From NCBI RefSeq assembly GCF_900129765.1, contig NZ_FQWU01000006.1:124001-188000 (forward strand): a DNA stretch of 64,000 nucleotides. The letters are read 5' to 3'. The stretch is from Massilia sp. CF038 (lineage in GTDB: Bacteria > Pseudomonadota > Gammaproteobacteria > Burkholderiales > Burkholderiaceae_D). This document shows positions 1-64,000 of this stretch, piece after piece. Every line of letters starts with the position of its first letter. Positions within the stretch are counted from its first letter, which is position 1. Under the pieces are notes generated by a model. It saw nothing but the letters and a program-made list of their open reading frames with translations, did not search any database and had not been told where the DNA came from. Both the position numbers and the translations under genes were made by a program.

Positions 1-775
1 GTTGCTCGGCATTGATGCGCGTGGCCAGGTTATACGACCAGTTGTTGCGCAAGCCTTCGCTGGCGCTGGCGATCCGCACAAGGGTCTGCAACTCGGGCTT
101 TTCACCGGCAGCATCGAAGACGCGGGTGGCAACGCTGTCGCCCACGGCCAGGTCGACCGAAGGATAAATCACGCCGCGCTGGCTCCATGCCGGCACCGGC
201 GTACCGTCCTTGAATAGCACATCGATCACGTTGTAAAAACTGTTGGTGGTGTCCGCCACTTCCCAGACGGCCAGGATCACATGGTAGCCGCTGCGCTGCG
301 GCACGGTGCAGGCATGGGTGACCTGCAAGGGCGGCTGGCGGTTGCCGCCATCGATCACGCAAAACGGCGTCAGATCGAAGGCGGCGCGGCTGAGCTTCTG
401 GTTCTCGTTCCAGCCCGTTTTGGTGATGTAATAGCGCCAGTTACGCGTGGCATGATTGGCGGTGAATTGCCAGCTGAAGTTGTTTGGCCCGGCCTGCAGC
501 GCGCGCTTGGTCCAGCGGCTGCTGGTTTGCTCGTTCAATTCATTGAACTGCACCAGGCCGGCGCTGGCGATGCTGCCGTCGGCTGGTCCGCCATTGGGAA
601 ACCCGGTTGGCGCCTCCAGGCTTTGCGGCTCCCACTGGATGGCGCCGCAATTGCTGTTACCCCCTTGCTTGCACAAGAAACCACGCGCTTCCGGCATCGT
701 CAAATAACCGTGCGCCCATGCGGCCTGACTGGCCCCGACGGCGCACAGAACGGCGCCGAGCATTAATTTTTTCAT
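1..775 (-). CDS. AA10 lytic polysaccharide monooxygenase (GbpA-like), 3' end beyond window
   Basis: Copper monooxygenase that would oxidatively cleave chitin or cellulose outside the cell. About 258 codons can be read from the ATG at 775 to the window edge with no stop, so the C-terminus is missing. Residues 1-21 are a signal peptide (MKKLMLGAVLC...AWA) and the mature chain starts with His (HGYLTMPEAR), the first ligand of the histidine brace. A second His lies in the segment TANHATRNWRYYITK. After the AA10 domain, the stretch VDLAVGDSVATRVFDAAG resembles GbpA domain 2, so a multi-domain protein is likely. Family assignment is firm; substrate is inferred. Confidence 0.88.
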   Translation of the reverse strand, partial: MKKLMLGAVLCAVGASQAAWAHGYLTMPEARGFLCKQGGNSNCGAIQWEPQSLEAPTGFPNGGPADGSIASAGLVQFNELNEQTSSRWTKRALQAGPNNFSWQFTANHATRNWRYYITKTGWNENQKLSRAAFDLTPFCVIDGGNRQPPLQVTHACTVPQRSGYHVILAVWEVADTTNSFYNVIDVLFKDGTPVPAWSQRGVIYPSVDLAVGDSVATRVFDAAGEKPELQTLVRIASASEGLRNNWSYNLATRINAEQ

Positions 776-1018
776 CTTGTCTCCTCTCGCAAAGCGAACA
801 TTGCCGCCCAAAAAAAAGGCGGACTTTTCAGCATGCGAGGGTGACCAGGCGGGGTCAACTGGTTTTGCGTCTTGCCTATCAACGCGCTACCAGTGCAAGG
901 CGGCACTAGCCCTTGCACCTTCAATCGCCTGTACTGGCGGGCGCTGCGTGGCGGCGTGCGTCACGGTCGTGCCCGCCCTGGCAATACCAGTGAGGCAGGT
1001 GGCGCAGGTGGTCTGGTC

Positions 1019-2068
1019 CTATGGAAGCGGATCCAATCGCAATGCATGGCAAACGCCCGCTTTGCAGCCGGTGGCGGCGATCTGGCTTTTGTTGTTAATG
1101 GCATTTGCTTCGCGCAGTGACCAGCCCAGTGCCGGGTTGATCAGTGTGTTCAGGTCGTGCATCGTGCCAAAGCGGTACAGGAAGGCCTTTTGCCAGCTGC
1201 TGCCGCCGCCGAGTTCGGCCAGCGCGTAGCCGACGATCTCGCCTTTATCATTGATGGCTCTTGCTGAACTAAGCCCACCACCAGGCAAGGTGCCAAGGTT
1301 TTTCATCACGCCCAGAAAGTATGAAAATGCCCGGTTGTTCATCAGCTCGGGTGTGGATGCTTCGCCCACCACTTTGCCATGGGCATTGATGGCGTAGGCG
1401 GTGCTGAACTGGCCCCCCAGGGTGCCCAGGTCTTTCATTTCCTCGCAGGCATACAAAAAGGCGTGGAAGGGACTTTCCGGCGGCGTGAACTCGCCCACCA
1501 CCGAGCCGCCCACCACCTTGCGCTTGTCATTGATGCCGGCCGCATGGCTGCCGCCTTCCGGATCGGCCGCCTCGATGCGGCCCAGGTCCTGCATCAGCAC
1601 ACCCGGACGCAACAGAAAGGCGCTGGAATACGAATTTGGTCCGGGCGGCATGTCGGCCGAGCCAACAATATCGTCGTGGTTATTGATGGCGCTGGCGCCG
1701 CTGTTGTCGCCGCCAAAGGTGCCCAGGTCGGTCATGCTGCCAGCGACCCACAGAAAGGCGCGGGTATGTCCCAGTCCATCGTCCGCATTGCCGACGATTT
1801 TTCCAGCGTTGTTGATGCCTGCGGCTCTGGCATTGGGCCCACCCAGCGTCCCCAGGTCGGTAATCACGCCGTTCTGGTGTTTGAACGCATGGGTGTTGGC
1901 GCCGGACGGTTGATTGCCAATTACCGTTCCGGCGGCGTTGATGCCGGTCGCGCGGCTGCCGGCAATGCCGACGATGGAAACGGCATACTTGGGCGCCGCG
2001 CTGGCGCTCGGCGGCAGGGTAGCAAACAGGGTCAGGCTGAGGATGGACAGAGTGTGGCGAAGCGACAT
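1019..2068 (-). CDS. secreted HAF-repeat protein
   Basis: A 349-residue protein with an N-terminal signal peptide (about residues 1-24, ending SASA) followed by about six imperfect repeats of the HAF type. Each has the form 'HAF(L)...G.M.DLGTLGG..S.A.AIN..G.VVG'. Such repeats are expected to form a beta-propeller or solenoid in exported proteins; no catalytic residues are recognisable. The chain ends with a cysteine-containing segment (GCKAGVCHALRLDPLP). It is transcribed toward the LPMO gene with a 243-base gap, in which I see nothing coding. Function unknown; family recognition is good. Confidence 0.8.
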   Translation of the reverse strand: MSLRHTLSILSLTLFATLPPSASAAPKYAVSIVGIAGSRATGINAAGTVIGNQPSGANTHAFKHQNGVITDLGTLGGPNARAAGINNAGKIVGNADDGLGHTRAFLWVAGSMTDLGTFGGDNSGASAINNHDDIVGSADMPPGPNSYSSAFLLRPGVLMQDLGRIEAADPEGGSHAAGINDKRKVVGGSVVGEFTPPESPFHAFLYACEEMKDLGTLGGQFSTAYAINAHGKVVGEASTPELMNNRAFSYFLGVMKNLGTLPGGGLSSARAINDKGEIVGYALAELGGGSSWQKAFLYRFGTMHDLNTLINPALGWSLREANAINNKSQIAATGCKAGVCHALRLDPLP

Positions 2069-2268
2069 GGCGCTCTCCTTGGAAGCAAGACAGCAATCAA
2101 GCTTCCCAGAATAGGCGCGCTGGCCGAGCTCGGCGTGCGCCAGCGCAGGCAGGGCGTTTGAAACGCCTCAGTACCCGCTTGTCGGCGCCGGACCGGCCAA
2201 AAACGAGGGTACCCAGGCCGCATAGTAATATAGGTGACTGATCAAGTGACGTCCGACAAGGACGGAAC

Positions 2269-3018
2269 GTGTTCCGCACATGGTGGTTCGGGATCTGCCT
2301 GGCACTGGCCTCGGTTGGCGTGCGGGCAGAGGACATCACGCTGACCAATGGCGAATGGCTGCCGTTTCAGTCCGAGAAGCTGGCGGGCTACGGGGTGCTG
2401 TCGCGCGTGGTGACGGAAGCGTTTGCGCTGGAGGGCGTCACGGTGCATTACCTGTTCCGGCCCTGGCCGCGCGCCATGGCCGAGGCGCAAGATGGCCCCG
2501 CGCAGGGATCCATCGTGTGGAGCAAGGGCAAGCCGGGCTCCGCACGCAACCGCAATTTTATCTACAGTGACGTGGTGTTCGAAGGCAAGGCCGTGTTCTT
2601 TCAGCGCACCGGCTTTCCCTTTGCATGGAAGACCTATGCCGATCTGGCCAAGTTCCGCATTGGTGGCGTCGCGGGCTACGAATATGATTTCGAAGGCACG
2701 CCTGGCGTACGCATCGACCGCGCCCCCAGCGAGCAGTTAAGCATGCGCAAGTTGCTGGCAGGGCGGTTCGACGTTTACCCGACCATACGCGAAGTGGGCT
2801 GGTACACCTTGCATACCCAGTTCAGCGCCGCTGAGGCGGCAGCCATCAGCGAGTACCGTGGCCGCCCCTATAACCAGCCCCGCTACCATCTGATATTGCC
2901 GCGCCGGCTGGCGGCCAGCCCGCGCCGCCTGGCGCAGTTCAACCAGGGTTTGCGGCGCTTGCGCGAGAGCGGCCGCTACGACCAGCTTATGGCCGAACTG
3001 GCGGCAGGCCGCTACTGA
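2269..3018 (+). CDS. periplasmic substrate-binding protein, SBP_bac_3-like (ABC or sensory type)
   Basis: A 249-residue exported protein starting with GTG at 2269 behind a purine-rich AAGGACGGA. Residues 1-20 form a signal peptide (ends VRA), and the rest has the layout of solute-binding family 3 proteins: an early NGEWLPFQSEKLAGYGVLSRVVTEAF segment, then VHYLFRPWPRAMAEA. No permease or ATPase gene is adjacent, so it may be an orphan binding protein; the next gene is a diguanylate cyclase, and a sensory link is possible but not shown. A 15-base inverted repeat (GGCGTTT-G-AAACGCC, 2153-2167) lies upstream and could be an operator. Ligand cannot be told. Confidence 0.75.
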   Translation: MFRTWWFGICLALASVGVRAEDITLTNGEWLPFQSEKLAGYGVLSRVVTEAFALEGVTVHYLFRPWPRAMAEAQDGPAQGSIVWSKGKPGSARNRNFIYSDVVFEGKAVFFQRTGFPFAWKTYADLAKFRIGGVAGYEYDFEGTPGVRIDRAPSEQLSMRKLLAGRFDVYPTIREVGWYTLHTQFSAAEAAAISEYRGRPYNQPRYHLILPRRLAASPRRLAQFNQGLRRLRESGRYDQLMAELAAGRY

Positions 3019-3079
3019 AAAAGTTGCAGGACCGAAGCTAAAAACTCAGGTATTGTGTGTTCATGGAGGACTGCGCATC

Positions 3080-4243
3080 TTGACGATCGACGAGCCGACC
3101 TTAATGACTGCCCTTGGCCTGGCCGCCCTGACTGCCAGCGCCATGTTCATCGCGCTGGCAATTTTTGCGCGTCAGATTCCGGGCGTTCGTTACTGGGCCG
3201 CCGGTGCGCTGGCGGTGGGCTTTGCCACCGTCCTTGATGGGCCGCGCCTGATTGCGGACTGGCGTCTGGCCTCCTTGATGTTCAACATTCCCTTCACCAC
3301 CGGGCAAGCCTTCATCCTGGCCGGCACCATGCAGTTCTGCAACCGGCCCCATGCCCATCGCGTGCTGCGCGTGTTTGCCGTGCTGGCAGTGGTGCTTACG
3401 GTCATGTTCACTTACATCACGCCGGACGACAAGTGGCGCATCTGGTCGCTTTGCTGCTGCCAGGGCGCGGCGAACCTGGCGACGGCCTACCTGCTGTTCC
3501 GCTATCCGGATCCCTTTTCACGCCCGGTGTTCATTGCCAGCAGCATCGTGGCCCTGCTGCAGGCCCTGGCTGCCCTGGCGCAGGGCGTGCTGGTGAGCCT
3601 GAGCGCGGTGTCGATCACGTACGCTTCGCCCCAGCTGCCGGTGGCCAACATGATCAGCTGGGGCGGTGCCATGCTTAATATTATTGCCGGCAACTGGCTG
3701 ATGTTCCTCCTGATCATGCTGCGCCTGGTCGCTGACTTGCGCGTGGTGGCCGAGCGCGATGTGCTGACCGGCCTGCTGAACCGGCGCGGCCTGCGTCCCC
3801 ACATCGACGCCATTTTGCGCCGTGGCGAAGCGCATGGCGGCGCGATTGGCATCATGATTCTGGATATTGACCATTTCAAGCAGATCAACGATACCCATGG
3901 CCACGAAGTGGGCGACAAGGTGCTGACGGTGATGGGCGAGGTCCTGCTGAAAATGGGCTTTCCCAGCGCCACGCCATGCCGCTGGGGCGGCGAGGAATTC
4001 TGCATCGTGGTCGAGGGGCAAAGCCGCGACTACATGGTGCAAATGGCGGAACATATCCGCAAAAGTTTTCAGCAGGGCACTGCCGAGCTGGGTGTTCTGG
4101 GATCGGGGCGCACCGTCAGCGTGGGCATCGGACGCAGCTTCATTGATGCGCAATTCGATGTGTCGAGCCTGATCTCGGTTGCCGATGCCCAGCTGTATCT
4201 GGCCAAACTGGCCGGTCGCGATCGGGTTGCCGTCGCCGAATAG
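3080..4243 (+). CDS. membrane diguanylate cyclase (GGDEF domain)
   Basis: Makes cyclic di-GMP from two GTP at the inner membrane. The first about 200 residues are six or seven hydrophobic segments; the last about 170 form a GGDEF domain with DVLTGLLNRRGL, ILDIDHFKQINDTHGH and the active-site motif as GGEEF near residue 300. There is no RxxD inhibitory site five residues before GGEEF (the sequence there is SATPCRW), so product inhibition at the usual I-site is unlikely. The TTG at 3080 is preferred because GGAGGA lies nine bases before it; an alternative TTG at 3053 would add nine residues. It follows the binding-protein gene by 61 bases and may be co-transcribed. Confidence 0.85.
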   Translation: MTIDEPTLMTALGLAALTASAMFIALAIFARQIPGVRYWAAGALAVGFATVLDGPRLIADWRLASLMFNIPFTTGQAFILAGTMQFCNRPHAHRVLRVFAVLAVVLTVMFTYITPDDKWRIWSLCCCQGAANLATAYLLFRYPDPFSRPVFIASSIVALLQALAALAQGVLVSLSAVSITYASPQLPVANMISWGGAMLNIIAGNWLMFLLIMLRLVADLRVVAERDVLTGLLNRRGLRPHIDAILRRGEAHGGAIGIMILDIDHFKQINDTHGHEVGDKVLTVMGEVLLKMGFPSATPCRWGGEEFCIVVEGQSRDYMVQMAEHIRKSFQQGTAELGVLGSGRTVSVGIGRSFIDAQFDVSSLISVADAQLYLAKLAGRDRVAVAE

Positions 4244-4308
4244 CGGAAACTCCGCGCTGGCGTGGCTGTCATATGGCTTCCTGCCTTTTCATCGTGGACG
4301 AGGGTGCC

Positions 4309-4545
4309 ATGGAACATTCCAATCCGATTCAAATTCAAAAATACCTCAAGGGTGTCGATTACCCGGCCAACAAAGCGCAGCTGATTGAAAACGCGCGCAG
4401 GCTCGGCGCGGACGACAATGTATGCGCCTCGCTCGAACAGTTGCCAGACGACGAATTTGACACACCAGCGCAGGTCAGCAAGGCCTTCAGCGGTCCGTCC
4501 AGCGACGCGGTCGACAGCGACGAGCAAGGCGCCAGGCCGCACTAG
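4309..4545 (+). CDS. DUF2795 domain protein
   Basis: A small cytoplasmic protein of 78 residues. The core IQKYLKGVDYPANKAQLIENA followed by LEQLPDDEFDTPAQV matches the DUF2795 family, small helical proteins of unknown role seen widely in proteobacteria and actinobacteria. The ATG at 4309 is chosen because the family begins close to this point; an upstream ATG at 4273 would add twelve atypical residues. The tail (SSDAVDSDEQGARPH) is acidic and probably disordered. It sits alone between the cyclase and the glycan cluster. Confidence 0.75.
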   Translation: MEHSNPIQIQKYLKGVDYPANKAQLIENARRLGADDNVCASLEQLPDDEFDTPAQVSKAFSGPSSDAVDSDEQGARPH

Positions 4546-4607
4546 CAGCACATTTGACCCAGCGCAGTCAAACACCGGTGTGCGCCGGAACTGCAGGACG
4601 GCGGGCT

Positions 4608-4654
4608 AACTCCAACATGGGCACGGTTTAAATCGATGGCCCCTATTTGGAGTT
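4608..4654 (+). promoter_or_regulatory. leader hairpin covering the ribosome-binding site of the DUF4254 gene
   Basis: Perfect 8-base arms AACTCCAA (4608-4615) and TTGGAGTT (4647-4654) enclose a loop with a further GGGC/GCCC pairing. The right arm contains the only Shine-Dalgarno-like GGAG, and the ATG follows at 4658. In RNA this hairpin would hide the ribosome-binding site of the first gene of the + strand glycan set. The pairing is seen directly; regulation is inference. Confidence 0.45.
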
Positions 4655-4657
4655 CCC

Positions 4658-5275
4658 ATGTCAGACGAGCTCAACGCAGCAGCCCTTGTGCACTTTCATG
4701 ACAGCGCGCTGGCCAGCGCAGGCTGGCCGCAGGCCGGGCCGCGTGCGCCAAGTCACGGACCGTGGCCCTGGATTCACGCCAATCACCGCTGCAACACCTT
4801 GCTCTGGCACGAGGAAGACAAAGCGCGCCGCACCGATGTCGGCGCGCACGAAATCGCGGCCAGCAAGCGCCTGATCGACCGCTACAACCAGGACCGCAAC
4901 AATGCGGTCGAAGCCATCGACGAAGCCATCCTCGATCAGCTGGCCGCCGTCGCCCACGGCGATGGCGCACGCATGAGCAGCGAGACCGCCGGGGCCATGG
5001 TGGACCGGCTTTCCATTCTGGCACTCAAAATCTTTCACATGCGCCTGCAGAGCGCCCGTGCCGAGGCCGGCCCCGCGCACATCGAGGCCTGCACCCGCAA
5101 ACTGCGGCGTCTGCTGGTGCAGCGCCAGGACCTGGCCGCCTGCTTCGAGCAACTGCTGCGCGAGGCGCGCCAGGGGCAGGCTTACTTCAAGGTCTATCTC
5201 CAGTTCAAAATGTACAACGATCCCACCCTGAATCCCTATCTGTACGGTGCGCCGGCGCCGGCTCCGGCCCCATGA
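4658..5275 (+). CDS. DUF4254 domain protein, glycan cluster
   Basis: A 205-residue cytoplasmic protein matching DUF4254, a helical family repeatedly found beside glycosyltransferases. Visible family features are WPWIHANHRCNTLLWHEEDKAR near residues 38-59 and IDRYNQDRNNAVEAIDEAI near 74-92. A proline/alanine-rich tail (GAPAPAPAP) ends the chain. Its stop overlaps the start of the following GT2 gene by four bases (ATGA), which implies translational coupling. The role is unknown; the context says it serves glycan assembly. The ribosome-binding site lies in the hairpin at 4608-4654. Confidence 0.8.
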   Translation: MSDELNAAALVHFHDSALASAGWPQAGPRAPSHGPWPWIHANHRCNTLLWHEEDKARRTDVGAHEIAASKRLIDRYNQDRNNAVEAIDEAILDQLAAVAHGDGARMSSETAGAMVDRLSILALKIFHMRLQSARAEAGPAHIEACTRKLRRLLVQRQDLAACFEQLLREARQGQAYFKVYLQFKMYNDPTLNPYLYGAPAPAPAP

Positions 5276-6084
5276 GCCCGCAGCACGCTCTCGACATCCT
5301 GATACCAACGCGCAATCGCGATGCGGCGCTCGCCGTCACGCTCACGGCATTGTCGGCCCAGGATTTCCGCGACTTTCGCATCATCGTGTCCGACCAGTCC
5401 GATATGCCTGGCACGTTTGCCAATCCCGAAATTCGCGCGGTGCTGCGTTATCTTGCCGCGCGCGGCCTGCGGGTGCTGACACTGAGCCATTTGCCGCGCC
5501 TGGGCATGGCAGAGCAGCGCGCTTTCCTGCTCTCGCACGCACGTGCCCCCGCCTGTTTGTTTCTTGACGACGATGTCATCCTCGAAACCGATCTGGTCGG
5601 CAGGCTGCACCGTGCCTTGCAGCTGCAGCGTTGCGGCTTTGTCGGCAGTGCCCTGCACGGCTTAAGCTATGTTGGCGACCACCGGCCCGAGCAGCAATAC
5701 ATCGAGTTCTGGGACGCCGAAGTGGCACCCGAGCGGCTCGATCCGTCCAGCCCGGGCTGGTCGCGCCACCATTTGCACAGCGCGGCCAATCTGTATCACG
5801 TGCAGTCACGGCTGGCGCTGGAAGGCGCTGCAACGCGGCCGTACAAGGTGGCCTGGGTGGGAGGCTGCGTGATGTTCGATACGCAAAAGTTGCGCGCTGC
5901 AGGCGGCTTCGATTTCTGGCGCGACCTACCTGCCGCGCACTGCGGCGAAGACGTGCTGGCCCAATTGCGCGTCATGGAGCAATTTGGCGGCTGCGGCATT
6001 GTCCCTTCCGGCGCTTATCACATGGAATTGCCCACCACCATCAGCGAACGCCAGGTCGACGCGCCCAAAGTCTTGCACCGATGA
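5272..6084 (+). CDS. family 2 glycosyltransferase
   Basis: A 270-residue GT-A fold transferase that should move a sugar from a nucleotide donor to a glycan or lipid acceptor. The N-terminus LDILIPTRNRDAAL is the usual nucleotide-binding beginning, and FLDDDVILETD (Asp99-101) is the metal-binding DxD region. A later AWVGGCVMFDTQKLRAAGGFD and HCGEDVL match the acceptor side and catalytic base region of GT2 enzymes. There are no membrane segments. The ATG at 5272 overlaps the DUF4254 stop, and its own stop overlaps the next gene by four bases, so the three genes form one unit. Confidence 0.85.
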   Translation: MSPQHALDILIPTRNRDAALAVTLTALSAQDFRDFRIIVSDQSDMPGTFANPEIRAVLRYLAARGLRVLTLSHLPRLGMAEQRAFLLSHARAPACLFLDDDVILETDLVGRLHRALQLQRCGFVGSALHGLSYVGDHRPEQQYIEFWDAEVAPERLDPSSPGWSRHHLHSAANLYHVQSRLALEGAATRPYKVAWVGGCVMFDTQKLRAAGGFDFWRDLPAAHCGEDVLAQLRVMEQFGGCGIVPSGAYHMELPTTISERQVDAPKVLHR

Positions 6085-7145
6085 CGGCGCGCGCGCTCGG
6101 CAAGGTCAGAAAAATCGCGGTCTTTCGGCCGAGCGCGCTGGGCGACTTTATCTTTTGCCTGCCCGCCCTGCATGCCTTGCGTGGCGCCTATCCTGGTGCG
6201 GAAATCGTGTATCTGGGGCAGCGCTGGCATGTGGCATTCCTCGAGCAGCGGCGCGGGCCGGTCGACCGTGTGGCCGTGGTGCCACCCCTGCCCGGCATCG
6301 GCGCGCCAGACGACAGCAGTACGGCGCCGCCAGCGGTGGCATTTTATGAAGCAATGCAGAGCGAACGCTTCGATCTTGCCTTGCAAATGTATGGCGGCGG
6401 ACGCCATGCCAACCCGGTGGTGCAGCGCTTCGAAGCGTGTATGAGCGTCGGCATGCGCACGCCGGATGCGGCGCCGCTGTCGCGCACGCTACCCTATCAG
6501 GGTGCGGTCAACCGCCGTTTGCAGTTGCTGGAAGTGGCGTCCCTGGCAGGAGCGCAGCACTGGCCCATGTCAGCGCGCCTGCACGTCACCGCGGTCGACC
6601 GTGAACTGGCGGCACAGGTGCTGCCCGATCTGGGCAAGCGCGCGCTGGTGCTGTTGCAACCGGGCAGCAACGATGCACGCCGCTGCTGGCCTGCCGCGCG
6701 CTACGCAGCCCTGGCCGACGCTTTGACAGAGCAAGGTGCTTGTGTTGCCATCAATGGCAGTGCGGCTGAGGCGCCCTTGGTGCGTGCCGTGCTGCAAAGC
6801 ATGCGCCATCGAGCGCTCGATTTAAGCGGCAAATTGTCACTGGCGGGGCTATGCGGTTTGTTGCAGCGCTGTAGCATGGTGGTCTCCAACGACACCGGGC
6901 CGCTGCATCTGGCGCTTGAGATCGGCGTTCCATCGGTAGGTATCTACTGGTTTACCAATCTCATCGAATCGGCGCCGCTCAGGCAGGAACACCACCGTGC
7001 TGCCGTTTCGCTGCGTGTGGCCTGCCCCGTCTGTGGGGCTGAAAATCTGGCGCATCGGTGCGAACACGACGTCAGTTTTGTCGCAGATGTGGCGCTGGAA
7101 GAAGTAACGGCGTTGGCAATGGCCTTGTACCGCGACACCGCGTAG
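6081..7145 (+). CDS. family 9 glycosyltransferase (heptosyltransferase-like)
   Basis: A 354-residue GT-B enzyme resembling ADP-heptose:LPS heptosyltransferases. The N-terminal KIAVFRPSALGDFIFCLPAL is the acceptor-side motif, and MVVSNDTGPLHLALEIGVPSVGIY is the donor-binding motif. A cysteine-containing tail (CPVCGAENLAHRCEHDVSF) is typical of one GT9 subgroup. It is clearly paralogous to the GT9 gene at 7376-8413: both contain RFDLALQM.G.G.H.NPV. It starts at the ATG at 6081, overlapping the GT2 stop. The real sugar donor could differ from ADP-heptose, since no heptose pathway genes are near. Confidence 0.85.
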   Translation: MTARALGKVRKIAVFRPSALGDFIFCLPALHALRGAYPGAEIVYLGQRWHVAFLEQRRGPVDRVAVVPPLPGIGAPDDSSTAPPAVAFYEAMQSERFDLALQMYGGGRHANPVVQRFEACMSVGMRTPDAAPLSRTLPYQGAVNRRLQLLEVASLAGAQHWPMSARLHVTAVDRELAAQVLPDLGKRALVLLQPGSNDARRCWPAARYAALADALTEQGACVAINGSAAEAPLVRAVLQSMRHRALDLSGKLSLAGLCGLLQRCSMVVSNDTGPLHLALEIGVPSVGIYWFTNLIESAPLRQEHHRAAVSLRVACPVCGAENLAHRCEHDVSFVADVALEEVTALAMALYRDTA

Positions 7146-7221
7146 TTTGGGCGCGCCAATGCCGACGCGCCATGCAAGGTGCTGCAGATTGGGGGCGGCA
7201 ATTGCATGCGTATCTGGCGGT

Positions 7222-7346
7222 GCTCCGCTGACCAACATCGCCCTCGCGCAGGCGGGGGCCTATTCCACTTCACCAAATTCGGAAACAGGGAATAGGGGCC
7301 TCGCATGCGAGGCGCCCTGCGCGAGGGCGATGTTGGTCAGCGGAGC
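7222..7346. terminator. long perfect palindrome between convergent GT9 genes (probable bidirectional terminator)
   Basis: Arms 7222-7252 and 7316-7346 are perfect inverted copies of 31 bases with a 63-base centre. The element contains repeat copy 1 (7236-7332) and extends it outward by 14 perfectly paired bases. It lies between the stop of the + strand GT9 gene (7145) and the stop of the - strand GT9 gene (7376), where a bidirectional terminator or insulator would be useful. There is no U-tract, so the terminator role is inference. Confidence 0.45.
7236..7332. repeat. intergenic palindrome family, copy 1
   Basis: Starts CATCGCCCTCGCGCAGG and ends with its complement CCTGCGCGAGGGCGATG; the centre contains the family core AATTCGG. 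The right arm carries an extra palindrome CCTCGCATGCGAGG, shared only with copy 2. It sits between convergent genes. Confidence 0.85.
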
Positions 7347-7375
7347 GGGGTCGGATAAGAGAGTCACTCAGTGCT

Positions 7376-8413
7376 TCATCGTTGGCCGCGATCGTGAGCG
7401 CTACTTCCATGGTCGAGCAATTCGCGCGCATGCGCGATCACGTCGGCCACCCGCTCGCCGCCGGGATCCCACAGGCAGCGATGCCTTTTGCGGTCCAGCG
7501 GGGCCCAGCGCGTCATGTCGGCCTTGCTGAAAATGACGACACTGTTCAGGCGCAGCCCGGCCGCAATATGCGAGACACCAGTGTCGTTCGATACCAGCAA
7601 GCGCGCATCCCGCATCAGCGCGGCCATGGCACCGATGGAAATGGGCGCGGCTGCGTCAATGGCCGGGGTGCGCATGCGGCTTGCAACGGCAGCGGTGAAC
7701 GGTGCCTCGCTTGCGGAACCAGTCAGAACGACCTTGAGACCGAACTCCGTCGCGAGGCGGTCGGCGACCTGGGCAAAGCGCATGGGTGGCCAGCATTTTT
7801 CGGGGTCGCGCGCACCTGCGTGGATGCAGATGTAGCTGTCTTTCTGGAGGCCGGACGACAAGCCGCTGGCGCCCAGTTCGCGCTGGTCTGCATCGGTCAG
7901 CGGAAATTCAAGCGCCGTGCCACAATCGCTGGCGCCGAGGCGTTTGCTCAGTTCCAGCAAGCGCAGCGGTTCGGCGCCCTGCTCGGGAAAGGGAATGAAG
8001 AGTTCGCCCACGGCGCCGCGCCGCTCGCCGTAGCCGGCCAGCTTACGCGCGCCGAATGCGCGCGTGACCGGATTGCTGTGCTCACCACTACCGTGCATTT
8101 GCAGCGCCAGGTCGAAACGCCGGGCGCGCATGGCCGCGTAAAAATCTGCCAGCTCTTCCGTGCGCATGGTTTGTTCAGGAAATGCCGCGTGTCCGGGAAA
8201 GGAAATGAACTCATCCACGTACTGGCTGAACCTGGCGACAAATTGCGCCGCCCATGGCAAGCCCACCAGAGCGATGCGCGTGCCTGGCATGGCGTGGCGC
8301 AAAGCGCGCAGAGCGGGAACGGCGCACAGCATGTCCCCCAGTTGCAGCGCACGAAAAATGACAATGCTGGCACTGGTGTGGGTGGGCAGCCAGTATGAAG
8401 CGGTCAGTTGCAT
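7376..8413 (-). CDS. family 9 glycosyltransferase (heptosyltransferase-like)
   Basis: A 345-residue GT-B enzyme, last gene of the leftward set. IVIFRALQLGDMLCAVPALRAL (about residues 17-38) is the N-terminal GT9 motif and LLVSNDTGVSHIAAGLRLNSVVIF the donor-site motif. IHAGARDPEKCWPP marks the start of the C-terminal domain. Unlike its + strand paralogue it lacks the C-terminal cysteine motif and ends shortly after a VADVIAHARELLDHG helix. Its start overlaps the end of the dimethylformamidase-like gene by ten bases, so the two are translationally linked. Acceptor and donor unknown. Confidence 0.85.
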   Translation of the reverse strand: MQLTASYWLPTHTSASIVIFRALQLGDMLCAVPALRALRHAMPGTRIALVGLPWAAQFVARFSQYVDEFISFPGHAAFPEQTMRTEELADFYAAMRARRFDLALQMHGSGEHSNPVTRAFGARKLAGYGERRGAVGELFIPFPEQGAEPLRLLELSKRLGASDCGTALEFPLTDADQRELGASGLSSGLQKDSYICIHAGARDPEKCWPPMRFAQVADRLATEFGLKVVLTGSASEAPFTAAVASRMRTPAIDAAAPISIGAMAALMRDARLLVSNDTGVSHIAAGLRLNSVVIFSKADMTRWAPLDRKRHRCLWDPGGERVADVIAHARELLDHGSSAHDRGQR

Positions 8414-9753
8414 GATGGACTCCTGTGTTCAAGCAGGCGCTGGATGACGTTGTGGGTGATGGTGGACAGGTGCGGGTCTTTGCCGCTGGCCAGGGCCTGC
8501 ACCCAGTCGGTGGTGCCGGCATTGAAGACGGTGCCGCCGGCCGTGAACACGCCCATGGTGGCCGCATGCAGGTCGCCCATCTCTGGGGCGCGCGGTGGGC
8601 GCTCTTGCCAGCGCGCGTCCAGCGCGCAGGCAGCCAGCGGCAGATAGCCTGGCGGCACCCCGCAGCGCGCTGCCGACGGTGCCAGCCTTGCCAGACCGCG
8701 CGCCGGGTCGAAGTGGGCCAGCGGCGCGCCGTCGCATTCGTAGCCGACCACGGGCGGCCAGGTATCGGCGCCCACCGTGTCGCCATGGCCCAGACCGGTT
8801 CCCGCAAACAGCCAGTGCGCCGGTTCGAGCACGGTATAGCCATGCGCGCCGCGCGGCCCATCCCACCAGCCGCCGCCGTGGCGGTAGCTGACGCCGGCCA
8901 GCGCCTCTTCGGGGCGATCGGGCCACCAGTGATCATGCGGCCCGTCGGGTCCGCCTTGATGGCAGACCATGGCCGCGCCCGCGTCCACCAGATGGATGCG
9001 CCACCAGCACAGATTGGCACTGAAGAAGGCGGCGTTGCCGCCGGCGGCGATAAAGCGTTCGACCCCGTCGCGCATGGCCGTGCTCCAGTACTCGTCGTGC
9101 CCTGCACTGATGAGCAAGCGGTAGGCCGTGCACAGGCCGGGATCGTCGTCGATGTCGAGATCGGTGCAAAAGTCGCAGGCATAGCCATGCCTGAGCAGCC
9201 AGGCGATGAAGCGCGCATCCCAGTGCGCAAAACTCTGGCGTGGTGAACTGCGGTCGTAATGGTCGGCAGCGCCGAAGGTGGGGCCGCCAATGCCGATGCC
9301 CGGCCGCTGGAACGACAGGCGCGCGCCTGGCGGGTCAAGCGAGCGGGGCGGCCTGTCGTAGTAGCAGCCGCCACCAGTGTGGTTGTAGGCGTTATAGGTT
9401 GCCAGTGGCAGCTTGTAGAGTAGCGCACTGCCGCCGCCGCGCACCACGAACAGAATGGCGCCGTGCTCTTGCGCCAGGTGCAGCGGCGCCGCCTTGCCAT
9501 CCTCGAGATGCGCCAGGTAGACGCCGCCCGGCCAGGAATGCGGTACCTTGAAGTGGTAGGCGGGCCATTCCCAGTCCAGCGCGGGATCGCGCATGGCATG
9601 CGGTGCGCCGGCGAGCCATGCCGACGTGGCCATTGGCACAAGGCGGCCAGCCCAGCGGTAGATGGCGACCCGGAAGCGCCCCGTGGCCGACACATGCAGG
9701 GCCAGCGCTTCGCCCGGCCAGACGCTGGCTTTGCCTGCGTAACCGAACATCAT
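8404..9753 (-). CDS. N,N-dimethylformamidase large-subunit-like protein
   Basis: A 449-residue protein related to the large (beta) subunit of N,N-dimethylformamidase, an amidohydrolase with a mononuclear iron held by two tyrosines and a carboxylate. The motif GHDEYW (His219, Glu221, Tyr222) matches the segment that supplies the carboxylate, and Tyr120/Tyr123 in LATYNAYNHTGG are candidate tyrosine ligands. The typical WDARFIAWLLRHGYACDFCTDLDID block is at about 178-202. No small subunit gene is next to it. It overlaps the carbamoyltransferase gene by four bases and the GT9 gene by ten. The context suggests action on an amide of a glycan or precursor rather than on free dimethylformamide; that is inference. 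Confidence 0.78.
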   Translation of the reverse strand: MMFGYAGKASVWPGEALALHVSATGRFRVAIYRWAGRLVPMATSAWLAGAPHAMRDPALDWEWPAYHFKVPHSWPGGVYLAHLEDGKAAPLHLAQEHGAILFVVRGGGSALLYKLPLATYNAYNHTGGGCYYDRPPRSLDPPGARLSFQRPGIGIGGPTFGAADHYDRSSPRQSFAHWDARFIAWLLRHGYACDFCTDLDIDDDPGLCTAYRLLISAGHDEYWSTAMRDGVERFIAAGGNAAFFSANLCWWRIHLVDAGAAMVCHQGGPDGPHDHWWPDRPEEALAGVSYRHGGGWWDGPRGAHGYTVLEPAHWLFAGTGLGHGDTVGADTWPPVVGYECDGAPLAHFDPARGLARLAPSAARCGVPPGYLPLAACALDARWQERPPRAPEMGDLHAATMGVFTAGGTVFNAGTTDWVQALASGKDPHLSTITHNVIQRLLEHRSPSCN

Positions 9754-11432
9754 GCGGGCCGATCCGACATGTGCGGTTTGCGGATCAGATATGGCGGCAT
9801 GACCAGCGCATCCATGGGCGTATGCCGGAACGTGTGCAGGGCTTCGGCTGCGGTTTCGACGATCGGTTCGTCCTTGCCGTTGAACGAGGTGTTGAGCAGG
9901 ACCGGAATGCCGCTGCGCTCGTAAAAGGTTTGCAGGAGCCCGCGCAGCAAGGGATCGTCGTGCGGGCCCACGGTTTGCAGGCGGGCACTGCAGTCGACGT
10001 GGGTGACGGCGGCGATGGCCCCGGCAGCGTCAGCCCGGACCGGTGCGGCAAATTGCATGAAGGGCGAGGCGGTGCTGATATCGAAATAGCGCTCCGCATG
10101 CTCGAGCAGGACCACCGGCGCCAGCGGCCGGAACCACTCGCGCTGCTTGACCTGGCTGTTGATGCGCTCGCGCATGGCGGCTGGACGTGGATCGGCCAGA
10201 ATGCTGCGGTGACCGAGCGCACGCGGACCGAATTCGCTGCGGCCCTGGAACAGACCGACGACCTGGCCGTCCTCGATCAGGTCGACAATGCGCGTGCGCA
10301 TTGCGGTTGCCTGGTCGAGGCAGTCGATGCGCAGATCGCGCGCCCCGGCCAGCACCAGATCAATGTCGGCCACGCTTTGTTCGGGGCCCAGGTAGTCGTG
10401 TTCCCAGCGGAAGTGGCAAGGCTGGCCGGCCACTTCGGTCAGACCATACACCGCACAGCCCAGCGCGGTGCCGGCGTCGCTCGGCGCCGGCGGAATGAAC
10501 AGGCGGCGAAAGCCGCTCTCGCGCAGCAAACGCTGGTTGGCCGAGCAGTTCAGTGCCGTGCCGCCGGCAAAGCACAGGTCTTCGGCGCCGCTTTCACGCT
10601 GCAGCCAGCGCGCTACCTTGACCAGCGCATCTTCAAAGGCGCGCTGACCGGCGGCGGCAAGGGCGGCAATGTCGGCAAAGCCGGTGGCGGCCTGCTCGGC
10701 GTAGCGGAAGCGGCCGCGCGCATGCAGCATGGACGTCCAGGCGGCGGGAATGGTGACCTGGCAGCCATCGACCTGCAGCGGCGGCAGCCCCAGTGCAGCG
10801 GGATTGCCATGCGGCGCCAGTCCCATGACCTTGCCCTCGTTGCCGTGGCCCGGGAAAATGGCCTGCGTGAGCAAGAAGTAGAACATGCCAAGACCGACCA
10901 GATGCTGGTCGTCCCGGTCCCACACTTGCTTGGCCAGGCAGTGCACGCGGGCGCGGTCGGCGTGGTAGAACGAAGCGACCTCGCACCAGTGGCCAGGGAC
11001 TGCACTGGCGCCGGTCCAATGTTCGGTGAGGGCGGACACCGCACTGCCCTGCCCGTCGACAATCATGACGGCGGCGCTGGCAAACGGCGATGGATGAAAC
11101 GCGCTGTAGACGTGGGCCAGGTGGTGCGAAATGCGGATGCGCTGCGATTGGCTGGCCATGCGCAGGGACGAGGCGATTTCCTGCTCGTAGACTGCCAGCT
11201 TGTCCTGCTCGGGGTCGGAGGAATAGCATTCGACCAGCACGTCGAGCGGCTGGTCCAGCCCGGGCAGGCGCGGCGCGTAGATGGCGGCCAGGTCGCCGGT
11301 GCGGCCCCAATGGTGTTTTTGGCGCGTCAGGCGCTCCTTCTGGATGGCCCAGGCGAGCTGGGAGCCGTGCATCAGGCAGATGCTGGCGTCTTGCGTGCGG
11401 TTGATTCCCAGTACCAGCGGTGCTGCATTCAT
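9750..11432 (-). CDS. carbamoyltransferase, NodU/CmcH family
   Basis: A 560-residue enzyme that would transfer a carbamoyl group from carbamoyl phosphate, by way of carbamoyl-AMP, to a hydroxyl of a sugar or natural product. The N-terminal half shows LGINRTQDASICL and the metal-site HHLAHVYSAF (His103, His104, His107) followed by VMIVDGQGS, as in the Kae1-like domain. The C-terminal domain has EFGPRALGHRSILADPR near residue 400 and NTSFNGKDEPIVETAAEAL. It is the first gene of the leftward set and overlaps the next by four bases. A carbamoylated glycan is the simplest product; the acceptor is unknown. Confidence 0.88.
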   Translation of the reverse strand: MNAAPLVLGINRTQDASICLMHGSQLAWAIQKERLTRQKHHWGRTGDLAAIYAPRLPGLDQPLDVLVECYSSDPEQDKLAVYEQEIASSLRMASQSQRIRISHHLAHVYSAFHPSPFASAAVMIVDGQGSAVSALTEHWTGASAVPGHWCEVASFYHADRARVHCLAKQVWDRDDQHLVGLGMFYFLLTQAIFPGHGNEGKVMGLAPHGNPAALGLPPLQVDGCQVTIPAAWTSMLHARGRFRYAEQAATGFADIAALAAAGQRAFEDALVKVARWLQRESGAEDLCFAGGTALNCSANQRLLRESGFRRLFIPPAPSDAGTALGCAVYGLTEVAGQPCHFRWEHDYLGPEQSVADIDLVLAGARDLRIDCLDQATAMRTRIVDLIEDGQVVGLFQGRSEFGPRALGHRSILADPRPAAMRERINSQVKQREWFRPLAPVVLLEHAERYFDISTASPFMQFAAPVRADAAGAIAAVTHVDCSARLQTVGPHDDPLLRGLLQTFYERSGIPVLLNTSFNGKDEPIVETAAEALHTFRHTPMDALVMPPYLIRKPHMSDRPA

Positions 11433-11547
11433 GCGCGTTCTCCCGTGTGTGCTTGTTTGAACCGCAACCCGTCAATTAGTTCAGTGCCTGCCAGCTGGCG
11501 CAAAGAACGGTATGATTCTCGAAGAACAATTTCCGAAAGGCCGCAGC

Positions 11548-12360
11548 ATGCTCGAGACGCCCGCCACATTCATTCCCCTGATGGCGCCGCAGGACGACCC
11601 CGACCCGCTCAATTTCGTGTTCCTGGCGGGACAGATGCTGGTGCGCACCGACGATCTTGCGCTGCCGCCCTCCGCGCTGCTGCCCGCACTGGGCGTCGAT
11701 GCGGCCCGGCTGTACCCGGTGGGCAGCCTTGCGGGACGCTATTGCCAGAGCACCTGGTGCGCGCGCGATACGCCCGCCCCGCCCGGCTATGAATGGCGCG
11801 GCATGCGCAGCCTGTTTGGCGCGCACGACGATGGCTTCATGGGTGTGGCCGGACGCGCCAGCCAGATTGCAGACTGGGCCCGCACGCACCAGTTCTGCGG
11901 CGTTTGCGCCACCCCGATGGCGATGCTGCAGGGCGAGCGCTGCTTCAAGTGTCCGGCCTGCGGCATGATGGCGTATCCGCGCATTTCACCCGCCATGATG
12001 GTATTGATCCGCAAGGGCGACAGCGTGTTGCTGGCGATGCACACGGCATCGGCAGCCAAGCGTTTCACGCCTCTGGCCGGCTTTCTGGAAGCAGGTGAAT
12101 CGATCGAAGAAGCGGTCCACCGCGAAGTGTTCGAGGAAGTCGGGTTGCGCGTGCACAATCTGACGTATTTTGCCAGCCAGTCCTGGCCTTTCCCTCATTC
12201 CCTGATGATTGCCTTTACTGCCGATTATCTGGACGGCGACATCCGCATCGACAAGAACGAATTGTCCGAGGCGCGTTGGTTCGGTCCAGGCGATGCATGG
12301 CCCGAGAAGGTGCCCCACATTTCCATTTCAAGCATCCTGGTGGACGCGCACCGGCCTTGA
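11548..12360 (+). CDS. nudC: NAD(+) diphosphatase NudC
   Basis: Nudix hydrolase that splits NADH/NAD to NMN and AMP and can decap NAD-capped RNA. The zinc ribbon is CGVCATP...CFKCPACG, the Nudix box is GFLEAGESIEEAVHREVFEEVGL-type (G-x5-E-x7-REVxEExG), and the NudC signature SQSWPFPHSLM follows it. The ATG at 11548 is chosen because GAAAGG lies just upstream; an ATG at 11512 would add twelve residues. The gene is monocistronic and divergent from the carbamoyltransferase gene. Length (270) fits the family. Confidence 0.93.
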   Translation: MLETPATFIPLMAPQDDPDPLNFVFLAGQMLVRTDDLALPPSALLPALGVDAARLYPVGSLAGRYCQSTWCARDTPAPPGYEWRGMRSLFGAHDDGFMGVAGRASQIADWARTHQFCGVCATPMAMLQGERCFKCPACGMMAYPRISPAMMVLIRKGDSVLLAMHTASAAKRFTPLAGFLEAGESIEEAVHREVFEEVGLRVHNLTYFASQSWPFPHSLMIAFTADYLDGDIRIDKNELSEARWFGPGDAWPEKVPHISISSILVDAHRP

Positions 12361-12364
12361 GGGT

Positions 12365-13156
12365 TCAAGGTTTGGCGCTGTGGTCGCGCAGCTGCATGGT
12401 GCGCTTCATGAGGTTGAACCAGAACGGGGCGCCGAACAGGGCGGTCGCGGCGGTAATCAGCCAGCCGGCCAGTTGGATTACGAAGGCCTGGTCCCAGCGT
12501 GGCGGAAACGTATGCCAGCCAATGGGCAGCTGGAACAAGGCATCGATGGTGGCCGCGTTCATGGTGTCGGGTACGGCCGCCAGTTGTGCGGTCAGTGCTG
12601 GATGCTGCCACAGTGAACGAAACAGGTGAATGCTGTCGATGTTGAACAATACCGCCAGCAACAGCGATAGCAGCAGGCTGATGGCCATCGAGCGCCGTTT
12701 GTAGGACACCGAGACACGTTCCATGGCACTGTCGAACCACAGCGCGATGTCGATTTCCATGCCGGCCGCGTCGCCGGCGGCGCGCTCGTAGATGCCTTGC
12801 AAGGCGCGCCGCAGCTGGGGGTCGTCGAGCGTATCGATTTGCTGTTTCAGATGCGCTATGGCGCCTGGCACTGTCTGTAATGTTTCGATCAGGGCAATGG
12901 CGAAATTGCGGGGCGCGATATAAGAAGGGAGGCTGTCGCCGATGCGCGGACTGACCAGCGCGTGCCCGTACACGGCGCGTGCCAGCGCATTGAAGTTGGG
13001 GTCGCCCAGCATGGATTTGATGCCGGACAAAAGCGTGCGCGCACGCAAGCGCAACAAGGAAGCCAGTGCTTCCTGGACCGTGCTGACAATCAGGGCCACC
13101 GAGGCGTAGCAAAAAGTCAGGCCGGCTGCAACTTCAAGGACGGTACTGCCAAACAT
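12365..13156 (-). CDS. uncharacterised membrane protein with three hydrophobic segments
   Basis: A 263-residue protein with an N-terminal hydrophobic segment (about 5-30), a long soluble helical region, a second segment (SLLLSLLLAVLF, about 160-175) and a third near the C-terminus (AFVIQLAGWLITAATALFGAPFWF). A short basic tail (RTMQLRDHSAKP) ends it. I do not recognise the family; similar proteins occur as uncharacterised membrane proteins in Burkholderiales. It converges with nudC with only four bases between the stops, so no terminator fits there. Confidence 0.7.
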   Translation of the reverse strand: MFGSTVLEVAAGLTFCYASVALIVSTVQEALASLLRLRARTLLSGIKSMLGDPNFNALARAVYGHALVSPRIGDSLPSYIAPRNFAIALIETLQTVPGAIAHLKQQIDTLDDPQLRRALQGIYERAAGDAAGMEIDIALWFDSAMERVSVSYKRRSMAISLLLSLLLAVLFNIDSIHLFRSLWQHPALTAQLAAVPDTMNAATIDALFQLPIGWHTFPPRWDQAFVIQLAGWLITAATALFGAPFWFNLMKRTMQLRDHSAKP

Positions 13157-13234
13157 GGCGCTCTCCCGCTGGCGAACAGATGGTCTACGCTAACGGAGAG
13201 TGCCGTTTGATGCGTCCGCCTGTATCAAGCCGGC

Positions 13235-14968
13235 TCAGCGTTTGAGGAGGCCGCGGATGGTTTTTTTGAGCTTGTCGCGCGCTTTCTGGCTGACCGCCGC
13301 ACCCGACCCGGCCTGGGGCTCGACCTGCCATGCCAGCGCCGTCCATGGGCCACTTAGCCGGATCGGCATGCTCAGTCCCGTTGCCTTGAGGGTTGCGGCA
13401 AAGGTGTAGTCAAGTTGCTCACGCGCCAGGTCGATGTCGCCGGCACCGGCCACGCTGATCAGCGCCGTTTCGCCTGCCAGATCGGCATTGTGGGCCACGC
13501 CGTTGGCAATCGTGAAGCTGGCGTTCAAGAACCCAAAGCTGCTGCGCTCATGCGCGCTGGCCATGCCATGTGCCTGTGGTCCGTCTGCCAGGATCGCGGG
13601 GACATCGATGCCGTGCACACTGGCATCTTTCAGACGTAGTGCGGCGCTGCCCGCCAGCGCCTGGCGCATTTGCGCCGTGCTCGAGCCTTCCATGTTGACG
13701 TCAATCAGGACATCACCGCGGCCATCCACCGGTGCCTTGCCCATCAAATCGCGCAGAAGCGCACCCAGGCGCACGCCGGTCAGGGTTTGCACGACGGTGA
13801 TGTGCGGCATGCTGGCGCTGCGCGAAAAATCGAGCATGACACTACCGCTGCCACTGCCTTCGTACAGCTTGGCCACCACCGGTTCGAGCATCAGCTTGCC
13901 GGGCACGGAACGCAGCGCGGCGCGCACATTGCTGGCGTGTAGTGTTCCCACTTGCAATTGCCCGACATGAATACCGCCGCTGGCGCGCAGGTTGGCCAGC
14001 GGCGACAAATCAAAGGCATCGCCCGGTGCGGGCGGGGTGGGATCGTTGGGCAGCACATCGGGCACCAGCCGGTCCTGATAGCGGCCCAGGTCGAGCTTGT
14101 CGACATGCAAGGTCAAATGGTAGGCACCTGCGCGCAGGCCGGTTTTGACGTCGAACGCGCTGTCATCGAAGCGGCCTTTGAGATCGGCGGCAAATTCATC
14201 GCGCTCCAGGTCCAGCGCCATCTGGCCACCGAGCTTGACCTTGGCGTTCTTGAGCGACAAATCCAGATTCGCATCAAGCTCGGAAAACGCCACCCGGCGC
14301 AGCGCCGGGTCCGGCACAAACTTGCCGGTCAGGGTGAGCGCGGTCTGCATGGCCGGCTTGTTGATGCGAATGTTGGCGGACATGGCAAGACGGCTGGCCA
14401 CCCCCGGCGCGATGGCGCCGGAATCGATATTCAGGTGGGAAATGTCGAGCGTGCGGCCGGTCTTGCGGTCGTCAAACAGCAGACGCGCGTTGTCGAACCG
14501 GATGCTGTCGATGGCCAGGCCGATGCCGCCCGGGGCTGCCTGCGGGGCCGCCGCGCGCGTGCCGCGGCCGGAGGTGAGGTCGCCGGTATTCATGCTGCCG
14601 TCGGCATGGCGCACGACGCTGGCCCGCATACCGCGCACGTCCACCCGGTCGATCACGACCTTTTGTTCCAGCAGCAAGGGCAACCACGCCACGGAAAAGC
14701 GGGCACTGTCGATGGCGGCGAACTCGCCAGCACCGCCGCGTTCAGACAGCGTGACCCGCCCCAGGTTGGCACCCAGGCGCGGCGCAAGGATCAGCGTGAT
14801 GTTGCCGGGAATGGACAAGGTACGCTGATGCTGTTGCTGCACCAATTGGACAATCTGGGTCTTGTAATCGTTCGGATTGAAGCAGGCTCGGAAAATGGCC
14901 GCCGCAGCCAGCAAAACGAGCAGCAACATGCCTGCCGTGAGCGCGGCGAACTTCAAATATCGGGCCAT
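13235..14968 (-). CDS. AsmA family protein
   Basis: A 577-residue inner-membrane-anchored periplasmic protein of the AsmA group, thought to move phospholipid between membranes as a beta-groove bridge. One N-terminal membrane segment (FAALTAGMLLLVLLAAAAIF) is followed by the family's NPNDYKTQIVQLVQQQHQRTL and long beta-rich repeats. The C-terminal AsmA domain shows GRGDVLIDVNMEGSS and DYTFAATLKATG. The ATG at 14968 (MARYLKF) is preferred to the ORF's upstream start because it places the basic residues directly before the membrane segment. It ends in a basic motif (KKTIRGLLKR). Confidence 0.88.
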   Translation of the reverse strand: MARYLKFAALTAGMLLLVLLAAAAIFRACFNPNDYKTQIVQLVQQQHQRTLSIPGNITLILAPRLGANLGRVTLSERGGAGEFAAIDSARFSVAWLPLLLEQKVVIDRVDVRGMRASVVRHADGSMNTGDLTSGRGTRAAAPQAAPGGIGLAIDSIRFDNARLLFDDRKTGRTLDISHLNIDSGAIAPGVASRLAMSANIRINKPAMQTALTLTGKFVPDPALRRVAFSELDANLDLSLKNAKVKLGGQMALDLERDEFAADLKGRFDDSAFDVKTGLRAGAYHLTLHVDKLDLGRYQDRLVPDVLPNDPTPPAPGDAFDLSPLANLRASGGIHVGQLQVGTLHASNVRAALRSVPGKLMLEPVVAKLYEGSGSGSVMLDFSRSASMPHITVVQTLTGVRLGALLRDLMGKAPVDGRGDVLIDVNMEGSSTAQMRQALAGSAALRLKDASVHGIDVPAILADGPQAHGMASAHERSSFGFLNASFTIANGVAHNADLAGETALISVAGAGDIDLAREQLDYTFAATLKATGLSMPIRLSGPWTALAWQVEPQAGSGAAVSQKARDKLKKTIRGLLKR

Positions 14969-15132
14969 GACAAGCTTGAGCGTGGGAACGACGCCGAGTG
15001 TAGCACCGTACTTCCGTGCCACCAGGAAAAGAGTCACTGGCTGTGGCGGCAATGCCAAAAAGCGTGGTAAGAATGCTTTAAAGTAACATTTACTATATAC
15101 TAAGCCCTATGCAATTTGAACAGGCTTTACCC

Positions 15133-15162
15133 ATGAGCAACATCTACCCGAGCGCCCGATGA
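15133..15162 (+). other. nine-codon upstream ORF overlapping the thioredoxin-like gene start
   Basis: ATG at 15133 opens MSNIYPSAR and its TGA (15160-15162) overlaps the ATG of the next gene (15159) as ATGA. The thioredoxin-like gene has no clear Shine-Dalgarno of its own, so translation could be handed over from this mini-ORF. It is seen in sequence; expression is unproven. Confidence 0.35.
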
Positions 15163-16526
15163 GCGTCAACTGGCATCAAGGCGGCGCCGACGCGGCGTTT
15201 TCGGCCGCGGCCGCGCGCGGCCTGCCGTTGTTCCTGTACTGGGGAGCGGGATGGTGCCCACCTTGCAACCGGATCAGGGCGTCCGTGTTCGAGCGGCCCG
15301 ATTTTATTGCTCTGAACGATGCCATGGTGGCACTGCACATCGATGGCGACAGCCCCGGCGCCCAGCGCCTGGCCGCGCGTTTTCAGGTGCGCAGCTACCC
15401 CACTCTGATCGTCTATCAGCCCGATGGCGCTGAAATCACCCGTTTGCCGTGCGAAGTGGACGGCGCGCGTTTCGTCGAGCTGCTCAGGCTGTCGCTGGAA
15501 AGCCGCGTTCGTGCTGCCGATGCGCTGGACGCAGCGCTGTCCGCTCAGCAGGATGTGACGGACGCGGCCTGGCAGCTGCTGGGTTTCTATGCCTGGGATA
15601 CCGATGAAAACCAGCTGCTTCGGGGCCGCGATCTGCCGTCCACGCTGGCCAGCCTGGCGCTTGCCTGCCCGGTGCCGGAAGCGGCGCTGCGCCTGCAATG
15701 GCATGCCTTGCACGCAGCCGCGACCGCAGGCAAGGGCGGGCTTGACCAGCGCGCGGCCGTCAAGCGGCTTGAAGAAACGCTGATCGATGCACGCACCGTG
15801 CGCGCCCAGATGGATATGGTGAGCCATCATGCGATCGATTTCATCCGTCACCTGACAGTGCCGCAGTCGGCCACCCGGCTGCACTTGATTGCCTGCTGGT
15901 CCAACGCGCTGGCGCAGCTTGAAACCGATCCCAGCCTGACAATGGCCGACCAACTGGCGGCGCTGCGCACGCGGGTGCGCATTGCCCGTCTGGGGGTGCC
16001 CATGGCCGATATGGAACGCGTGGTGCGCGCGCGTGTGGCCCAGGCTGTGCTGGCAGTCAGCGCGCCGGCCATGCGGCATCAGATCATCAACACGGCAGCC
16101 GGCATGCTGTCCGACGCCGGCCTGCTGGACGAGGCCGAACAACTGCTGCGCGCCGAGCTGGTGCGCTCGCACGCTCCGTACTACTTCATGCATAACCTGG
16201 CGACCATCGCCAAGAAGCGCGGTGATGCAGCCAGCGCCGTGGCCTGGTACGAGCAAGCCTGGGACAGCGCGCAGGGAGCGGCCACGCGCCTGCAGTGGGG
16301 CGCCACCTACCTGCAGGCGCTGATCGATTTCGCGCCGCACGAAGTGCCCCGGATTGACCGCTTTGCCAGCCGCATGCTGGAAGAGCTGGGCACCATGGGC
16401 GATGCCGCGTGCCAGCGCAACCGCAGCCAGCTCGACCGGATCGACAGCAAGCTCGCGCTCTGGCATGGCGCCAGCGCGCCTGCCGCCGCCCTGCGTGCCG
16501 CCGTGGGCAATGCCGTGACGAATTAG
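15159..16526 (+). CDS. cytoplasmic thioredoxin-fold protein with helical-repeat C-terminus
   Basis: A 455-residue protein. Residues 1-110 form a thioredoxin fold with the active site WCPPC (Cys33, Cys36) and the cis-proline region SYPTLIVY. The remaining about 340 residues are helical, with TPR-like stretches such as AGMLSDAGLLDEAEQLLRAEL and NLATIAKKRGDAASAVAWYEQAW. There is no signal peptide, so it should act in the cytoplasm, perhaps as a thiol-dependent chaperone or reductase that recognises partners through the helical part. The start at 15159 overlaps a small upstream ORF. Confidence 0.8.
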   Translation: MSVNWHQGGADAAFSAAAARGLPLFLYWGAGWCPPCNRIRASVFERPDFIALNDAMVALHIDGDSPGAQRLAARFQVRSYPTLIVYQPDGAEITRLPCEVDGARFVELLRLSLESRVRAADALDAALSAQQDVTDAAWQLLGFYAWDTDENQLLRGRDLPSTLASLALACPVPEAALRLQWHALHAAATAGKGGLDQRAAVKRLEETLIDARTVRAQMDMVSHHAIDFIRHLTVPQSATRLHLIACWSNALAQLETDPSLTMADQLAALRTRVRIARLGVPMADMERVVRARVAQAVLAVSAPAMRHQIINTAAGMLSDAGLLDEAEQLLRAELVRSHAPYYFMHNLATIAKKRGDAASAVAWYEQAWDSAQGAATRLQWGATYLQALIDFAPHEVPRIDRFASRMLEELGTMGDAACQRNRSQLDRIDSKLALWHGASAPAAALRAAVGNAVTN

Positions 16527-16582
16527 CGCGGTCGAGGGAACCTGTTCCAGATCCTGCCCTCCAATGGATTTTGGGGCAGACC

Positions 16583-16906
16583 ATGGCACGAACCGCGTAT
16601 CCCAGCGATATTTCGCGAGAAGAATTCGAAACCATCCGGCCCATGCTGGAAGCGGCGCGCCGGCGTACGCGGCCACGCAAACACGATCTGTACGACGTGT
16701 TTTGCGCGGTGCTGTACTTTATCGCTGCCGGCAGCGCCTGGCGCAGCTTGCCCCACGAGTTCCCGCCCTGGCGCACGGTGCACGAATACTTTACCCAATG
16801 GACCAGTTCCCGTGGCGGCAAGACCACGCTGCTGGAAGAAGTCCTGCGCCAGCTGGGCCGCTATGAGGCCGTCGAGCGCCTGCAGTTGCTGATGCAGCCG
16901 CGTTAG
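16583..16906 (+). mobile_element. solitary N-terminal domain of an IS5-type transposase (DUF4096)
   Basis: A 107-residue ORF beginning MARTAYPSDISREEFETI and containing RKHDLYDVFCAVLYFIAAGSAWRSLPHEFPPWRTVHEYF, the N-terminal DUF4096 region of IS5/IS427 transposases. The DDE catalytic domain that should follow is absent: the frame ends with YEAVERLQLLMQPR and its stop overlaps the end of the convergent lysR gene. No terminal inverted repeats are obvious, though GGAAC-CT-GTTCC lies upstream at about 16538. It is either an IS remnant or a retained small DNA-binding protein. Confidence 0.75.
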
Positions 16907-17787
16907 TGCACCACCAGCACGCTGGCCACCCAGTCGACGAAGGCGCGCACGCGTGGTGACAGGTGCCGGTTGTGCGAATAAACAATTGCCACGGGCAAGG
17001 GCGGCGCGCGCCACGCCGGCAGCACTTCCACCAGCGCCCCACTGGCCAGCGCGTCTTCCACTCCCAGGCGGGGCGCCTGGATCATGCCCAGCCCGGCGAG
17101 GCAGGCACCCGTGTAGGCTTCGGTACTGGACACGCTGACCACGCTGCGCATCGGCACACGATGTTCCTTGCCATCTTCAACGTATTCCCAGTCCAGGTCG
17201 CGCCCGGTCTGGCTGGAGAAAAAATTGACTGCCATGTGCTGATCCAGATCGGCTGGCGTGTCGGGTGTGCCATGTTGTTGCAGGTAAGCGGGGGAGGCCA
17301 GGTTGATTTGCTCCAGGGCGCCCAAGGGCCTGGCGATCAGGCTCGAGTCGCGCAACTTGCCCACGCGGATGGCGCAGTCAATGCCTTCGCCCACCAGGTC
17401 GACAAAGCGGTCGCGCGAACCGATGCGCACCTTCATGCCCGGATACAGGCGCAAAAATTCGGGCAGCCGCGGCAGGATCTGGGTGCGCGCCAGCCGTTCT
17501 GGCATGTCGGCGCGGATGGTGCCAGGGCCGGGGCCGGCAAACAAGCCATCCATGTCTTCCAGTTCCGTCAGCAGGCGGATGCAGCGGGCCAGATAGATTT
17601 CGCCTTCCATGGTCAGGCTGACCTTGCGCGTGGTGCGCTGGAGCAAGCGCACGCCGAGGTGCTGTTCCACGCTCTGCACGGCATTCGTGACTGTGGGGCG
17701 CGGCAAATCAAGCAGCTCGGCCGCCTGGGCGAAGCTTTTGCATTCCGCGACGGCGCGGAAGATTTGCATGGCTTTTAACTGGTCCAA
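16903..17787 (-). CDS. LysR family transcriptional regulator
   Basis: A 294-residue regulator. The N-terminal winged helix-turn-helix covers MQIFRAVAECKSFAQAAELLDLPRPTVTNAVQSVEQHLGVRLLQRTTR, and the periplasmic-binding-like effector domain follows (MKVRIGSRDRFVDLVGEGIDCAIRVG). It is divergent from the aldo-keto reductase gene with a 100-base AT-rich gap, the usual layout for a LysR protein and its target, so it probably controls that gene and itself. The effector is unknown. Confidence 0.92.
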   Translation of the reverse strand: MDQLKAMQIFRAVAECKSFAQAAELLDLPRPTVTNAVQSVEQHLGVRLLQRTTRKVSLTMEGEIYLARCIRLLTELEDMDGLFAGPGPGTIRADMPERLARTQILPRLPEFLRLYPGMKVRIGSRDRFVDLVGEGIDCAIRVGKLRDSSLIARPLGALEQINLASPAYLQQHGTPDTPADLDQHMAVNFFSSQTGRDLDWEYVEDGKEHRVPMRSVVSVSSTEAYTGACLAGLGMIQAPRLGVEDALASGALVEVLPAWRAPPLPVAIVYSHNRHLSPRVRAFVDWVASVLVVH

Positions 17788-17825
17788 TTATTACCGTTCC
17801 TCGAATGATCTAATAGTAAATGCAG

Positions 17826-17846
17826 TATTTATTAATGATTTAAATA
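17826..17846. promoter_or_regulatory. AT-rich inverted repeat in the lysR / aldo-keto reductase gap
   Basis: TATTTA (17826-17831) and TAAATA (17841-17846) are inverted copies separated by nine bases, in a strongly AT-rich 100-base gap between divergent genes. It has the general form of a LysR binding box (T-N11-A within an interrupted dyad). Binding is inference. Confidence 0.35.
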
Positions 17847-17887
17847 ATAGCATACTGATTTCACCATTCACTCACTGGAGAAACACG

Positions 17888-18901
17888 ATGCGTACCACCC
17901 AACTGGGCAACACTGGTCCCCTGGTCGCCGAACTCGGCCTTGGCTGCATGGGCATGTCGGACCTGTACGGCCCGGCCGACCGCGGCGAAAGCATCGCCAC
18001 CCTGCACGCTGCGCTGGAAGCGGGTATCAACCTGCTCGACACGGGCGACTTTTACGGCATGGGCCACAACGAAATGCTGATTGGCGAAGCGCTGGCGGGG
18101 CGTGCCCGCGAACAAGCGGTGATCAGCGTGAAGTTTGGCGCCCTGCGCGCGCCGAACGGCAGTTTCCTTGGCTATGATGCGCGTCCTGGTGCGGTGGGCA
18201 ATTTCCTGGCCTACTCGCTGAAACGGCTGGGCACCGATTACATCGACATCTACCGTCCGGCCCGCGTTGATCCTGCCGTGCCGATTGAAGACACCATTGG
18301 CGCGATCGCTGAACTGATCCAGGCCGGCCATGTCAAACAAGTAGGCTTGTCGGAAGTCAGTGGTGAAACCTTGCGCCGCGCCCACGCCGTCCATCCCATC
18401 ACCGACGTGCAAATTGAATATTCCATGATCTCGCGCGGGATCGAAAACGGCCTGCTGCCCGTGGCGCGCGAACTGGGCGTGGCGGTCACGGCCTACGGCG
18501 TGCTGTCGCGCGGCTTGATCAGTGGTCACTGGTCGGCAGCGCGTGCGGGCGAGGGCGATTTCCGCGACAACAACAGCCCGCGCTTCCAGGGCGACAATCT
18601 CGCCGCCAACCTGGCCCTGGTGGAACGGGTGCGCCAGATCGCCAACGATCTGGGTGTGAGCGTGGCGCAAGTGGCCATTGCCTGGGTCATGGCGCAAGGC
18701 CGGGCGCGCGGGGTCACGATTGTGCCCGTCATTGGCGCACGCCGCCGCGACCGGCTGCAGGAATCACTGGGCGCGCTTGACGTGCTGTTGTCCGAGGCCG
18801 ACTTGCAGCGGCTCGAGGCGGCCGTGCCAAAGGATGCGGCCGCGGGCACGCGCTATAACGCCTACCAGATGGGGCATCTGGACAGCGAAAAAGCGGCCTG
18901 A
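17888..18901 (+). CDS. aldo-keto reductase lacking the usual catalytic histidine
   Basis: A 337-residue NADPH-dependent oxidoreductase of the aldo-keto reductase fold. Visible are GLGCMGMS, the catalytic Asp and Tyr in NLLDTGDFYGMGHNE, and the Lys in VISVKFGALR. The tetrad histidine, normally in a '...DLYxxHRxD' strand, is replaced: the sequence reads DIYRPARVDP. The NADPH-binding region VTIVPVIGARRRDRLQESL is intact. The start at 17888 has a GGAG-like site nine bases upstream. It is divergent from the LysR gene, which is its probable regulator. Confidence 0.88.
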   Translation: MRTTQLGNTGPLVAELGLGCMGMSDLYGPADRGESIATLHAALEAGINLLDTGDFYGMGHNEMLIGEALAGRAREQAVISVKFGALRAPNGSFLGYDARPGAVGNFLAYSLKRLGTDYIDIYRPARVDPAVPIEDTIGAIAELIQAGHVKQVGLSEVSGETLRRAHAVHPITDVQIEYSMISRGIENGLLPVARELGVAVTAYGVLSRGLISGHWSAARAGEGDFRDNNSPRFQGDNLAANLALVERVRQIANDLGVSVAQVAIAWVMAQGRARGVTIVPVIGARRRDRLQESLGALDVLLSEADLQRLEAAVPKDAAAGTRYNAYQMGHLDSEKAA

Positions 18902-18912
18902 CGGCGCAGGCT

Positions 18913-19374
18913 TTACTGGGGCGCTTCTGGCGCGGGCGCTTCAGGGGCCGGGGCAGGTGCGGCCTTGGGCGCGGCAACGGCCTCGAAATCCATTTTTTCT
19001 TTCTGGGTACCGACGCGGAAAATTCCCACCGCGTCCCCCATGGCCTCCTGCGGCGGCTCGGGGAGCTCGGTACAGTCGTTCAGTTCCACCTGCAGCACTT
19101 CGCTGCCGGAACGAATGCTGTACACAGCATCGCCTTTGGCGAACACTTCCACCGCCACATCGTCCACCGGTACTTGCTGCATCGGAATCGCACGCTGGCA
19201 ATTGGGCAGATTGCCAATTACCAGTTGCAGCGTGATGTTCTTGTCCCAAAAATAGGCTTGCTCCGCCCGCACCGTGATCACCTGATCGCGCGCCTCGTTG
19301 GCGTAGTAGGTGGCCGACTGTTTGACGCATCCGGCCAGCAGCAGGGGCGACAGGAGAAGCAAAGTCTTGCGCAT
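18913..19374 (-). CDS. lipoprotein of unknown function
   Basis: A 153-residue protein with a lipoprotein signal: MRKTLLLLSPLLLAGC, with the acylated cysteine at residue 16. The body has two cysteines likely to pair (NLPNCQRAIP and LNDCTELPEPP) and ends in a low-complexity proline/alanine tail (APAPAPEAPAPEAPQ). The ATG at 19374 is chosen for the signal; the open frame runs 107 codons further upstream without signal-like sequence. It lies downstream of the lpxR-like gene on the same strand with a 38-base gap, so co-transcription is possible. Confidence 0.75.
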   Translation of the reverse strand: MRKTLLLLSPLLLAGCVKQSATYYANEARDQVITVRAEQAYFWDKNITLQLVIGNLPNCQRAIPMQQVPVDDVAVEVFAKGDAVYSIRSGSEVLQVELNDCTELPEPPQEAMGDAVGIFRVGTQKEKMDFEAVAAPKAAPAPAPEAPAPEAPQ

Positions 19375-19412
19375 GGCGAAGTCCCCGGGGTTCTTGTTAT
19401 CCGGAGTATAGA

Positions 19413-20489
19413 TCAGAACTCGGTGCCGATGGTCAGTGCCGCCACCCGGTGGCGCGGGACGGGAATGGAGGAGCGGAACTCGGGCGAGCGGCGCGTCATC
19501 TTGAGCTGGATGAACCAGGGGCCGTGGCTGTCGGTACGCGTATTCGGAAAGTCGAAACGCGTCCCCAGCACCAGATCGTTGACGAAGTTGCGCCGCTTGA
19601 CGCTGGGGTCGTTCCCGAACGGGCGGCCATCCAGAAACACATTGTAGGCCACCACACGCGCTTCCACGCTGCCAAAGGCCGTGCACTGCAGCCATGGCGC
19701 CATGCAGGATGTAAAGCCGGGCAATTTAGCTTGGGCATTGTTCTGCAGTTTGTTGCCAATGCCGGGTGGCGGCGGCGACACCAGCGGCAAGTCTTTGCCG
19801 ATCACGACCGCCACGCCAGCGGCAGCATAGGTTTGAATATTCCCGGCTGTCAGGCGCCAGTAGGTGGCGGTATTGAAATGCACATCATTGCCAAGGTGGC
19901 CGGACAGACTGTCGCGCGCGGTGCGGCGCTCGGCGCTGGCGAGGATGCCCAGGGTGCCGCCGATCTGGTTATCCCAGCCTTCGGGCTGCTTGCGATTGAA
20001 TATATGGTGGAACAGTTTCTGCGCCGGTTCGGCCAGCGAGGCGGGGCCCGTTACGCCGACCTGGCCGGTGAAGGTGGTCAGGCTGCGCTGGTCGGCAGAC
20101 AGAAAGGCATAAGCTTGCTCGTAATACAGCAAACCGGCCCAGGGGCGGTCCAGGGGTTGCGGCGCGCGGCGGGTAATGTCGCGCGGGGTGTACATCAGCT
20201 GGCCCACATTGATTTGTTCGGTGAAGACCTTGCTGTCGTCACAGTCCAGCCAGGTACAAAGGGAATGGGTGACGGTGCGCGCGAAATGGCCGCGCTCGTC
20301 GGTGGACAGTTTGGTCGAGAATTGAATGCCGTTGGTGTAGAAGCGGTCGGTGCCGTAGCGCGAATCGTTTTCGATTGTCAGAAAATGCACACGCTCTTGC
20401 GCAGGCGGCGCTTCCTGTGCTGCTGCGCTGGCACAGACTTGCAGAACGGCTGCCGTTGCGGCAGAAATAGGGCGAGAAAATAGCGACAT
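19413..20489 (-). CDS. LpxR-type outer-membrane lipid A 3'-O-deacylase
   Basis: A 358-residue protein of the LpxR (DUF2219) family, outer-membrane barrels that remove the 3'-acyloxyacyl group of lipid A. After a signal peptide (to about residue 24), the family's IENDSRYGTDRFYTNGIQFS block gives the catalytic Asn/Asp and polar residues. NVGQLMYTPRDITRR with DRPWAGLLYYEQAY follows, and FHHIFNRKQPEGWDNQI is the region expected to contain the active-site histidine. A proline-rich insertion (PLVSPPPPGIG) near residue 235 probably lies in a loop. Activity on this organism's lipid A is inferred. Confidence 0.85.
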   Translation of the reverse strand: MSLFSRPISAATAAVLQVCASAAAQEAPPAQERVHFLTIENDSRYGTDRFYTNGIQFSTKLSTDERGHFARTVTHSLCTWLDCDDSKVFTEQINVGQLMYTPRDITRRAPQPLDRPWAGLLYYEQAYAFLSADQRSLTTFTGQVGVTGPASLAEPAQKLFHHIFNRKQPEGWDNQIGGTLGILASAERRTARDSLSGHLGNDVHFNTATYWRLTAGNIQTYAAAGVAVVIGKDLPLVSPPPPGIGNKLQNNAQAKLPGFTSCMAPWLQCTAFGSVEARVVAYNVFLDGRPFGNDPSVKRRNFVNDLVLGTRFDFPNTRTDSHGPWFIQLKMTRRSPEFRSSIPVPRHRVAALTIGTEF

Positions 20490-20584
20490 TGCCGTACTCC
20501 CTGAAAGGATTTGTCACGGACAAAATCGATCTTACGCCGCGCATCCTGCCAGGGTTTGGCTTTGCTCAGTCTGCTTATCGTGGG

Positions 20585-21877
20585 CTATTTCTCTTGCTTG
20601 CGTTTGGGCCAGAAGCGGTCGAACAAGGGCTTGACGCTGGTGCCGTGCACCACGATGGAGAGCATCACGACCACCACCGTAATCTGGATCAAGTCTTGCG
20701 CGAAATTGCGCGGCAAGCCATGGTTGATTGCGAACATCAAGTAATAGATGGAGCCGATGCCGCGTACGCCAAACCAGCCCGTAATGCCGCGCACCCGCAT
20801 CGAACTGCTTGATCCGATCAAGCCCAGCATCACGCTCACGGGGCGTGCCACGATGAACAGGAAGGCGGCCATGCCGATGGTGTCCCAGTTCCAGTTTTGG
20901 AAGGACACCATGCCGCCCAGCAGCAGTACCAGCGTTAATTCCGACAGGCGTTCGATGTGTTCCTTGAACACCAGCGATTCGGCACTGACGGTGCGGGTTG
21001 ACTCCTGCGGGTCTTGCTGGCCGTCTTCGGTGACCAGCAGCCCCTGGCGATCCTTGTGGGCACCGGACAAGACCAGTTCGGTCTGACGCAAGGCAACCCC
21101 GGCAAAAAAGACCGCAAGGAATCCCCAGGCCTTGCATACCACGCACAAACCATACACCACGGCGATCAGGCCCAGCCCGACGAAATCGTCGAGGACCTCG
21201 TGCTTGGGGTCGCGGCCGCGCAGCATCCAGCTCAGCTTGCCCAGTGCAGCGCCGCCCAGCGCGCCAATACCGATCGCGCCAAAGGTGGCCCACAGCACAT
21301 CGACCAGCACCCAGCCCATGCCATAGGGCCCCAGCTCATGCGCGCCCAGCAAACCCAGTCCGAGCATTACGAAAGGAAACGCCGAGCCATCGTTCATGCC
21401 TGCTTCGCAGGTGAGGGTATTGCGCAACTGATCGCGGTCGTCGGCGTGGCGCACCTGGATATCGGTGGCCAGGACCGGATCGGTGGGCGCCAGGATGGCG
21501 CCCAGCAAGACGCCTACGCCGAGCGGCAGATGTAGTACGTAATAGGCAAATGCCGCCACCAGACCCACGCTGATGGACATCGAGACCCAGGCCAGGCGAA
21601 TGGCCGGGGCCCAGCGCTGGCGCGTGATCGGCACCGGCATCTTCACGCCGGCGGAAAACAGCGACACCAAAACAGCCACCTCGGTCAGGGTTTCCAGCAG
21701 ATGCGATTCTTCGATCGGGTTGAAGCGAAAGAAACCCAATACCATGGGCCCGAGCAGCAGGCCCACGCACAAATACACAATGGCAGACGTAAACGGCGAG
21801 CGCGAGATGGTGGTCGCGGCAAGGCCGCGCGCCAGCATCAGGCAGCCGATCAGAATGAACCAGTGGGTTGTTGTCAT
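20585..21877 (-). CDS. CPA1-type sodium/proton antiporter
   Basis: A 430-residue membrane protein with about twelve hydrophobic segments, typical of cation:proton antiporters. The motif LAPTDPVLATDIQV and the later EAGMNDGSAFPFV carry the conserved Asp residues of the ion site. A hydrophilic stretch (AHKDRQGLLVTEDGQQDPQESTRTVSAES, about 270-300) interrupts the membrane part. It should exchange cytoplasmic Na+ or K+ for protons at the inner membrane. The C-terminus (FDRFWPKRKQEK) is short and basic, so no large regulatory domain is present. Confidence 0.85.
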   Translation of the reverse strand: MTTTHWFILIGCLMLARGLAATTISRSPFTSAIVYLCVGLLLGPMVLGFFRFNPIEESHLLETLTEVAVLVSLFSAGVKMPVPITRQRWAPAIRLAWVSMSISVGLVAAFAYYVLHLPLGVGVLLGAILAPTDPVLATDIQVRHADDRDQLRNTLTCEAGMNDGSAFPFVMLGLGLLGAHELGPYGMGWVLVDVLWATFGAIGIGALGGAALGKLSWMLRGRDPKHEVLDDFVGLGLIAVVYGLCVVCKAWGFLAVFFAGVALRQTELVLSGAHKDRQGLLVTEDGQQDPQESTRTVSAESLVFKEHIERLSELTLVLLLGGMVSFQNWNWDTIGMAAFLFIVARPVSVMLGLIGSSSSMRVRGITGWFGVRGIGSIYYLMFAINHGLPRNFAQDLIQITVVVVMLSIVVHGTSVKPLFDRFWPKRKQEK

Positions 21878-21945
21878 GCGGACGATTCTACTCAGGAAAG
21901 CAAGAGCGAACCGTCCGCTAGCACACGCAAGGCGCGTGCTGTGAT

Positions 21946-23826
21946 TTAGAAGGCGAAACTGCCCACGTCAATGACTTGCGTTGGCTGGCCGCAAGCTGCC
22001 GTCACCGCTTCGCGATTGCCGCTGCCTGTGGACTGATTGCGCTCCCACACATCAGCAACCGCGCCCTTCTTCAGGAACTTGAACTGGATGGGCGTTAACG
22101 GCGGCAAATTGAGCGTGCGCGACCAGGGCACATTGGCGCCACTGCCCTCAATGCTCAGCTGGTTGTTGGTGGTGCCGGTCCAATTGCCCAGTTCGTTGCG
22201 GTTACCCACCACGTGCACGTTTTGCCCGACCACGGTATTGGCATTGGCCACGCGGAACTTGACGGGGACCGTGGTGCAGACGGGCGGCGGCGTCACGCCA
22301 CCGTTGACCTTCTGATTCACATGCAAGGCCACGGCAGGCACGCTCCCGCCATTGTTGCCGCCAATACTGACGGTCACAATGCCGTTGCTGGCCACGGTCA
22401 GGCTGCCGCCGGTACAGCCGCTGCCGTCGGCCGTGAGTTTGCCGGTCACCACATTGCAGTAGGTGCCAGCGGGCAGTTGCGTCTGCAGCGATGCATTCCA
22501 GGCTGCACCGTCATTGTTCAAGGCCAGGAAGCCCTTGTTGCCGCGCGCGAAGGCAATCTGATTACCGTTGCCTTGCACAAAGTTGTCCACGCCCGTGCCC
22601 GCCACTGTGGAGCGGAACTTGACCATGTTCGAAATGTCAGACCAACGGTGGATAAAGTCCCACGACTGGTTGATCAAGGGATTGCCGCTGGCGTCGAAGG
22701 GGCTGGCGCCCGGTGGCCCCTGGTCGCCGTCGCTGAAGCGGTAGCCGGAATGCAGCTGCGCGTGTCCGTACGGCCATGCCAGCATGAAGATATTGGCCAG
22801 GTCGTAGCGCTTGGTGCCCTGGGTATCATTGACGTGGCCGGCAATGTAATCGCTTGCCACCAGCGAGCTGCCGTTGCGTTCGGTATCCCAGTTATTCACG
22901 AACACGGTGGCCTTGTCACTGGGTACAAAGCCCCAGCTGCCGCCCCAGTTGCCCGGCGTGCCCATGATCGTGCGAATTTGCGAAATGCTGCTGCCCTCGT
23001 TGCGGAACACCGACTTCATGGCAAAGGTGAACTGGAATTCGTTCAGCGTGCCGTTCGAAAAATAATCGGCGCGCACCGCGTTGCTGTCCGGTATCACTTC
23101 CTGGGTAATCCACAGGGACTCGCCCGAGTTCGTGGTGCGATTGGTGCCCGACAGAATGGCGCTGATGTGTGACGGCTGAATGTGCTTGGCCGCATCAATG
23201 CGGATCCCGTCCGCGCCCATGGCCACCAGCTTGTTGAAATAATTGCGAATCTGGCCCTGCACATAGCTGCTCTCGGTTTTCAGATCGGGCAGGCCGACCA
23301 GGCGGCAGTTCATCACGTTGTTGCGGTTGCCGGGATAGCCGTAGTCACCGCCCTGGATGTCGCAGGCGTTGTGGAAGTCAGGGCCGCTGAAATTCGGATA
23401 GCTAAGCGATGCCGAGTTCCAGGTGTTGCCATTGGTTGCCGTGCCGGCCCCGGCCGACATGTGGTTGACCACCGCATCGACGTAAATGCGCACACCGGCG
23501 GCGTGGCAAGTGTTGATCATGCTCTGGAATTCCGCTTCCGTTCCCATGCGGCTATTGAGGGACGTAAAGTTCACCGGCTGATACACATCCCACCAGGTTC
23601 CGACACTGTTTGACGCTTGCGGCGGCGACACCTGCACCGCGCCGTAGCCTTGCGGCCCCAGATAGTTGGTGCATTCCTTGGCAATGTCGTTCCACTTCCA
23701 GCGGAACATCTGGACTGAGGTATCGGGTGGATTGAAGGCGGCTTGCGCCGGGGTGGCGAGGCCGGCAAACAATGTACCGGCGGCAAAAAGGCTGCCAATC
23801 AACTTGGCGCTGATGCGTTTTTTCAT
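21946..23826 (-). CDS. secreted alpha-amylase, GH13 with C-terminal CBM20
   Basis: A 626-residue exported enzyme that hydrolyses starch internally. The signal peptide ends near residue 29. The GH13 regions are DAVVNH (117-122), GIRIDAAKH with the nucleophile Asp211, ITQEVI with the acid Glu243, and FVNNWDTER with Asp314. In the last motif the usual His before Asp is Trp313. The final about 105 residues are a starch-binding CBM20 (VHVVGNRNELGNW ... IQFKFLKKGAVADVWERN). The gene stands alone, downstream of two operator-like palindromes at 23986-24097. Confidence 0.92.
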   Translation of the reverse strand: MKKRISAKLIGSLFAAGTLFAGLATPAQAAFNPPDTSVQMFRWKWNDIAKECTNYLGPQGYGAVQVSPPQASNSVGTWWDVYQPVNFTSLNSRMGTEAEFQSMINTCHAAGVRIYVDAVVNHMSAGAGTATNGNTWNSASLSYPNFSGPDFHNACDIQGGDYGYPGNRNNVMNCRLVGLPDLKTESSYVQGQIRNYFNKLVAMGADGIRIDAAKHIQPSHISAILSGTNRTTNSGESLWITQEVIPDSNAVRADYFSNGTLNEFQFTFAMKSVFRNEGSSISQIRTIMGTPGNWGGSWGFVPSDKATVFVNNWDTERNGSSLVASDYIAGHVNDTQGTKRYDLANIFMLAWPYGHAQLHSGYRFSDGDQGPPGASPFDASGNPLINQSWDFIHRWSDISNMVKFRSTVAGTGVDNFVQGNGNQIAFARGNKGFLALNNDGAAWNASLQTQLPAGTYCNVVTGKLTADGSGCTGGSLTVASNGIVTVSIGGNNGGSVPAVALHVNQKVNGGVTPPPVCTTVPVKFRVANANTVVGQNVHVVGNRNELGNWTGTTNNQLSIEGSGANVPWSRTLNLPPLTPIQFKFLKKGAVADVWERNQSTGSGNREAVTAACGQPTQVIDVGSFAF

Positions 23827-23985
23827 GTTGCTTCCTTATGGTTTTAGGTAATGGAATGCAAAAAAATGACTGCCCGACGACGACCCCGGTTGTCTCCATC
23901 AAGGGGAAGCGACGTTGAAACGATGGTGTGCGGACTGGATGGCGCTGGACTGATGTCCTTTTTTGCTGCCGGGCCCGCCAAACCA

Positions 23986-24002
23986 ATGTAGCACAACTAC
24001 AT
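23986..24002. promoter_or_regulatory. operator-like palindrome 1 upstream of the amylase
   Basis: ATGTAG-CACAA-CTACAT is a perfect inverted repeat with a five-base spacer, followed by GAAA. Its centre is 168 bases from the amylase start and 95 bases (about nine helical turns) from palindrome 2. A maltose or starch-responsive repressor or activator is the obvious candidate binder; none is encoded nearby. Confidence 0.5.
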
Positions 24003-24081
24003 GAAATGTAAACCGCGACTTTGCATTTACGTGAGTTTCTAGGGCGTAGATTCGGATTGTCACGCGCGCGCTTTTTGCATG

Positions 24082-24096
24082 TGTAGCCAATCTACA
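24082..24096. promoter_or_regulatory. operator-like palindrome 2 upstream of the amylase
   Basis: TGTAG-CCAAT-CTACA repeats palindrome 1 with the same arms and spacer length, and both are followed by TGAAA (shared CTACATGAAA). Two copies of one architecture in a 340-base gap argue for a real regulator site. Confidence 0.5.
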
Positions 24097-24112
24097 TGAA
24101 AAGTTGCGTGGT

Positions 24113-24148
24113 AAAAATGAGGGCCAGGCATCCGGAGATGGCTGGCCC
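24113..24148 (-). terminator. terminator of the beta-helix gene
   Basis: GGGCCAG and CTGGCCC (within 24121-24148) form a stem, and on the - strand it is followed by ATTTTTA. It lies 18 bases after the stop of the beta-helix gene and separates it from the amylase promoter. Confidence 0.6.
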
Positions 24149-24166
24149 TGATGCGGCGTGGGTGTC

Positions 24167-25294
24167 TCAGCGGAACTGATAAGCGCCGATATCAATGGCA
24201 GCGCGGAGTCGTACATTGCCAAGCGCATCGTTCAAGGGGGCGAGTTGCTCAGTGCCTTTGGCAATCGCGGGGGAATTGGCGCGCAAGCGGAAATCGCTGC
24301 CGCCGCGCCGCGCATAGCGCACGAACTGTGGCGCTTGCGCGACTGTGCCTGAGTGGCTCAGGCCGTTTCTCAGTTGCCAGTCAGCAGCGCTGTTCTGAAA
24401 CACGAGATTGTTGCGATACGTATTGTTGGGACCGGTCGCGCCTTGTTCGGAAATGCCGTATTTGTTGTCGAACACGATGTTGTTGTGGACGCTCGTGTAA
24501 TCGTTGGGGCCGCGGGTATGGTAAAAGTCGCCGCCGCCCACCACGATGCCCGTCTGGGACGCGGCCACCGTATTATTGCTGATCACCACATTGTTGGCGT
24601 CGTGCCAAAGCTGAATGGCAGCGCCGCCGATGTTGTGCACGATATTGTTCTTGGCGCTGCCTTCGCTGCTGATATAGATACCGTGCACGAAACGGCAATT
24701 CTCCGGTCCGATATCGTGCACCGTATTGCCGAGCACAGCGCTGTGCTCGCCATGATAGTAGCTGTCGACCCCGATGCCTGCGCCGCCAACAGACGAGCAC
24801 GGCATATCTTGCGCGATGTGATGAACGCGATTGCCCTTGATGACAACGTGAGAGCCGCCGTTGTAGATGCCATGCGTCCATTTGGTGCCATTGCGCGCGA
24901 CGCTGCCATCGACTTCAAAACCGACAATGTCGACAAAATCGCCGCGGTTGTCCCAGCCAGCCTTGGTATCGGAGCTCATGGGGGGCACCAGCCTGGCGCC
25001 CCAGCGGACCGATGAGATGTAGTAGATGCGCTGCGGTTCGGTGCCGTTCATGGTGGTTTTGAACCCGCCCGCGTAGACCCCTGGCAAGACGTGAATGGTG
25101 GTGCCCGGCAAGGCCACCTTGGACGCACGCAAAATGGTGGCAAACGGTTGCTTGAAGGTGCCGGGGTTGGAATCGGCACCATGGGTGGCAACGTAGTAGT
25201 TGTAGGTGGTGGCGCTGAGCGCGGGCGGTGTGTCGGCGGCGATCGCCGGCAGGGTGACGACAAGCAGGGAAATCAGACGCGGCGCGAGGTTCAT
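24167..25294 (-). CDS. secreted right-handed beta-helix protein (pectate-lyase-like fold)
   Basis: A 375-residue exported protein with a short signal peptide (to about residue 20). It contains parallel beta-helix repeats rich in 'N.V..I...' and 'NNIV.N..G..' rungs, for example VVIKGNRVHHIAQ, SAVLGNTVHDIG, NNIVHNIGGAAIQLW and VVISNNTVAASQTGIVVGGG. The N-terminal YYVATHGADSNPGTFKQPFATILRA is the usual opening of this group. It ends with a common C-terminal segment (RAAIDIGAYQFR). Polysaccharide lyase or binding activity is plausible; no catalytic set is certain. It lies next to the amylase gene on the same strand but behind its own terminator. Confidence 0.8.
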   Translation of the reverse strand: MNLAPRLISLLVVTLPAIAADTPPALSATTYNYYVATHGADSNPGTFKQPFATILRASKVALPGTTIHVLPGVYAGGFKTTMNGTEPQRIYYISSVRWGARLVPPMSSDTKAGWDNRGDFVDIVGFEVDGSVARNGTKWTHGIYNGGSHVVIKGNRVHHIAQDMPCSSVGGAGIGVDSYYHGEHSAVLGNTVHDIGPENCRFVHGIYISSEGSAKNNIVHNIGGAAIQLWHDANNVVISNNTVAASQTGIVVGGGDFYHTRGPNDYTSVHNNIVFDNKYGISEQGATGPNNTYRNNLVFQNSAADWQLRNGLSHSGTVAQAPQFVRYARRGGSDFRLRANSPAIAKGTEQLAPLNDALGNVRLRAAIDIGAYQFR

Positions 25295-25320
25295 CGACTC
25301 TGTTCCTCTGCTGAAAAATG

Positions 25321-25394
25321 TGGAGGCGGATGTTGGAATCGAACCAACTTCCCCAGCTTTGCAAGCTGGTGCATTGCCATTTTGCTACTCCGCC
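25321..25394 (-). tRNA. tRNA-Cys (anticodon GCA)
   Basis: Read on the - strand: acceptor GGCGGAG, D-arm GCA/TGC, anticodon stem CCAGC/GCTGG with loop TTGCAAA (anticodon GCA), T-arm GTTGG-TTCGATT-CCAAC, acceptor ATCCGCC, discriminator T and an encoded CCA. GCA and U73 are the cysteine identity elements. The seventh acceptor pair is G-A, a mismatch; the other six pair normally. Confidence 0.9.
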
Positions 25395-25491
25395 AGTAAG
25401 ACTAGTTTCCCCGATGGTGAACCAAGTGGCATCCGATTGGATCAAACATGGTGTTCGAACTTGCCCGCCCGAGCGCGCTGCGGTCAGGCGT

Positions 25492-25519
25492 AAAAAAGCC
25501 GGCCACGCGGGCCGGCTTG
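25492..25519 (-). terminator. terminator of the DUF4410-like lipoprotein gene
   Basis: AAGCCGGCC and GGCCGGCTT form a strong GC stem with a short loop, and on the - strand it runs into TTTTTTA. It lies 16 bases after the lipoprotein stop at 25536. Confidence 0.8.
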
Positions 25520-25535
25520 TGCATGTGCGCCTGGC

Positions 25536-26126
25536 TTATTTGCTCTCTGGCGTCACCACAGGATCATCGCCACCGGTGGGGCCGCCGACCGCGTTGGCGT
25601 AGTTTGCCTTGACGTAGTTAGTCGACAGTTGCGCAACACGGGTGAGCATCAGATTGTCGTGCACGCCAAAGGTCCAGCCACCCGCCATGGCGGCCGCACG
25701 CTGGAAGAATTCCGGGCTGGCCACCACGCGGCCGCCGTTATCCTTGAATGTCACGCGCATCAGAACCCCGGAACTGCCTGCCATGGGGCCAAGCAGGACG
25801 CGCTTGGCCCCGTGCTTGAAGCTGAATTGCTCGACGACGGGCTCGATCACCAGCGCGCGGCCATTGTCCGAACGCTTGTTCCACTCGGCCAGCGAAGGCG
25901 CTAATTCCTTTTGAATGTTTTCGTTAATCTTGGCCAGCGCGGCTTCATTCCCCTTGATATTCGAAGTAAAAACGGCCGGTTTCAATTCAATTCTTCCGAA
26001 CGATGAAAACGCTTCTGACGGTGGGGGATTGGTGGAGGACGATGGCTTGATGCTGGTAGCGCAGCCGCTCAGCATCATGGTGGCAACCATGGTGGTGGCG
26101 ATCACGCCTTTGAATAAATGGTTCAT
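25536..26126 (-). CDS. DUF4410-like lipoprotein
   Basis: A 196-residue lipoprotein. The signal MNHLFKGVIATTMVATMMLSGCATS places the acylated Cys at residue 22. The body (RIELKPAVFTSNIKGNEAAL ... LVIEPVVEQFSFKHGAKRVLLGPMAGSSGVLMRVTFKD) resembles DUF4410 proteins. The tail VGGPTGGDDPVVTPESK is probably disordered. It should be anchored in the envelope; the role is unknown. Confidence 0.75.
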   Translation of the reverse strand: MNHLFKGVIATTMVATMMLSGCATSIKPSSSTNPPPSEAFSSFGRIELKPAVFTSNIKGNEAALAKINENIQKELAPSLAEWNKRSDNGRALVIEPVVEQFSFKHGAKRVLLGPMAGSSGVLMRVTFKDNGGRVVASPEFFQRAAAMAGGWTFGVHDNLMLTRVAQLSTNYVKANYANAVGGPTGGDDPVVTPESK

Positions 26127-26301
26127 ACATCCCTTTCTGTTTTGGTTAAGTCGTCTTTACGCGGATCATATTACAGCAGCGCGATTGGCTGGCGGTTATT
26201 AACTCTGCTCAAGCATGGTTGCGCATTGGCTACCGGGCGCTGCCGAAGAAAGGCTAAGGCTAGACTGCGCCGGTGTTCCTTACTCTTATTGGAGACCGAT
26301 T

Positions 26302-26856
26302 ATGAAGAAACAGACCGTATCGAAAGCCCTGTTGAGCGCCGCCATTGCCGCCGCATTGAGTGTGCCATTTGCCGTCAGCGCGCAAACCATGAATACGCCC
26401 GCCGCCAGCGCACTGACCAAGGCCGACCAGCAAATCGTCGAAGGCATGGCGCGCGCGAATATGGCGGAAATTGAAGCGGGCAAGCTGGCGCTGGCCAACG
26501 GCCAGAGCGCCGAGGTCAAGGCATTTGCGCAGCAAATGATTGACGATCACACCAAGGCCCTGAACGACGTGACCACGCTGGCGCAGAATAAGGGCGTGAC
26601 TTTACCCACCGAGCCAGATGCAAAACATAAAGCCATGGCCGCCAAACTGGCAAAGCTGAAGGGTGACGCCTTCGACAAGAGCTACATGGCGCAGGCTGGT
26701 GTGGCGGACCACAAAAAAGTGCACGCCACCCTGAAAAAAGATGAAGCGCGCGCCAAGGATCCCGACGTCAAGGCGCTGGCAGCAAAAATGCTGCCGACGG
26801 TGGAGCAGCACCTGCACACCGCCAGCGGCAAACCGCACGATCAAGCGGCCAAGTAA
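26302..26856 (+). CDS. exported DUF4142 protein
   Basis: A 184-residue exported protein with a signal peptide ending near residue 26 (AVSAQT). The helical DUF4142 core shows ADQQIVEGMARANMAEIEAGKLAL, AFAQQMIDDHTKALNDV and KSYMAQAGVADHKKVHATL, a ferritin-like four-helix layout. The start at 26302 has GGAG ten bases before it. Homologues are small periplasmic proteins often linked to stress; function here is unknown. A clear terminator follows at 26867. Confidence 0.85.
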   Translation: MKKQTVSKALLSAAIAAALSVPFAVSAQTMNTPAASALTKADQQIVEGMARANMAEIEAGKLALANGQSAEVKAFAQQMIDDHTKALNDVTTLAQNKGVTLPTEPDAKHKAMAAKLAKLKGDAFDKSYMAQAGVADHKKVHATLKKDEARAKDPDVKALAAKMLPTVEQHLHTASGKPHDQAAK

Positions 26857-26866
26857 AGACAGCACC

Positions 26867-26893
26867 AAAGGCCCTGCGGGGCCTTTTGTTTTT
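26867..26893 (+). terminator. terminator of the DUF4142 gene
   Basis: AAAGGCCC-TGC-GGGGCCTTTT followed by GTTTTTC is a classic rho-independent terminator eleven bases after the stop codon. Confidence 0.85.
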
Positions 26894-26953
26894 CGCTGTT
26901 GTTTCAAGGTCATATGGGCCGCAAAAGTGTGTCTTTAACTTGCATTTCAACTG

Positions 26954-26970
26954 TGTGAAATTGCGTCACA
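26954..26970. promoter_or_regulatory. CRP-like dyad upstream of the second diguanylate cyclase
   Basis: TGTGA and TCACA arms are separated by seven bases (the CRP consensus has six). The site ends 33 bases before the GTG start of the cyclase. The spacing makes CRP binding uncertain. Confidence 0.3.
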
Positions 26971-27003
26971 GTGTAAGATCGAAAAACACACAGTAATTTA
27001 CGC

Positions 27004-28227
27004 GTGGCAATAATGTTGAATATCGATCCGGAATTGTTGAGTAATGCGAGTCCCTCGCCTTACCGCACGGCGTTCGAAAAAGGTTATCGAGCGCTGCGTT
27101 TCGACGAGCCGATCGAGCAGGAATTCCAGGCCTTTTATACCGAAGGCCATCTGATGCGGGTACGTCTGGCTGCGTACCTGATCATCGTGCTGTATGCCGC
27201 GTTTGTGATCATCGATATCACCACGCTGCCGGCGGAAGTGGCCTACTGGACCACGCGTATCCGCATCTTCTTTATCATCCCGCCGTTTTTCCTGATGCTG
27301 TATGTGAGCTATCAGCCCGCGTTACGCGGCTGGGTCAGGAAAGTCGTCCCCTTCGCTGCCATTACGGCCGGTGTGGGCACCACTGCCGTCATTGGCGCGG
27401 CTTACCGGCTGGGCACGCAGATTCCGTACGAAGGCATTTTGCTGGTTGCCTTGTTTATCTATCTGATCGCTTGCCTGCAATGGCGGCGCGCCCTGTTTGC
27501 CAATGGCGTCACACTGGCGGCCTTTATCGCCATGGAATTCATGTACCAGTCCAATCCGCAATTCCGCCTGTATCAGATCATTTTCATGATCGCGGCAAAT
27601 GCGGTGGGGGCATATGGCGGCTACTTTCTGGAACACAGTGCCCGCACCATGTTCCTGGTGAATAACCTGCTCAATGAATTGGCGGAACTCGACGGGCTGA
27701 CCGGCTTGTCCAACCGGCGCACACTGAATATCCATCTCGACCGCATCTGGCGCCAGGCCATACGCGATCAGCAAGCCGTGGCGATTGCCATGATTGACGT
27801 GGACCACTTTAAAAAATACAACGACCGCTATGGCCACGCGCAAGGCGATGCGGCATTGCGCGCCGTGGCCGACGTGATCGCCCACCATGCCCGCCGCCCG
27901 CTCGACATTACCGCCAGATACGGCGGCGAAGAGTTTGCCGTGGTCTGGTACCACCCGTCCGCCTCCGAACTGGCCCGCATGGCCGAAATTCTCACCCGCG
28001 CAATCGTCGCGCTTGACATGCCGCATGCAGACAATGAAATAGGCAAGCTCAGCATCAGCGTGGGCGTTGCCATGATGACGCCAAGCGCCGAGCAAAGCAG
28101 CGCCGACTTGCTGCGCGCAGCCGATGGTGCCCTGTACGATGCCAAAGCCCAGGGCCGCAACCGGGTGGTGGTGGCCGTGCCCGAAGACCATGCCGCATCC
28201 CCGCGTAGAGTCAACGCCAAATCCTGA
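27004..28227 (+). CDS. membrane diguanylate cyclase with intact inhibitory site
   Basis: Makes cyclic di-GMP. The N-terminal 215 residues contain five or six hydrophobic segments, followed by a GGDEF domain with ELDGLTGLSNRRTLN, MIDVDHFKKYNDRYGH and GGEEF at 307-311. RPLD (298-301) is placed exactly five residues before GGEEF, the position of the product-inhibition I-site, so feedback control is expected, unlike the cyclase at 3080-4243. The GTG at 27004 is used; the ATG at 27013 is equally possible because neither has a good ribosome-binding site. Confidence 0.9.
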   Translation: MAIMLNIDPELLSNASPSPYRTAFEKGYRALRFDEPIEQEFQAFYTEGHLMRVRLAAYLIIVLYAAFVIIDITTLPAEVAYWTTRIRIFFIIPPFFLMLYVSYQPALRGWVRKVVPFAAITAGVGTTAVIGAAYRLGTQIPYEGILLVALFIYLIACLQWRRALFANGVTLAAFIAMEFMYQSNPQFRLYQIIFMIAANAVGAYGGYFLEHSARTMFLVNNLLNELAELDGLTGLSNRRTLNIHLDRIWRQAIRDQQAVAIAMIDVDHFKKYNDRYGHAQGDAALRAVADVIAHHARRPLDITARYGGEEFAVVWYHPSASELARMAEILTRAIVALDMPHADNEIGKLSISVGVAMMTPSAEQSSADLLRAADGALYDAKAQGRNRVVVAVPEDHAASPRRVNAKS

Positions 28228-28238
28228 CGTATGGATAT

Positions 28239-28256
28239 GGCGACGCTTTCGTCGCC
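28239..28256. terminator. hairpin after the cyclase gene
   Basis: GGCGACG-CTTT-CGTCGCC is a perfect seven-base-pair hairpin twelve bases after the cyclase stop. It lacks a U-tract, so it may stabilise the 3' end rather than terminate. Confidence 0.4.
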
Positions 28257-28312
28257 AACATCGCGCTTCCCCTGCTATTGCACATTAATTAACATTAATA
28301 ATTGTGTCATTG

Positions 28313-28336
28313 GCGCAAAAAAGCAAGGTTTTGCGC
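28313..28336. promoter_or_regulatory. inverted repeat in the DUF3103-like gene leader
   Basis: GCGCAAAA (28313-28320) and TTTTGCGC (28329-28336) are perfect eight-base arms around AAGCAAGG, about 95 bases before the next start codon. It could be an operator or a leader hairpin. Confidence 0.3.
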
Positions 28337-28431
28337 ATTTGGACAAGACCCGTGGCCTCTTCCGTGATTACCTAGTGCTCGCCCAGCCGGGACCGCCGGC
28401 TGCGAGCCACATTTCAACACGGAGGTTGCAC

Positions 28432-29625
28432 ATGAATTTGGTATTAAAAACACTGGCGGGCATCACTGTCGCCCTCGCCTGCAGCGCATCGGCATCGGCG
28501 CAAACTGTCTATATCGGCAGTTCCCCCGAAGCGGCCAAGCCAGTAAAACCGCAGCCTGTCGACCAGGCCAAGCGCTTCGCCGCGTACAAAGTGGCCGGCA
28601 TGCTGGGCGACCGCAACTTCAGCGCACTGGTCGAGCGCGAGCTGGCAGGCAAGGATGACGCAGTCATGCTCAAGCCACTGCTTGGCAACTACGCCAATAC
28701 CAGCGTGCAAGCCGAGGCCGCGGCGGACAGCCTGCGCAGCACTGACCTGGTGGTCCGTCAAAGCAAAGCCATCGCTGCCGAAACCGATAGCGTGATGGAT
28801 GTGCGTCTCTACACGCCAAAGAAATTTGCCGGCAAGGTTGACTGGAAAAACTTGCTGGTTGCTTATCCACCAAGCAGCAAGAAAAATGAATATGCAGCTG
28901 TAGAAGCGTTCGACCGCAAAGGCGGTTCGCACATGCTGGACGGCCGCAGCGCGCCAAATGTGCCGGTCCTGATTGTTGGCATCAACCGCAAGGAAGCCCA
29001 CCGCGCCGGCGTGGAACTGATGAACAAGCATCTGCAAGCGGTGGGCATGCAGGGCAAAACCATGGCCAAGCTGAGTGGCCCCGCCGCGATGGCCACACCG
29101 GCGGCGCTGAGTGCGGGCATCGAAACCAGCAAGCTCGATCGCATTCGCCTCAATAACGACCAGGAACCGTGGGTGTCGGGTGCGGCGGAGATTTTTGCGG
29201 TGGTGTCTGGCGTACAGCCAGATCAGGCCAAGGCCACGCTGACCATTGTCGACATGCCTTACCTCGATCATGACGGCACCGATTACACGCCAAATCAGAT
29301 CATGATTTTCTGGCCTGAATATCGCTATGCCGCCGCCAATGTGCAGCTGTTTGAGCATGACGACAATACGAACTACAAGGACCTGGCCGTGGCGTTGGCA
29401 CAAGGCGTGACCTCGATCCTGGGCGCGTTCGCGCCAACCTATGCCGTGATTGGTCAGGTCGCGACGGCGATTCTGCAGGCAATGCCAGCGGGATGGTTTG
29501 CCAACGACGATGATTATGTCGACAGCTTCTACACGCTGGAGAAGGGCCGGACCTATACCGGGTATCGGGGAGCGGCTGGGAATGCGACTGTGAGTTTGTC
29601 GCCGTACACGCTGCAATCGCAGTAA
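28432..29625 (+). CDS. exported DUF3103-like protein
   Basis: A 397-residue exported protein with a signal peptide ending SASAQT near residue 24. It resembles DUF3103 proteins: an N-terminal KRFAAYKVAGMLGDRNFSALV region and a middle NNDQEPWVSGAAEIFAVVSG block. The C-terminal half contains YLDHDGTDYTPNQIMIFWPEY and QLFEHDDNTNYKDLA. The ATG at 28432 has an excellent GGAGG eight bases before it, which decides the start; the open frame extends 67 codons upstream. Acidic DHDG/EHDDN motifs may bind metal, which is speculative. Function unknown. Confidence 0.7.
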   Translation: MNLVLKTLAGITVALACSASASAQTVYIGSSPEAAKPVKPQPVDQAKRFAAYKVAGMLGDRNFSALVERELAGKDDAVMLKPLLGNYANTSVQAEAAADSLRSTDLVVRQSKAIAAETDSVMDVRLYTPKKFAGKVDWKNLLVAYPPSSKKNEYAAVEAFDRKGGSHMLDGRSAPNVPVLIVGINRKEAHRAGVELMNKHLQAVGMQGKTMAKLSGPAAMATPAALSAGIETSKLDRIRLNNDQEPWVSGAAEIFAVVSGVQPDQAKATLTIVDMPYLDHDGTDYTPNQIMIFWPEYRYAAANVQLFEHDDNTNYKDLAVALAQGVTSILGAFAPTYAVIGQVATAILQAMPAGWFANDDDYVDSFYTLEKGRTYTGYRGAAGNATVSLSPYTLQSQ

Positions 29626-29633
29626 TTCATTAT

Positions 29634-29665
29634 TGAGCCCCTCGTTTTTCGAAGTGGGGGGCTTT
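29634..29665 (+). terminator. terminator after the DUF3103-like gene
   Basis: AGCCCC and GGGGCT arms around a TTTTTC loop, followed by TTT, lie nine bases after the stop codon. It also closes the convergent HNH gene. Confidence 0.65.
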
Positions 29666-29667
29666 CG

Positions 29668-30471
29668 TCATATGCCTTGAAATATTCGCCACTGCTGATT
29701 TAGGGCAGCCAAGGCTGGTCTGCATATTTGCTCAACTGGCTGGAAAGGAACCGTTCCATGCATTGCTCGGTAGGCATCGTCAACGATACTCTGAGCCACA
29801 GTAACCTGCATGCGCTCAGGGTCAATCGCAAGCAGTCCAAGATCCCATAAAGTATGAATGTCTGCGCGTAGAAGAAGGCCGTTGGAAGTCAGGTTTGTTG
29901 CAGCTCCCAGATAAGGTGTGATATGGGCTGCTTCAAGTGTGGGAAGTACTGCGCAGCCACTAAACGCGCATTTCGCTGCATATGCCGTAATGAGGCGGGC
30001 ACGAAATTTCGATTGGCCTTGTCGCTGTACCACTTGCCGAAGCACCTTCGCGCGGGCATCAATTTGATCCGTAGGATCGAACGCCGGATACGTACGATTT
30101 TCTACCAGTATTTCCGCTAGCTCGTTTGACCAGGGACCCCGTGGAGCGTGGGCCGGTTCGAAAATCGTCTCGAGAAATGCGGCATATTTTTGCAAGGCGG
30201 CACTATACATTTGATGGCCGGTCTTGTTACGGCTCGCGAATTCTGGGGTATCGGCGACTCTGTCGGCGATCTCGGCAAATTCATTGAGATCAAAAATCTC
30301 GTCCAGTGCGCTCTCTGTTAACCTATAGGTGTTTGCCCAAGTTGTGAGTGGCCCTCTAAGCGCCCCGGCGTATTTTTTCACTGTCGACGCGGACATTCCA
30401 TCCGCATAGAGCCACTCTTCAAAATCCATATCCAGACCTTGTTCAATATCTTTTGGATACGATAACATCAA
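29668..30471 (-). CDS. HNH endonuclease
   Basis: A 267-residue nuclease. The C-terminal HNH domain contains CAFSGCAV (Cys168, Cys173), LEAAHITPYLG with His183, and NGLLLRADIHTLWDLGLLAID with Asn197 and His206. The N-terminal half (ADGMSASTVKKYAGALRGPL) is helical and may recognise DNA or a partner, as in restriction-type HNH proteins. No methylase or partner gene is adjacent. Codon use is more AT-rich than the neighbours, consistent with recent acquisition. A methylation-dependent restriction role is possible; it is not shown. Confidence 0.82.
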   Translation of the reverse strand: MMLSYPKDIEQGLDMDFEEWLYADGMSASTVKKYAGALRGPLTTWANTYRLTESALDEIFDLNEFAEIADRVADTPEFASRNKTGHQMYSAALQKYAAFLETIFEPAHAPRGPWSNELAEILVENRTYPAFDPTDQIDARAKVLRQVVQRQGQSKFRARLITAYAAKCAFSGCAVLPTLEAAHITPYLGAATNLTSNGLLLRADIHTLWDLGLLAIDPERMQVTVAQSIVDDAYRAMHGTVPFQPVEQICRPALAALNQQWRIFQGI

Positions 30472-30617
30472 AGGCTATGGCATTGCGCGGCCGGCCAGCC
30501 GCGACTAATCAAATCTAAGGTATCGTTTCGAAGGCTTTTGGAGTCAGCTCTAAATTTTTTAACACAGATGGTTCGTGGTCCATATGGGCGACGCGGCAGT
30601 CACTAGGAGTATCAAAT

Positions 30618-31511
30618 ATGGCGATTAAATTCGACGGCCAAGTAGCAATTGTCACTGGCGCGGGTGGGGGATTGGGACGAGAGCACGCGCTGGCACTGGC
30701 AAAGCGCGGCGCCAAGGTGGTTGTGAATGACTTTAGCCCTGCCGCGGCTACGGCGGCTGAATCAGTGGTCCAAGAAATCGAGGCCGCAGGTGGGACCGCA
30801 ATGGCCTGGAATACTTCAGTTACAGATGAAGCCGGAGTTGCCGCAATGGTCACCGCAACCATGGCCAAATGGGGTCGCATCGATATCCTGGTTAACAACG
30901 CCGGCATCCTGCGCGATAAAAGCTTCTCGAAAATGGCGCTCGACGATTTCCGCCTCATCATTGATGTTCATTTGATGGGCGCGGCTATTTGCACGCAGGC
31001 GGTCTGGAACATCATGCGCGAGCAAAAATACGGCCGCATCGTCATGACCACTTCATCGTCCGGCTTATACGGAAACTTCGGTCAGGCGAATTATGGCGCA
31101 GCCAAAATGGCACTGGTCGGCCTGATGCAAACGCTGTCCATCGAAGGCGCCAAAGACGGTATTCACGTTAACTGCCTGGCGCCGACCGCCGCAACCAAAA
31201 TGACCGAAGGCCTGATGCCACCGGCCGTGCTGGAAAAGCTGACCCCTGATTCGGTCACGCCAGGTTTGCTGCATCTGGTCTCCAGGGATGCGCCAACGCG
31301 TGCAATTCTGTGTGCAGGTGCGGGAACCTTCGAACGTGCCTACATTACCTTGACCGGCGGCGTGCATATCGGCACCGGTGCGGATGCAGCCGAACAGGTT
31401 GCTGCCAAGTTTGACGCCATTTCGGACCGCATTGGCGAAGTCGTTCCTAAAGACGGCAGCGCGCAGGCGATGAATGAAGTTGGCAAAGCCATGGCCGCAT
31501 CGAACGGCTAA
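30618..31511 (+). CDS. SDR family dehydrogenase (3-hydroxyacyl-CoA type)
   Basis: A 297-residue NAD(P)-dependent short-chain dehydrogenase. TGAGGGLGREHALALAKRGA is the cofactor loop, NNAG is present, and the active site is TTSSSGLYGNFGQANYGAAK with Ser, Tyr and Lys in place. The REHA after the glycine motif and the overall layout resemble the dehydrogenase part of multifunctional peroxisomal enzymes and bacterial (R)-3-hydroxyacyl-CoA dehydrogenases. The C-terminal extension (to NEVGKAMAASNG) also fits. It probably reduces or oxidises a 3-hydroxyacyl-CoA; the substrate is inferred. It converges with the DUF2752 gene by four overlapping bases. Confidence 0.88.
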   Translation: MAIKFDGQVAIVTGAGGGLGREHALALAKRGAKVVVNDFSPAAATAAESVVQEIEAAGGTAMAWNTSVTDEAGVAAMVTATMAKWGRIDILVNNAGILRDKSFSKMALDDFRLIIDVHLMGAAICTQAVWNIMREQKYGRIVMTTSSSGLYGNFGQANYGAAKMALVGLMQTLSIEGAKDGIHVNCLAPTAATKMTEGLMPPAVLEKLTPDSVTPGLLHLVSRDAPTRAILCAGAGTFERAYITLTGGVHIGTGADAAEQVAAKFDAISDRIGEVVPKDGSAQAMNEVGKAMAASNG

Positions 31512-31831
31512 CTCTGTTTTGGAAGTGGCGTGTAGCGGCGCCACAGTGTGTGCAGGTGCTTGATGTACAGGTACATCAGCATGGGTAACACGATGAAAAC
31601 TGCTTTGTTGAACGCCCACGCCGCGGCGAAATTGCCGTGCACCAGCGCGACGAGTGCGCGCGTGATGCCGCAGCCCCAGCACACATCGTCGAAGACGAGT
31701 GAAATCAGGCACGGCGGCGTCACGCGCAGCAGCATATCCGGCATGGCGACGGCGGCCGCTCCCAGCAGAGCGACGCCGAGCGCGATGCCGATATCGGCTG
31801 CATTACTTCTTGAGTTGGCGGCCATCCACAT
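31508..31831 (-). CDS. DUF2752 membrane protein
   Basis: A 107-residue membrane protein with two or three hydrophobic segments and the DUF2752 hallmark CWGCGITRALVALVHGNFAAAWAFN. The start is uncertain: the ATG at 31831 is used, inside the end of the TM2 gene (29-base overlap). A TTG at 31846 and an ATG at 31825 are alternatives. The overlap suggests translational coupling with the TM2 protein, a pair often found together. Function unknown. Confidence 0.75.
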   Translation of the reverse strand: MWMAANSRSNAADIGIALGVALLGAAAVAMPDMLLRVTPPCLISLVFDDVCWGCGITRALVALVHGNFAAAWAFNKAVFIVLPMLMYLYIKHLHTLWRRYTPLPKQS

Positions 31832-32117
31832 CGGTGTAGGAACCAACGGCGATCAGGATAAAGTCGATAAACGCCCAGATACCGCAACCACCAAGGGTCA
31901 GCAGCTGCGCAACGCCAATACCGATATGGCCGGTGTAGAAGCGGTGTACGCCAAACACGCCGAGGAAGAATGACAGCAGCAGTGCGACGATCCATTCCTT
32001 GTCGGAGACCGGGCCCGTTTGCGTCGAGATATTAGCGTTATTGACGGCGACGCCGCATTTGACGCAAACAACGGCATTGTTGCCGACTTCAGCACCACAG
32101 GAATGACAGAACGGCAT
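31803..32117 (-). CDS. zinc-ribbon TM2 domain protein
   Basis: A 104-residue membrane protein. The N-terminal zinc ribbon is FCHSCGAE ... VCVKCGVA (four cysteines), followed by a TM2 domain with two membrane helices and the family turn FFLGVFGVHRFYTGH, then GGCGIWAFIDFILI. It is the first gene of a two-gene unit with the DUF2752 gene. The family has no assigned biochemical role. Confidence 0.88.
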   Translation of the reverse strand: MPFCHSCGAEVGNNAVVCVKCGVAVNNANISTQTGPVSDKEWIVALLLSFFLGVFGVHRFYTGHIGIGVAQLLTLGGCGIWAFIDFILIAVGSYTDVDGRQLKK

Positions 32118-32164
32118 GGTTAAAATCTCCTTATGAATTGCCGACTAGCAATTTAGAGACAGAA

Positions 32165-32195
32165 TAACCGATGTGGTAATCAAATACATCGGTTA
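32165..32195. promoter_or_regulatory. perfect ten-base inverted repeat between divergent genes
   Basis: TAACCGATGT (32165-32174) and ACATCGGTTA (32186-32195) are perfect arms with an 11-base AT-rich spacer. The centre-to-centre arm distance of 21 bases equals two helical turns, as for a dimeric regulator. It lies 47 bases upstream of the TM2 gene and 117 bases upstream of the + strand gene. Confidence 0.5.
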
Positions 32196-32312
32196 AAGCA
32201 TGATTCTTTTGCCATGGATTTGAATCTTCCTTGTTCATTCTGGTTGATAAAATAAGTGCGACGATGATCGATCCTGGCATCAGTCAAACCCAACCCAAAG
32301 GAAGAAACAACG

Positions 32313-33080
32313 ATGACTGCAGCCCTGTCCAAATTTGCCCGAACTGCTTTGGCGTGTCTGGCCATCACCACGGCAAGTGGTGCTCTTGCGGCCGACAAGG
32401 CCGCACCCGGTGGCCTTTATGTGGGCTACTACCAGGAAGACCCACTCGCCAATCCGGAAGATCCCACGCCTGGTGCGTTCGTGCTGACCCTGCCCGAGAG
32501 CGATGCTGCATTTGGCGGTGCGATGTTCTTTACGTTTGTAGGCTGCCAGAACAGCAACGTGGGTGACGTGAAGGGTGCAAAAGCAGGCTATAACTTGAGC
32601 GGCACGTGGTCGGGCAACGTGGACAACAGCATGCAGTCAGGCCCATACAAGGGCACATACGATCCTGCGACCGGCTCCTACAAGGGTGTGTATTCGGTAT
32701 CCGGGGGGAAGCAGTTCAAGAAGATTGAAAACTGCGTTCAGTATTACATTGGTCCGAACGGAACCTGGGAGATGTTCCCGGTCGAGCAGAATCAGCCGGC
32801 CTCATTCAAGGTGGCAGTATCGCCGTCGAAAGTTTCCTGGAATGCACTGCCCAATGCTGCGATGACGCTCGTGTACGTCATTGATCCCGCTGCGGCGAAA
32901 GCGGGCGCTGGCAATCCAGTCAAGTTTCAAACGATCGTAATGGGCAAGACAGCGTCGCTCAACGTTGCTGCCATGCCCGCCGTTCTGGCCAAGGGAAAAG
33001 AGTACATCGTTGCAGCAATGGTCAATGACGGAGCGGCAAAAAGGATCGCGTTCGGGACAAAGCGGTTTGTTGTCCCTTGA
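32313..33080 (+). CDS. exported protein of unknown function
   Basis: A 255-residue exported protein with a signal peptide ending near residue 27 (GALAAD). The N-terminal part is rich in Gly, Tyr and Thr (GLYVGYYQEDPLANPEDPTPGAF; YNLSGTWSGNVDN; YKGTYDPATGSYKGVYSVSGG), suggesting a beta-sheet domain. Two cysteines (GCQNSN, ENCVQYY) may pair. The C-terminal about 100 residues look like a second beta domain. I do not recognise a family. It is divergent from the TM2/DUF2752 pair across an inverted repeat. Confidence 0.7.
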   Translation: MTAALSKFARTALACLAITTASGALAADKAAPGGLYVGYYQEDPLANPEDPTPGAFVLTLPESDAAFGGAMFFTFVGCQNSNVGDVKGAKAGYNLSGTWSGNVDNSMQSGPYKGTYDPATGSYKGVYSVSGGKQFKKIENCVQYYIGPNGTWEMFPVEQNQPASFKVAVSPSKVSWNALPNAAMTLVYVIDPAAAKAGAGNPVKFQTIVMGKTASLNVAAMPAVLAKGKEYIVAAMVNDGAAKRIAFGTKRFVVP

Positions 33081-33252
33081 CGCATGGTGAAGCGAGGATA
33101 ACCGGTAGTTAAAGGCAGGGGAAGCATGATTGATCAATGGAGTCTTGAGGAAGCCGTCGGTGTGGCTTTCTGTTGCTCCCCTGGCTTTACGTGGGATGGT
33201 CACTGCCTGATGCAACAGTGAACGATGTCACCGCTCCTGGGGTGATCGCAAC

Positions 33253-35265
33253 TCACTGAAGCCGAATCGCGGTGTCAAAGATCCAGGTACGCCGGATCTC
33301 GATTACGTCATACTGCCGTGCCAACGCAGGTGGGAACGCCCCATACGGCGCCTGACTGGCCACGACATTTCGGATGGCCTCATCAATCGCCGGCACCCCG
33401 CTCGACACCACGAACGTGATTTTTTCCACGGTACCGTCAGCACGAACCGCCACGGTGACAGTCGGCGCCACATGGCGTTGCCTGACGATGTTCCGGATCA
33501 TGTCCAGAGTCATGTTCATCTCGATCTTGCGGCTCATGGTTTCTGCATAGAGCACCAGATCCGCATTGGGATCAGCACGGCCGAGCAGCCAGCCTCGGCG
33601 CAAACCGCTGACCGTCGGCAGCAGTGACTTGGACGGCGTATTCGCCGCATCGCGCTGGGCGGCTTCTTCGTTCAGCTGTTTGCCGATGGCGCGCAGACGC
33701 TCTTCGCGGTCCGCTTCCTGCTTGGCGCGATCCTGCTGTGCCTGGTCTTGCTTTGCGCGCTCCTGGCGGGCAGCCTCCTGTTTTGCGGCTTCCTGACGCG
33801 CGACTTCCTGTCTTGCCGCCTCCCGGCGCACAGTTTCCTGATTCTGGGCGTCCTGACGCGCGGCCTCTTGCTTTGCTGCTTCCTGACGCGCCGCTTCCTG
33901 TTTTGCTGCCTCTCGGCGTGCTGACTCTTGATTCTGTGCGTCCTGCCGCGCTGCCTCTTGCCGAGCGGCTTCCTGTCGTGCTGTTTCTTGTCGTGCTGCT
34001 TCGCGGCGCACTGCATCCTGGCGCGCGGCTTCCTGTCTGGCCGCTTCCTGGCGCGCTATTTCTTGCCGCGCAGCTTCCTGGCGCGCAGCCTCTTGCTTGG
34101 CTGCTTCACGTCGTGCAGCTTCTTGATTCAGTGCGTCCTGTCTTGCCGCCTCTTGCCTTGCAGTTTCTTGACGGGTAGCTTCACGGCGAACAGCATCCTG
34201 ACGCGCGGCCTCTTGCTTGGCTGCTTCCTGCCGGGCTAACTCCTGCTTCAATACTTCTTGGCGTGCCGCTTCCTGCTCGAGCGCCTTTTGTTTCGCGTCA
34301 GCGAGTGCTTGTTCCCGGCGGGCCGTTTCAAGTTGCGCTTGCTTTGCCTGCTCCTGTCGCATGGTTTCTTTGCGCGCAGCGTCGAGACGCGCAGTCTCGA
34401 CCCGCTCCTGCTCTGTGCGCGCTGCATCTTGCAGTGCTTTCTCGGCCCGTCTGGCTTGCTCTTGTCGTTGCGCTTCCTGCTGCAGATTTTCCAGGCGTGC
34501 CGACTCTCTACGTTCAGATTCGACTCGTGCCGCTTCGTTCATGGCGGCTTGTTCCGCGCGCGCCGTCTCCTGTCGCAGTTGTTCTTGCCGCGCCACCTCG
34601 CGCTGTGCGGCCAAGGCCGTTTCTGCCAGACGCTGCCGGTCCGCCATTTCCTTTTCTTGTTCCACCCGGGCTTGCTCCAGCGCCCGCGCCCTGGTTTGCT
34701 GCTCCAATTTCTTCTGTGCCGCGTCGCCCGCATCCGCAGGAACGGGCATCTCGCTTGCCTGAACAGGAATATCCTGTTCGATATTGTTCGCCGGCGCCCG
34801 GACCTTTGGCGCATTCGGGGCGACAGGCAGATTCACATCTGGACGTTTGTTCGCGGTCGTGACTGGTTCGACGGCAGCCGCAGGGGCACTCGGCGGCAAT
34901 GGAGCCTGAACAGGCACTGGTGCTGGGACGAGGTGCGCGGCGGCCGCCTTAGGTTCAGTGGCGGGAACCTTGGCCGACGGCGCATCAAACGGGCGCGATA
35001 CCGGTGGCTGCGCGATCTTGGCCGGCTCTGCAGGAGAAATCTCGGCTTGAACCGGGGGAGGCGTTGGCGATACTGCAGGCGCAAGAAGAATACGCAAGTC
35101 ACTTGCGCCCAGGCGCTTTTCTTTCCATGGGAATTGCAAACCGGGCAGCCCGAAAGTCTGACCGCCAATCGCCAGACTTAAAAGCAGCGCGTGCATGAGC
35201 AGCGAAATCACCAACGCCGTGCTCATTCGTCTTGGGTCGGCCGGCATGTAAAGCGCCGAGCTCAA
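33253..35265 (-). CDS. TolA/TonB-like protein with very long Ala/Arg/Gln/Glu repeat
   Basis: A 670-residue envelope-spanning protein. One N-terminal membrane helix (ALVISLLMHALLLSLAIGG) is followed by a proline/alanine-rich linker (about 60-185). A charged region of roughly 350 residues follows, made of five-residue units such as EAARQ, EAAKQ and DAVRR, expected to be a single long helix or coiled coil. The last about 110 residues are a TonB C-terminal-like domain (VAPTVTVAVRADGTVEKITFVVSSGVPAIDEAI). The layout matches TolA: anchor, long periplasmic helix, binding domain. No tolQ, tolR or tolB is nearby, so it is probably a paralogue rather than the main TolA. Confidence 0.82.
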   Translation of the reverse strand: MSSALYMPADPRRMSTALVISLLMHALLLSLAIGGQTFGLPGLQFPWKEKRLGASDLRILLAPAVSPTPPPVQAEISPAEPAKIAQPPVSRPFDAPSAKVPATEPKAAAAHLVPAPVPVQAPLPPSAPAAAVEPVTTANKRPDVNLPVAPNAPKVRAPANNIEQDIPVQASEMPVPADAGDAAQKKLEQQTRARALEQARVEQEKEMADRQRLAETALAAQREVARQEQLRQETARAEQAAMNEAARVESERRESARLENLQQEAQRQEQARRAEKALQDAARTEQERVETARLDAARKETMRQEQAKQAQLETARREQALADAKQKALEQEAARQEVLKQELARQEAAKQEAARQDAVRREATRQETARQEAARQDALNQEAARREAAKQEAARQEAARQEIARQEAARQEAARQDAVRREAARQETARQEAARQEAARQDAQNQESARREAAKQEAARQEAAKQEAARQDAQNQETVRREAARQEVARQEAAKQEAARQERAKQDQAQQDRAKQEADREERLRAIGKQLNEEAAQRDAANTPSKSLLPTVSGLRRGWLLGRADPNADLVLYAETMSRKIEMNMTLDMIRNIVRQRHVAPTVTVAVRADGTVEKITFVVSSGVPAIDEAIRNVVASQAPYGAFPPALARQYDVIEIRRTWIFDTAIRLQ
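33700..34290 (-). repeat. 15-base tandem repeats inside the TolA-like gene
   Basis: The DNA repeats an imperfect 15-base unit encoding E-A-A-R/K-Q dozens of times in a row. Blocks of several units recur nearly identically (for example around 33775-33860 and 33860-33960), so internal duplications are evident. The repeat is protein-coding and in frame; it is not a CRISPR array. Confidence 0.85.
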
Positions 35266-35702
35266 ACCGAAAACCTTTCATGCGGCGGCGTATTCAGGCG
35301 CTTCAGGGCGGTGCTTGATGTTGGTTCAAGGTAGAAAAACTTGGCCATGACTGTGATCGCAGAGATGCCAAGAAGGCAAGGAATCCCGCGATGCTATCAC
35401 AAGGGATTGATTTGTTGATAGATTGGAACTGAATCGTCGCTGTCACAGCGCGTCCTCGTACGGTAAGCACCCGCTCTGTCGGCGAAAACGTCGCGATGCA
35501 AACGCAGAGCCGTGAATTTCCGCCCCATGTTGAATGTCTTTTTTTATTGTAAAAAAGAGAGGCAATCGCGCAGTCATTGGCGGATTTTATTTCTGTCTGT
35601 GACGGGAATCAGTCGCAAAAGGGCGCAAATCATAAGTTGAGGCGCCAGCTTTGGCTGCCAAAACCATACTCGGGTCACTTTCCACTCACCTTGAGGCCCA
35701 GC
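35266..35702. other. intergenic region, 437 bases
   Basis: This divergent gap between the TolA-like gene and the alpha/beta hydrolase gene holds both promoters. I see no RNA gene, repeat-family copy or credible small ORF in it. A T-rich tract with a short complementary run (TTTTTTATTGTAAAAAAG, about 35540-35558) is the only notable structure. Confidence 0.6.
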
Positions 35703-36845
35703 ATGATCCATTCTTTTTTTGCCACTAGCGTTCGCCGCTTTATCGCGCCTTTCGCATTTCTTTTAGCCAGCCTGGCTGGCACTGATGCGCTGGCGGCGTC
35801 CGGCAGTTTGTGCCCGACCGACACGAAGGACTCAGCGCCCCGATCAATCCGCGAAGAGAAGTTCGTGCGCATTGGTGGAATCGAACAGTGGGTCACGATC
35901 AGCGGCACCAACTGCGCCAATCCCATCGTTCTGATCGTTCATGGCGGACCGGGCAACCCGATGACCCCTTACAGCGACGCTATTTACGGTTCCTGGACCA
36001 AACAGTTCACCATCGTCCAGTGGGACCAGCGCGGTGCCGGCCGGACCTACGGCCGCAACCGGCTGCTGCCCGAACCCGATTCCCGTAAATGGACACCCGA
36101 ACAACTCGAAGCGCTTCCGCCGCTGACGATCGCACAGCTGACCCAGGATGGCGTGGAAGTGGCCAGTTACTCGGCGGCCCGGCTGGGGCAGCGCAAGGTG
36201 ATCCTGGTGGGTGGTTCGTGGGGATCGGCGCTGGGCGTACACATGGTTAAAGTGCGCCCTGAGCTGTTCCACGCGTACATGGGCACTGGCCAGATAGTGC
36301 ATTACACCGAGAATGAACGGAGCACTTACGAGACATTGTTGGTCATGGCGCGGGCTGCCACGGATACCAAGACCGTTGCCATGCTCGAATCGTTGGGCGC
36401 ACCACCGTGGAAAAACCCACGGGCGTTCGGCATGGTTCGCAAAGCGACCCGGGTGTACGAGGCAAAAACAAGCACCCCGCCGCCCAAATCTTGGTGGACG
36501 CCAGCCGACTTGTATTCCACTCGCGAAGCGGAGCTGGACTATGAAGCAGGCGAGGAATATTCGTTCCTGCAGTTTGTTGGGTTTAAGGGCGACGGTATGC
36601 TGTCAACGATTGACCTGCACAAGCTGGGTGCGAACTTTGATGTGCCTGTTTTTCTGCTGCAGGGAACGGAAGATCTGGTTACCACGCCCGCAGTGGCCAA
36701 GCGCTATTTCGATTCGATCGTCGGGCCAGTGAAAGAGTTCATTTGGTTGCCGCATACCGGACATGATCCAAACGCGACCATGCTTGACACGCAGTTGCGC
36801 ACCCTGGCGACGCGAGTTGTGCCGATTACGAAGCAAACGGAATGA
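35703..36845 (+). CDS. exported alpha/beta hydrolase, proline iminopeptidase-like
   Basis: A 380-residue hydrolase with an N-terminal signal sequence (to about ALAA, residue 30). The oxyanion region is IVHGGPGNPM, the nucleophile elbow GGSWGS, the acid Asp lies in GTEDLVTTP and the base His in PHTGHDPN. The HGGPG motif and WDQRGAGRTYGRN are characteristic of the proline iminopeptidase group, so a periplasmic aminopeptidase or esterase is likely. The ATG at 35703 begins the signal sequence; an in-frame TTG at 35577 is not supported. Confidence 0.85.
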   Translation: MIHSFFATSVRRFIAPFAFLLASLAGTDALAASGSLCPTDTKDSAPRSIREEKFVRIGGIEQWVTISGTNCANPIVLIVHGGPGNPMTPYSDAIYGSWTKQFTIVQWDQRGAGRTYGRNRLLPEPDSRKWTPEQLEALPPLTIAQLTQDGVEVASYSAARLGQRKVILVGGSWGSALGVHMVKVRPELFHAYMGTGQIVHYTENERSTYETLLVMARAATDTKTVAMLESLGAPPWKNPRAFGMVRKATRVYEAKTSTPPPKSWWTPADLYSTREAELDYEAGEEYSFLQFVGFKGDGMLSTIDLHKLGANFDVPVFLLQGTEDLVTTPAVAKRYFDSIVGPVKEFIWLPHTGHDPNATMLDTQLRTLATRVVPITKQTE

Positions 36846-36863
36846 AGCCGGGCGTCGCGCCGC

Positions 36864-37592
36864 TCACACCTGCTCGACGGAAGGGGCGAAACAACCGTGC
36901 CGGTCGAGCCAGGCGTCCATCTCTGCCGATGGCTGATGCAGGATGATGAGCGACGGCGCGATCGCACGCTCGTCGTTGAGGAGCAGTGTGAACCCGGCAC
37001 CGGAAACACGCCGTCCGCGCAATGGCCTCTGCCAAGCCACCTTCTTAACTCCGTTGACGGTTCGGAAATACGTCACGGAATCGCCGTCCAACGTGTACTC
37101 CGCATCGAACGGCGCTGCCTCGCGCGCTGCCTTGAGCAAATTGCGCGCGAGCTTTTTTGCGATGCTGCGCCAGAACGAAGGAGATGGCGTGATGAGCCAC
37201 CGGTGGCAACGCGTGAGGAGGAAGCTCAGCATACCGGTCGCTGCAAAAAACAAGGCAAACAGCAATTCCAAGCGATAGCCCTGGTAAGGCAGGCCGCCTG
37301 TCATGGCGAGACCGAGCGCTACTAAAATACCAGTAACACTTAGCCAAAGAACGATTTTTGGTTGAGTCCGGATTAAGCCCTCGGCGCGGCCAAACCGTCG
37401 TCGACGGTCTTCCAACAAGCGCCCATAGAACAAATCGGTGAGCGCTTCCTCCAGGCGGCCAATGCTGGCGGAATCAATGGTGGAACGCAAGAGCAATGGC
37501 CCGGCAGGGGATGCCGTCTCGCGTGTGTGAATATTCAACGGGTCAATAATTTCGTTCATCGAATCAATGTATGCATCGAAAACGTGGATCAT
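36864..37592 (-). CDS. uncharacterised membrane protein
   Basis: A 242-residue protein with two central hydrophobic helices (IVLWLSVTGILVALGLAMTGG and LELLFALFFAATGMLSFLLT). They are preceded by a soluble region with an RRRRFGRAEG basic stretch. The C-terminal about 110 residues are soluble (AEYTLDGDSVTYFRTVNGVKKVAWQRP ... SLIILHQPSAEMDAWLD), resembling YcxB-type tails in layout. I do not recognise a family firmly. The start could also be the ATG at 37559. It converges with the hydrolase gene (18-base gap). Confidence 0.65.
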   Translation of the reverse strand: MIHVFDAYIDSMNEIIDPLNIHTRETASPAGPLLLRSTIDSASIGRLEEALTDLFYGRLLEDRRRRFGRAEGLIRTQPKIVLWLSVTGILVALGLAMTGGLPYQGYRLELLFALFFAATGMLSFLLTRCHRWLITPSPSFWRSIAKKLARNLLKAAREAAPFDAEYTLDGDSVTYFRTVNGVKKVAWQRPLRGRRVSGAGFTLLLNDERAIAPSLIILHQPSAEMDAWLDRHGCFAPSVEQV

Positions 37593-37660
37593 AGGACGTT
37601 ATGGATGACGAAGCCAGGCATGTCGTCAGCATGTAAACTGAATCTCCTCCGCCGAAAACG

Positions 37661-37688
37661 AAAACGCCCGGTGTGACCGGGCGTTTTT
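37661..37688. terminator. bidirectional terminator beyond gyrB
   Basis: AAAACGCCCGG-TGTGA-CCGGGCGTTTTT is a symmetric stem with A- and T-tracts on the two sides, 29 bases beyond the gyrB stop. On the - strand it terminates the dnaA-dnaN-gyrB side. Confidence 0.85.
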
Positions 37689-37717
37689 ATGCAGGATGGG
37701 ACAGCAGCCCGACGCGA

Positions 37718-40353
<2,636 letters not shown>

Positions 40354-40359
40354 ATAAGT

Positions 40360-40377
40360 GGCGGAGCATGCTCCGCC
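40360..40377. other. 18-base perfect palindrome after dnaN
   Basis: GGCGGAGCATGCTCCGCC is a perfect zero-spacer palindrome eight bases beyond the dnaN stop and next to repeat copy 2. It may contribute to 3'-end structure of the dnaN message. Confidence 0.5.
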
Positions 40378-40384
40378 CCTATTT

Positions 40385-41491
40385 TTAAATACGCATCGGC
40401 ATCACGACGTACTTGAAGTCGGCGTTATCCGGAATCGAAATCAGCGCCGACGAGTTCGAGTCGCCCAACGAGATGTTGATCTGGTCGCACTTCAGGTTGT
40501 TCAGCACGTCAAGCAGATAGGTCACGTTGAAGCCGATGTCCACGCTGTCGCCACCGTAGTCGATCTCGAGTTCTTCAACCGCTTCTTCCTGGTCGGCATT
40601 GGTCGAGCTGATCTTCATGCTGCCTGGGGTGATGATGCAGCGCACGCCCTTGAATTTGTCGCTCGTCATGATCGCGGCGCGCTGCAGGGAACGCAGCAGT
40701 TCGTCGCGGCCAATCGTGAAGTCGTTCTTGTAACCCTTTGGAATCACGCGCGTGTAGTCAGGGAACTTGCCTTCCACCAGCTTGGAGACCAGCTCGATGT
40801 CGGCAAACGTCAGTTTGACCTGGGATGCGGAAATATCCAGCTGCACGGTCTCGTCGCTTTCTTCCAGCAGACGCTGCAGTTCAATGATGGTCTTGCGCGG
40901 AATGATGACTTCCTGGCGCGTGAATTCCTGTTCGGTTTCAACCTGGCAGAAGGCAAGGCGGTGGCCGTCAGTTGCCACGGCAATCACGTTGCGGCCGTCC
41001 AGCACCAGCAGCAGACCGTTCAGGTAATAGCGAATGTCTTGCTGCGCCATCGAGAAGTGCACCATGTTGAACAGGTGCTTCAAGGTCTTTTGCGGCAGCG
41101 TGACGGTGGCGTTGTAGGTGTCAGCGACGGCAACCGTCGGGAACTCTTCGGCCGCCAGGGTTTGCAGGGCGAAGCGCGACTTGCCGGTCTGGACCGTCAG
41201 GCGCTTGTTTTCCAGCTTCATCGTCACGTCGCCCGATTCCGGCAGCGCGCGCAGGATGTCGAGCAGCTTGCGCGCCGCGACGGTGGTACCGGCAACTTCG
41301 GCACCCGAGCCGATGTTGGCGTGCGTGGTGATCTGCACTTCGGTGTCGGTTGAAAGGAACGAGACGCTTTCGCCGTCCTTGCGGATGAGGATATTGGCCA
41401 GAATCGGCATAGTGTGCCGACGCTCGACAATACCGCTCACGATCTGCAGTGGCCGGAGAAGGGTATCTCGGGTGGTTTTGACCAATTGCAT
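40385..41491 (-). CDS. dnaN: DNA polymerase III beta clamp
   Basis: The 368-residue sliding clamp that tethers polymerase to DNA. The start MQLVKTTRDTLLRPLQIVSGIVERRHTMPILANI is typical, and the protein ends in the conserved YVVMPMRI. Length and three-domain repeat layout fit the family. It lies 179 bases downstream of dnaA, with repeat copy 3 in the gap, and 174 bases upstream of gyrB, with copy 2 in the gap. Confidence 0.98.
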   Translation of the reverse strand: MQLVKTTRDTLLRPLQIVSGIVERRHTMPILANILIRKDGESVSFLSTDTEVQITTHANIGSGAEVAGTTVAARKLLDILRALPESGDVTMKLENKRLTVQTGKSRFALQTLAAEEFPTVAVADTYNATVTLPQKTLKHLFNMVHFSMAQQDIRYYLNGLLLVLDGRNVIAVATDGHRLAFCQVETEQEFTRQEVIIPRKTIIELQRLLEESDETVQLDISASQVKLTFADIELVSKLVEGKFPDYTRVIPKGYKNDFTIGRDELLRSLQRAAIMTSDKFKGVRCIITPGSMKISSTNADQEEAVEELEIDYGGDSVDIGFNVTYLLDVLNNLKCDQINISLGDSNSSALISIPDNADFKYVVMPMRI

Positions 41492-41577
41492 AGTAATCCT
41501 CGGTAGGTTGTCAGAATGTTACTTATAAGCTTGCTTCAAACACTATATTTTGCCAGAAATTTTTGAGCCTACCTCTA

Positions 41578-41662
41578 CATCGCCCTCGCGAAGGCGGGGG
41601 CCTATACCACTGCGCCGAAGTTGTTCAGCATGGCATGGCCCCCCGCCTTCGCGAGGGCGATG
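41578..41662. repeat. intergenic palindrome family, copy 3
   Basis: CATCGCCCTCGCGAAGG ... CCTTCGCGAGGGCGATG. The variable AAGG of the left arm is matched by CCTT on the right, so the arm is fully paired. It starts nine bases beyond the dnaA stop, in the dnaA-dnaN gap. Confidence 0.85.
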
Positions 41663-41670
41663 TGAGCGAC

Positions 41671-43074
41671 TCAACCTTTCAAGGTCTGTTCCAGCACGTG
41701 CAGCTCGTGGTTGCACTCGGCATTCTTGGTACGGTCCAGCGCAATCTTGCGCACTGCGTGCAGCACGGTCGTATGGTCGCGTCCGCCAAACAGCTCGCCA
41801 ATTTCCGGCAAGCTCTTCTGCGTCAACTCCTTGGCCAGATACATCGCAATCTGGCGTGGGCGCGCAATATTGGCGGGCCGGCGCTTCGAATACATGTCCG
41901 CCACCTTGATGCTGAAGAAGTCCGCCACTGTCTTCTGGATGTTCTCAACAGAAATCTGGCGGTTCTGCACTGACAGCAAATCTTTCAGCGCTTCTTTCAC
42001 CACATCGATGGTGATGTCCTTGCCGTGGAAGCGCGAATACGCCAGGATCTTGCGCAGCGCGCCTTCCAGTTCGCGCACGTTCGAACGCAGGTGCTTGGCC
42101 ACAAAGAAGGCCACGTCATCGGAGAAGGTCACGCCTTCCGACTGCGCCTTTTTCAGCAGAATCGCCACCCGCATTTCCAGCTCCGGCGGCTCGATGGCCA
42201 CCGTCAGGCCGGAATCGAAACGCGAGATCAGGCGGTCGTCCATGCCCGTGATTTCTTTGGGATAGGTATCGCTGGTGATGATGATTTGCTTCTTCGCGGC
42301 AATCAGTGCCTCGAACGCATAGAAGAACTCTTCCTGGGTACGGCTTTTGCCGCCAAAGAATTGAATATCATCGATCAGGAGCATGTCCAGCGAATGATAG
42401 TAATGCTTGAAATCGTCGAAACCTTTGCGCTGGTACGCTGTCACAACATCACGCACATACTGCTCGGCGTGGATGTAGCGAATGCGCGCGCCTGGCTGGT
42501 CTGCCATCACCTGGTTGCCGATCGCATGGATCAAGTGGGTTTTGCCCAGGCCCACGCCACCGTAGAAGAACAGCGGGTTGTACGACACGCCCGGGTTGTT
42601 GGCAACCTGAATCGCGGCAGCGCGCGCCAGCTGGTTGGCCTTACCGGTCACAAAGCTGTCAAAGGTCAGCTCGGTGTTCACGCGGCTTTGTTCACGCCGG
42701 GGCGGATTGCCGATGTTGAACATCTCTGGCGTACCTGGCTGCGCTTCGTTGCTGTTGCCGTTGTTGATGGTGCCTGGCATGGGGCCGTCGTTCGGGGCCG
42801 GATGGGGCGCCACCGCTTTTTTCGGCAGGGCATTCTTGGGGTCGAGCACGAACTGCACTTCGGTCGGCGCTTCCCAGAACTGGCAGGCCAGCTCGGTAAT
42901 GCGGGTGGCGAATTGCGTCTTGACCCAGTCCAGCTTGAATCGATTGGGCGCAGCGATGCGCAGCTTGCCGTCTTCGTAATCGAGAGCGACCAGCGGTTTG
43001 ATCCACGCACTGAATTGTTGCGGTGTCAGCTCCAGTTCCAACTGCGCGGAACAGGTCTGCCAGAAATTTTCCAT
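41671..43074 (-). CDS. dnaA: chromosomal replication initiator DnaA
   Basis: A 467-residue AAA+ initiator that binds DnaA boxes and opens oriC. Domain I starts [25 protein letters not shown]. Walker A is [15 protein letters not shown] and Walker [10 protein letters not shown]. Domain IV carries the signature [16 protein letters not shown] Pro/Asn-rich domain II linker (about 88-130) is visible. It is transcribed leftward with dnaN and gyrB downstream; rpmH diverges on the other side. Confidence 0.99.
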
Positions 43075-43164
43075 GAATCGTCTGTCTGAATAAGGTGTGG
43101 AGGGGCGGTTCGATGATAGCGGTGCGCCACACGTAACACGCTATTCTACCCGCCATGGGCCGAG

Positions 43165-43173
43165 TTATCCACA
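43165..43173 (+). promoter_or_regulatory. DnaA box
   Basis: TTATCCACA matches the consensus exactly and lies 91 bases upstream of the dnaA start. It may serve autoregulation of dnaA, origin function, or both. Confidence 0.75.
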
Positions 43174-43234
43174 GGCACGTGCGGTATTTTGGGGGTGGGA
43201 GAGAGGAATTAATTGATTAAGTGGCAAGCTCAAC

Positions 43235-43311
43235 CGTGGTATAGGTCCCCGCCTTCGCGAGGACGATGTTTTGTCAGTACATCGCCCTCGCGCAGGCGGG
43301 GGCCTATAGCA
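43235..43311. repeat. intergenic palindrome family, copy 4 (outward-facing half elements)
   Basis: A right arm of GTCC type (43235-43268, ending GCGAGGACGATG) is followed after eleven bases by a left arm of GCCC type (43280-43311, starting CATCGCCCTCGCGCAGG). The order is inverted compared with the other copies and the two halves are of different arm types, so they probably come from two elements. Confidence 0.75.
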
Positions 43312-43349
43312 TCCGTGCACAGAGAGACTCCTCTAATCACCCCAATACC

Positions 43350-43379
43350 TTGACAGCGGGACTCAAAATCGTGTCTAAT
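43350..43379 (+). promoter_or_regulatory. sigma-70 promoter of rpmH-rnpA
   Basis: TTGACA (43350-43355), 18 bases, then TCTAAT (43374-43379). It is 131 bases upstream of the rpmH start and well placed for the rpmH-rnpA-yidD-yidC unit. Confidence 0.65.
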
Positions 43380-43509
43380 TCAGGGTTCCCCGCCCGTACT
43401 CCGTGCAAATAGGTCTTTTACGGCTTGTTGGTTTGGCTTAGCGGGTAAAAGAGACTGACGGGACGTCAGACCCGATTTTGCATTTAATTTTGCTTTAAGC
43501 GAGACCACC

Positions 43510-43644
43510 ATGAAACGTACTTACCAACCTTCCGTCGTTCGTCGCAAGCGCACGCACGGCTTCCGCGCACGTATGGCTACCCGTGGCGGTCGCGATGTGC
43601 TCAACGCACGCCGCGCCAAGGGTCGCAAACGCCTGGCTGTATAA
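43510..43644 (+). CDS. rpmH: 50S ribosomal protein L34
   Basis: A 44-residue basic ribosomal protein: [18 protein letters not shown] ... [20 protein letters not shown], ending RLAV. It is part of the large subunit. The sequence is diagnostic for L34 and length is exact for the family. It is the first gene rightward of the origin region and is followed 32 bases later by rnpA, with which it is normally co-transcribed. Confidence 0.98.
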
Positions 43645-43676
43645 GTCTGGCACTTACTGCTGGATCGCGGTTGGCT

Positions 43677-44069
43677 ATGACTAGCGAAGACTCACAAGAC
43701 TTCGCGCGCGTTCGGCGTATCGTTAAAACGGATGAATTTTCATCCGTTTTTCGTTTGCGCCCTGCCCAAAAGTCGGCGCACTTTGTGCTCTACACACGCT
43801 CGAATGAATTGCCGCATGCGCGGCTGGGCGTCGTGGTGGCCAAGCGCTTTGCCCCGCGCGCAGTCACGCGCAACACGATCAAGCGCGTCACCCGCGAACT
43901 GTTCCGCTGTGCCAAGCTGCCCGCGATGGATTGCATCGTGCGTCTGGCGCGGCCGGTCAACAGCAAGGACGGGCCGGCCACGACGGCCGCGCTCAAGGCC
44001 GCCCTGCGCGCTGAAATTGCGCGCCTGTTCTCTTCGCAGGCCGGGCGACCGCCGAAAGCGGCGTCGTGA
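43677..44069 (+). CDS. rnpA: ribonuclease P protein component
   Basis: The 130-residue protein subunit of RNase P, which helps the RNA subunit remove tRNA 5' leaders. The start region KTDEFSSVFRLRPAQKS and the signature RLGVVVAKRFAPRAVTRNTIKRVTRELFR are present. The ATG at 43677 is chosen; a TTG two codons upstream is possible. Its stop overlaps the GTG start of yidD by four bases. Confidence 0.95.
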   Translation: MTSEDSQDFARVRRIVKTDEFSSVFRLRPAQKSAHFVLYTRSNELPHARLGVVVAKRFAPRAVTRNTIKRVTRELFRCAKLPAMDCIVRLARPVNSKDGPATTAALKAALRAEIARLFSSQAGRPPKAAS

Positions 44070-44326
44070 ACACCTTGCTGGTCTGGATCCTGCGCGCCTA
44101 CCAGCTGGTGCTGTCGCCCATGCTGGGCCAGCGTTGCCGTTTTTATCCCAGCTGTTCGCACTACGCCATCGAGGCGATCAACACCCATGGCGCCGCGCGC
44201 GGCAGTTGGCTCGCGGCACGCCGCGTTGGCCGCTGCCATCCATGGAACGAGGGCGGTTTCGATCCGGTGCCGCCCGCGCATGACAAGAATTCATCTACAA
44301 CCGCTTGCGGTTGCCACCACTCCTGA
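44066..44326 (+). CDS. yidD: membrane protein insertion efficiency factor YidD
   Basis: An 86-residue membrane-associated factor that aids YidC-dependent insertion. It shows the family's LRAYQLVLSPMLGQRCRFYPSCSHYAIEAI and RRVGRCHPWNEGGFDPVP. It starts with GTG at 44066 inside the rnpA stop. The tail after PPAHDKNSST is short and has a CGCHH motif of uncertain meaning. The order rnpA-yidD-yidC is conserved in bacteria. Confidence 0.96.
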   Translation: MNTLLVWILRAYQLVLSPMLGQRCRFYPSCSHYAIEAINTHGAARGSWLAARRVGRCHPWNEGGFDPVPPAHDKNSSTTACGCHHS

Positions 44327-44337
44327 CCAATACCTCA

Positions 44338-46011
44338 ATGGATATCAATAAACGTACTATCCTGTGGATCGTGTTTTCCATTTCGCTGGCGTTCCTGTGG
44401 GACAGCTGGATGGTTTCGCAAGGAAATCCATCCTTCTTCTCGATGACGCCGCCGCCAGCCAAGGTCGCGCCTGCAACGCCGGCCGGCGCAGCAGCCCAGA
44501 CCAATTCTGGTGTGCCTTCGGGTATCACGGGCGCGGCCATTCCTGCGGTGCCGGGCGCCGCAGCGCCCATCAAGACCGAAGTCGTGACCATCACCACTGA
44601 CGTGGTCAAGGTCGACATCGACACCAATGGTGGCGTGATCAAACGTCTGGAACTGCTGAAGTTCCGCGACAAGATCGACCAGAAGAAGAATCAAGTCCTG
44701 ATGAACGTGAGCGACAAAGGTACGTACCTGGCCCAGACCGGCCTGGTCAATACCGTTGCTGGCCCGGTGCCACCGAATCACACCACGCCATTCGTGGCTG
44801 TGCCAGGTCCGCGCATGCTCAACGATGCAAACGAGGTCAAGCTGGTTCTGGAGGCAGTGCAGGACGGCATCAAGCTGACCAAGACCTTCACCTTCAAGCG
44901 CGGCAATTATGTGATCGACATGCTGCACCAGGTCACCAACAACGGTAGCGCGCCGATCAGCCCGCTGCTGTATCTGCAGCTGCAACACGATGGCAACCCA
45001 CCGGAAGGCGACTCGTTCTTTACTTCGAGCTACACCGGTCCGACCATGTATACCTCGATCAACAAGTACGAAAAGCTGCAGTTCAAGGATATTGAAAAGA
45101 AGAAGGCCGACCACGTCAAGAAGGCCAACGATGGCTGGATCGCTATTTCGCAGCACTATTTCGTGTCGGCTTTCCTGCCGCCGCAAAATATGCCGCGTGA
45201 TATTGAAACCCGCACCGATGCCGCCAACCTGTACGCCATCGCCACCAAGCTGCCGCTGGGCCAGATCGCACCGGGCGCGACTGTGTCGACCGATGTGCGC
45301 CTGTACTCGGGTCCACAAGACGAGAACCGGCTCGAGCAGATTGCCCCTGGCCTGGAACTGGTCAAGGACTATGGCTGGCTGGTGATGATCGCCAAGCCGA
45401 TCTTCTGGGTGATGGACAAGATGCACAGCTACATCGGTAACTGGGGCTGGACCATCATTGCCTTCACGATCGCCATCAAGCTGCTGTTCTTCCCGCTGTC
45501 CGCCGCTGGCTACAAGAGCATGGCGCGCATCAAGGTGGTGACGCCAAAGATGCAGGCGATCCGCGAAAAGTACAAAGGCGACCCGGCCAAGATGAACCAG
45601 GCCACCATGGAACTGTACAAGACCGAGAAGATCAACCCGCTCGGCGGCTGTCTGCCGATTCTGGTGCAGATGCCGGTGTTCATTGCGCTGTACTACGTGC
45701 TGTCGGCCTCGGCCGAGATGCGCGGCGCGCCGTGGATCAGCTGGATCACCGATCTGACCCAGCCCGATCCGCTGTTCATCCTGCCGGTGCTGTACGCAAT
45801 TTCGATGTTCATCACCACCAAGCTGAATCCGGCCCCGGCCGATCCGATTCAAGCCAAGATGATGCTGTTCATGCCACTGGCGTTCTCGGTCATGTTCATC
45901 TTCTTCCCGTCCGGCCTGGTGCTGTACTGGGTGGTCAACAACATCTTGTCGATTGCCCAGCAGTGGGTCATCACCAAGAAGTTCGAAGACGCTGCTGCCA
46001 AGAAAAAGTAA
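44338..46011 (+). CDS. yidC: membrane protein insertase YidC
   Basis: A 557-residue inner-membrane insertase that works alone or with SecYEG. The start MDINKRTILWIVFSISLAFLWDSW is the first membrane helix. A large periplasmic P1 domain follows (to about residue 345), then the conserved core with WGWTIIAFTIAIKLLFFPLS, the cytoplasmic NPLGGCLPILVQMP and the last helices (FFPSGLVLYWVVNNILSIAQQW). A proline/alanine-rich stretch at 38-80 separates the first helix from P1. The ATG at 44338 is eleven bases beyond the yidD stop. Confidence 0.98.
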   Translation: MDINKRTILWIVFSISLAFLWDSWMVSQGNPSFFSMTPPPAKVAPATPAGAAAQTNSGVPSGITGAAIPAVPGAAAPIKTEVVTITTDVVKVDIDTNGGVIKRLELLKFRDKIDQKKNQVLMNVSDKGTYLAQTGLVNTVAGPVPPNHTTPFVAVPGPRMLNDANEVKLVLEAVQDGIKLTKTFTFKRGNYVIDMLHQVTNNGSAPISPLLYLQLQHDGNPPEGDSFFTSSYTGPTMYTSINKYEKLQFKDIEKKKADHVKKANDGWIAISQHYFVSAFLPPQNMPRDIETRTDAANLYAIATKLPLGQIAPGATVSTDVRLYSGPQDENRLEQIAPGLELVKDYGWLVMIAKPIFWVMDKMHSYIGNWGWTIIAFTIAIKLLFFPLSAAGYKSMARIKVVTPKMQAIREKYKGDPAKMNQATMELYKTEKINPLGGCLPILVQMPVFIALYYVLSASAEMRGAPWISWITDLTQPDPLFILPVLYAISMFITTKLNPAPADPIQAKMMLFMPLAFSVMFIFFPSGLVLYWVVNNILSIAQQWVITKKFEDAAAKKK

Positions 46012-46019
46012 TGCCACAC

Positions 46020-46104
46020 CATCGCCCTCGCGGAGGCGGGGGCCCATAGCACGCTGAACGAATTCGGTAACGTGCTATAGGCCCCCGCCTCCGCGAGGGC
46101 GACG
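46020..46104. repeat. intergenic palindrome family, copy 5
   Basis: CATCGCCCTCGCGGAGG ... CCTCCGCGAGGGCGACG with centre GAATTCGGTAACG. The variable GGAGG in the left arm is matched by CCTCC on the right. It begins nine bases after the yidC stop. Confidence 0.85.
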
Positions 46105-46106
46105 GT

Positions 46107-46140
46107 GCAAAAAGCCCGTGCCTATGCACGGGCTTTTTGC
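46107..46140. terminator. terminator between yidC and mnmE
   Basis: GCAAAAAGCCCGTGC-CTAT-GCACGGGCTTTTTGC is a symmetric stem of 15 pairs with A- and T-tracts, a strong rho-independent terminator for yidC. It lies 31 bases before the mnmE start. Confidence 0.85.
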
Positions 46141-46170
46141 TTTCCAGCGTGAATAACATACAATCGCCCC

Positions 46171-47550
46171 ATGAAACTCGACACTTCCCCCATCGCCGCC
46201 ATTGCCACCGCACCCGGCCGCGGCGGGATTGGCGTCGTCCGCGCCTCCGGCAAGTCGCTGGCGCCGCTGATGACCGCCCTGTTCCCTGACGTCACGCTGG
46301 CACCGCGGCGCGCGACCTATCTGCCGTTTCGCAGTGCCGATGGCAGCATCATTGATCAGGGCATTGCGCTCTACTTCCGCGGTCCCCATTCCTACACGGG
46401 CGAAGATGTGCTCGAACTACAAGGCCACGGCGGCCCGGTGGTGCTGCAGATGCTGCTCACGCGCGTGCTGGAAGCGGGTGTGGAAAGCGGTCTGCGTCTG
46501 GCCGAGCCCGGAGAATTCACGCGCCGCGCCTATCTGAACGACAAGCTCGATCTGGCCCAGGCAGAAGCCGTGGCTGATCTGATCGATGCTTCGACCGAGG
46601 CAGCGGCCCGCTCGGCGACACAGTCGCTGTCGGGCGCGTTCTCCAAGACGGTCAACAAGCTGGTCGAGCAGACCATCGGCTTACGCATGCTGGTGGAAGC
46701 AACGCTGGATTTCCCGGAAGAAGAAATCGACTTCCTGGAAAAGTCAGACGCGCGCGGCCAGCTGGCCGTGATCGTCGATTCGCTGGAAGCCGTGTTCCAG
46801 CAGGCATCGCAAGGTGCGCTGCTGCGCGAGGGCCTGAATGTGGTGCTGGTGGGGCAACCCAACGTAGGTAAGTCCTCACTACTAAATGCGCTGGCTGGCG
46901 CCGATGTGGCCATCGTGACACCCATCGCCGGCACCACGCGCGACAAGGTCAGTGAAACCATTCAAATCGAAGGCATTCCGCTCAACATCATCGACACCGC
47001 CGGCATTCGCCTCATTGATGACCAGGTGGATGTGGTTGAACGCATTGGCATTGAACGGACCTGGGGCGAAGTGGCCAAGGCCGACGTCATCATGCATTTG
47101 CTCGACGCCGCCCACGGTCCTGCCAGGGCCGATGACGACATCATCAAAGCCTTCCCGGACGGCATTCCCGTCATTCGCATCTGGAACAAGATCGACTTGT
47201 CGGGGCACAAGCCGTCGGTCGCGGAAGCGGCGGATGCCACCCATGTCTACCTGTCCGCGCACGAGCACATTGGCATCGATCTGCTGCGCGCCGAATTGCT
47301 GCGTATTGCGGGTTGGCAGCAAACAGGGGAATCCTTGTTCCTGGCACGCGAGCGGCACCTGATTGCCTTGCGCTCGGCGCGCAAGCATTTGCAGATGGCC
47401 GAGGCGCATGCCGCCCAGACCGACCAGTCGCTCGACTTGTTTGCGGAAGAATTGCGGTTGGCGCAGGCGCAGCTGTCGAGCATTACCGGCGAGTTCTCCT
47501 CCGATGATTTGCTGGGCGTGATTTTCAGCCGTTTCTGCATCGGCAAATAA
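46171..47550 (+). CDS. mnmE: tRNA uridine-5-carboxymethylaminomethyl modification GTPase MnmE
   Basis: A 459-residue GTPase that, with MnmG, modifies U34 of several tRNAs. The N-terminal folate-binding domain starts [24 protein letters not shown]. The G domain shows [16 protein letters not shown] (P-loop), the G2/G3 region ending IIDTAGIR, and NKID. The chain ends in the functional motif FCIGK. It has its own transcription start because a terminator precedes it. mnmG does not follow, so the usual order breaks here. Confidence 0.98.
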
Positions 47551-47557
47551 GCCACTA

Positions 47558-47658
47558 CATCGTCCTCGCGGAGGCGGGGACCCATACCAATATAGCGCAG
47601 TGAATAAGATCTTCTTTGAGCCGGCGTGGCATGGGTCCCCGCCTGCGCGAGGACGATG
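47558..47658. repeat. intergenic palindrome family, copy 6
   Basis: CATCGTCCTCGCGGAGG ... GCGCGAGGACGATG: both arms are of the GTCC/GGAC type, unlike copies 1, 3, 5 and 8, so the change is paired. It begins seven bases after the mnmE stop. The centre lacks the AATTCGG core. Confidence 0.85.
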
Positions 47659-47749
47659 CAGTGGCTGAATCCTGTGTCATGAATGTTCCCAATCTGATAA
47701 AGTCGACAACCTGAATCAGTCTTGTCCAACCCAGATTGGGAATACGATC

Positions 47750-48148
47750 ATGCTGCGTGGTGGCTGTTATTGCGGTGCAATTCGCTACGAGGTAACGGGC
47801 GTCGTTACCAGTCAGTCTCTTTGTCACTGCGTACAGTGCCGTCGCACCACCGGGGCGCCTTGCGTCGCCTGGTTCACCGCACCGCGTGAACGGTTCCAGC
47901 TCGTTGCCGGCACGCCAGCCAGCTTCCGTTCCAGCGATCACGCCAGCCGCGGGTTCTGCGCTGCATGCGGCACCCAGCTGACCTTCGCCGACGACAACTT
48001 CCCCGGTGAAATCGACCTCACCACCTGCAGCCTCGACAATCCCGCACTGGTCCCGCCCGGGCGCCACATCTACACCCACAGCCAGTTGCCATGGCTCAAG
48101 GTCGCTGACGGTTTGCCCACGTTCAAGCACAGCAGCGTTGAAGGCTGA
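47750..48148 (+). CDS. GFA family protein (CENP-V/GFA zinc fold)
   Basis: A 132-residue zinc-binding protein of the glutathione-dependent formaldehyde-activating (GFA) family. Cysteines are arranged GGCYCGAIRYEV, CHCVQCRRTTG and CAACGTQLTF, the standard set. Members are small single-domain enzymes or binding proteins whose substrates are mostly unknown. It stands 88 bases before the ECF42-type operon, which also contains a GFA protein, so it may be functionally linked. Confidence 0.88.
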   Translation: MLRGGCYCGAIRYEVTGVVTSQSLCHCVQCRRTTGAPCVAWFTAPRERFQLVAGTPASFRSSDHASRGFCAACGTQLTFADDNFPGEIDLTTCSLDNPALVPPGRHIYTHSQLPWLKVADGLPTFKHSSVEG

Positions 48149-48176
48149 AAAATAATTCAAATTATTTTCGACAGCC

Positions 48177-48203
48177 TGTCGATTTCCTGTTTCGCCGCAC
48201 GTC
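48177..48203 (+). promoter_or_regulatory. candidate ECF42 promoter
   Basis: TGTCGA (48177-48182), 17 bases, then CGTC (48200-48203), followed by the operon's first start at 48237. This matches the reported ECF42 pattern (TGTCGA at -35 and CGA/TC at -10). The -35 is half of an inverted repeat TCGACA-GCC-TGTCGA (48168-48182). Confidence 0.6.
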
Positions 48204-48236
48204 GTACTCATAACACCCCACAAAAAGGAAGACGCC

Positions 48237-48701
48237 ATGCTCGAATCGCCGCACATCACCCGTACTGAAACGCAGCAAACTGCCGTGATCCATCTGACCA
48301 TTCCCCGCGACCAGATCCGCCACGTCATGGGGCCTGGCATCGAAGAATTGATGGGTGTGGTTGCGGCGCAAGGCATTGGCCCGACCGGGCCCTGGTTCTC
48401 GCACCATCTGGCCATGCACCCCGACACCTTCGACTTTGAAATCGGCGTGCCTGTCTCGGGCCCGGTGCAGCCAGTTGGCCGCGTCACCGCCGGCAGCCTG
48501 CCAGGCGCACGGGTTGCGCGCACCGTCCTGCATGGCAATTACGACGGGCTTGGTCCGGGCTGGGGGGAGTTCATGGGCTGGATCGAAAGCCAGGGCCACC
48601 GGAGCGCGCCGGATCTGTGGGAAGTGTACGTCAAAGGCCCGGAGTCGGATCCCGATCCGTCCACCTGGCGCACCGAGCTGAACAAACCGTTGATCGATTA
48701 A
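48237..48701 (+). CDS. GyrI-like / AraC effector-binding domain protein
   Basis: A 154-residue single-domain protein resembling the GyrI-like small-molecule-binding fold. Segments include QQTAVIHLTIPRDQIRHVMG at the N-terminus, FDFEIGVPVSGPV in the middle and ARTVLHGNYDGLGPGWGEFMGWIESQG toward the end. The last is typical of GyrI-like proteins. It is the first gene of the sigma-factor operon with an AAAAGGAAG ribosome-binding site and likely binds or hydrolyses a hydrophobic small molecule. Ligand unknown. Confidence 0.85.
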   Translation: MLESPHITRTETQQTAVIHLTIPRDQIRHVMGPGIEELMGVVAAQGIGPTGPWFSHHLAMHPDTFDFEIGVPVSGPVQPVGRVTAGSLPGARVARTVLHGNYDGLGPGWGEFMGWIESQGHRSAPDLWEVYVKGPESDPDPSTWRTELNKPLID

Positions 48702-48718
48702 TTTAAAGGAGAACGACC

Positions 48719-49198
48719 ATGACTGCAGCCGTCCAACCCATTCCATCCGATATGCGCACCATCACCCCGCACCTGGTTTGCGCCAACGCGCTCGAAGCGA
48801 TCGAGTTCTACAAGCGCGCCTTCGGTGCGACCGATGCCGCCACCATGCTCACGCCAGACGGCAAATTGATGCATGGCATGGTGCGCATCGGCGACTCGGC
48901 CGTCATGCTGATGGAAGAAAATCCAGAGTGGGGCGCGATCGGCCCGAAAAGCTTGCCGGCCACCCCTGTCACCATCCACATGTACGTCACCGATGTGGAC
49001 GCCGTCTACGCCCGTGCCGTGAAGGAAGGCGCCACCGTCAAGATGCCTCCGGCCGACATGTTCTGGGGCGACCGCTACGGTGTCCTGATCGATCCGTATG
49101 GCCACAGCTGGTCGATTGCCACCCACAAGCGCGACATGACGCCCGAACAGATGGCGGAAGAAATGAAAACCATGTGCGGTGAAGCACCACAACAATAA
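48719..49198 (+). CDS. VOC family protein (PhnB/glyoxalase-like)
   Basis: A 159-residue protein of the vicinal oxygen chelate fold, PhnB-like. ITPHLVCANALEAIEFYKRAFGA opens the first beta-alpha-beta unit, VRIGDSAVMLMEENPEWG gives the first metal-side strand and WGDRYGVLIDPYGHSWSIATH the last. The ending RDMTPEQMAEEMKTM is a known tail of this subgroup. It is 17 bases behind the previous gene and ten before the next. VOC proteins are frequent partners of DGPF proteins in ECF42 operons. Confidence 0.9.
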   Translation: MTAAVQPIPSDMRTITPHLVCANALEAIEFYKRAFGATDAATMLTPDGKLMHGMVRIGDSAVMLMEENPEWGAIGPKSLPATPVTIHMYVTDVDAVYARAVKEGATVKMPPADMFWGDRYGVLIDPYGHSWSIATHKRDMTPEQMAEEMKTMCGEAPQQ

Positions 49199-49208
49199 GG
49201 AGAGCGTT

Positions 49209-49634
49209 ATGAAATTCATGATCATCGTAAAAGCCAGTGCCGACTCGGAAGCCGGAAAAATGCCTAGCGAGAAAATGCTGGCCGACATGGGCAAGTTCAA
49301 TGAAGAGCTGGTCCGCGCCGGTGTGCTGCTGGCCGGCGAAGGCTTGCATCCGACCTCGAAAGCCAGCCGGGTACGCTTCAACGGCGACAAGCGCACCGTC
49401 ATCGATGGGCCATTTGCCCCGACCACCGAGCAGATTGCGGGCTTCTGGCTGTTTCAGGTAAAGTCCAAGGAAGAGGCAATCGAGTGGGTCAAGCGCTGCC
49501 CAAGCCCGATGGAAGGCGAATGCGAAATCGAAATTCGCAAGATCTTCGAGGCAGACGATTTCGGCCCTGAACTCACGCCCGAATTGCGCGAACAGGAAGA
49601 ACAGCTGCGCGCGCGCATCGCTGAAAAACAATAA
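49209..49634 (+). CDS. YciI/DGPF-domain protein
   Basis: A 141-residue protein of the YCII-related DGPF family. MKFMIIVKASADSEAG, the middle LLAGEGLHPTSKASRVRF, the eponymous motif VIDGPFAPTTEQIAGFWLF and VKRCPSPMEGECEIEIRKIFE are all standard. The C-terminal helix is rich in Glu and Arg. DGPF proteins are co-encoded with ECF42 sigma factors and are their known targets; their chemistry is unresolved. It is the third gene of the operon. Confidence 0.92.
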   Translation: MKFMIIVKASADSEAGKMPSEKMLADMGKFNEELVRAGVLLAGEGLHPTSKASRVRFNGDKRTVIDGPFAPTTEQIAGFWLFQVKSKEEAIEWVKRCPSPMEGECEIEIRKIFEADDFGPELTPELREQEEQLRARIAEKQ

Positions 49635-49651
49635 AGTTCGAAGGGGACGAC

Positions 49652-49999
49652 ATGACATACAAGGGAAGCTGTCACTGCGGCAAAATCGCCTTCGAGGTGC
49701 AAGGCGAACTCACCGAGGCAATGGCCTGCAACTGCTCGATCTGCCAACGCAAGGGCGCACTGATGTGGTTTGTGCCGCGCGACAGCCTGACCTTGCGCAC
49801 GCCCGCCGATGCCATGTCGACCTACACCTTCAACAAGCATGTGATTGAACACCATTTCTGCCCGACCTGCGGCATTCATCCGTTTGGCGAAGGCGTCGAC
49901 CCCAAGGGCAATAAAATGGCAGCCGTCAACGCCAACTGCCTGGAAGGCGTCGACCTCAGCAGCCTGAAGGTGCAACATTACGACGGCCGCAAGGCTTGA
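49652..49999 (+). CDS. GFA family protein
   Basis: A 115-residue zinc-fold protein: GSCHCGKIAFEVQG, CNCSICQRKGALMWF and FCPTCGIHPFGEG supply the zinc-binding cysteines. It is paralogous to the GFA protein at 47750-48148 but only weakly similar. The gene sits 17 bases behind the DGPF gene and eleven before the double DGPF gene, so it is part of the operon. Substrate unknown. Confidence 0.9.
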   Translation: MTYKGSCHCGKIAFEVQGELTEAMACNCSICQRKGALMWFVPRDSLTLRTPADAMSTYTFNKHVIEHHFCPTCGIHPFGEGVDPKGNKMAAVNANCLEGVDLSSLKVQHYDGRKA

Positions 50000-50010
50000 A
50001 GGGGAGGGCC

Positions 50011-50802
50011 ATGCAATACATGATCTTGCGGCGCGCTGATCGCCGTTCCGAAACAGGCCGTCTGGCGCCGCCTGAAGACAGCCTGCTGTTTGCCAGCTTG
50101 CAGCCCAGCGCCAACGCGGTACGCCTGCGCTTGCGTGACGGCGAAGCCAGCGTCACGCCTGGGCCGTTCCCTGATCCCGCGGAAATGATTGCCGGCTTTG
50201 CCATCGTGGATGTGCCCGACAAGAACGCGGCCATCGACTGGCTGCGCGCCTGGCCGGCAGAAGAACAGCCGGTGGAGCTGGAGATTCGCGAAAGCGGCTG
50301 CCCCGGCGGCTGTGCCCAGGTTGTGCCCACCGAGGTGGCTGGCCTGGAAAACCACAAGCGCTTCGCCGTCCTGCTGCGCTCGAGCGATGATCTGGAAAAC
50401 GAAGTGCCGGTGCCGCAAGCGATGCTCGACGCGCTGGACGTCCACAATGCCGCCGAGGCCAAGGCGGGCGTGCTGCTTGCCGCCGATGGCTTGCGCGGCA
50501 GTGCACGGGGGGCGCGTGTCAAGGTGGCCAAACACAGTTTCTCCGTGATTGACGGTCCGTTCACCGAAATCAAGGAAATGATTGCCGGCTTCTGGCTGAT
50601 CCGGGCGCCCTCGATGGAAGATGCAATTGCCTGGGCCAAGCGCAATCCCTATCCCGTCGGTTCAAATGTCGATGTCGAAATCCGCGCAGTATTTGACAGC
50701 GCGGCCACCGTCAACGCCTTTCCACCGGACCAGCAGGCAGCCGAGCAACATATCCGCGCCGAACAGCTGGAAGCGGGCATGCGTGCACACTTTACCGCTT
50801 AA
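50011..50802 (+). CDS. tandem DGPF (YciI-like) protein with a degenerate first half
   Basis: A 263-residue protein built from two YciI-like units. The second (about residues 118-240) has the full VIDGPFTEIKEMIAGFWLIRAPS motif. The first (about 1-95) has VTPGPFPDPAEMIAGFAIVDVPD in the same place, so Asp of DGPF is replaced by Pro. EMIAGF is shared by both, which argues for internal duplication and drift. The ATG at 50011 has GGGGAGG seven bases upstream. Only three bases separate it from the sigma-factor gene. Confidence 0.85.
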   Translation: MQYMILRRADRRSETGRLAPPEDSLLFASLQPSANAVRLRLRDGEASVTPGPFPDPAEMIAGFAIVDVPDKNAAIDWLRAWPAEEQPVELEIRESGCPGGCAQVVPTEVAGLENHKRFAVLLRSSDDLENEVPVPQAMLDALDVHNAAEAKAGVLLAADGLRGSARGARVKVAKHSFSVIDGPFTEIKEMIAGFWLIRAPSMEDAIAWAKRNPYPVGSNVDVEIRAVFDSAATVNAFPPDQQAAEQHIRAEQLEAGMRAHFTA

Positions 50803-50805
50803 GGC

Positions 50806-52065
50806 ATGAGCGCCAGCGATGCCGGCCGGGTGGCCGAGGCGGCCTGGCGCATGGAGGGCGCGCGCATCATCGGCGCGCTGGCGCGCATGCTGCGCGATGT
50901 CGGCCTGGCCGAAGAGCTGGCGCAAGATGCCATGGTCAACGCGCTCGAGCGCTGGCCTGCCGACGGCATCCCCGACAATCCGGCCGCCTGGCTGATGGCG
51001 GTGGCAAAAAACCGCGCACTGGACCATTTACGCCACCAGAAAATGGCGCAGTCCAAGCAGGCAGCGCTGACCTACGAAATCGAAACCCAGTTGCAGGATG
51101 CCGCCCCCGATCTGGATGCCATGCTGGACGACGACATCGGCGACGACCTGCTGCGCCTGATGTTTGTTGCCTGCCATCCGGTTCTTTCGACCGAGGCGCG
51201 GGTGGCGCTCACGCTGCGCTTGCTGGGCGGCCTGACCACCGATGAAATCGCGCGCGCCTTCCTGGTATCCGAACCGACCATTGCCCAGCGCATCGTGCGC
51301 GCCAAACGCGCACTGGCCGAAGCGCGGGTGCCCTTCGCTGTGCCGCAGGGGGAGCAACTGGTGGCGCGCCTGGCATCAGTGTTGCAGGTTCTGTACCTGA
51401 TTTTTAACGAGGGCTATGCTGCCACCACCGGCCGCGACTGGCTGCGGCCGCAATTGTGCGAGGAAGCCTTGCGCCTGGGCCGTATTCTGGCCGAGCTGAT
51501 GCCTGCCGAGCCAGAGGTGCATGGCTTGGTGGCCCTGATGGAGATCCAGTCCTCGCGTGCCCGCGCGCGCGTGGGGCCAGGCGGCGTCCCGGTACTGTTG
51601 CTGGACCAGGACCGCAGCCGCTGGGACCAGCTGCTGATCCGGCGCGGACTGGCTGCGCTTGAGCGCGCCACGCAACTGGGGCAGGGCTACGGGCCGTACG
51701 CACTGCAGGCAGCTATTGCCGCGTGCCACGCCCGCGCTGTGGTGCCGGAGCAAACCGACTGGCATCGCATTGCTGCGCTGTACGATGCACTGGCACAGCT
51801 GGCGCCGTCGCCAATTGTCGAACTGAACCGCGCCGTGGTGCTGTCGATGGCCTACGGCGCGGCAGCCGCGCTCGAAGTGGTGGACCGGCTTGCATCGGAG
51901 CCCGCGCTGAAGAATTATCACCTGCTGCCCAGCGTGCGCGGCGATCTGCTGGCCAAGCTGGAGCGATACGCCGAAGCGCGGATCGAATTCGAACGCGCGG
52001 CGCAGCTGACCAGCAACGAGCGCGAGCGCGACTTGCTGCTGGCACGTGCACGTGCGCTGGCGTAA
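50806..52065 (+). CDS. ECF42-type RNA polymerase sigma factor
   Basis: A 419-residue extracytoplasmic-function sigma factor. Region 2 is MLRDVGLAEELAQDAMVNALERWPADG ... AVAKNRALDHLR and region 4 is LRLLGGLTTDEIARAFLVSEPTIAQRIVRAKR. The long C-terminal extension is characteristic of group ECF42: LYLIFNEGYAATTG, LLDQDRSRWD and TPR-like helices to the end. ECF42 proteins have no anti-sigma factor; the extension is thought to control activity. It is the last gene of the DGPF/VOC/GFA/GyrI-like operon and probably drives the operon from the promoter at 48177. Confidence 0.9.
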   Translation: MSASDAGRVAEAAWRMEGARIIGALARMLRDVGLAEELAQDAMVNALERWPADGIPDNPAAWLMAVAKNRALDHLRHQKMAQSKQAALTYEIETQLQDAAPDLDAMLDDDIGDDLLRLMFVACHPVLSTEARVALTLRLLGGLTTDEIARAFLVSEPTIAQRIVRAKRALAEARVPFAVPQGEQLVARLASVLQVLYLIFNEGYAATTGRDWLRPQLCEEALRLGRILAELMPAEPEVHGLVALMEIQSSRARARVGPGGVPVLLLDQDRSRWDQLLIRRGLAALERATQLGQGYGPYALQAAIAACHARAVVPEQTDWHRIAALYDALAQLAPSPIVELNRAVVLSMAYGAAAALEVVDRLASEPALKNYHLLPSVRGDLLAKLERYAEARIEFERAAQLTSNERERDLLLARARALA

Positions 52066-52085
52066 ACGGCTGCCATTCACCACCA

Positions 52086-52182
52086 CATCGCCCTCGCGCA
52101 GGCGGGGGCCCATAACATTTCCCCGGATTCGGAAGAGTGGTATGGGCCCCCGCCAAGGGGGCCGCCGAGGCCGAGGGCGATG
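52086..52182. repeat. intergenic palindrome family, copy 7
   Basis: Starts CATCGCCCTCGCGCAGG with centre GGATTCGG; the right arm is disturbed (CCCCCGCCAAGGGGGCCGCC) before the usual GAGGGCGATG end. A 15-base unit CGATGTGGCGGCAGC then occurs twice in tandem (52178-52192 and 52194-52208). Confidence 0.75.
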
Positions 52183-52255
52183 TGGCGGCAGCACGATGTG
52201 GCGGCAGCGCGATGTCGTGGCGACGCAGCTGATGCGCATGTGCTACGCTTTTAGC

Positions 52256-52804
52256 ATGCTCAAATTCCGCACACTTCTCCCTCTGCTGGCCCTGGCCTTG
52301 CTCACCTCCTGCGCCAGCCTGGTCGGCCCGCGCGATATCGAGCTGCCGCTCACCAAGCTGCAAAGCGGGCTGGAACGGCGCTTCCCGATCAGCAACCGTA
52401 TGCTTGAATTATTCGACGTTGAACTCTCGCGTCCTCAGCTCTCACTGCAGTCCGATGCCGGGCGCGTGGGCCTGTCGCTTGATGCAGTGGTCGCCCCTGC
52501 TTTCCTGCGCCAGTCGTGGCGCGGCAATCTCGGACTGTCGGGCCGCCTGTATATCGATCCTGTCCGCAATGCCGTGATGATGGCAGAGCCGCGGGTGGAA
52601 ACGTTCACCGTCGATGGCGTGGACGCGGCGCGCCAGCGGCAGCTTACCGGGGTGGCGAATGTCCTGATGGAGAAGGTCGTTTTGGACACGCCGCTGTATC
52701 ATTTTCGCCCTGACGATTTGCGCTATGGTGGGGTGCAATTTGTGCCGACCCGCATTGCGACCAGCGCGCGCGGCCTGGTGGTAACGGTCGAGCCGGCGAA
52801 ATAG
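52256..52804 (+). CDS. DUF1439 lipoprotein (YceB-like)
   Basis: A 182-residue lipoprotein. MLKFRTLLPLLALALLTSCASL gives the acylated Cys at residue 19. The body starts with DIELPLTKLQSGLERRFPISNRMLELFDVELSRP, the DUF1439 opening, and ends with LVVTVEPAK. These proteins have a TULIP-like fold and may bind lipids in the periplasm. The ATG at 52256 is set by the signal peptide; the open frame runs much further upstream through the palindrome. Confidence 0.87.
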   Translation: MLKFRTLLPLLALALLTSCASLVGPRDIELPLTKLQSGLERRFPISNRMLELFDVELSRPQLSLQSDAGRVGLSLDAVVAPAFLRQSWRGNLGLSGRLYIDPVRNAVMMAEPRVETFTVDGVDAARQRQLTGVANVLMEKVVLDTPLYHFRPDDLRYGGVQFVPTRIATSARGLVVTVEPAK

Positions 52805-53047
52805 GCAATCTCAATCCTGCTATGATTTATCGTCATGGAATCTATTGGCGTCGCGCGAATGTTCAGTAGTATGATGATTTCCAAGCGGCAATAACTGTCC
52901 AGATTTACAGCATTGCGGCAGCTTCTGTTTGCGTGCAAACTTGGCAGTTCGTGCTCGCCTTTGCTGCGCTTTGCGTTTTGTCATACGCCTGATATTCCAC
53001 TATCGTAATCTTGCTGTAAATCTTTGATGTGCTGCCATGCTTTGGGG

Positions 53048-53287
53048 GTGATCTTGGGAACCATACAGGAAAGTTTGCAGGAGAAGGAGGCGGCCAGCGA
53101 GCCGCGTCCCGCTGGCGCGGCGGCAACGCCAGCGCGTCCGCGCCATAGCCTGCAGCCCAAAGGATCTTGCTGGTATTGCGACAAGCCGGTCGACAATGTG
53201 CGTCGTTTTTGCGGCAAGGAATGTGCCGATGCGTTTGACGAAGAGGCCGAATACAATGCCGACGCCGCGGCCGATCCCGAGCGCTAG
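53048..53287 (+). CDS. small cysteine-motif protein of unknown function
   Basis: A 79-residue protein with a GTG start at 53048 (an in-frame ATG at 53024 is the alternative). The N-terminal half is acidic and Ala/Pro-rich; residues about 47-65 hold CWYCDKPVDNVRRFCGKECADAF, a four-cysteine zinc-binding pattern. An acidic tail follows. Similar small proteins with CWYC...FCGKEC exist in related genomes. Its last four bases overlap the end of the convergent Hpt gene. The function is unknown. Confidence 0.65.
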   Translation: MILGTIQESLQEKEAASEPRPAGAAATPARPRHSLQPKGSCWYCDKPVDNVRRFCGKECADAFDEEAEYNADAAADPER

Positions 53288-53931
53288 ATGCCGCTGCCGC
53301 CCGAGGTCTCGCCCAGCACCTCAAGCGCTTCATCGAAGTCGAACTCATGAATTGCTTCGCTAACGCGTTGCAAGGCTGCATCTCCCAGGATCACGCGCAG
53401 ACTGGCGCTTGATTCTTCCAGTAAATCAATCGCGGCGCCGTCGCCGTGCGACAACAACTCCATCAAGTGACTCAGCAAGGCCGCGTCTTCCATCAAGGGG
53501 CGGGAGGGAACTTGCACCGGCATGCCAGGTGGCGGACTGCCTTCCAGCAGCACATCAAGCAGCAGCAGCACGCGCTGGAATTCCGGGGTGAGCGAGGCCA
53601 GCAGCTCGCGTTGATCGTCACTGTCCGTGCGGATCGCCTGCTCCAGTTGCGAGGCGCGCTCCTGCAGCCGGTGGGCACCGATCATGCCGGCAGCCCCTTT
53701 GAGCGAATGCACCAGCCGATGCGCCAGATTTTTGTCATGGGCCGCCAGCGCAGTGCGGATGGGCAAAGTGGAATCCTGGTATTCGCGCCGGAAGCGGCGC
53801 AGCATGCGCGCGTACAAATCGCGATTGCCCATCAGACGTTCGATCCCGTCTGCCACGTCGACAATGTCGCGTGTTACGGGATCGGCGCGTAGTTCGATCT
53901 TGTCGGGCGAGGTCGTTGTTTTCTCTGTCAT
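53284..53931 (-). CDS. histidine phosphotransfer (Hpt) domain protein
   Basis: A 215-residue phosphorelay protein. The Hpt helix contains AHRLVHSLKGAAGMIGA, with His75 as the phosphoacceptor. It is followed by ASQLEQAI, typical of the domain. The C-terminal about 90 residues (EDAALLSHLMELLSHGDGAAIDLLEESSASLRVIL...) form a second helical region similar to those after Hpt modules. No kinase or response regulator is adjacent, so it should take phosphate from a hybrid kinase encoded elsewhere. The ATG at 53931 is chosen over a TTG two codons upstream. Confidence 0.85.
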   Translation of the reverse strand: MTEKTTTSPDKIELRADPVTRDIVDVADGIERLMGNRDLYARMLRRFRREYQDSTLPIRTALAAHDKNLAHRLVHSLKGAAGMIGAHRLQERASQLEQAIRTDSDDQRELLASLTPEFQRVLLLLDVLLEGSPPPGMPVQVPSRPLMEDAALLSHLMELLSHGDGAAIDLLEESSASLRVILGDAALQRVSEAIHEFDFDEALEVLGETSGGSGI

Positions 53932-53987
53932 GGGCAATCAGGGGCTTGGCCTGTCGCCAAACGATACCAGAAGTCCGTCCTCTCAGA

Positions 53988-54932
53988 CTATTTCGTTGTG
54001 AATGACCACGTCTTCACGATTGGCAAGCCGTTGAGCGTGCCGGTGAAACTCACATCATAGATCGTGCCAGGCAGCAGTACGCTGAGCGGAATGATGGCGG
54101 CTGCCGATTTGGGCGTGTGCAGCTGATCGGTGGCGTTGCTGAGCAGCTTCACATTCAGCGCGCTGCCGCCACGCGCTTGCATGGTAAAGCTGGTGACGAT
54201 GATGGTCACGTCGCCATCGGCATGGACGCTGACGGGGTAGCCCACTTCGTTCTGGTTGTCGACCGGGTCCGGACTTTCAAAATCGCTCATGAAATTGCGG
54301 GTGACCCCGGTCTGGCCAGCGGTGGGCCAGGTCGCCAGCTTGTCCGCACCCAGGCCGGCGCCCAGTCCCTCGTTGGCCGCGAAATTGATGGTCAAAATGG
54401 TATAGCCGTTCGTGCCCGTGACGGATCCGCCGCCAATTTCCTTGAATTTCGGTTCAAAAATGACGAAACGATGGTAAATCGCTGTGATCAATTCTTCGGT
54501 CAGATAGAAGCCGGAATTGCTGGTCGCCGCAGAAATGACCTCGCCGATAAAATAACTGCTCTTCAGGTAACTGACCTGGCGCAGGCGGTCGGCCAGGGTG
54601 GCCCCGGTGAATCCGGGCTTGCCCGCTTCCTGCTCGTGGCTGACCGTGTTTTGTTGCTGATAGCTGGAGTGGCGCTGCGCGGCCAGATCAATGAGGGCGT
54701 TGCGCTCCAGTTTGGGCAGTCCGCCCTGCACGCGCCGATAGTTGGCCCAGTTCACACCATCGGTGGCGATGTTCCCGCTTGCCGCCGGTGCACCCGGCTC
54801 CACCGGCGTGACCGGGGGCGGGGTAGAGGTTACGGGAGCGGGAGAGCCGCCGCCACCGCCGCAGGCCACCAGGGCCCAGGCTGTGACCAGAGCCGCTGCG
54901 GTACTGTACCAGCCTTGTTTTGTTCTCATCAT
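53988..54932 (-). CDS. CAP-domain (SCP/PR-1-like) lipoprotein
   Basis: A 314-residue exported protein with a lipobox-like LVACGGGG at residues 21-28, then a Pro/Thr/Val-rich linker. The CAP domain (about 60-210) includes LIDLAAQRHSSYQQQNTVSHEQ with two His, FIGEVIS and AIYHRFVIFEPKFKEIGGG. The C-terminal about 90 residues look like an extra beta domain (ending NGLPIVKTWSFTTK). Bacterial CAP proteins are surface or envelope proteins of mostly unknown activity. Confidence 0.82.
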   Translation of the reverse strand: MMRTKQGWYSTAAALVTAWALVACGGGGGSPAPVTSTPPPVTPVEPGAPAASGNIATDGVNWANYRRVQGGLPKLERNALIDLAAQRHSSYQQQNTVSHEQEAGKPGFTGATLADRLRQVSYLKSSYFIGEVISAATSNSGFYLTEELITAIYHRFVIFEPKFKEIGGGSVTGTNGYTILTINFAANEGLGAGLGADKLATWPTAGQTGVTRNFMSDFESPDPVDNQNEVGYPVSVHADGDVTIIVTSFTMQARGGSALNVKLLSNATDQLHTPKSAAAIIPLSVLLPGTIYDVSFTGTLNGLPIVKTWSFTTK

Positions 54933-54981
54933 GTCTCTCGCAATAAAGTCTTATAAGGCAGATTCTAGGCCAAATTGATGT

Positions 54982-55857
54982 ATGGCGACATTTCTTTGGG
55001 GTGGAAGGAAAGCCACAGGGGGAAACGAGGCTGTAAAATACCTTTTCAATCATTTTCTACCTGGACTGCGACTTCTTTTGAAACCGACTCGTCAACAGCG
55101 CCTTGCGCGGGCCAAGTTCGCCTTGCCCAGTTCCGTCACCCTGCTGTCGATTGCCTGCGGCTTTGGCAGTATCGTGCTGTCGGTCGACAATGCCCGGATC
55201 GGTGACGCGTCCAACTACCGCATGGCGGCCTTGCTGCTGGTGGCGGCCGGCGTGTTCGACGCGCTCGACGGTTTCGTCGCGCGCATGACCAAGACCTCAT
55301 CCGAATTTGGCATGCAGCTCGACTCGATTGCCGACGTCATGAATTTTGGCTGCGCGCCCGCCATGCTCTTGTACTGCTACGGCTTCACCTTGCTCGGCCC
55401 ACAGCACCCAACCCTGCTGCGTGCTGGCGGCCTGGCCTGTTTCATCTTTGTGGCCTGCGGTGCGCTGCGGCTGGCGCGCTTCAATGTCAGCGTGGGCCGC
55501 ACCGATCCACGTTACTTTGTCGGCATGCCCATTACGGCCGGGGCAGCTTGCGTGGCATCGGTGGTGGTGGCCTGGCCGGCGCCGCTGGAACAGATGGGAC
55601 AAGCCTTGTGGCTGATTCTGCTGATGGTGGCAGTGGGCACCCTGATGGTGTCCACCGTCCGTTTTCCAAGTTCCAAACAGAAGAAGAGCCCGCTGCTGTT
55701 CGGCTTGCTCGGCGCCGGGCTGGCGCTGCTGGCCTATCTGCAGATGCAGTTCTTTGTCCTGTTCTTCTTGCTGTATGTCAGTGCTACGCTGCTGATCAAC
55801 ATCGGCTGGCAACTGGGCTGGCGCGGCCTGGCCCAGCCCGAAGTGTTCCAAGATTAA
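54982..55857 (+). CDS. pssA: CDP-diacylglycerol-serine O-phosphatidyltransferase
   Basis: A 291-residue integral membrane enzyme that makes phosphatidylserine from CDP-diacylglycerol and serine, the precursor of phosphatidylethanolamine. The CDP-alcohol phosphotransferase motif is DALDGFVARMTKTSSEFG followed by MQLDSIADV (D-G-x2-A-R-x8-G-x3-D-x3-D). Eight hydrophobic segments are visible. A 38-residue basic N-terminus precedes the first helix (RQQRLARAKFALPSSVTLLSIACGF). It converges with the aldo-keto reductase gene by four bases. Confidence 0.9.
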   Translation: MATFLWGGRKATGGNEAVKYLFNHFLPGLRLLLKPTRQQRLARAKFALPSSVTLLSIACGFGSIVLSVDNARIGDASNYRMAALLLVAAGVFDALDGFVARMTKTSSEFGMQLDSIADVMNFGCAPAMLLYCYGFTLLGPQHPTLLRAGGLACFIFVACGALRLARFNVSVGRTDPRYFVGMPITAGAACVASVVVAWPAPLEQMGQALWLILLMVAVGTLMVSTVRFPSSKQKKSPLLFGLLGAGLALLAYLQMQFFVLFFLLYVSATLLINIGWQLGWRGLAQPEVFQD

Positions 55858-56780
55858 GCCACTTCGTGGCCGCGGGCGGCGCGCAGGATAGTGAACCAGT
55901 CGGTCTTGCTGAGCGTGAACTGCGTCCCCGCCACCGCCACGGCAATTGCCTCGATGCGGCCGGTCCCGGTCAGCGGTACTGGCTTGCATGGCAGCTGCAT
56001 GATCCATGCAAACACCACGCTGGCAAACGGCTGACCAAGCGCGTCGGCAATGCCTTTGATTACCAAGCGCAAGTTGTCCGCATGTTCTTCGCCGCCATTG
56101 AACAGGCGGCCACCAGCCAGCGGTGACCAGATCATGGGCGCCACGCCCTTGTCCTGCAAACCGTCAAAGGTTTCATCGAACATGGGCGCGGTGTGCAGCG
56201 GCGAAAATTCGACCTGGTTGGTGGCCAGGGCAATGCGGCGGTCCAGCGCCTCGAACTGGTGGCGGCTGAAATTGGAGACCCCGAAATGCAGCACCTTGCC
56301 CGCACTGCGCAAGGCCTCGAAGGTACGCGCGATTTCGTCGAAATCCATGAGCGGATCGGGACGATGGATCAGCAGCAGATCAAGCCGGTCGGTCCCAAGC
56401 TGACGCAGCGATTCTTCGACCGAGCCAATGATATGGCTGGCGCTGGTATCGTAGTGCTGGATCGTGTGCAGGGGCCGCTGGGGCGACACCAATTTGATGC
56501 CGCATTTGGAAATCAGTTCGATCCGGTCGCGCAGCGATGGCTGCAGACGCAGCGCGTCGCCAAACAGCGATTCGACGCCGTAGCCGCCGTAAATGTCGGC
56601 ATGGTCGAAACTGCTCACACCCAGATCCAGACAACGCTCGATGAAGGCGACGCGCTGTTCGGCCGACATGCCCCACTCCGTCATGCGCCACATCCCGGCC
56701 ACGATACGCGACAGCGTTGGGCCGTTGGGACGGGTGGCAACGCGTGGACAGCTCAGGTTGGCGGGGAGTGGGTGGGACAT
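55854..56780 (-). CDS. aldo-keto reductase (YdhF-like)
   Basis: A 308-residue NADPH-dependent oxidoreductase. The catalytic tetrad is intact: Asp and Tyr in SSFDHADIYGGYGVES, Lys in IELISKCGIK and His in LDLLLIHRPDPLMD. FGVSNFSRHQFEAL and the C-terminal cofactor-binding region follow. The layout resembles E. coli YdhF. The ATG at 56780 is chosen because GGAAG lies eight bases upstream. Substrate unknown. Confidence 0.9.
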   Translation of the reverse strand: MSHPLPANLSCPRVATRPNGPTLSRIVAGMWRMTEWGMSAEQRVAFIERCLDLGVSSFDHADIYGGYGVESLFGDALRLQPSLRDRIELISKCGIKLVSPQRPLHTIQHYDTSASHIIGSVEESLRQLGTDRLDLLLIHRPDPLMDFDEIARTFEALRSAGKVLHFGVSNFSRHQFEALDRRIALATNQVEFSPLHTAPMFDETFDGLQDKGVAPMIWSPLAGGRLFNGGEEHADNLRLVIKGIADALGQPFASVVFAWIMQLPCKPVPLTGTGRIEAIAVAVAGTQFTLSKTDWFTILRAARGHEVA

Positions 56781-56824
56781 CGTCTTCCTTCGGAAAGATA
56801 TTCGTTCAGGCAATTATAACGAAA

Positions 56825-56907
56825 CATCGCCCTCGCGCAGGCGGGGGCCGATCCCACGCCACAAAATTCGGTCACGTGGGACAGGCCCCGCCTGCGCGAG
56901 GGCGATG
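56825..56907. repeat. intergenic palindrome family, copy 8
   Basis: CATCGCCCTCGCGCAGG ... CCTGCGCGAGGGCGATG, centre AAAATTCGGTCACG. Arms pair fully at the ends. It lies six bases beyond the stop of the carboxypeptidase gene, between it and the upstream side of the aldo-keto reductase gene. Confidence 0.85.
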
Positions 56908-56912
56908 CTGTA

Positions 56913-58058
56913 TTACTTCATCCAGAGCCGGATCGAATCCCAGGCGCGTCCAAAGATCGAGGCCTGGCTGACTTCTTCCAATGCCACGACCGGCAATTCC
57001 ATCAGCGGCTTGCCATCGACCATCATCTTGAGCGTGCCGACCTGCGTATTCAGCGGCAAGGGCGCCACCAGCGGATCCTTGCGCTCAAGCACAGGCTTCA
57101 TCTTGCCAGCCACGCCTTTTGGCACCGTGACCATCACGTCGCTGGTGAAGCCAATCTTGACTGTGCTGGAGGAACCCTTCCACACTTCAGGCTGTTGCAC
57201 AACCTGGCCCTTGGAGTACAGCTTGACGGTATCGAAGTTCTGGAAGCCCCAGTTCAGCAGTTTCTGGCTTTCCTGGGTACGGGTCTGATCCGAATTGGTG
57301 CCCAGCACCACGGAAATCAGGCGCCGCTGCAGGTTGCCGTTCGGGCGCTTGGCCGAGGCAATCATGCCGTAGCCGGCAGCTTCGGTGTGGCCAGTCTTCA
57401 TGCCATCGACGGTCGGATCGAGCCACAGCAAGCGATTGCGGTTCGGCTGCGTGATCTTGTTATACGTGAAGCTCTTGACCGAATCGATCTTGTAGAACTC
57501 CGGGAAGTCGACGATCACACGTGCGGCCAGGATCGACAGATCGTGGGCAGTCGAATAGTTTTCGGCACTTGGCAAACCGTGCGGATTGCCAAAGCGCGTG
57601 TCTTTCATGCCCATGCGCTGGGCTTCTTTGTTCATCAGGAACACGAAGGCGGCTTCGTCGCCGGCGACCGCTTCGGCCAGGGCGACGGCGGCGTCGTTAC
57701 CGGACTGCACCATCAAGCCGTGCAGCAGATCGTTGACCGACACCGGGGTGGCGGGATCGATGAACATTTTCGAGCTGCTGGCGTCTACCTTCCAGGCCTT
57801 GACCGAGACATTGATCATCTGGTTCAGCTCGAGCTTCTTGTCGCGCAGCGCGGCAAAGGTCAGATACGCCGTCATGATTTTCGTCAGCGAGGCCGGCTCA
57901 ATGCGTGTGTTCGGTTCCTGCGAGGCGATCACCTGGCCGCTGGTCGCGTCCAGCAGCAGCCACGAGCGCGCGGCCACAGTCGGCGGCGGCAGGGTTTGGG
58001 CAACAGCGGCCGAAATGGCCAGGACACTGGCTGCCAGTGCCACAAGTAATTTTTTCAT
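56913..58058 (-). CDS. dacC: D-alanyl-D-alanine carboxypeptidase (PBP5/6 type)
   Basis: A 381-residue low-molecular-weight penicillin-binding protein that trims the terminal D-Ala of peptidoglycan side chains. The signal peptide ends near residue 21 (AAVAQ). The active-site motifs are SLTK, SGN (MVQSGNDAAVAL) and KTG (DGMKTGHTEAAGYG). The PBP5 C-terminal domain follows and the chain ends in an amphipathic anchor (IFGRAWDSIRLWMK). The ATG at 58058 is set by the signal peptide. The choice between dacA and dacC is uncertain. Confidence 0.9.
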   Translation of the reverse strand: MKKLLVALAASVLAISAAVAQTLPPPTVAARSWLLLDATSGQVIASQEPNTRIEPASLTKIMTAYLTFAALRDKKLELNQMINVSVKAWKVDASSSKMFIDPATPVSVNDLLHGLMVQSGNDAAVALAEAVAGDEAAFVFLMNKEAQRMGMKDTRFGNPHGLPSAENYSTAHDLSILAARVIVDFPEFYKIDSVKSFTYNKITQPNRNRLLWLDPTVDGMKTGHTEAAGYGMIASAKRPNGNLQRRLISVVLGTNSDQTRTQESQKLLNWGFQNFDTVKLYSKGQVVQQPEVWKGSSSTVKIGFTSDVMVTVPKGVAGKMKPVLERKDPLVAPLPLNTQVGTLKMMVDGKPLMELPVVALEEVSQASIFGRAWDSIRLWMK

Positions 58059-58111
58059 GGGATTGTTACTCAAAAAAGTGGGGGTACAGAAAGATGCGCC
58101 CAATTATAGCC

Positions 58112-58753
58112 CTAGGCCGCGCTGTCGCCGTCACGCGGCCACAGTTGAATCACCAGATTTTTAATGTGACCAAGCTTGCGGTGGAAGAAGTGATCGGCAC
58201 CGGGGATGATGATCACCGGAATATCCTGCGGGCGTGCCCAGTCAAGAACTTGCGTCATGGTAATAGTATCGTCAACTTCCCCGTGAATCACGATGCTGTC
58301 GGCAGGCACATCCGGTACCGGCCATTTGCCAGCGGCCGTGCCGACCAGCACCATCCGCTCGATGGCGCGGCCTTGCGCTTGCAGGCGCTGCTGCAGCTGC
58401 GCCATCACAAACGTACCGAAAGAAAAGCCCGACAGGGCGATCGGCAAGCCAGGGTACTGCGCCTGCATGTGTTCCAGCATGACCAGCATGTCGTCCGTTT
58501 CGCCATTGCCATGGTCATGCACCCCCTCGGAGGCGCCGACACCGCGGAAGTTAAAGCGCGCCGCCACGTAACCGAGCGCCACAAACGTGCGCGCCAGGGT
58601 CACGGCCACCTTGTTGTCCATGGTGCCGCCATACAGCGGATGTGGGTGGGCAACAAGCGCGATGCCGCGTGGCGCTTCGGAAGGCAGATCCAGCAGGCAT
58701 TCCATCAACCCCGCGCCGCCGGTCAGGGTAAATTTGTCTGAATTCTTGTTCAT
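58112..58753 (-). CDS. alpha/beta hydrolase of the dienelactone/YpfH type
   Basis: A 213-residue cytoplasmic hydrolase. ALVAHPHPLYGGTMDNKV is the characteristic start of this small group. The nucleophile is in SGFSFGTFVM, the acid in VIHGEVDDTI and the base in PGADHFFH. It directly abuts the ferredoxin gene upstream (no bases between stop and start), so the two are co-translated. Substrate unknown, perhaps a small ester. Confidence 0.88.
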   Translation of the reverse strand: MNKNSDKFTLTGGAGLMECLLDLPSEAPRGIALVAHPHPLYGGTMDNKVAVTLARTFVALGYVAARFNFRGVGASEGVHDHGNGETDDMLVMLEHMQAQYPGLPIALSGFSFGTFVMAQLQQRLQAQGRAIERMVLVGTAAGKWPVPDVPADSIVIHGEVDDTITMTQVLDWARPQDIPVIIIPGADHFFHRKLGHIKNLVIQLWPRDGDSAA

Positions 58754-59071
58754 TTAAATCTTGAGACGGTCGACGACCTTGCCGCCGACCAGGTGGGTAT
58801 CAATGATGTCGTCAATGTCGCTGGTGTCAACGTAGGTATACCAGGTGCCTTCCGGGTACACCACCAGGACCGGGCCTTCTTCGCAGCGGTCCAGGCAGCC
58901 GGCCTGGTTGACCCGGATCTTGCCGGCCCCGTTCAGGCCCAGCTGCTTGATGCGCTTCTTGGCATGCTGCTGTGCTTCCTGCGCGCCCTGCTTGCCGCAG
59001 CAAGCGCGCCCGTCTTCGCGCATATTCATGCAAAAGAAAACGTGTTTGTCGAAATACGGTGTGTCGCTCAT
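58754..59071 (-). CDS. thioredoxin-like [2Fe-2S] ferredoxin
   Basis: A 105-residue electron carrier of the thioredoxin-like 2Fe-2S family. The cluster cysteines are FFCMNMREDGRACCG and GCLDRCEEGPVLVVYPEGTWY, the standard arrangement. The start MSDTPYFDKHVFFC is typical of the betaproteobacterial form. It precedes the hydrolase gene without a gap. The partner enzyme is unknown. Confidence 0.93.
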   Translation of the reverse strand: MSDTPYFDKHVFFCMNMREDGRACCGKQGAQEAQQHAKKRIKQLGLNGAGKIRVNQAGCLDRCEEGPVLVVYPEGTWYTYVDTSDIDDIIDTHLVGGKVVDRLKI

Positions 59072-59116
59072 GGTGTCTGTGCTCGCGTGAGGGAAGGTGC
59101 AATGATACGCGTTCTG

Positions 59117-60259
59117 CTAACTTCTGCGATCGGCGACCCGGTTCAGCTTATGCGAGGGCAACAAGAGGAACCATAGGGCAAAAAAGGGCCAGAGCAGGGA
59201 CAGGAATTGCGCGGCGCCGTTGAAGTTCAGGAATTTTCCCTGGACCCAGCCTTGCAAGGTGGCCGAGAAATAGGGATTGACGGGTATCGTGTTCACCACG
59301 ATCAGGCTCAGCAGCAAAGTCACGACGGCCAGCCGGCGCTGTGCCACCTGCGGCGCAAAGGCCAGTCCCGCCAGCATGATCAGACCAATCAGGAAGCCGC
59401 CCTGGGCGCCGGGTGTGATCCATACGAAGGCATTGTCAGGCGTGAACAGCAGCGAACTCGACATCGTCTTGAACAGCAGCGCCGCGCCCACCATCGCACC
59501 CATCAGCAGCATGCGCGGGGCGCCCCGGTTCAGCAGGCACAGCATGGTCAACACCGCGCCGGTCATGCCGCAGGCGGTGATCACCGTTTCCGACAGCCAG
59601 TATTGTTCCACGCTCATGGCCGAACCCGGGCGCAACATGGCCACCAGGTCGATATCGGCATCCATCCACTGGGACAGCCAGTCCGAAAAAATCGGCAGCA
59701 GCTGGCCGTGGCCGAACATGTAGCCGAGTGGATAAATCTGTGCGACCGGCCACAAGGCCAGCAAGACCAGGCCCTGGCTGGCGTGCGGCGCAAACCAGCG
59801 CTGACGCAGCTGATACAGGCGATTCTGGTTGAGGTAGGAACGGGCGCCGACCAGGCCCACCAATGCGCCTAGGAAGGCCCCGGCGGAATTGGTCATGAAG
59901 TCCAGATTCTGCGGCACCCGGCTCGGCAGATAGGTTTGTACAGCTTCCATGGTGCCGGACACCAGCACCCCAATCAAGGTCGCGCCAATCAGGGCCGGCA
60001 CGCCGCGCAGGAAGGGATGCAGGGCCGGCACCAGCAACATGCCCAGTGGGACGTAGCCAATCACATTGACCACCACGTCGAACATGGTCCAGTACTGCGG
60101 CATGGTCAGCGTCAGGAAGGTCAGTGGCGACAAGCCCGCGCCGCGCCAGCCCGAAAATGGGAACCAGCTGGCGTAAATGATCAGCAGCAAGTACGCCAGC
60201 AGGGCAGCGCGCGCAACGGGCGAACCGCGTTGCGTCTGCGGTAATGCCTCCGGGGTCAT
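59117..60259 (-). CDS. VanZ family membrane protein
   Basis: A 380-residue membrane protein with about ten hydrophobic segments. The N-terminal about 130 residues form the VanZ domain: YASWFPFSGWR, FDVVVNVIGYVPLGMLLVPALHP and ETVQTYLPSR-like MEAVQTYLPSRVPQNLDFMTNSAGAFLGAL. The remainder is an additional membrane region. Its start overlaps the preceding lipoprotein gene by four bases, placing it in the Mla-like operon. VanZ proteins are known for teicoplanin resistance in enterococci; here an envelope-lipid role is suggested by context only. Confidence 0.87.
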   Translation of the reverse strand: MTPEALPQTQRGSPVARAALLAYLLLIIYASWFPFSGWRGAGLSPLTFLTLTMPQYWTMFDVVVNVIGYVPLGMLLVPALHPFLRGVPALIGATLIGVLVSGTMEAVQTYLPSRVPQNLDFMTNSAGAFLGALVGLVGARSYLNQNRLYQLRQRWFAPHASQGLVLLALWPVAQIYPLGYMFGHGQLLPIFSDWLSQWMDADIDLVAMLRPGSAMSVEQYWLSETVITACGMTGAVLTMLCLLNRGAPRMLLMGAMVGAALLFKTMSSSLLFTPDNAFVWITPGAQGGFLIGLIMLAGLAFAPQVAQRRLAVVTLLLSLIVVNTIPVNPYFSATLQGWVQGKFLNFNGAAQFLSLLWPFFALWFLLLPSHKLNRVADRRS

Positions 60260-60876
60260 TGCTTGGGCTGCGGCAGCGTGGCCAGCCAGGCAATAATATC
60301 GGCGGCCACCGCGTCAGTCGATGCAGCCAGGGCACGGGCACCGCCGGCAGCGTCCGCGCTGGTGGCCGTTGTTTTGCGGGTGAATGTTTTCTGGTCAATC
60401 AGCTTGTGCCCCTGGAACAGTGAGGCGCGCAGGACCAGACTGCCCTGGCTGCTGGCCTGGCTGTCGAAGCTATGCGTGAAGTCATCGATTTCGGTGCGCA
60501 GGATTGCCACGCCGCTGGACGCGTCGGTGGCGGTCAGGACCTTGGCGCCAGACTGGGCAATGCGTGCCTTGAGGCGCTGGGTCACCATCTGCAGCGGCGA
60601 GGCGCTCCAGCGGCTGTGCGCGTACGTGCGTGCCTGCAATGGATCGGCGTACGCCAGGCGGTAATACATGCGTTCATTGTCGAGCGCGGCTGTGCCAGTG
60701 ACATCGGTGACCACCACCGCGCCGAACGGTTCGGTCGTGGCGGCTGCGCCTGGCGTGGCGGGGCCGAAGTCGAAGGTGGTGCTGGCGGGCGCCTTGTCGG
60801 TGGCGCAACCGGCCAGCATCAGGCCACAAGTCAATACGGCAAGCAGAAGTCGGGTCAGTTTCACAGTGGTCCTCAT
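60256..60876 (-). CDS. ABC-type transport auxiliary lipoprotein (PqiC-like)
   Basis: A 206-residue lipoprotein: LLLAVLTCGLMLAGCATDK places the acylated Cys at residue 23. The body (FGAVVVTDVTGTAALDNERMYYRLAYADPLQARTYAHSRWSASP) matches the PqiC/auxiliary lipoprotein family, outer-membrane partners of MCE-type lipid transporters. Its start overlaps the MlaD-like gene by four bases and its stop overlaps the VanZ gene by four. Confidence 0.9.
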   Translation of the reverse strand: MRTTVKLTRLLLAVLTCGLMLAGCATDKAPASTTFDFGPATPGAAATTEPFGAVVVTDVTGTAALDNERMYYRLAYADPLQARTYAHSRWSASPLQMVTQRLKARIAQSGAKVLTATDASSGVAILRTEIDDFTHSFDSQASSQGSLVLRASLFQGHKLIDQKTFTRKTTATSADAAGGARALAASTDAVAADIIAWLATLPQPKQ

Positions 60877-61832
60877 TTGGTCGGTGCGACAAAGCCCGGT
60901 TCGCCAGGGCCGGGGGTGCCGTTGGGGGCGCCAAACAGCAAGCTTTGCGGACGGTCGTTGAAGGTGTTGGCCGTGCGCCGCACGGCGCGTAGCGAGGTGC
61001 GTGCCTCGTCCGCCATGTTGACGATATGCGGCAAGGTTTCCAGTTCCAGGTCGGCGGTGACGCCTTCCAGCGAACTGCCCACCTTGTCCACGGTGGTGTT
61101 CAGGCGCGCAATCGGGCCGTCCGGCGCTTGCAGGCTCGATGCCAGACGGTCGAAGTTGCGCGTCATGCTGGTGGCGCTGTCGGACAATTCATTGAACGAG
61201 GCCAGGCTGCGCTCGACCTTCGCCTCCAGCTGCGGCAGGCGCGCCAGCGTCGGCTCCAGTTGTTTCGGCAGCGCTTCCCAGGCGTCGGCAGTGCGTCCCA
61301 CTTTGTCAAACGCGCCCACAATGGTTTTTTGATTCTCGGGCGAGAGCATGGCATCGAGGCTGGTGGTAATGGCTTCGGCTTTTTCCAGGATGACCAGGCC
61401 GCGCTTTTCAAGCTGGTCAAGCAGGCCCGGGCGCAGTGGAATGCGGGCCAGCTTGTTTTCGTTGCTGGCCAGGGCTGGCGAGCCGGTCTTTTCATCGTCA
61501 AGCTGAATGAAGGCAATCCCGGTCACGCCCTGGTAACCCAGTGTGGCGTAGGTGGTCTTGGTGATGGGCGCATCTTGGTCGATCGACAGGTGAATCAGGA
61601 TTTGTCCGGCGCTGGTCTTGTCGAACACGATGTCGCTGACCTGGCCCACTTCCAGGCCGCGGTAGCGCACCGTTGCCTGCGGGTTCAGGCCGGGGATCGA
61701 TTGCACGGTCGCAATTTCGTACGGGGTACGTTCGGTACGGTCGCGATTGAACCAGATTCCGGCCAGCACGGCCGCGATCAGCAGTCCGATCGTAAAAAAG
61801 CCCGTCATGAGGGCGTGCGATCTATTTTCCAT
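60873..61832 (-). CDS. MlaD/MCE-domain periplasmic lipid-transport protein
   Basis: A 319-residue protein with one N-terminal membrane helix (LMTGFFTIGLLIAAVLAGIWF) and one MCE domain: YEIATVQSIPGLNPQATVRYRGLEVGQV ... GYQGVTGIAFIQLDD. A long helical part follows (about 165-290), likely a coiled tube as in other MCE proteins. It should form a hexameric lipid channel on the permease at 62694-63827. The ATG at 61832 begins just before the helix and overlaps the ATPase stop by eleven bases. Confidence 0.92.
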   Translation of the reverse strand: MENRSHALMTGFFTIGLLIAAVLAGIWFNRDRTERTPYEIATVQSIPGLNPQATVRYRGLEVGQVSDIVFDKTSAGQILIHLSIDQDAPITKTTYATLGYQGVTGIAFIQLDDEKTGSPALASNENKLARIPLRPGLLDQLEKRGLVILEKAEAITTSLDAMLSPENQKTIVGAFDKVGRTADAWEALPKQLEPTLARLPQLEAKVERSLASFNELSDSATSMTRNFDRLASSLQAPDGPIARLNTTVDKVGSSLEGVTADLELETLPHIVNMADEARTSLRAVRRTANTFNDRPQSLLFGAPNGTPGPGEPGFVAPTK

Positions 61833-62694
61833 CTTCTTGTTTCTCCGATTCGTTGGCCGCTTCCGTTTCATCGAGCACTTCCAGGGCGCGCTGACCGCGC
61901 GCGCCAAGGAAGAATTGCTTGATGAACGGATGATCGACTTCCAGCACATCGCGCGTCGGTCCGACCGCGATCACATGTTTTTCAGCCAGCACGGCAACCC
62001 GGGTGGACAGGGCGAACAGCGTATCCAGATCGTGCGTGACCATGACGACCGTCAGGCCCAGCTCGCGGTGCAGCGACTGGATCAGGGCCACGAACGCGTC
62101 CGACAGGTCGGGATCGAGGCCGGCGGTTGGCTCGTCCAGGAACAGCAATTGCGGCTCCAGGGCCAGCGCGCGCGCCAGCGAGGCACGCTTGATCATCCCG
62201 CCCGACAGGTCGGAAGGCATCTTGTTGGCATGCTCAATGCCCAGGCCCACCATATGCATCTTGAGCAGCACCGCATCGCGGATCACGTCTTCCGGCAAGG
62301 CGCGCAGCTCGCGCAGGGGCGTGGCGATGTTGTCGAACACCGTCAGCGCCGAATACAGCGCCCCCTGCTGGAACAGCATACCCCAATGGTTGCGCATGCG
62401 GCGCAACTGGTCGGCGTCGGCCTCGCTGATGTCTTCGCCAAACACGCGCACGCAGCCGCGCGCGGGCCGCTCCAGCCCCAGCATTTGCCGCAGCAGCACG
62501 GTCTTGCCCGTGCCTGAGCCGCCCACGATGGTCAGGATTTCGCCGCCGTAAATTTGCAGGTTCAAATCCTGGTGCACCACGGTACGTCCGAACTTGGTCC
62601 ACAGGCCCGTGATTTCCACCACTGGCGGGCCCACATCTTCGTCCGGCACCATATTGAGGCGTTGCTCGCGACCGCCCGTTGTACATTTCTCCAT
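61822..62694 (-). CDS. MlaF-like ABC transporter ATPase
   Basis: A 290-residue ATPase. Walker A is GGSGTGKTVLLRQMLGL, the Q-loop lies in LFQQGALYSALTVFDNI, the signature is LSGGMIKRASLARALA and Walker B is LLFLDEPTAGLDP, followed by the H-loop VTHD. It supplies energy for the lipid transporter. The start is the ATG at 62694, which overlaps the permease stop as TGATG. The open frame runs further upstream, but that part is a shadow of the permease gene. Confidence 0.92.
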   Translation of the reverse strand: MEKCTTGGREQRLNMVPDEDVGPPVVEITGLWTKFGRTVVHQDLNLQIYGGEILTIVGGSGTGKTVLLRQMLGLERPARGCVRVFGEDISEADADQLRRMRNHWGMLFQQGALYSALTVFDNIATPLRELRALPEDVIRDAVLLKMHMVGLGIEHANKMPSDLSGGMIKRASLARALALEPQLLFLDEPTAGLDPDLSDAFVALIQSLHRELGLTVVMVTHDLDTLFALSTRVAVLAEKHVIAVGPTRDVLEVDHPFIKQFFLGARGQRALEVLDETEAANESEKQEDGK

Positions 62695-63827
62695 CAGAAC
62701 CCCACCTCCGAAAAGATGATGGCAAACACGGCGTCCGCCAGGATCACCACCGTGATGGCGGTCACGACCGAGGTGGTGGTGCCGCGCCCGAGGCTTTCGG
62801 TATTGGGTTTGATGCGCAAGCCGTAATGACAGGACACCAGGGCGATCAGCACGCCAAAGGTGGTGCCCTTGAGCAGGCCGATCACGTAATTGGCAAACGG
62901 CACGGCATCCGGCAATTCCTGCAGGAAGTAGCGCGCCGACAGGCCCAGTTCCACCTTGGCGGCGGCCATCCCGCCCAGCAGGGCCATGCTGTCGGTCCAC
63001 ACCACCAGCAGCGGCATCGAGATGGCCAGTGCGAGCGCTTTTGGCATGATCAGGCGGTAACCGTGCGAAATTCCCATGACCAGCATGGCATCGAGTTCCT
63101 CGGTCACCCGCATGACACCAAGCTGGGCGGTGATGGAGGAACCGGAGCGCCCGGCCACCAGAATCGCCGCCAGCAGCGGGCCCAGTTCGCGGATCACGCT
63201 CATGCCGAGCAGGTTCACCAGGAACATGTCGCCCCCATACGCGCGCAGTTGCTGCGCGCACAAATAGGACAGCACCACCCCAATCAGGAAGCCAACCAGC
63301 GCGGTAATTCCAAGCGCCTGGAAGCCGGAATGAAAGATGTTGGCGGAAACTTCGCGCCACGGCCCGGTGCGCGGATGGCGCACAAAACGGCCCAGGTCCT
63401 GCACCACCTGCCCGATCAGGCGGATGAACCCATGCATGTGCTCGAAGAAGGACAGGACCCCACGGCCCAGCACGATAACCGAGTTGAGCCGGCTTTTGCG
63501 CTCGCGCGGTACCTGCAGGCGGCTCGCTTCTTCGATGCGCGAAAATAATTCTTCCTGGCGTTCAGCCAGTTTCAGTTGGGCCGGGCGCTGCTTGCCCCAG
63601 GCATTCCAGAACATCTGGGCGCCAATGTGGTCCAAGCTGGTGAGTTGGCTCAAATCCCAGGTGACTGCGGCCTGGTCCTTCAAAGAGGCAAGCGAGGCGC
63701 TGAGCGACTTGATGGCGCCGCTTTGGGCCAGCGCATGGACTTGCCAGATTCCACTGGCGACGACCGCAGGTGACCCGCCTGCATCGGCGTGGTGGATGGT
63801 TAATGTTGGCGCATTTTCAATCGGCAT
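62694..63827 (-). CDS. MlaE-family permease with N-terminal STAS domain
   Basis: A 377-residue protein. Residues 1-100 form a STAS-like domain (AVTWDLSQLTSLDHIGAQMFWNAWG), a part that is a separate protein (MlaB) in E. coli. Residues about 125-377 are the MlaE permease with five or six hydrophobic segments and the motifs VIRELGPLLAAILVAGRSGSSITAQLG and EELDAMLVMGISHGYRLIMPK. It is the first gene of a five-gene unit (permease, ATPase, MCE, lipoprotein, VanZ). A fused STAS/MlaE subunit is common in such paralogous systems. Confidence 0.93.
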   Translation of the reverse strand: MPIENAPTLTIHHADAGGSPAVVASGIWQVHALAQSGAIKSLSASLASLKDQAAVTWDLSQLTSLDHIGAQMFWNAWGKQRPAQLKLAERQEELFSRIEEASRLQVPRERKSRLNSVIVLGRGVLSFFEHMHGFIRLIGQVVQDLGRFVRHPRTGPWREVSANIFHSGFQALGITALVGFLIGVVLSYLCAQQLRAYGGDMFLVNLLGMSVIRELGPLLAAILVAGRSGSSITAQLGVMRVTEELDAMLVMGISHGYRLIMPKALALAISMPLLVVWTDSMALLGGMAAAKVELGLSARYFLQELPDAVPFANYVIGLLKGTTFGVLIALVSCHYGLRIKPNTESLGRGTTTSVVTAITVVILADAVFAIIFSEVGF

Positions 63828-63883
63828 TGCGCCAGTGTAAAAGAGATTCGCTATGGCCGCTACCGGAGTTCGTGCGCGACTGC

Positions 63884-64000
63884 TCAGGCCGCCAGATGCC
63901 GTGCCTGGCGTACCGGTGCGCTCACTGCCGGCTTGGCCTTGTCGGCGGGCGCATCCATGCGACCTGCATAGTCGCTGCCGACCAGTTCGTTGGCGTCCAG
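63884..64000 (-). CDS. C-terminal fragment of an unidentified gene (5' part beyond window)
   Basis: An open frame enters from the right edge on the - strand and ends at TGA (63886-63884). It gives 38 residues containing ELVGSDYAGRMDAPADK and ending RQARHLAA. The segment is proline/alanine-rich and looks like a flexible tail. Too short to name; it ends 56 bases before the permease start. Confidence 0.4.
   Translation of the reverse strand: MDANELVGSDYAGRMDAPADKAKPAVSAPVRQARHLAA

Follow-up and report, generated by a model that had tools for sequence, protein, structure and literature searches.

In Pseudomonas lipopolysaccharide (LPS), a carbamoyl group is found on HepII, and wapO is described as encoding a putative carbamoyltransferase (PMC8005017). 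Among better characterized carbamoyltransferases, GdmN binds iron through H133, H137, D156 and D333 and uses H27 as a general base, the H27N mutant being without any activity (PMC9633730), while DUF4254 has been linked to RfaF in flavobacteria (PMC9425974). The genes considered here lie in the window, that is, the whole stretch of 64,000 nucleotides of Massilia sp. CF038 that was analysed, and they are two older gene sets joined into one cluster. As the earlier note had supposed, no described pathway matching them was found in the open-access literature searched, nor any description of this combination of genes; searches joining "dimethylformamidase" to "carbamoyltransferase", or to "glycosyltransferase" plus "gene cluster", gave no papers.

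Gene Content and Organization

Six genes form two convergent groups. On the forward strand, a DUF4254 protein (4658..5275, 205 aa, PF14063 180.6 bits) is followed by a GT2 glycosyltransferase (5272..6084, 270 aa, PF00535 42.6 bits) and a heptosyltransferase-family protein, GT9a (6081..7145, 354 aa, PF01075 93.3 bits), with ATGA overlaps between DUF4254 and GT2 and between GT2 and GT9a. On the reverse strand are a class III-type carbamoyltransferase, CARB (9750..11432, 560 aa), a dimethylformamidase-like amidohydrolase, DMF (8404..9753, 449 aa), and a second heptosyltransferase-family protein, GT9b (7376..8413, 345 aa, PF01075 88.2 bits), overlapping by 4 bases between CARB and DMF and by 10 bases between DMF and GT9b. 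The Pfam scores of all six proteins exceed the gathering scores, and the ORFs and Pfam matches agree with the positions and overlaps that the earlier note had given. A NudC-type NUDIX hydrolase with a zinc ribbon (11512..12360, forward strand) flanks the cluster outside the system; in many related genomes it serves as a marker of the locus.

When the remaining ORF starts of the window were read by eye rather than scanned one by one with HMMs, no genes for an LPS core, a flippase or a polymerase were seen nearby, in line with the same remark of the earlier note. Between positions 4200 and 11800, one promoter-like site was found against 1.1 in shuffled sequences, and nine terminator-like sites against 6.3 (sd 2.9). 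The order and orientation of the core genes are conserved in other genera, indicating that the cluster is not a mere product of chance; the genes of these related loci were called with a simple ORF picker, and some of the starts and ORFs are wrong.

The Conserved Core and Its Glycosyltransferases

The conserved core, here called module A, consists of DUF4254-GT2-GT9a converging on GT9b. A strong DUF4254 match is present in 29 of 195 same-family genomes and a GT9b orthologue (E ≤ 1e-98) in 24, and in 23 of these 24 the distance from GT9b to DUF4254, which is on the other strand, is no more than 4 kb, according to a row-by-row comparison of the two match lists made by the author. The complete module, with all four genes at a coverage of at least 80%, occurs in the window and in 18 of the 23 other genomes with a GT9b orthologue. 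In Burkholderia multivorans (NZ_CP020399), GT9b (50.9% identical to that of the window), a DUF4254::GT2 fusion (55% and 62% for its two parts) and GT9a (47.7%) all run in one direction. GT9b thus goes with DUF4254-GT2-GT9a despite sharing its direction with DMF and CARB, and the two triplets that had been read as units have to be regrouped. The GT2 of the window is, in addition, 53% identical to a Nonomuraea protein.

DUF4254 may be a partner or an acceptor-handling subunit of GT2. Its structure, predicted from one sequence, reached a pLDDT of 50. A separate comparison of DUF4254 with solved structures gave a best E of 0.45, and none of nine pattern matches in viral contigs was confirmed. In Parabacteroides, DUF4254 adjoins a GT9 gene and a gene annotated as "LPS kinase InaA family".

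With scores above the 22-bit gathering threshold of PF01075, GT9a and GT9b both belong to glycosyltransferase family 9; they are paralogues, as had been noticed earlier, but fall in two separate clades. In a tree of 26 rows, GT9a groups with its B. multivorans and Nonomuraea relatives (100/99) and GT9b with its own relatives (100/99), the two clades joining at 90/83, which indicates an old duplication and rules out a recent local one. The sister clade of GT9b (98/95) holds the GT9 found beside another carbamoyltransferase, of a cluster type referred to as type B below. Regarding the LPS heptosyltransferases, the NCBIfam equivalog cut-offs of TIGR02193, TIGR02195 and TIGR02201 (WaaC, WaaF and WaaQ; 185.3, 134.6 and 170.2 bits, respectively) are missed by both GT9a (71.7, 69.2 and 57.6 bits) and GT9b (81.8, 55.2 and 62.6 bits). 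The WaaC (304.6 bits) and WaaF (403.3 bits) of the host are encoded elsewhere in the genome, with waaC/waaA/waaF/msbA on contig C2 and the cluster on contig C7; given these scores and positions, the GT9 genes are not ordinary LPS core genes.

The Carbamoyltransferase and the Amidohydrolase

CARB possesses both domains of class III carbamoyltransferases, Carbam_trans_N (PF02543, 100.5 bits) and Carbam_trans_C (PF16861, 220.9 bits). In the HMMER alignment, its H103, H107, D126 and D319 correspond to the iron ligands of GdmN, and Q14 stands where GdmN has its general-base histidine. Among 21 proteins of the same kind (type A), this position is occupied by Gln in 19, Glu in one and Arg in one, with no His; the loop was searched with the NR.D pattern itself, giving one match per locus in 21/21, and the alignment leaves aside L221 and L222, which have no full open frame at the coordinates used. 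Judging by these sequences, the absent histidine could mean that CARB is inactive or is no O-carbamoyltransferase. At E ≤ 1e-120, CARB was found in 4 of 399 same-order genomes, and in the sole one outside the family (G614) none of the other five genes was seen in the 10 kb read. A search for phage carbamoyltransferases returned 141 records, with identities of 28-29% in the ten matches listed.

DMF scores 231.4 bits against a PF20254 threshold of 27 bits, and its residues Y79, Y123, H219 and E221 are invariant in 30/30 sequences. In the alignment with dimethylformamidase, H219 falls on H519 and E221 on E521, while Y79 and Y123 would pair with Y399 and Y440, going by their spacing; DMF thus holds the Tyr, Tyr and Glu of the iron site and the catalytic His that define dimethylformamidase-like amidohydrolases, and these conserved residues rule out a relative lacking the active site. 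The DMF model (pLDDT 85.9) matches 6lvb with a Foldseek E of 1.2e-19, and its matches to dimethylformamidase and N-acetyl-(R)-beta-phenylalanine acylase (E 9e-21 to 1.5e-19) have a TM of 0.61-0.72 by query length and an rmsd of 5-15 Å, meaning agreement at the domain level only. Considering this fold and active site, DMF would most likely act as an N-deacylase. The matches in G011 and G128 were flagged with one TGA, which is the stop codon of the gene itself at the end of the match.

The two genes make up module B. All ten intact DMF orthologues of the family adjoin CARB, five at this locus and five elsewhere, apart from module A, and the same adjacency is seen in Noviherbaspirillum autotrophicum (L031), a Candidatus Eremiobacterota MAG (L032) and Nonomuraea gerenzanensis. 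DUF4254 is also present in 16 of the 18 family genomes with a full-length type-A CARB (hypergeometric P 8e-14, with kinship ignored). Intact DMF is absent from eight of these 18, and in four of the eight (G094, G125, G148 and G170) CARB lies less than 530 bases from a contig end, so the missing DMF may be an assembly effect; in L166 and L168, CARB is directly beside GT9b with no DMF between. DMF relatives also turn up in numerous loci where no CARB was recognised. In Streptomyces microflavus, a DMF relative is located among GT4 and sugar-nucleotide genes and adjoins YcaO, P450 and methyltransferase genes.

All six genes occur together in 5 of 195 same-family genomes, the window and L053-L056, which excludes a single conserved six-gene operon and replaces the one unit of the earlier note by two modules. 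The co-occurrence search that it had suggested consequently gave a divided answer, as each module is conserved but the whole set is rare, and the general separation of the triplets, which it had named as the observation that would count against it, is partly seen.

Relatives in Gram-Positive Bacteria and Type B Clusters

In the Gram-positive Nonomuraea gerenzanensis, GT2-GT9a is divergent from an HldE-like (ADP-heptose) gene, whose adenylyltransferase domain scores 201.7 bits against a cut-off of 181.5, and CARB-DMF lies 40 kb away in a record of 11.85 Mb. In Nonomuraea, only one GT9 of the GT9a/GT9b kind was recognised, and neither a DUF4254 nor a glycosyltransferase beside CARB-DMF. In Streptomyces CA-256286, the gene row is CARB-GT-HAD-GT9-GT-GT-SIS-rfaE2-GT9, in which calling the SIS gene "GmhA" and the HAD gene "GmhB" is the author's reading, the HAD protein being 36% identical to the GmhB-like protein of L157. 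These neighbours, the HldE-like gene by GT2-GT9a and the ADP-heptose genes by a carbamoyltransferase and GT9s, suggest that the sugar of the cluster is probably a heptose; membership of GT9 is by itself no proof of an ADP-heptose donor, which would be deduced from the neighbouring genes. The presence of cluster parts in Gram-positive bacteria indicates that the system is not tied to LPS.

The Streptomyces row belongs to the type B clusters, an author's label for which no published name was met in the literature searched, also seen in family genomes and Candidatus Eremiobacterota MAGs. CARB, GT2, GmhB-like and GT9 genes come after DMF in L032, and in L221 and L222 they are at most 4 kb away from it. 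In the Eremiobacterota group, DMF was found in 17 of the 148 genomes searched, with CARB near it in four, other type B genes in two more and none of the type B set seen near it in the remaining 11. Names such as GmhB-like, SDR and GT4 were assigned in three ways: L157 and two genes of L032 were scanned with HMMs, L032-L039 and L214-L228 were compared by tblastn, and for L153-L156 and L181 the ORF starts were inspected by eye. Parts of the cluster are present even in bacteria lacking an outer membrane, the usual site of such sugars.

Proposed Function and Alternative Explanations

The cluster is read here, with somewhat better than even confidence, as an accessory cytosolic glycan-assembly cassette in which module A builds a short heptose oligosaccharide and module B tailors it. 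The cassette is probably ADP-heptose-using and outside the ordinary LPS core, with the tailoring pair as an addition. DUF4254 would assist GT2 in adding a sugar, either as a partner or as a subunit that handles the acceptor, and the heptose added by GT9a and GT9b would come from the ADP-heptose pool of the cell. CARB would then convert carbamoyl phosphate and ATP into carbamoyl-AMP, with which it would carbamoylate the glycan or its building block. DMF would hydrolyse an amide of that molecule; the most likely outcome is that an N-acyl group is taken off an amino sugar, and a less likely one that the carbamate is removed again. The heptose donor, the glycan as acceptor for CARB and DMF, the order of the steps, the role of DUF4254 and the export route are all putative, and no genes for an acceptor, a lipid carrier or an exporter are found in the cluster. 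What the earlier note had envisaged, a compact system for glycan assembly that includes carbamoyltransferase and amide-hydrolase genes and stands apart from LPS core genes, is supported, its single unit and triplet grouping are not, and a probable heptose and independence from LPS are added to it.

If the GT9s and GT2 instead extended the LPS core of the host, with CARB carbamoylating a core heptose like WapO, the cluster would decorate the LPS outer core. This is unlikely, though it draws on several observations: GT9 is the family of the LPS heptosyltransferases, the HepII modification with putative wapO offers a precedent (PMC8005017), DUF4254 is linked with RfaF in flavobacteria (PMC9425974) and with the InaA-family gene in Parabacteroides, and LPS genes are present in the cluster-bearing family genome that was tested. 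Against it are the position of the cluster away from the host's LPS core loci, the GT9 scores under the LPS equivalog cut-offs, and the Gram-positive relatives, with GT2-GT9a and CARB-DMF in Nonomuraea and carbamoyltransferase and ADP-heptose genes in Streptomyces. The modules could also be unrelated, module A making a heptoglycan and CARB-DMF acting on another, possibly diffusible small molecule. The separate CARB-DMF pairs in half of the intact-DMF family genomes, in N. autotrophicum and in Nonomuraea, the lone CARB of G614 and the neighbourhood of the S. microflavus relative would fit such an arrangement, which is nevertheless rather improbable in view of the DUF4254 shared by nearly all CARB genomes (16/18), the direct CARB-GT9b contacts in L166 and L168, the GT9b sister clade (98/95) beside the type B carbamoyltransferase and the distance of 40 kb between the sets in the 11.85-Mb Nonomuraea record. 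That CARB writes a carbamate which DMF erases is very improbable: the constant adjacency of the pair (10/10) and the chemical similarity of carbamates to amides speak for it, but many loci have a DMF relative without a recognised CARB, 8/18 family CARB genomes lack an intact DMF, and both solved enzymes of this fold take their names from amides that they cleave (dimethylformamide and N-acetyl-beta-phenylalanine).

Returning to the glycan cassette, a more specific and speculative version, itself doubtful, can be outlined. DMF would expose a free amine on a glycan that contains heptose, and the His-less CARB, whose loop is without the base used on hydroxyl acceptors, would carbamoylate this amine to give a ureido sugar, carried by an undescribed ADP-heptose glycoconjugate of both Gram-negatives and Gram-positives, outside LPS. 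If the cassette is as proposed, ADP-heptose chemistry and carbamoylation would reach beyond LPS cores in several phyla, DUF4254 would gain a role as a glycosyltransferase partner, and a carbamoyltransferase subfamily without the catalytic His would point to a different acceptor chemistry.

Comparison with Known Systems

LPS inner-core carbamoylation in Pseudomonas (WaaC, WaaF and WapO) likewise combines heptosyltransferases and a carbamoyltransferase, with the carbamoyl on a heptose (PMC8005017). Unlike the Pseudomonas type, in which the carbamoyltransferase gene is inside the LPS core cluster, the present cluster lies away from the LPS core loci and also includes DUF4254, GT2 and an amidohydrolase; its GT9s fall in other clades and some of its parts occur in Gram-positive bacteria, WapO being compared by its description. 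GdmN, TobZ and decarbamoylnovobiocin carbamoyltransferase, all with solved structures, have both domains in common with CARB, and the His, His, Asp, Asp iron ligands of GdmN are matched, while the general-base His is replaced (0/21 His in type A). The large subunit of Paracoccus dimethylformamidase and N-acetyl-(R)-beta-phenylalanine acylase share the domain fold of DMF; however, the former has 775 aa compared to 449 aa and belongs to a two-subunit enzyme, the cluster holding no small-subunit gene, and DMF is accompanied by a carbamoyltransferase and glycosyltransferases. The cluster also resembles the type B clusters, where a carbamoyltransferase is likewise beside GT9s and GT2 and where, in family genomes, the GT9 is of the sister clade of GT9b. 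They differ in usually having a GmhB-like phosphatase and GT4s, together with an ABC transporter in family genomes and SIS and rfaE2 genes in Streptomyces, in showing no DUF4254, and in a carbamoyltransferase that keeps the general-base His (6/6 read), unlike type-A CARB.

Organization of the cluster and its surroundings

The six reading frames at 4658-11432, checked as ORFs, bear out the coordinates and overlaps of the earlier note, and their products belong to DUF4254, GT2, GT9, GT9, PF20254 (dimethylformamidase-like, DMF) and a two-domain carbamoyltransferase (CARB), all above the Pfam gathering scores. On the right, the cluster adjoins a gene with NUDIX and zinc-ribbon domains (Pfam). In agreement with that note, which reported no LPS core genes nearby, neither LPS core nor glycan export genes were seen elsewhere in the window when ORF starts were read by eye. 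The same reading places gyrB, dnaN, dnaA, rnpA, yidC and mnmE-like genes at 37718-47550, an apparent chromosomal dnaA region (dnaA-dnaN-gyrB) about 30 kb from the cluster. A long imperfect tandem array with periods of 15, 30, 60 and 90 bases (33746-34230) lies within the minus-strand ORF 33253-35265. The 267-aa ORF at 29668-30471, minus strand, whose start resembles a phage-type integrase, has a third-position GC of 0.47 vs mostly 0.6-0.8 in its neighbours and lies 4 kb from a tRNA-Cys (25321-25394).

Two modules and their distribution

The six genes are two modules: module A, formed by DUF4254, GT2 and GT9a (plus strand) converging on GT9b (minus strand), and module B, the CARB-DMF pair. A set of 195 genomes of the host's family was searched for DUF4254, DMF, CARB and GT9b. 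DUF4254 matched in 31 (29 strong, 2 weak) and DMF in 24, with 10 full-length copies at ≥56% identity, window counted, only remnant or split pieces in G139 and G151, and only distant relatives in 12 further genomes. CARB matched in 60, being full-length at ≥63% identity in 18, partial in three (G151, G018, G091) and of a weaker or more distant type in the remainder. GT9b matched in 169 genomes, 24 of them at E≤1e-98, and 23 of these 24 have DUF4254 on the opposite strand at most 4 kb away, as judged by comparing match coordinates from both searches; the exception, G056, lacks DUF4254. DUF4254 is also present in 16/18 genomes with full-length CARB (hypergeometric P 8e-14, descriptive only, kinship being ignored).

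Of the family loci, 28 were fetched, with two from some genomes. At a presence threshold of 80% coverage, 12 of them have the complete module A and four (L053-L056) all six genes; CARB is present in 17 and DMF in nine, every time with CARB. Six further module A loci have the four genes complete, with CARB and DMF absent, which brings the GT9b genomes with a complete module A to 19 of 24, window counted. The incomplete loci have GT9a short or in two frames (L158, L165), GT2 and GT9a reduced or absent (L164, L162), or GT9b and CARB only (L166). The CARB-DMF pair also stands away from the module A locus (L051, L052, L057, L058, L059). Beside the NUDIX gene, gene content varies by degrees, from all six genes, through DMF as a remnant (L062) or absent (L168), CARB in pieces (L165, L164), and CARB and DMF both absent (L158, L159, L169, L243-L247), to GT9b with CARB (L166) and CARB alone (L167).

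Outside the family, DUF4254 occurs at 55% identity on two Burkholderia multivorans plasmids. One of them, NZ_CP020399, carries GT9, DUF4254 and GT9 in one direction, its parts being 50.9% (GT9b), 55% (DUF4254), 62% (GT2) and 47.7% (GT9a) identical to those of the window. Its 586-aa DUF4254 protein includes a GT2 domain, and the best indication that DUF4254 may be a working partner of GT2 comes from this fusion. In Parabacteroides, DUF4254 lies upstream of a GT9 and of a gene annotated as an LPS kinase, and GT9-like genes follow it in G020, G051, G010 and G035; in G034, the 12 kb read contained nothing that matched GT9b. A linkage of DUF4254 with RfaF is reported for flavobacteria (PMC9425974).

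GT2 matches four plasmid-collection records: the two of B. multivorans, Nonomuraea gerenzanensis (52.7%) and an Arthrobacter (48.5%), where no other module genes were recognised beside it. In Nonomuraea, GT2 is followed by a GT9 that is 41.7% identical to GT9a, falls in the GT9a clade (100/99) and is also the GT9b match; divergent from GT2 is an HldE-like gene scoring above the adenylyltransferase cut-off and below those of the kinase-domain and full-length HMMs. Convergent CARB (51.8%, with an NRTQD loop) and DMF (38.6%) genes lie about 40 kb away on the same 11.85-Mb record, with no glycosyltransferase recognised beside them from ORF starts. The DUF4254 search of this collection matched seven records, Nonomuraea not among them.

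The cluster was also considered as an LPS core locus. The LPS genes of the host, with scores above their cut-offs, are on contig C2 (WaaC 304.6, WaaA 581.2, GmhB 240.2, WaaF 403.3, MsbA 712.2 bits), and an HldE-type adenylyltransferase on C6 falls slightly below its cut-off (178.4 vs 181.5 bits). GT9a and GT9b reach 55-82 bits against TIGR02193, TIGR02195 and TIGR02201, below the LPS heptosyltransferase cut-offs of 135-185, and in the tree WaaC and WaaF lie outside both of their clades, themselves on long branches, with weakly supported basal nodes (70/74). The reading as ordinary LPS core genes was rejected on the C2 genes and these scores; the distribution of the cluster parts likewise does not fit LPS alone.

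Predicted chemistry of DMF and CARB

Y79, Y123, H219 and E221 of DMF are invariant in 30 aligned relatives and in a separate comparison of eight proteins, including Nonomuraea and four of the Eremiobacterota group. In HMMER alignments, H219 and E221 match H519 and E521 of Paracoccus dimethylformamidase, where E521 is described as coordinating the iron and the variants E521A and H519A as inactive (PMC7686228). Because of their spacing (44 vs 41 residues) and invariance, Y79/Y123 would be the counterparts of Y399/Y440. The nine best structure matches of the DMF model (pLDDT 85.9) are N-acetyl-(R)-beta-phenylalanine acylase and dimethylformamidase, with E 9e-21 to 1.5e-19, TM 0.61-0.72 by query length and a large rmsd (5-15 Å). 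DMF is likely to be an active amide hydrolase.

CARB H103, H107, D126 and D319 align with the GdmN iron ligands H133, H137, D156 and D333 (HMMER). The general base of GdmN is given as H27, the H27N variant being without any activity (PMC9633730). Class III enzymes possess this histidine, whereas the loop of the window-type CARB (type A) is shorter by one residue there. In 21 type A proteins (the 18 full-length family copies, L031, Nonomuraea and G614), the position holds Gln in 19, Glu in one, Arg in one and His in none. The Glu and Arg copies may be decaying, since in the alignment one of the iron-ligand Asp residues is missing from the former (L167), and the latter (L062) adjoins a DMF remnant. 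The His-less loop would mean altered chemistry or lost function, and the conserved Gln argues for altered chemistry; type A appears to be a chemically odd carbamoyltransferase subfamily. Among phages, 141 records match CARB, and cyanophages such as S-CAM1 and S-SSM7 have annotated carbamoyltransferases at 28-29% identity.

Related clusters, proposed function and known systems

Clusters that we call type B hold a carbamoyltransferase with 35-45% identity to CARB, adjoining a GT9 that shares about 50% identity with GT9b, and the histidine is kept in 6/6 of the type B proteins examined. Such pairs occur in about 20 family genomes, counted from CARB and GT9b match rows. Four regions (L153/L154, L155, L156, L157) have additional GT9, GT4, GT2 and ABC-transporter genes, and three of the four a GmhB-like phosphatase and an SDR. 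On contig C2 of the host, a type B-like cluster (L181:8257-14794) comprises GT9, SDR, GT4, GT-like and ABC genes, named partly by eye, without a carbamoyltransferase.

A plasmid of Streptomyces CA-256286 (L239:2381-14811) carries a type B-like set in which a carbamoyltransferase, two GT9s, five further glycosyltransferases and an epimerase share one direction with SIS, rfaE2 and HAD genes; its proteins have 31-63% identity to type B partners. This is a set of heptose-glycan genes in a Gram-positive, and CsbD, STAS and GAF-ANTAR genes lie close by. In L032, a Candidatus Eremiobacterota MAG, DMF is the first gene of a type B-like cluster. DMF occurs in 17/148 genomes of this group; at these loci, CARB is near it in four (L032, L221, L222 and L251, where DMF is a fragment at the contig start), and other genes of the set in two, L033 (SDR, GT9, GT4) and L224, the contig of the latter stopping before any CARB. 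The set is absent from the other 11, some with single SDR, GT2, GT4 or ABC matches. On a Streptomyces microflavus plasmid (L230:10832-17215), a GT4 overlaps a DMF relative, followed by a nucleotide sugar dehydrogenase, an epimerase and a GT4, next to YcaO, HEXXH, P450 and cyclodipeptide synthase genes; this looks like a natural-product cluster employing a DMF-like enzyme.

The cluster is real and conserved, a glycan cassette that carries a tailoring pair as an add-on. GT2 with DUF4254, GT9a and GT9b would assemble an oligosaccharide on an acceptor, and CARB and DMF would tailor this oligosaccharide. Assembly is probably cytosolic, because strongly hydrophobic stretches are missing from all six proteins (the best 19-residue mean is 1.67); the cluster holds no export genes, and ADP-heptose supply genes are present in the host genome. 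The combination of heptosyltransferases with a carbamoyltransferase is already known, and the cluster is a variant of it.
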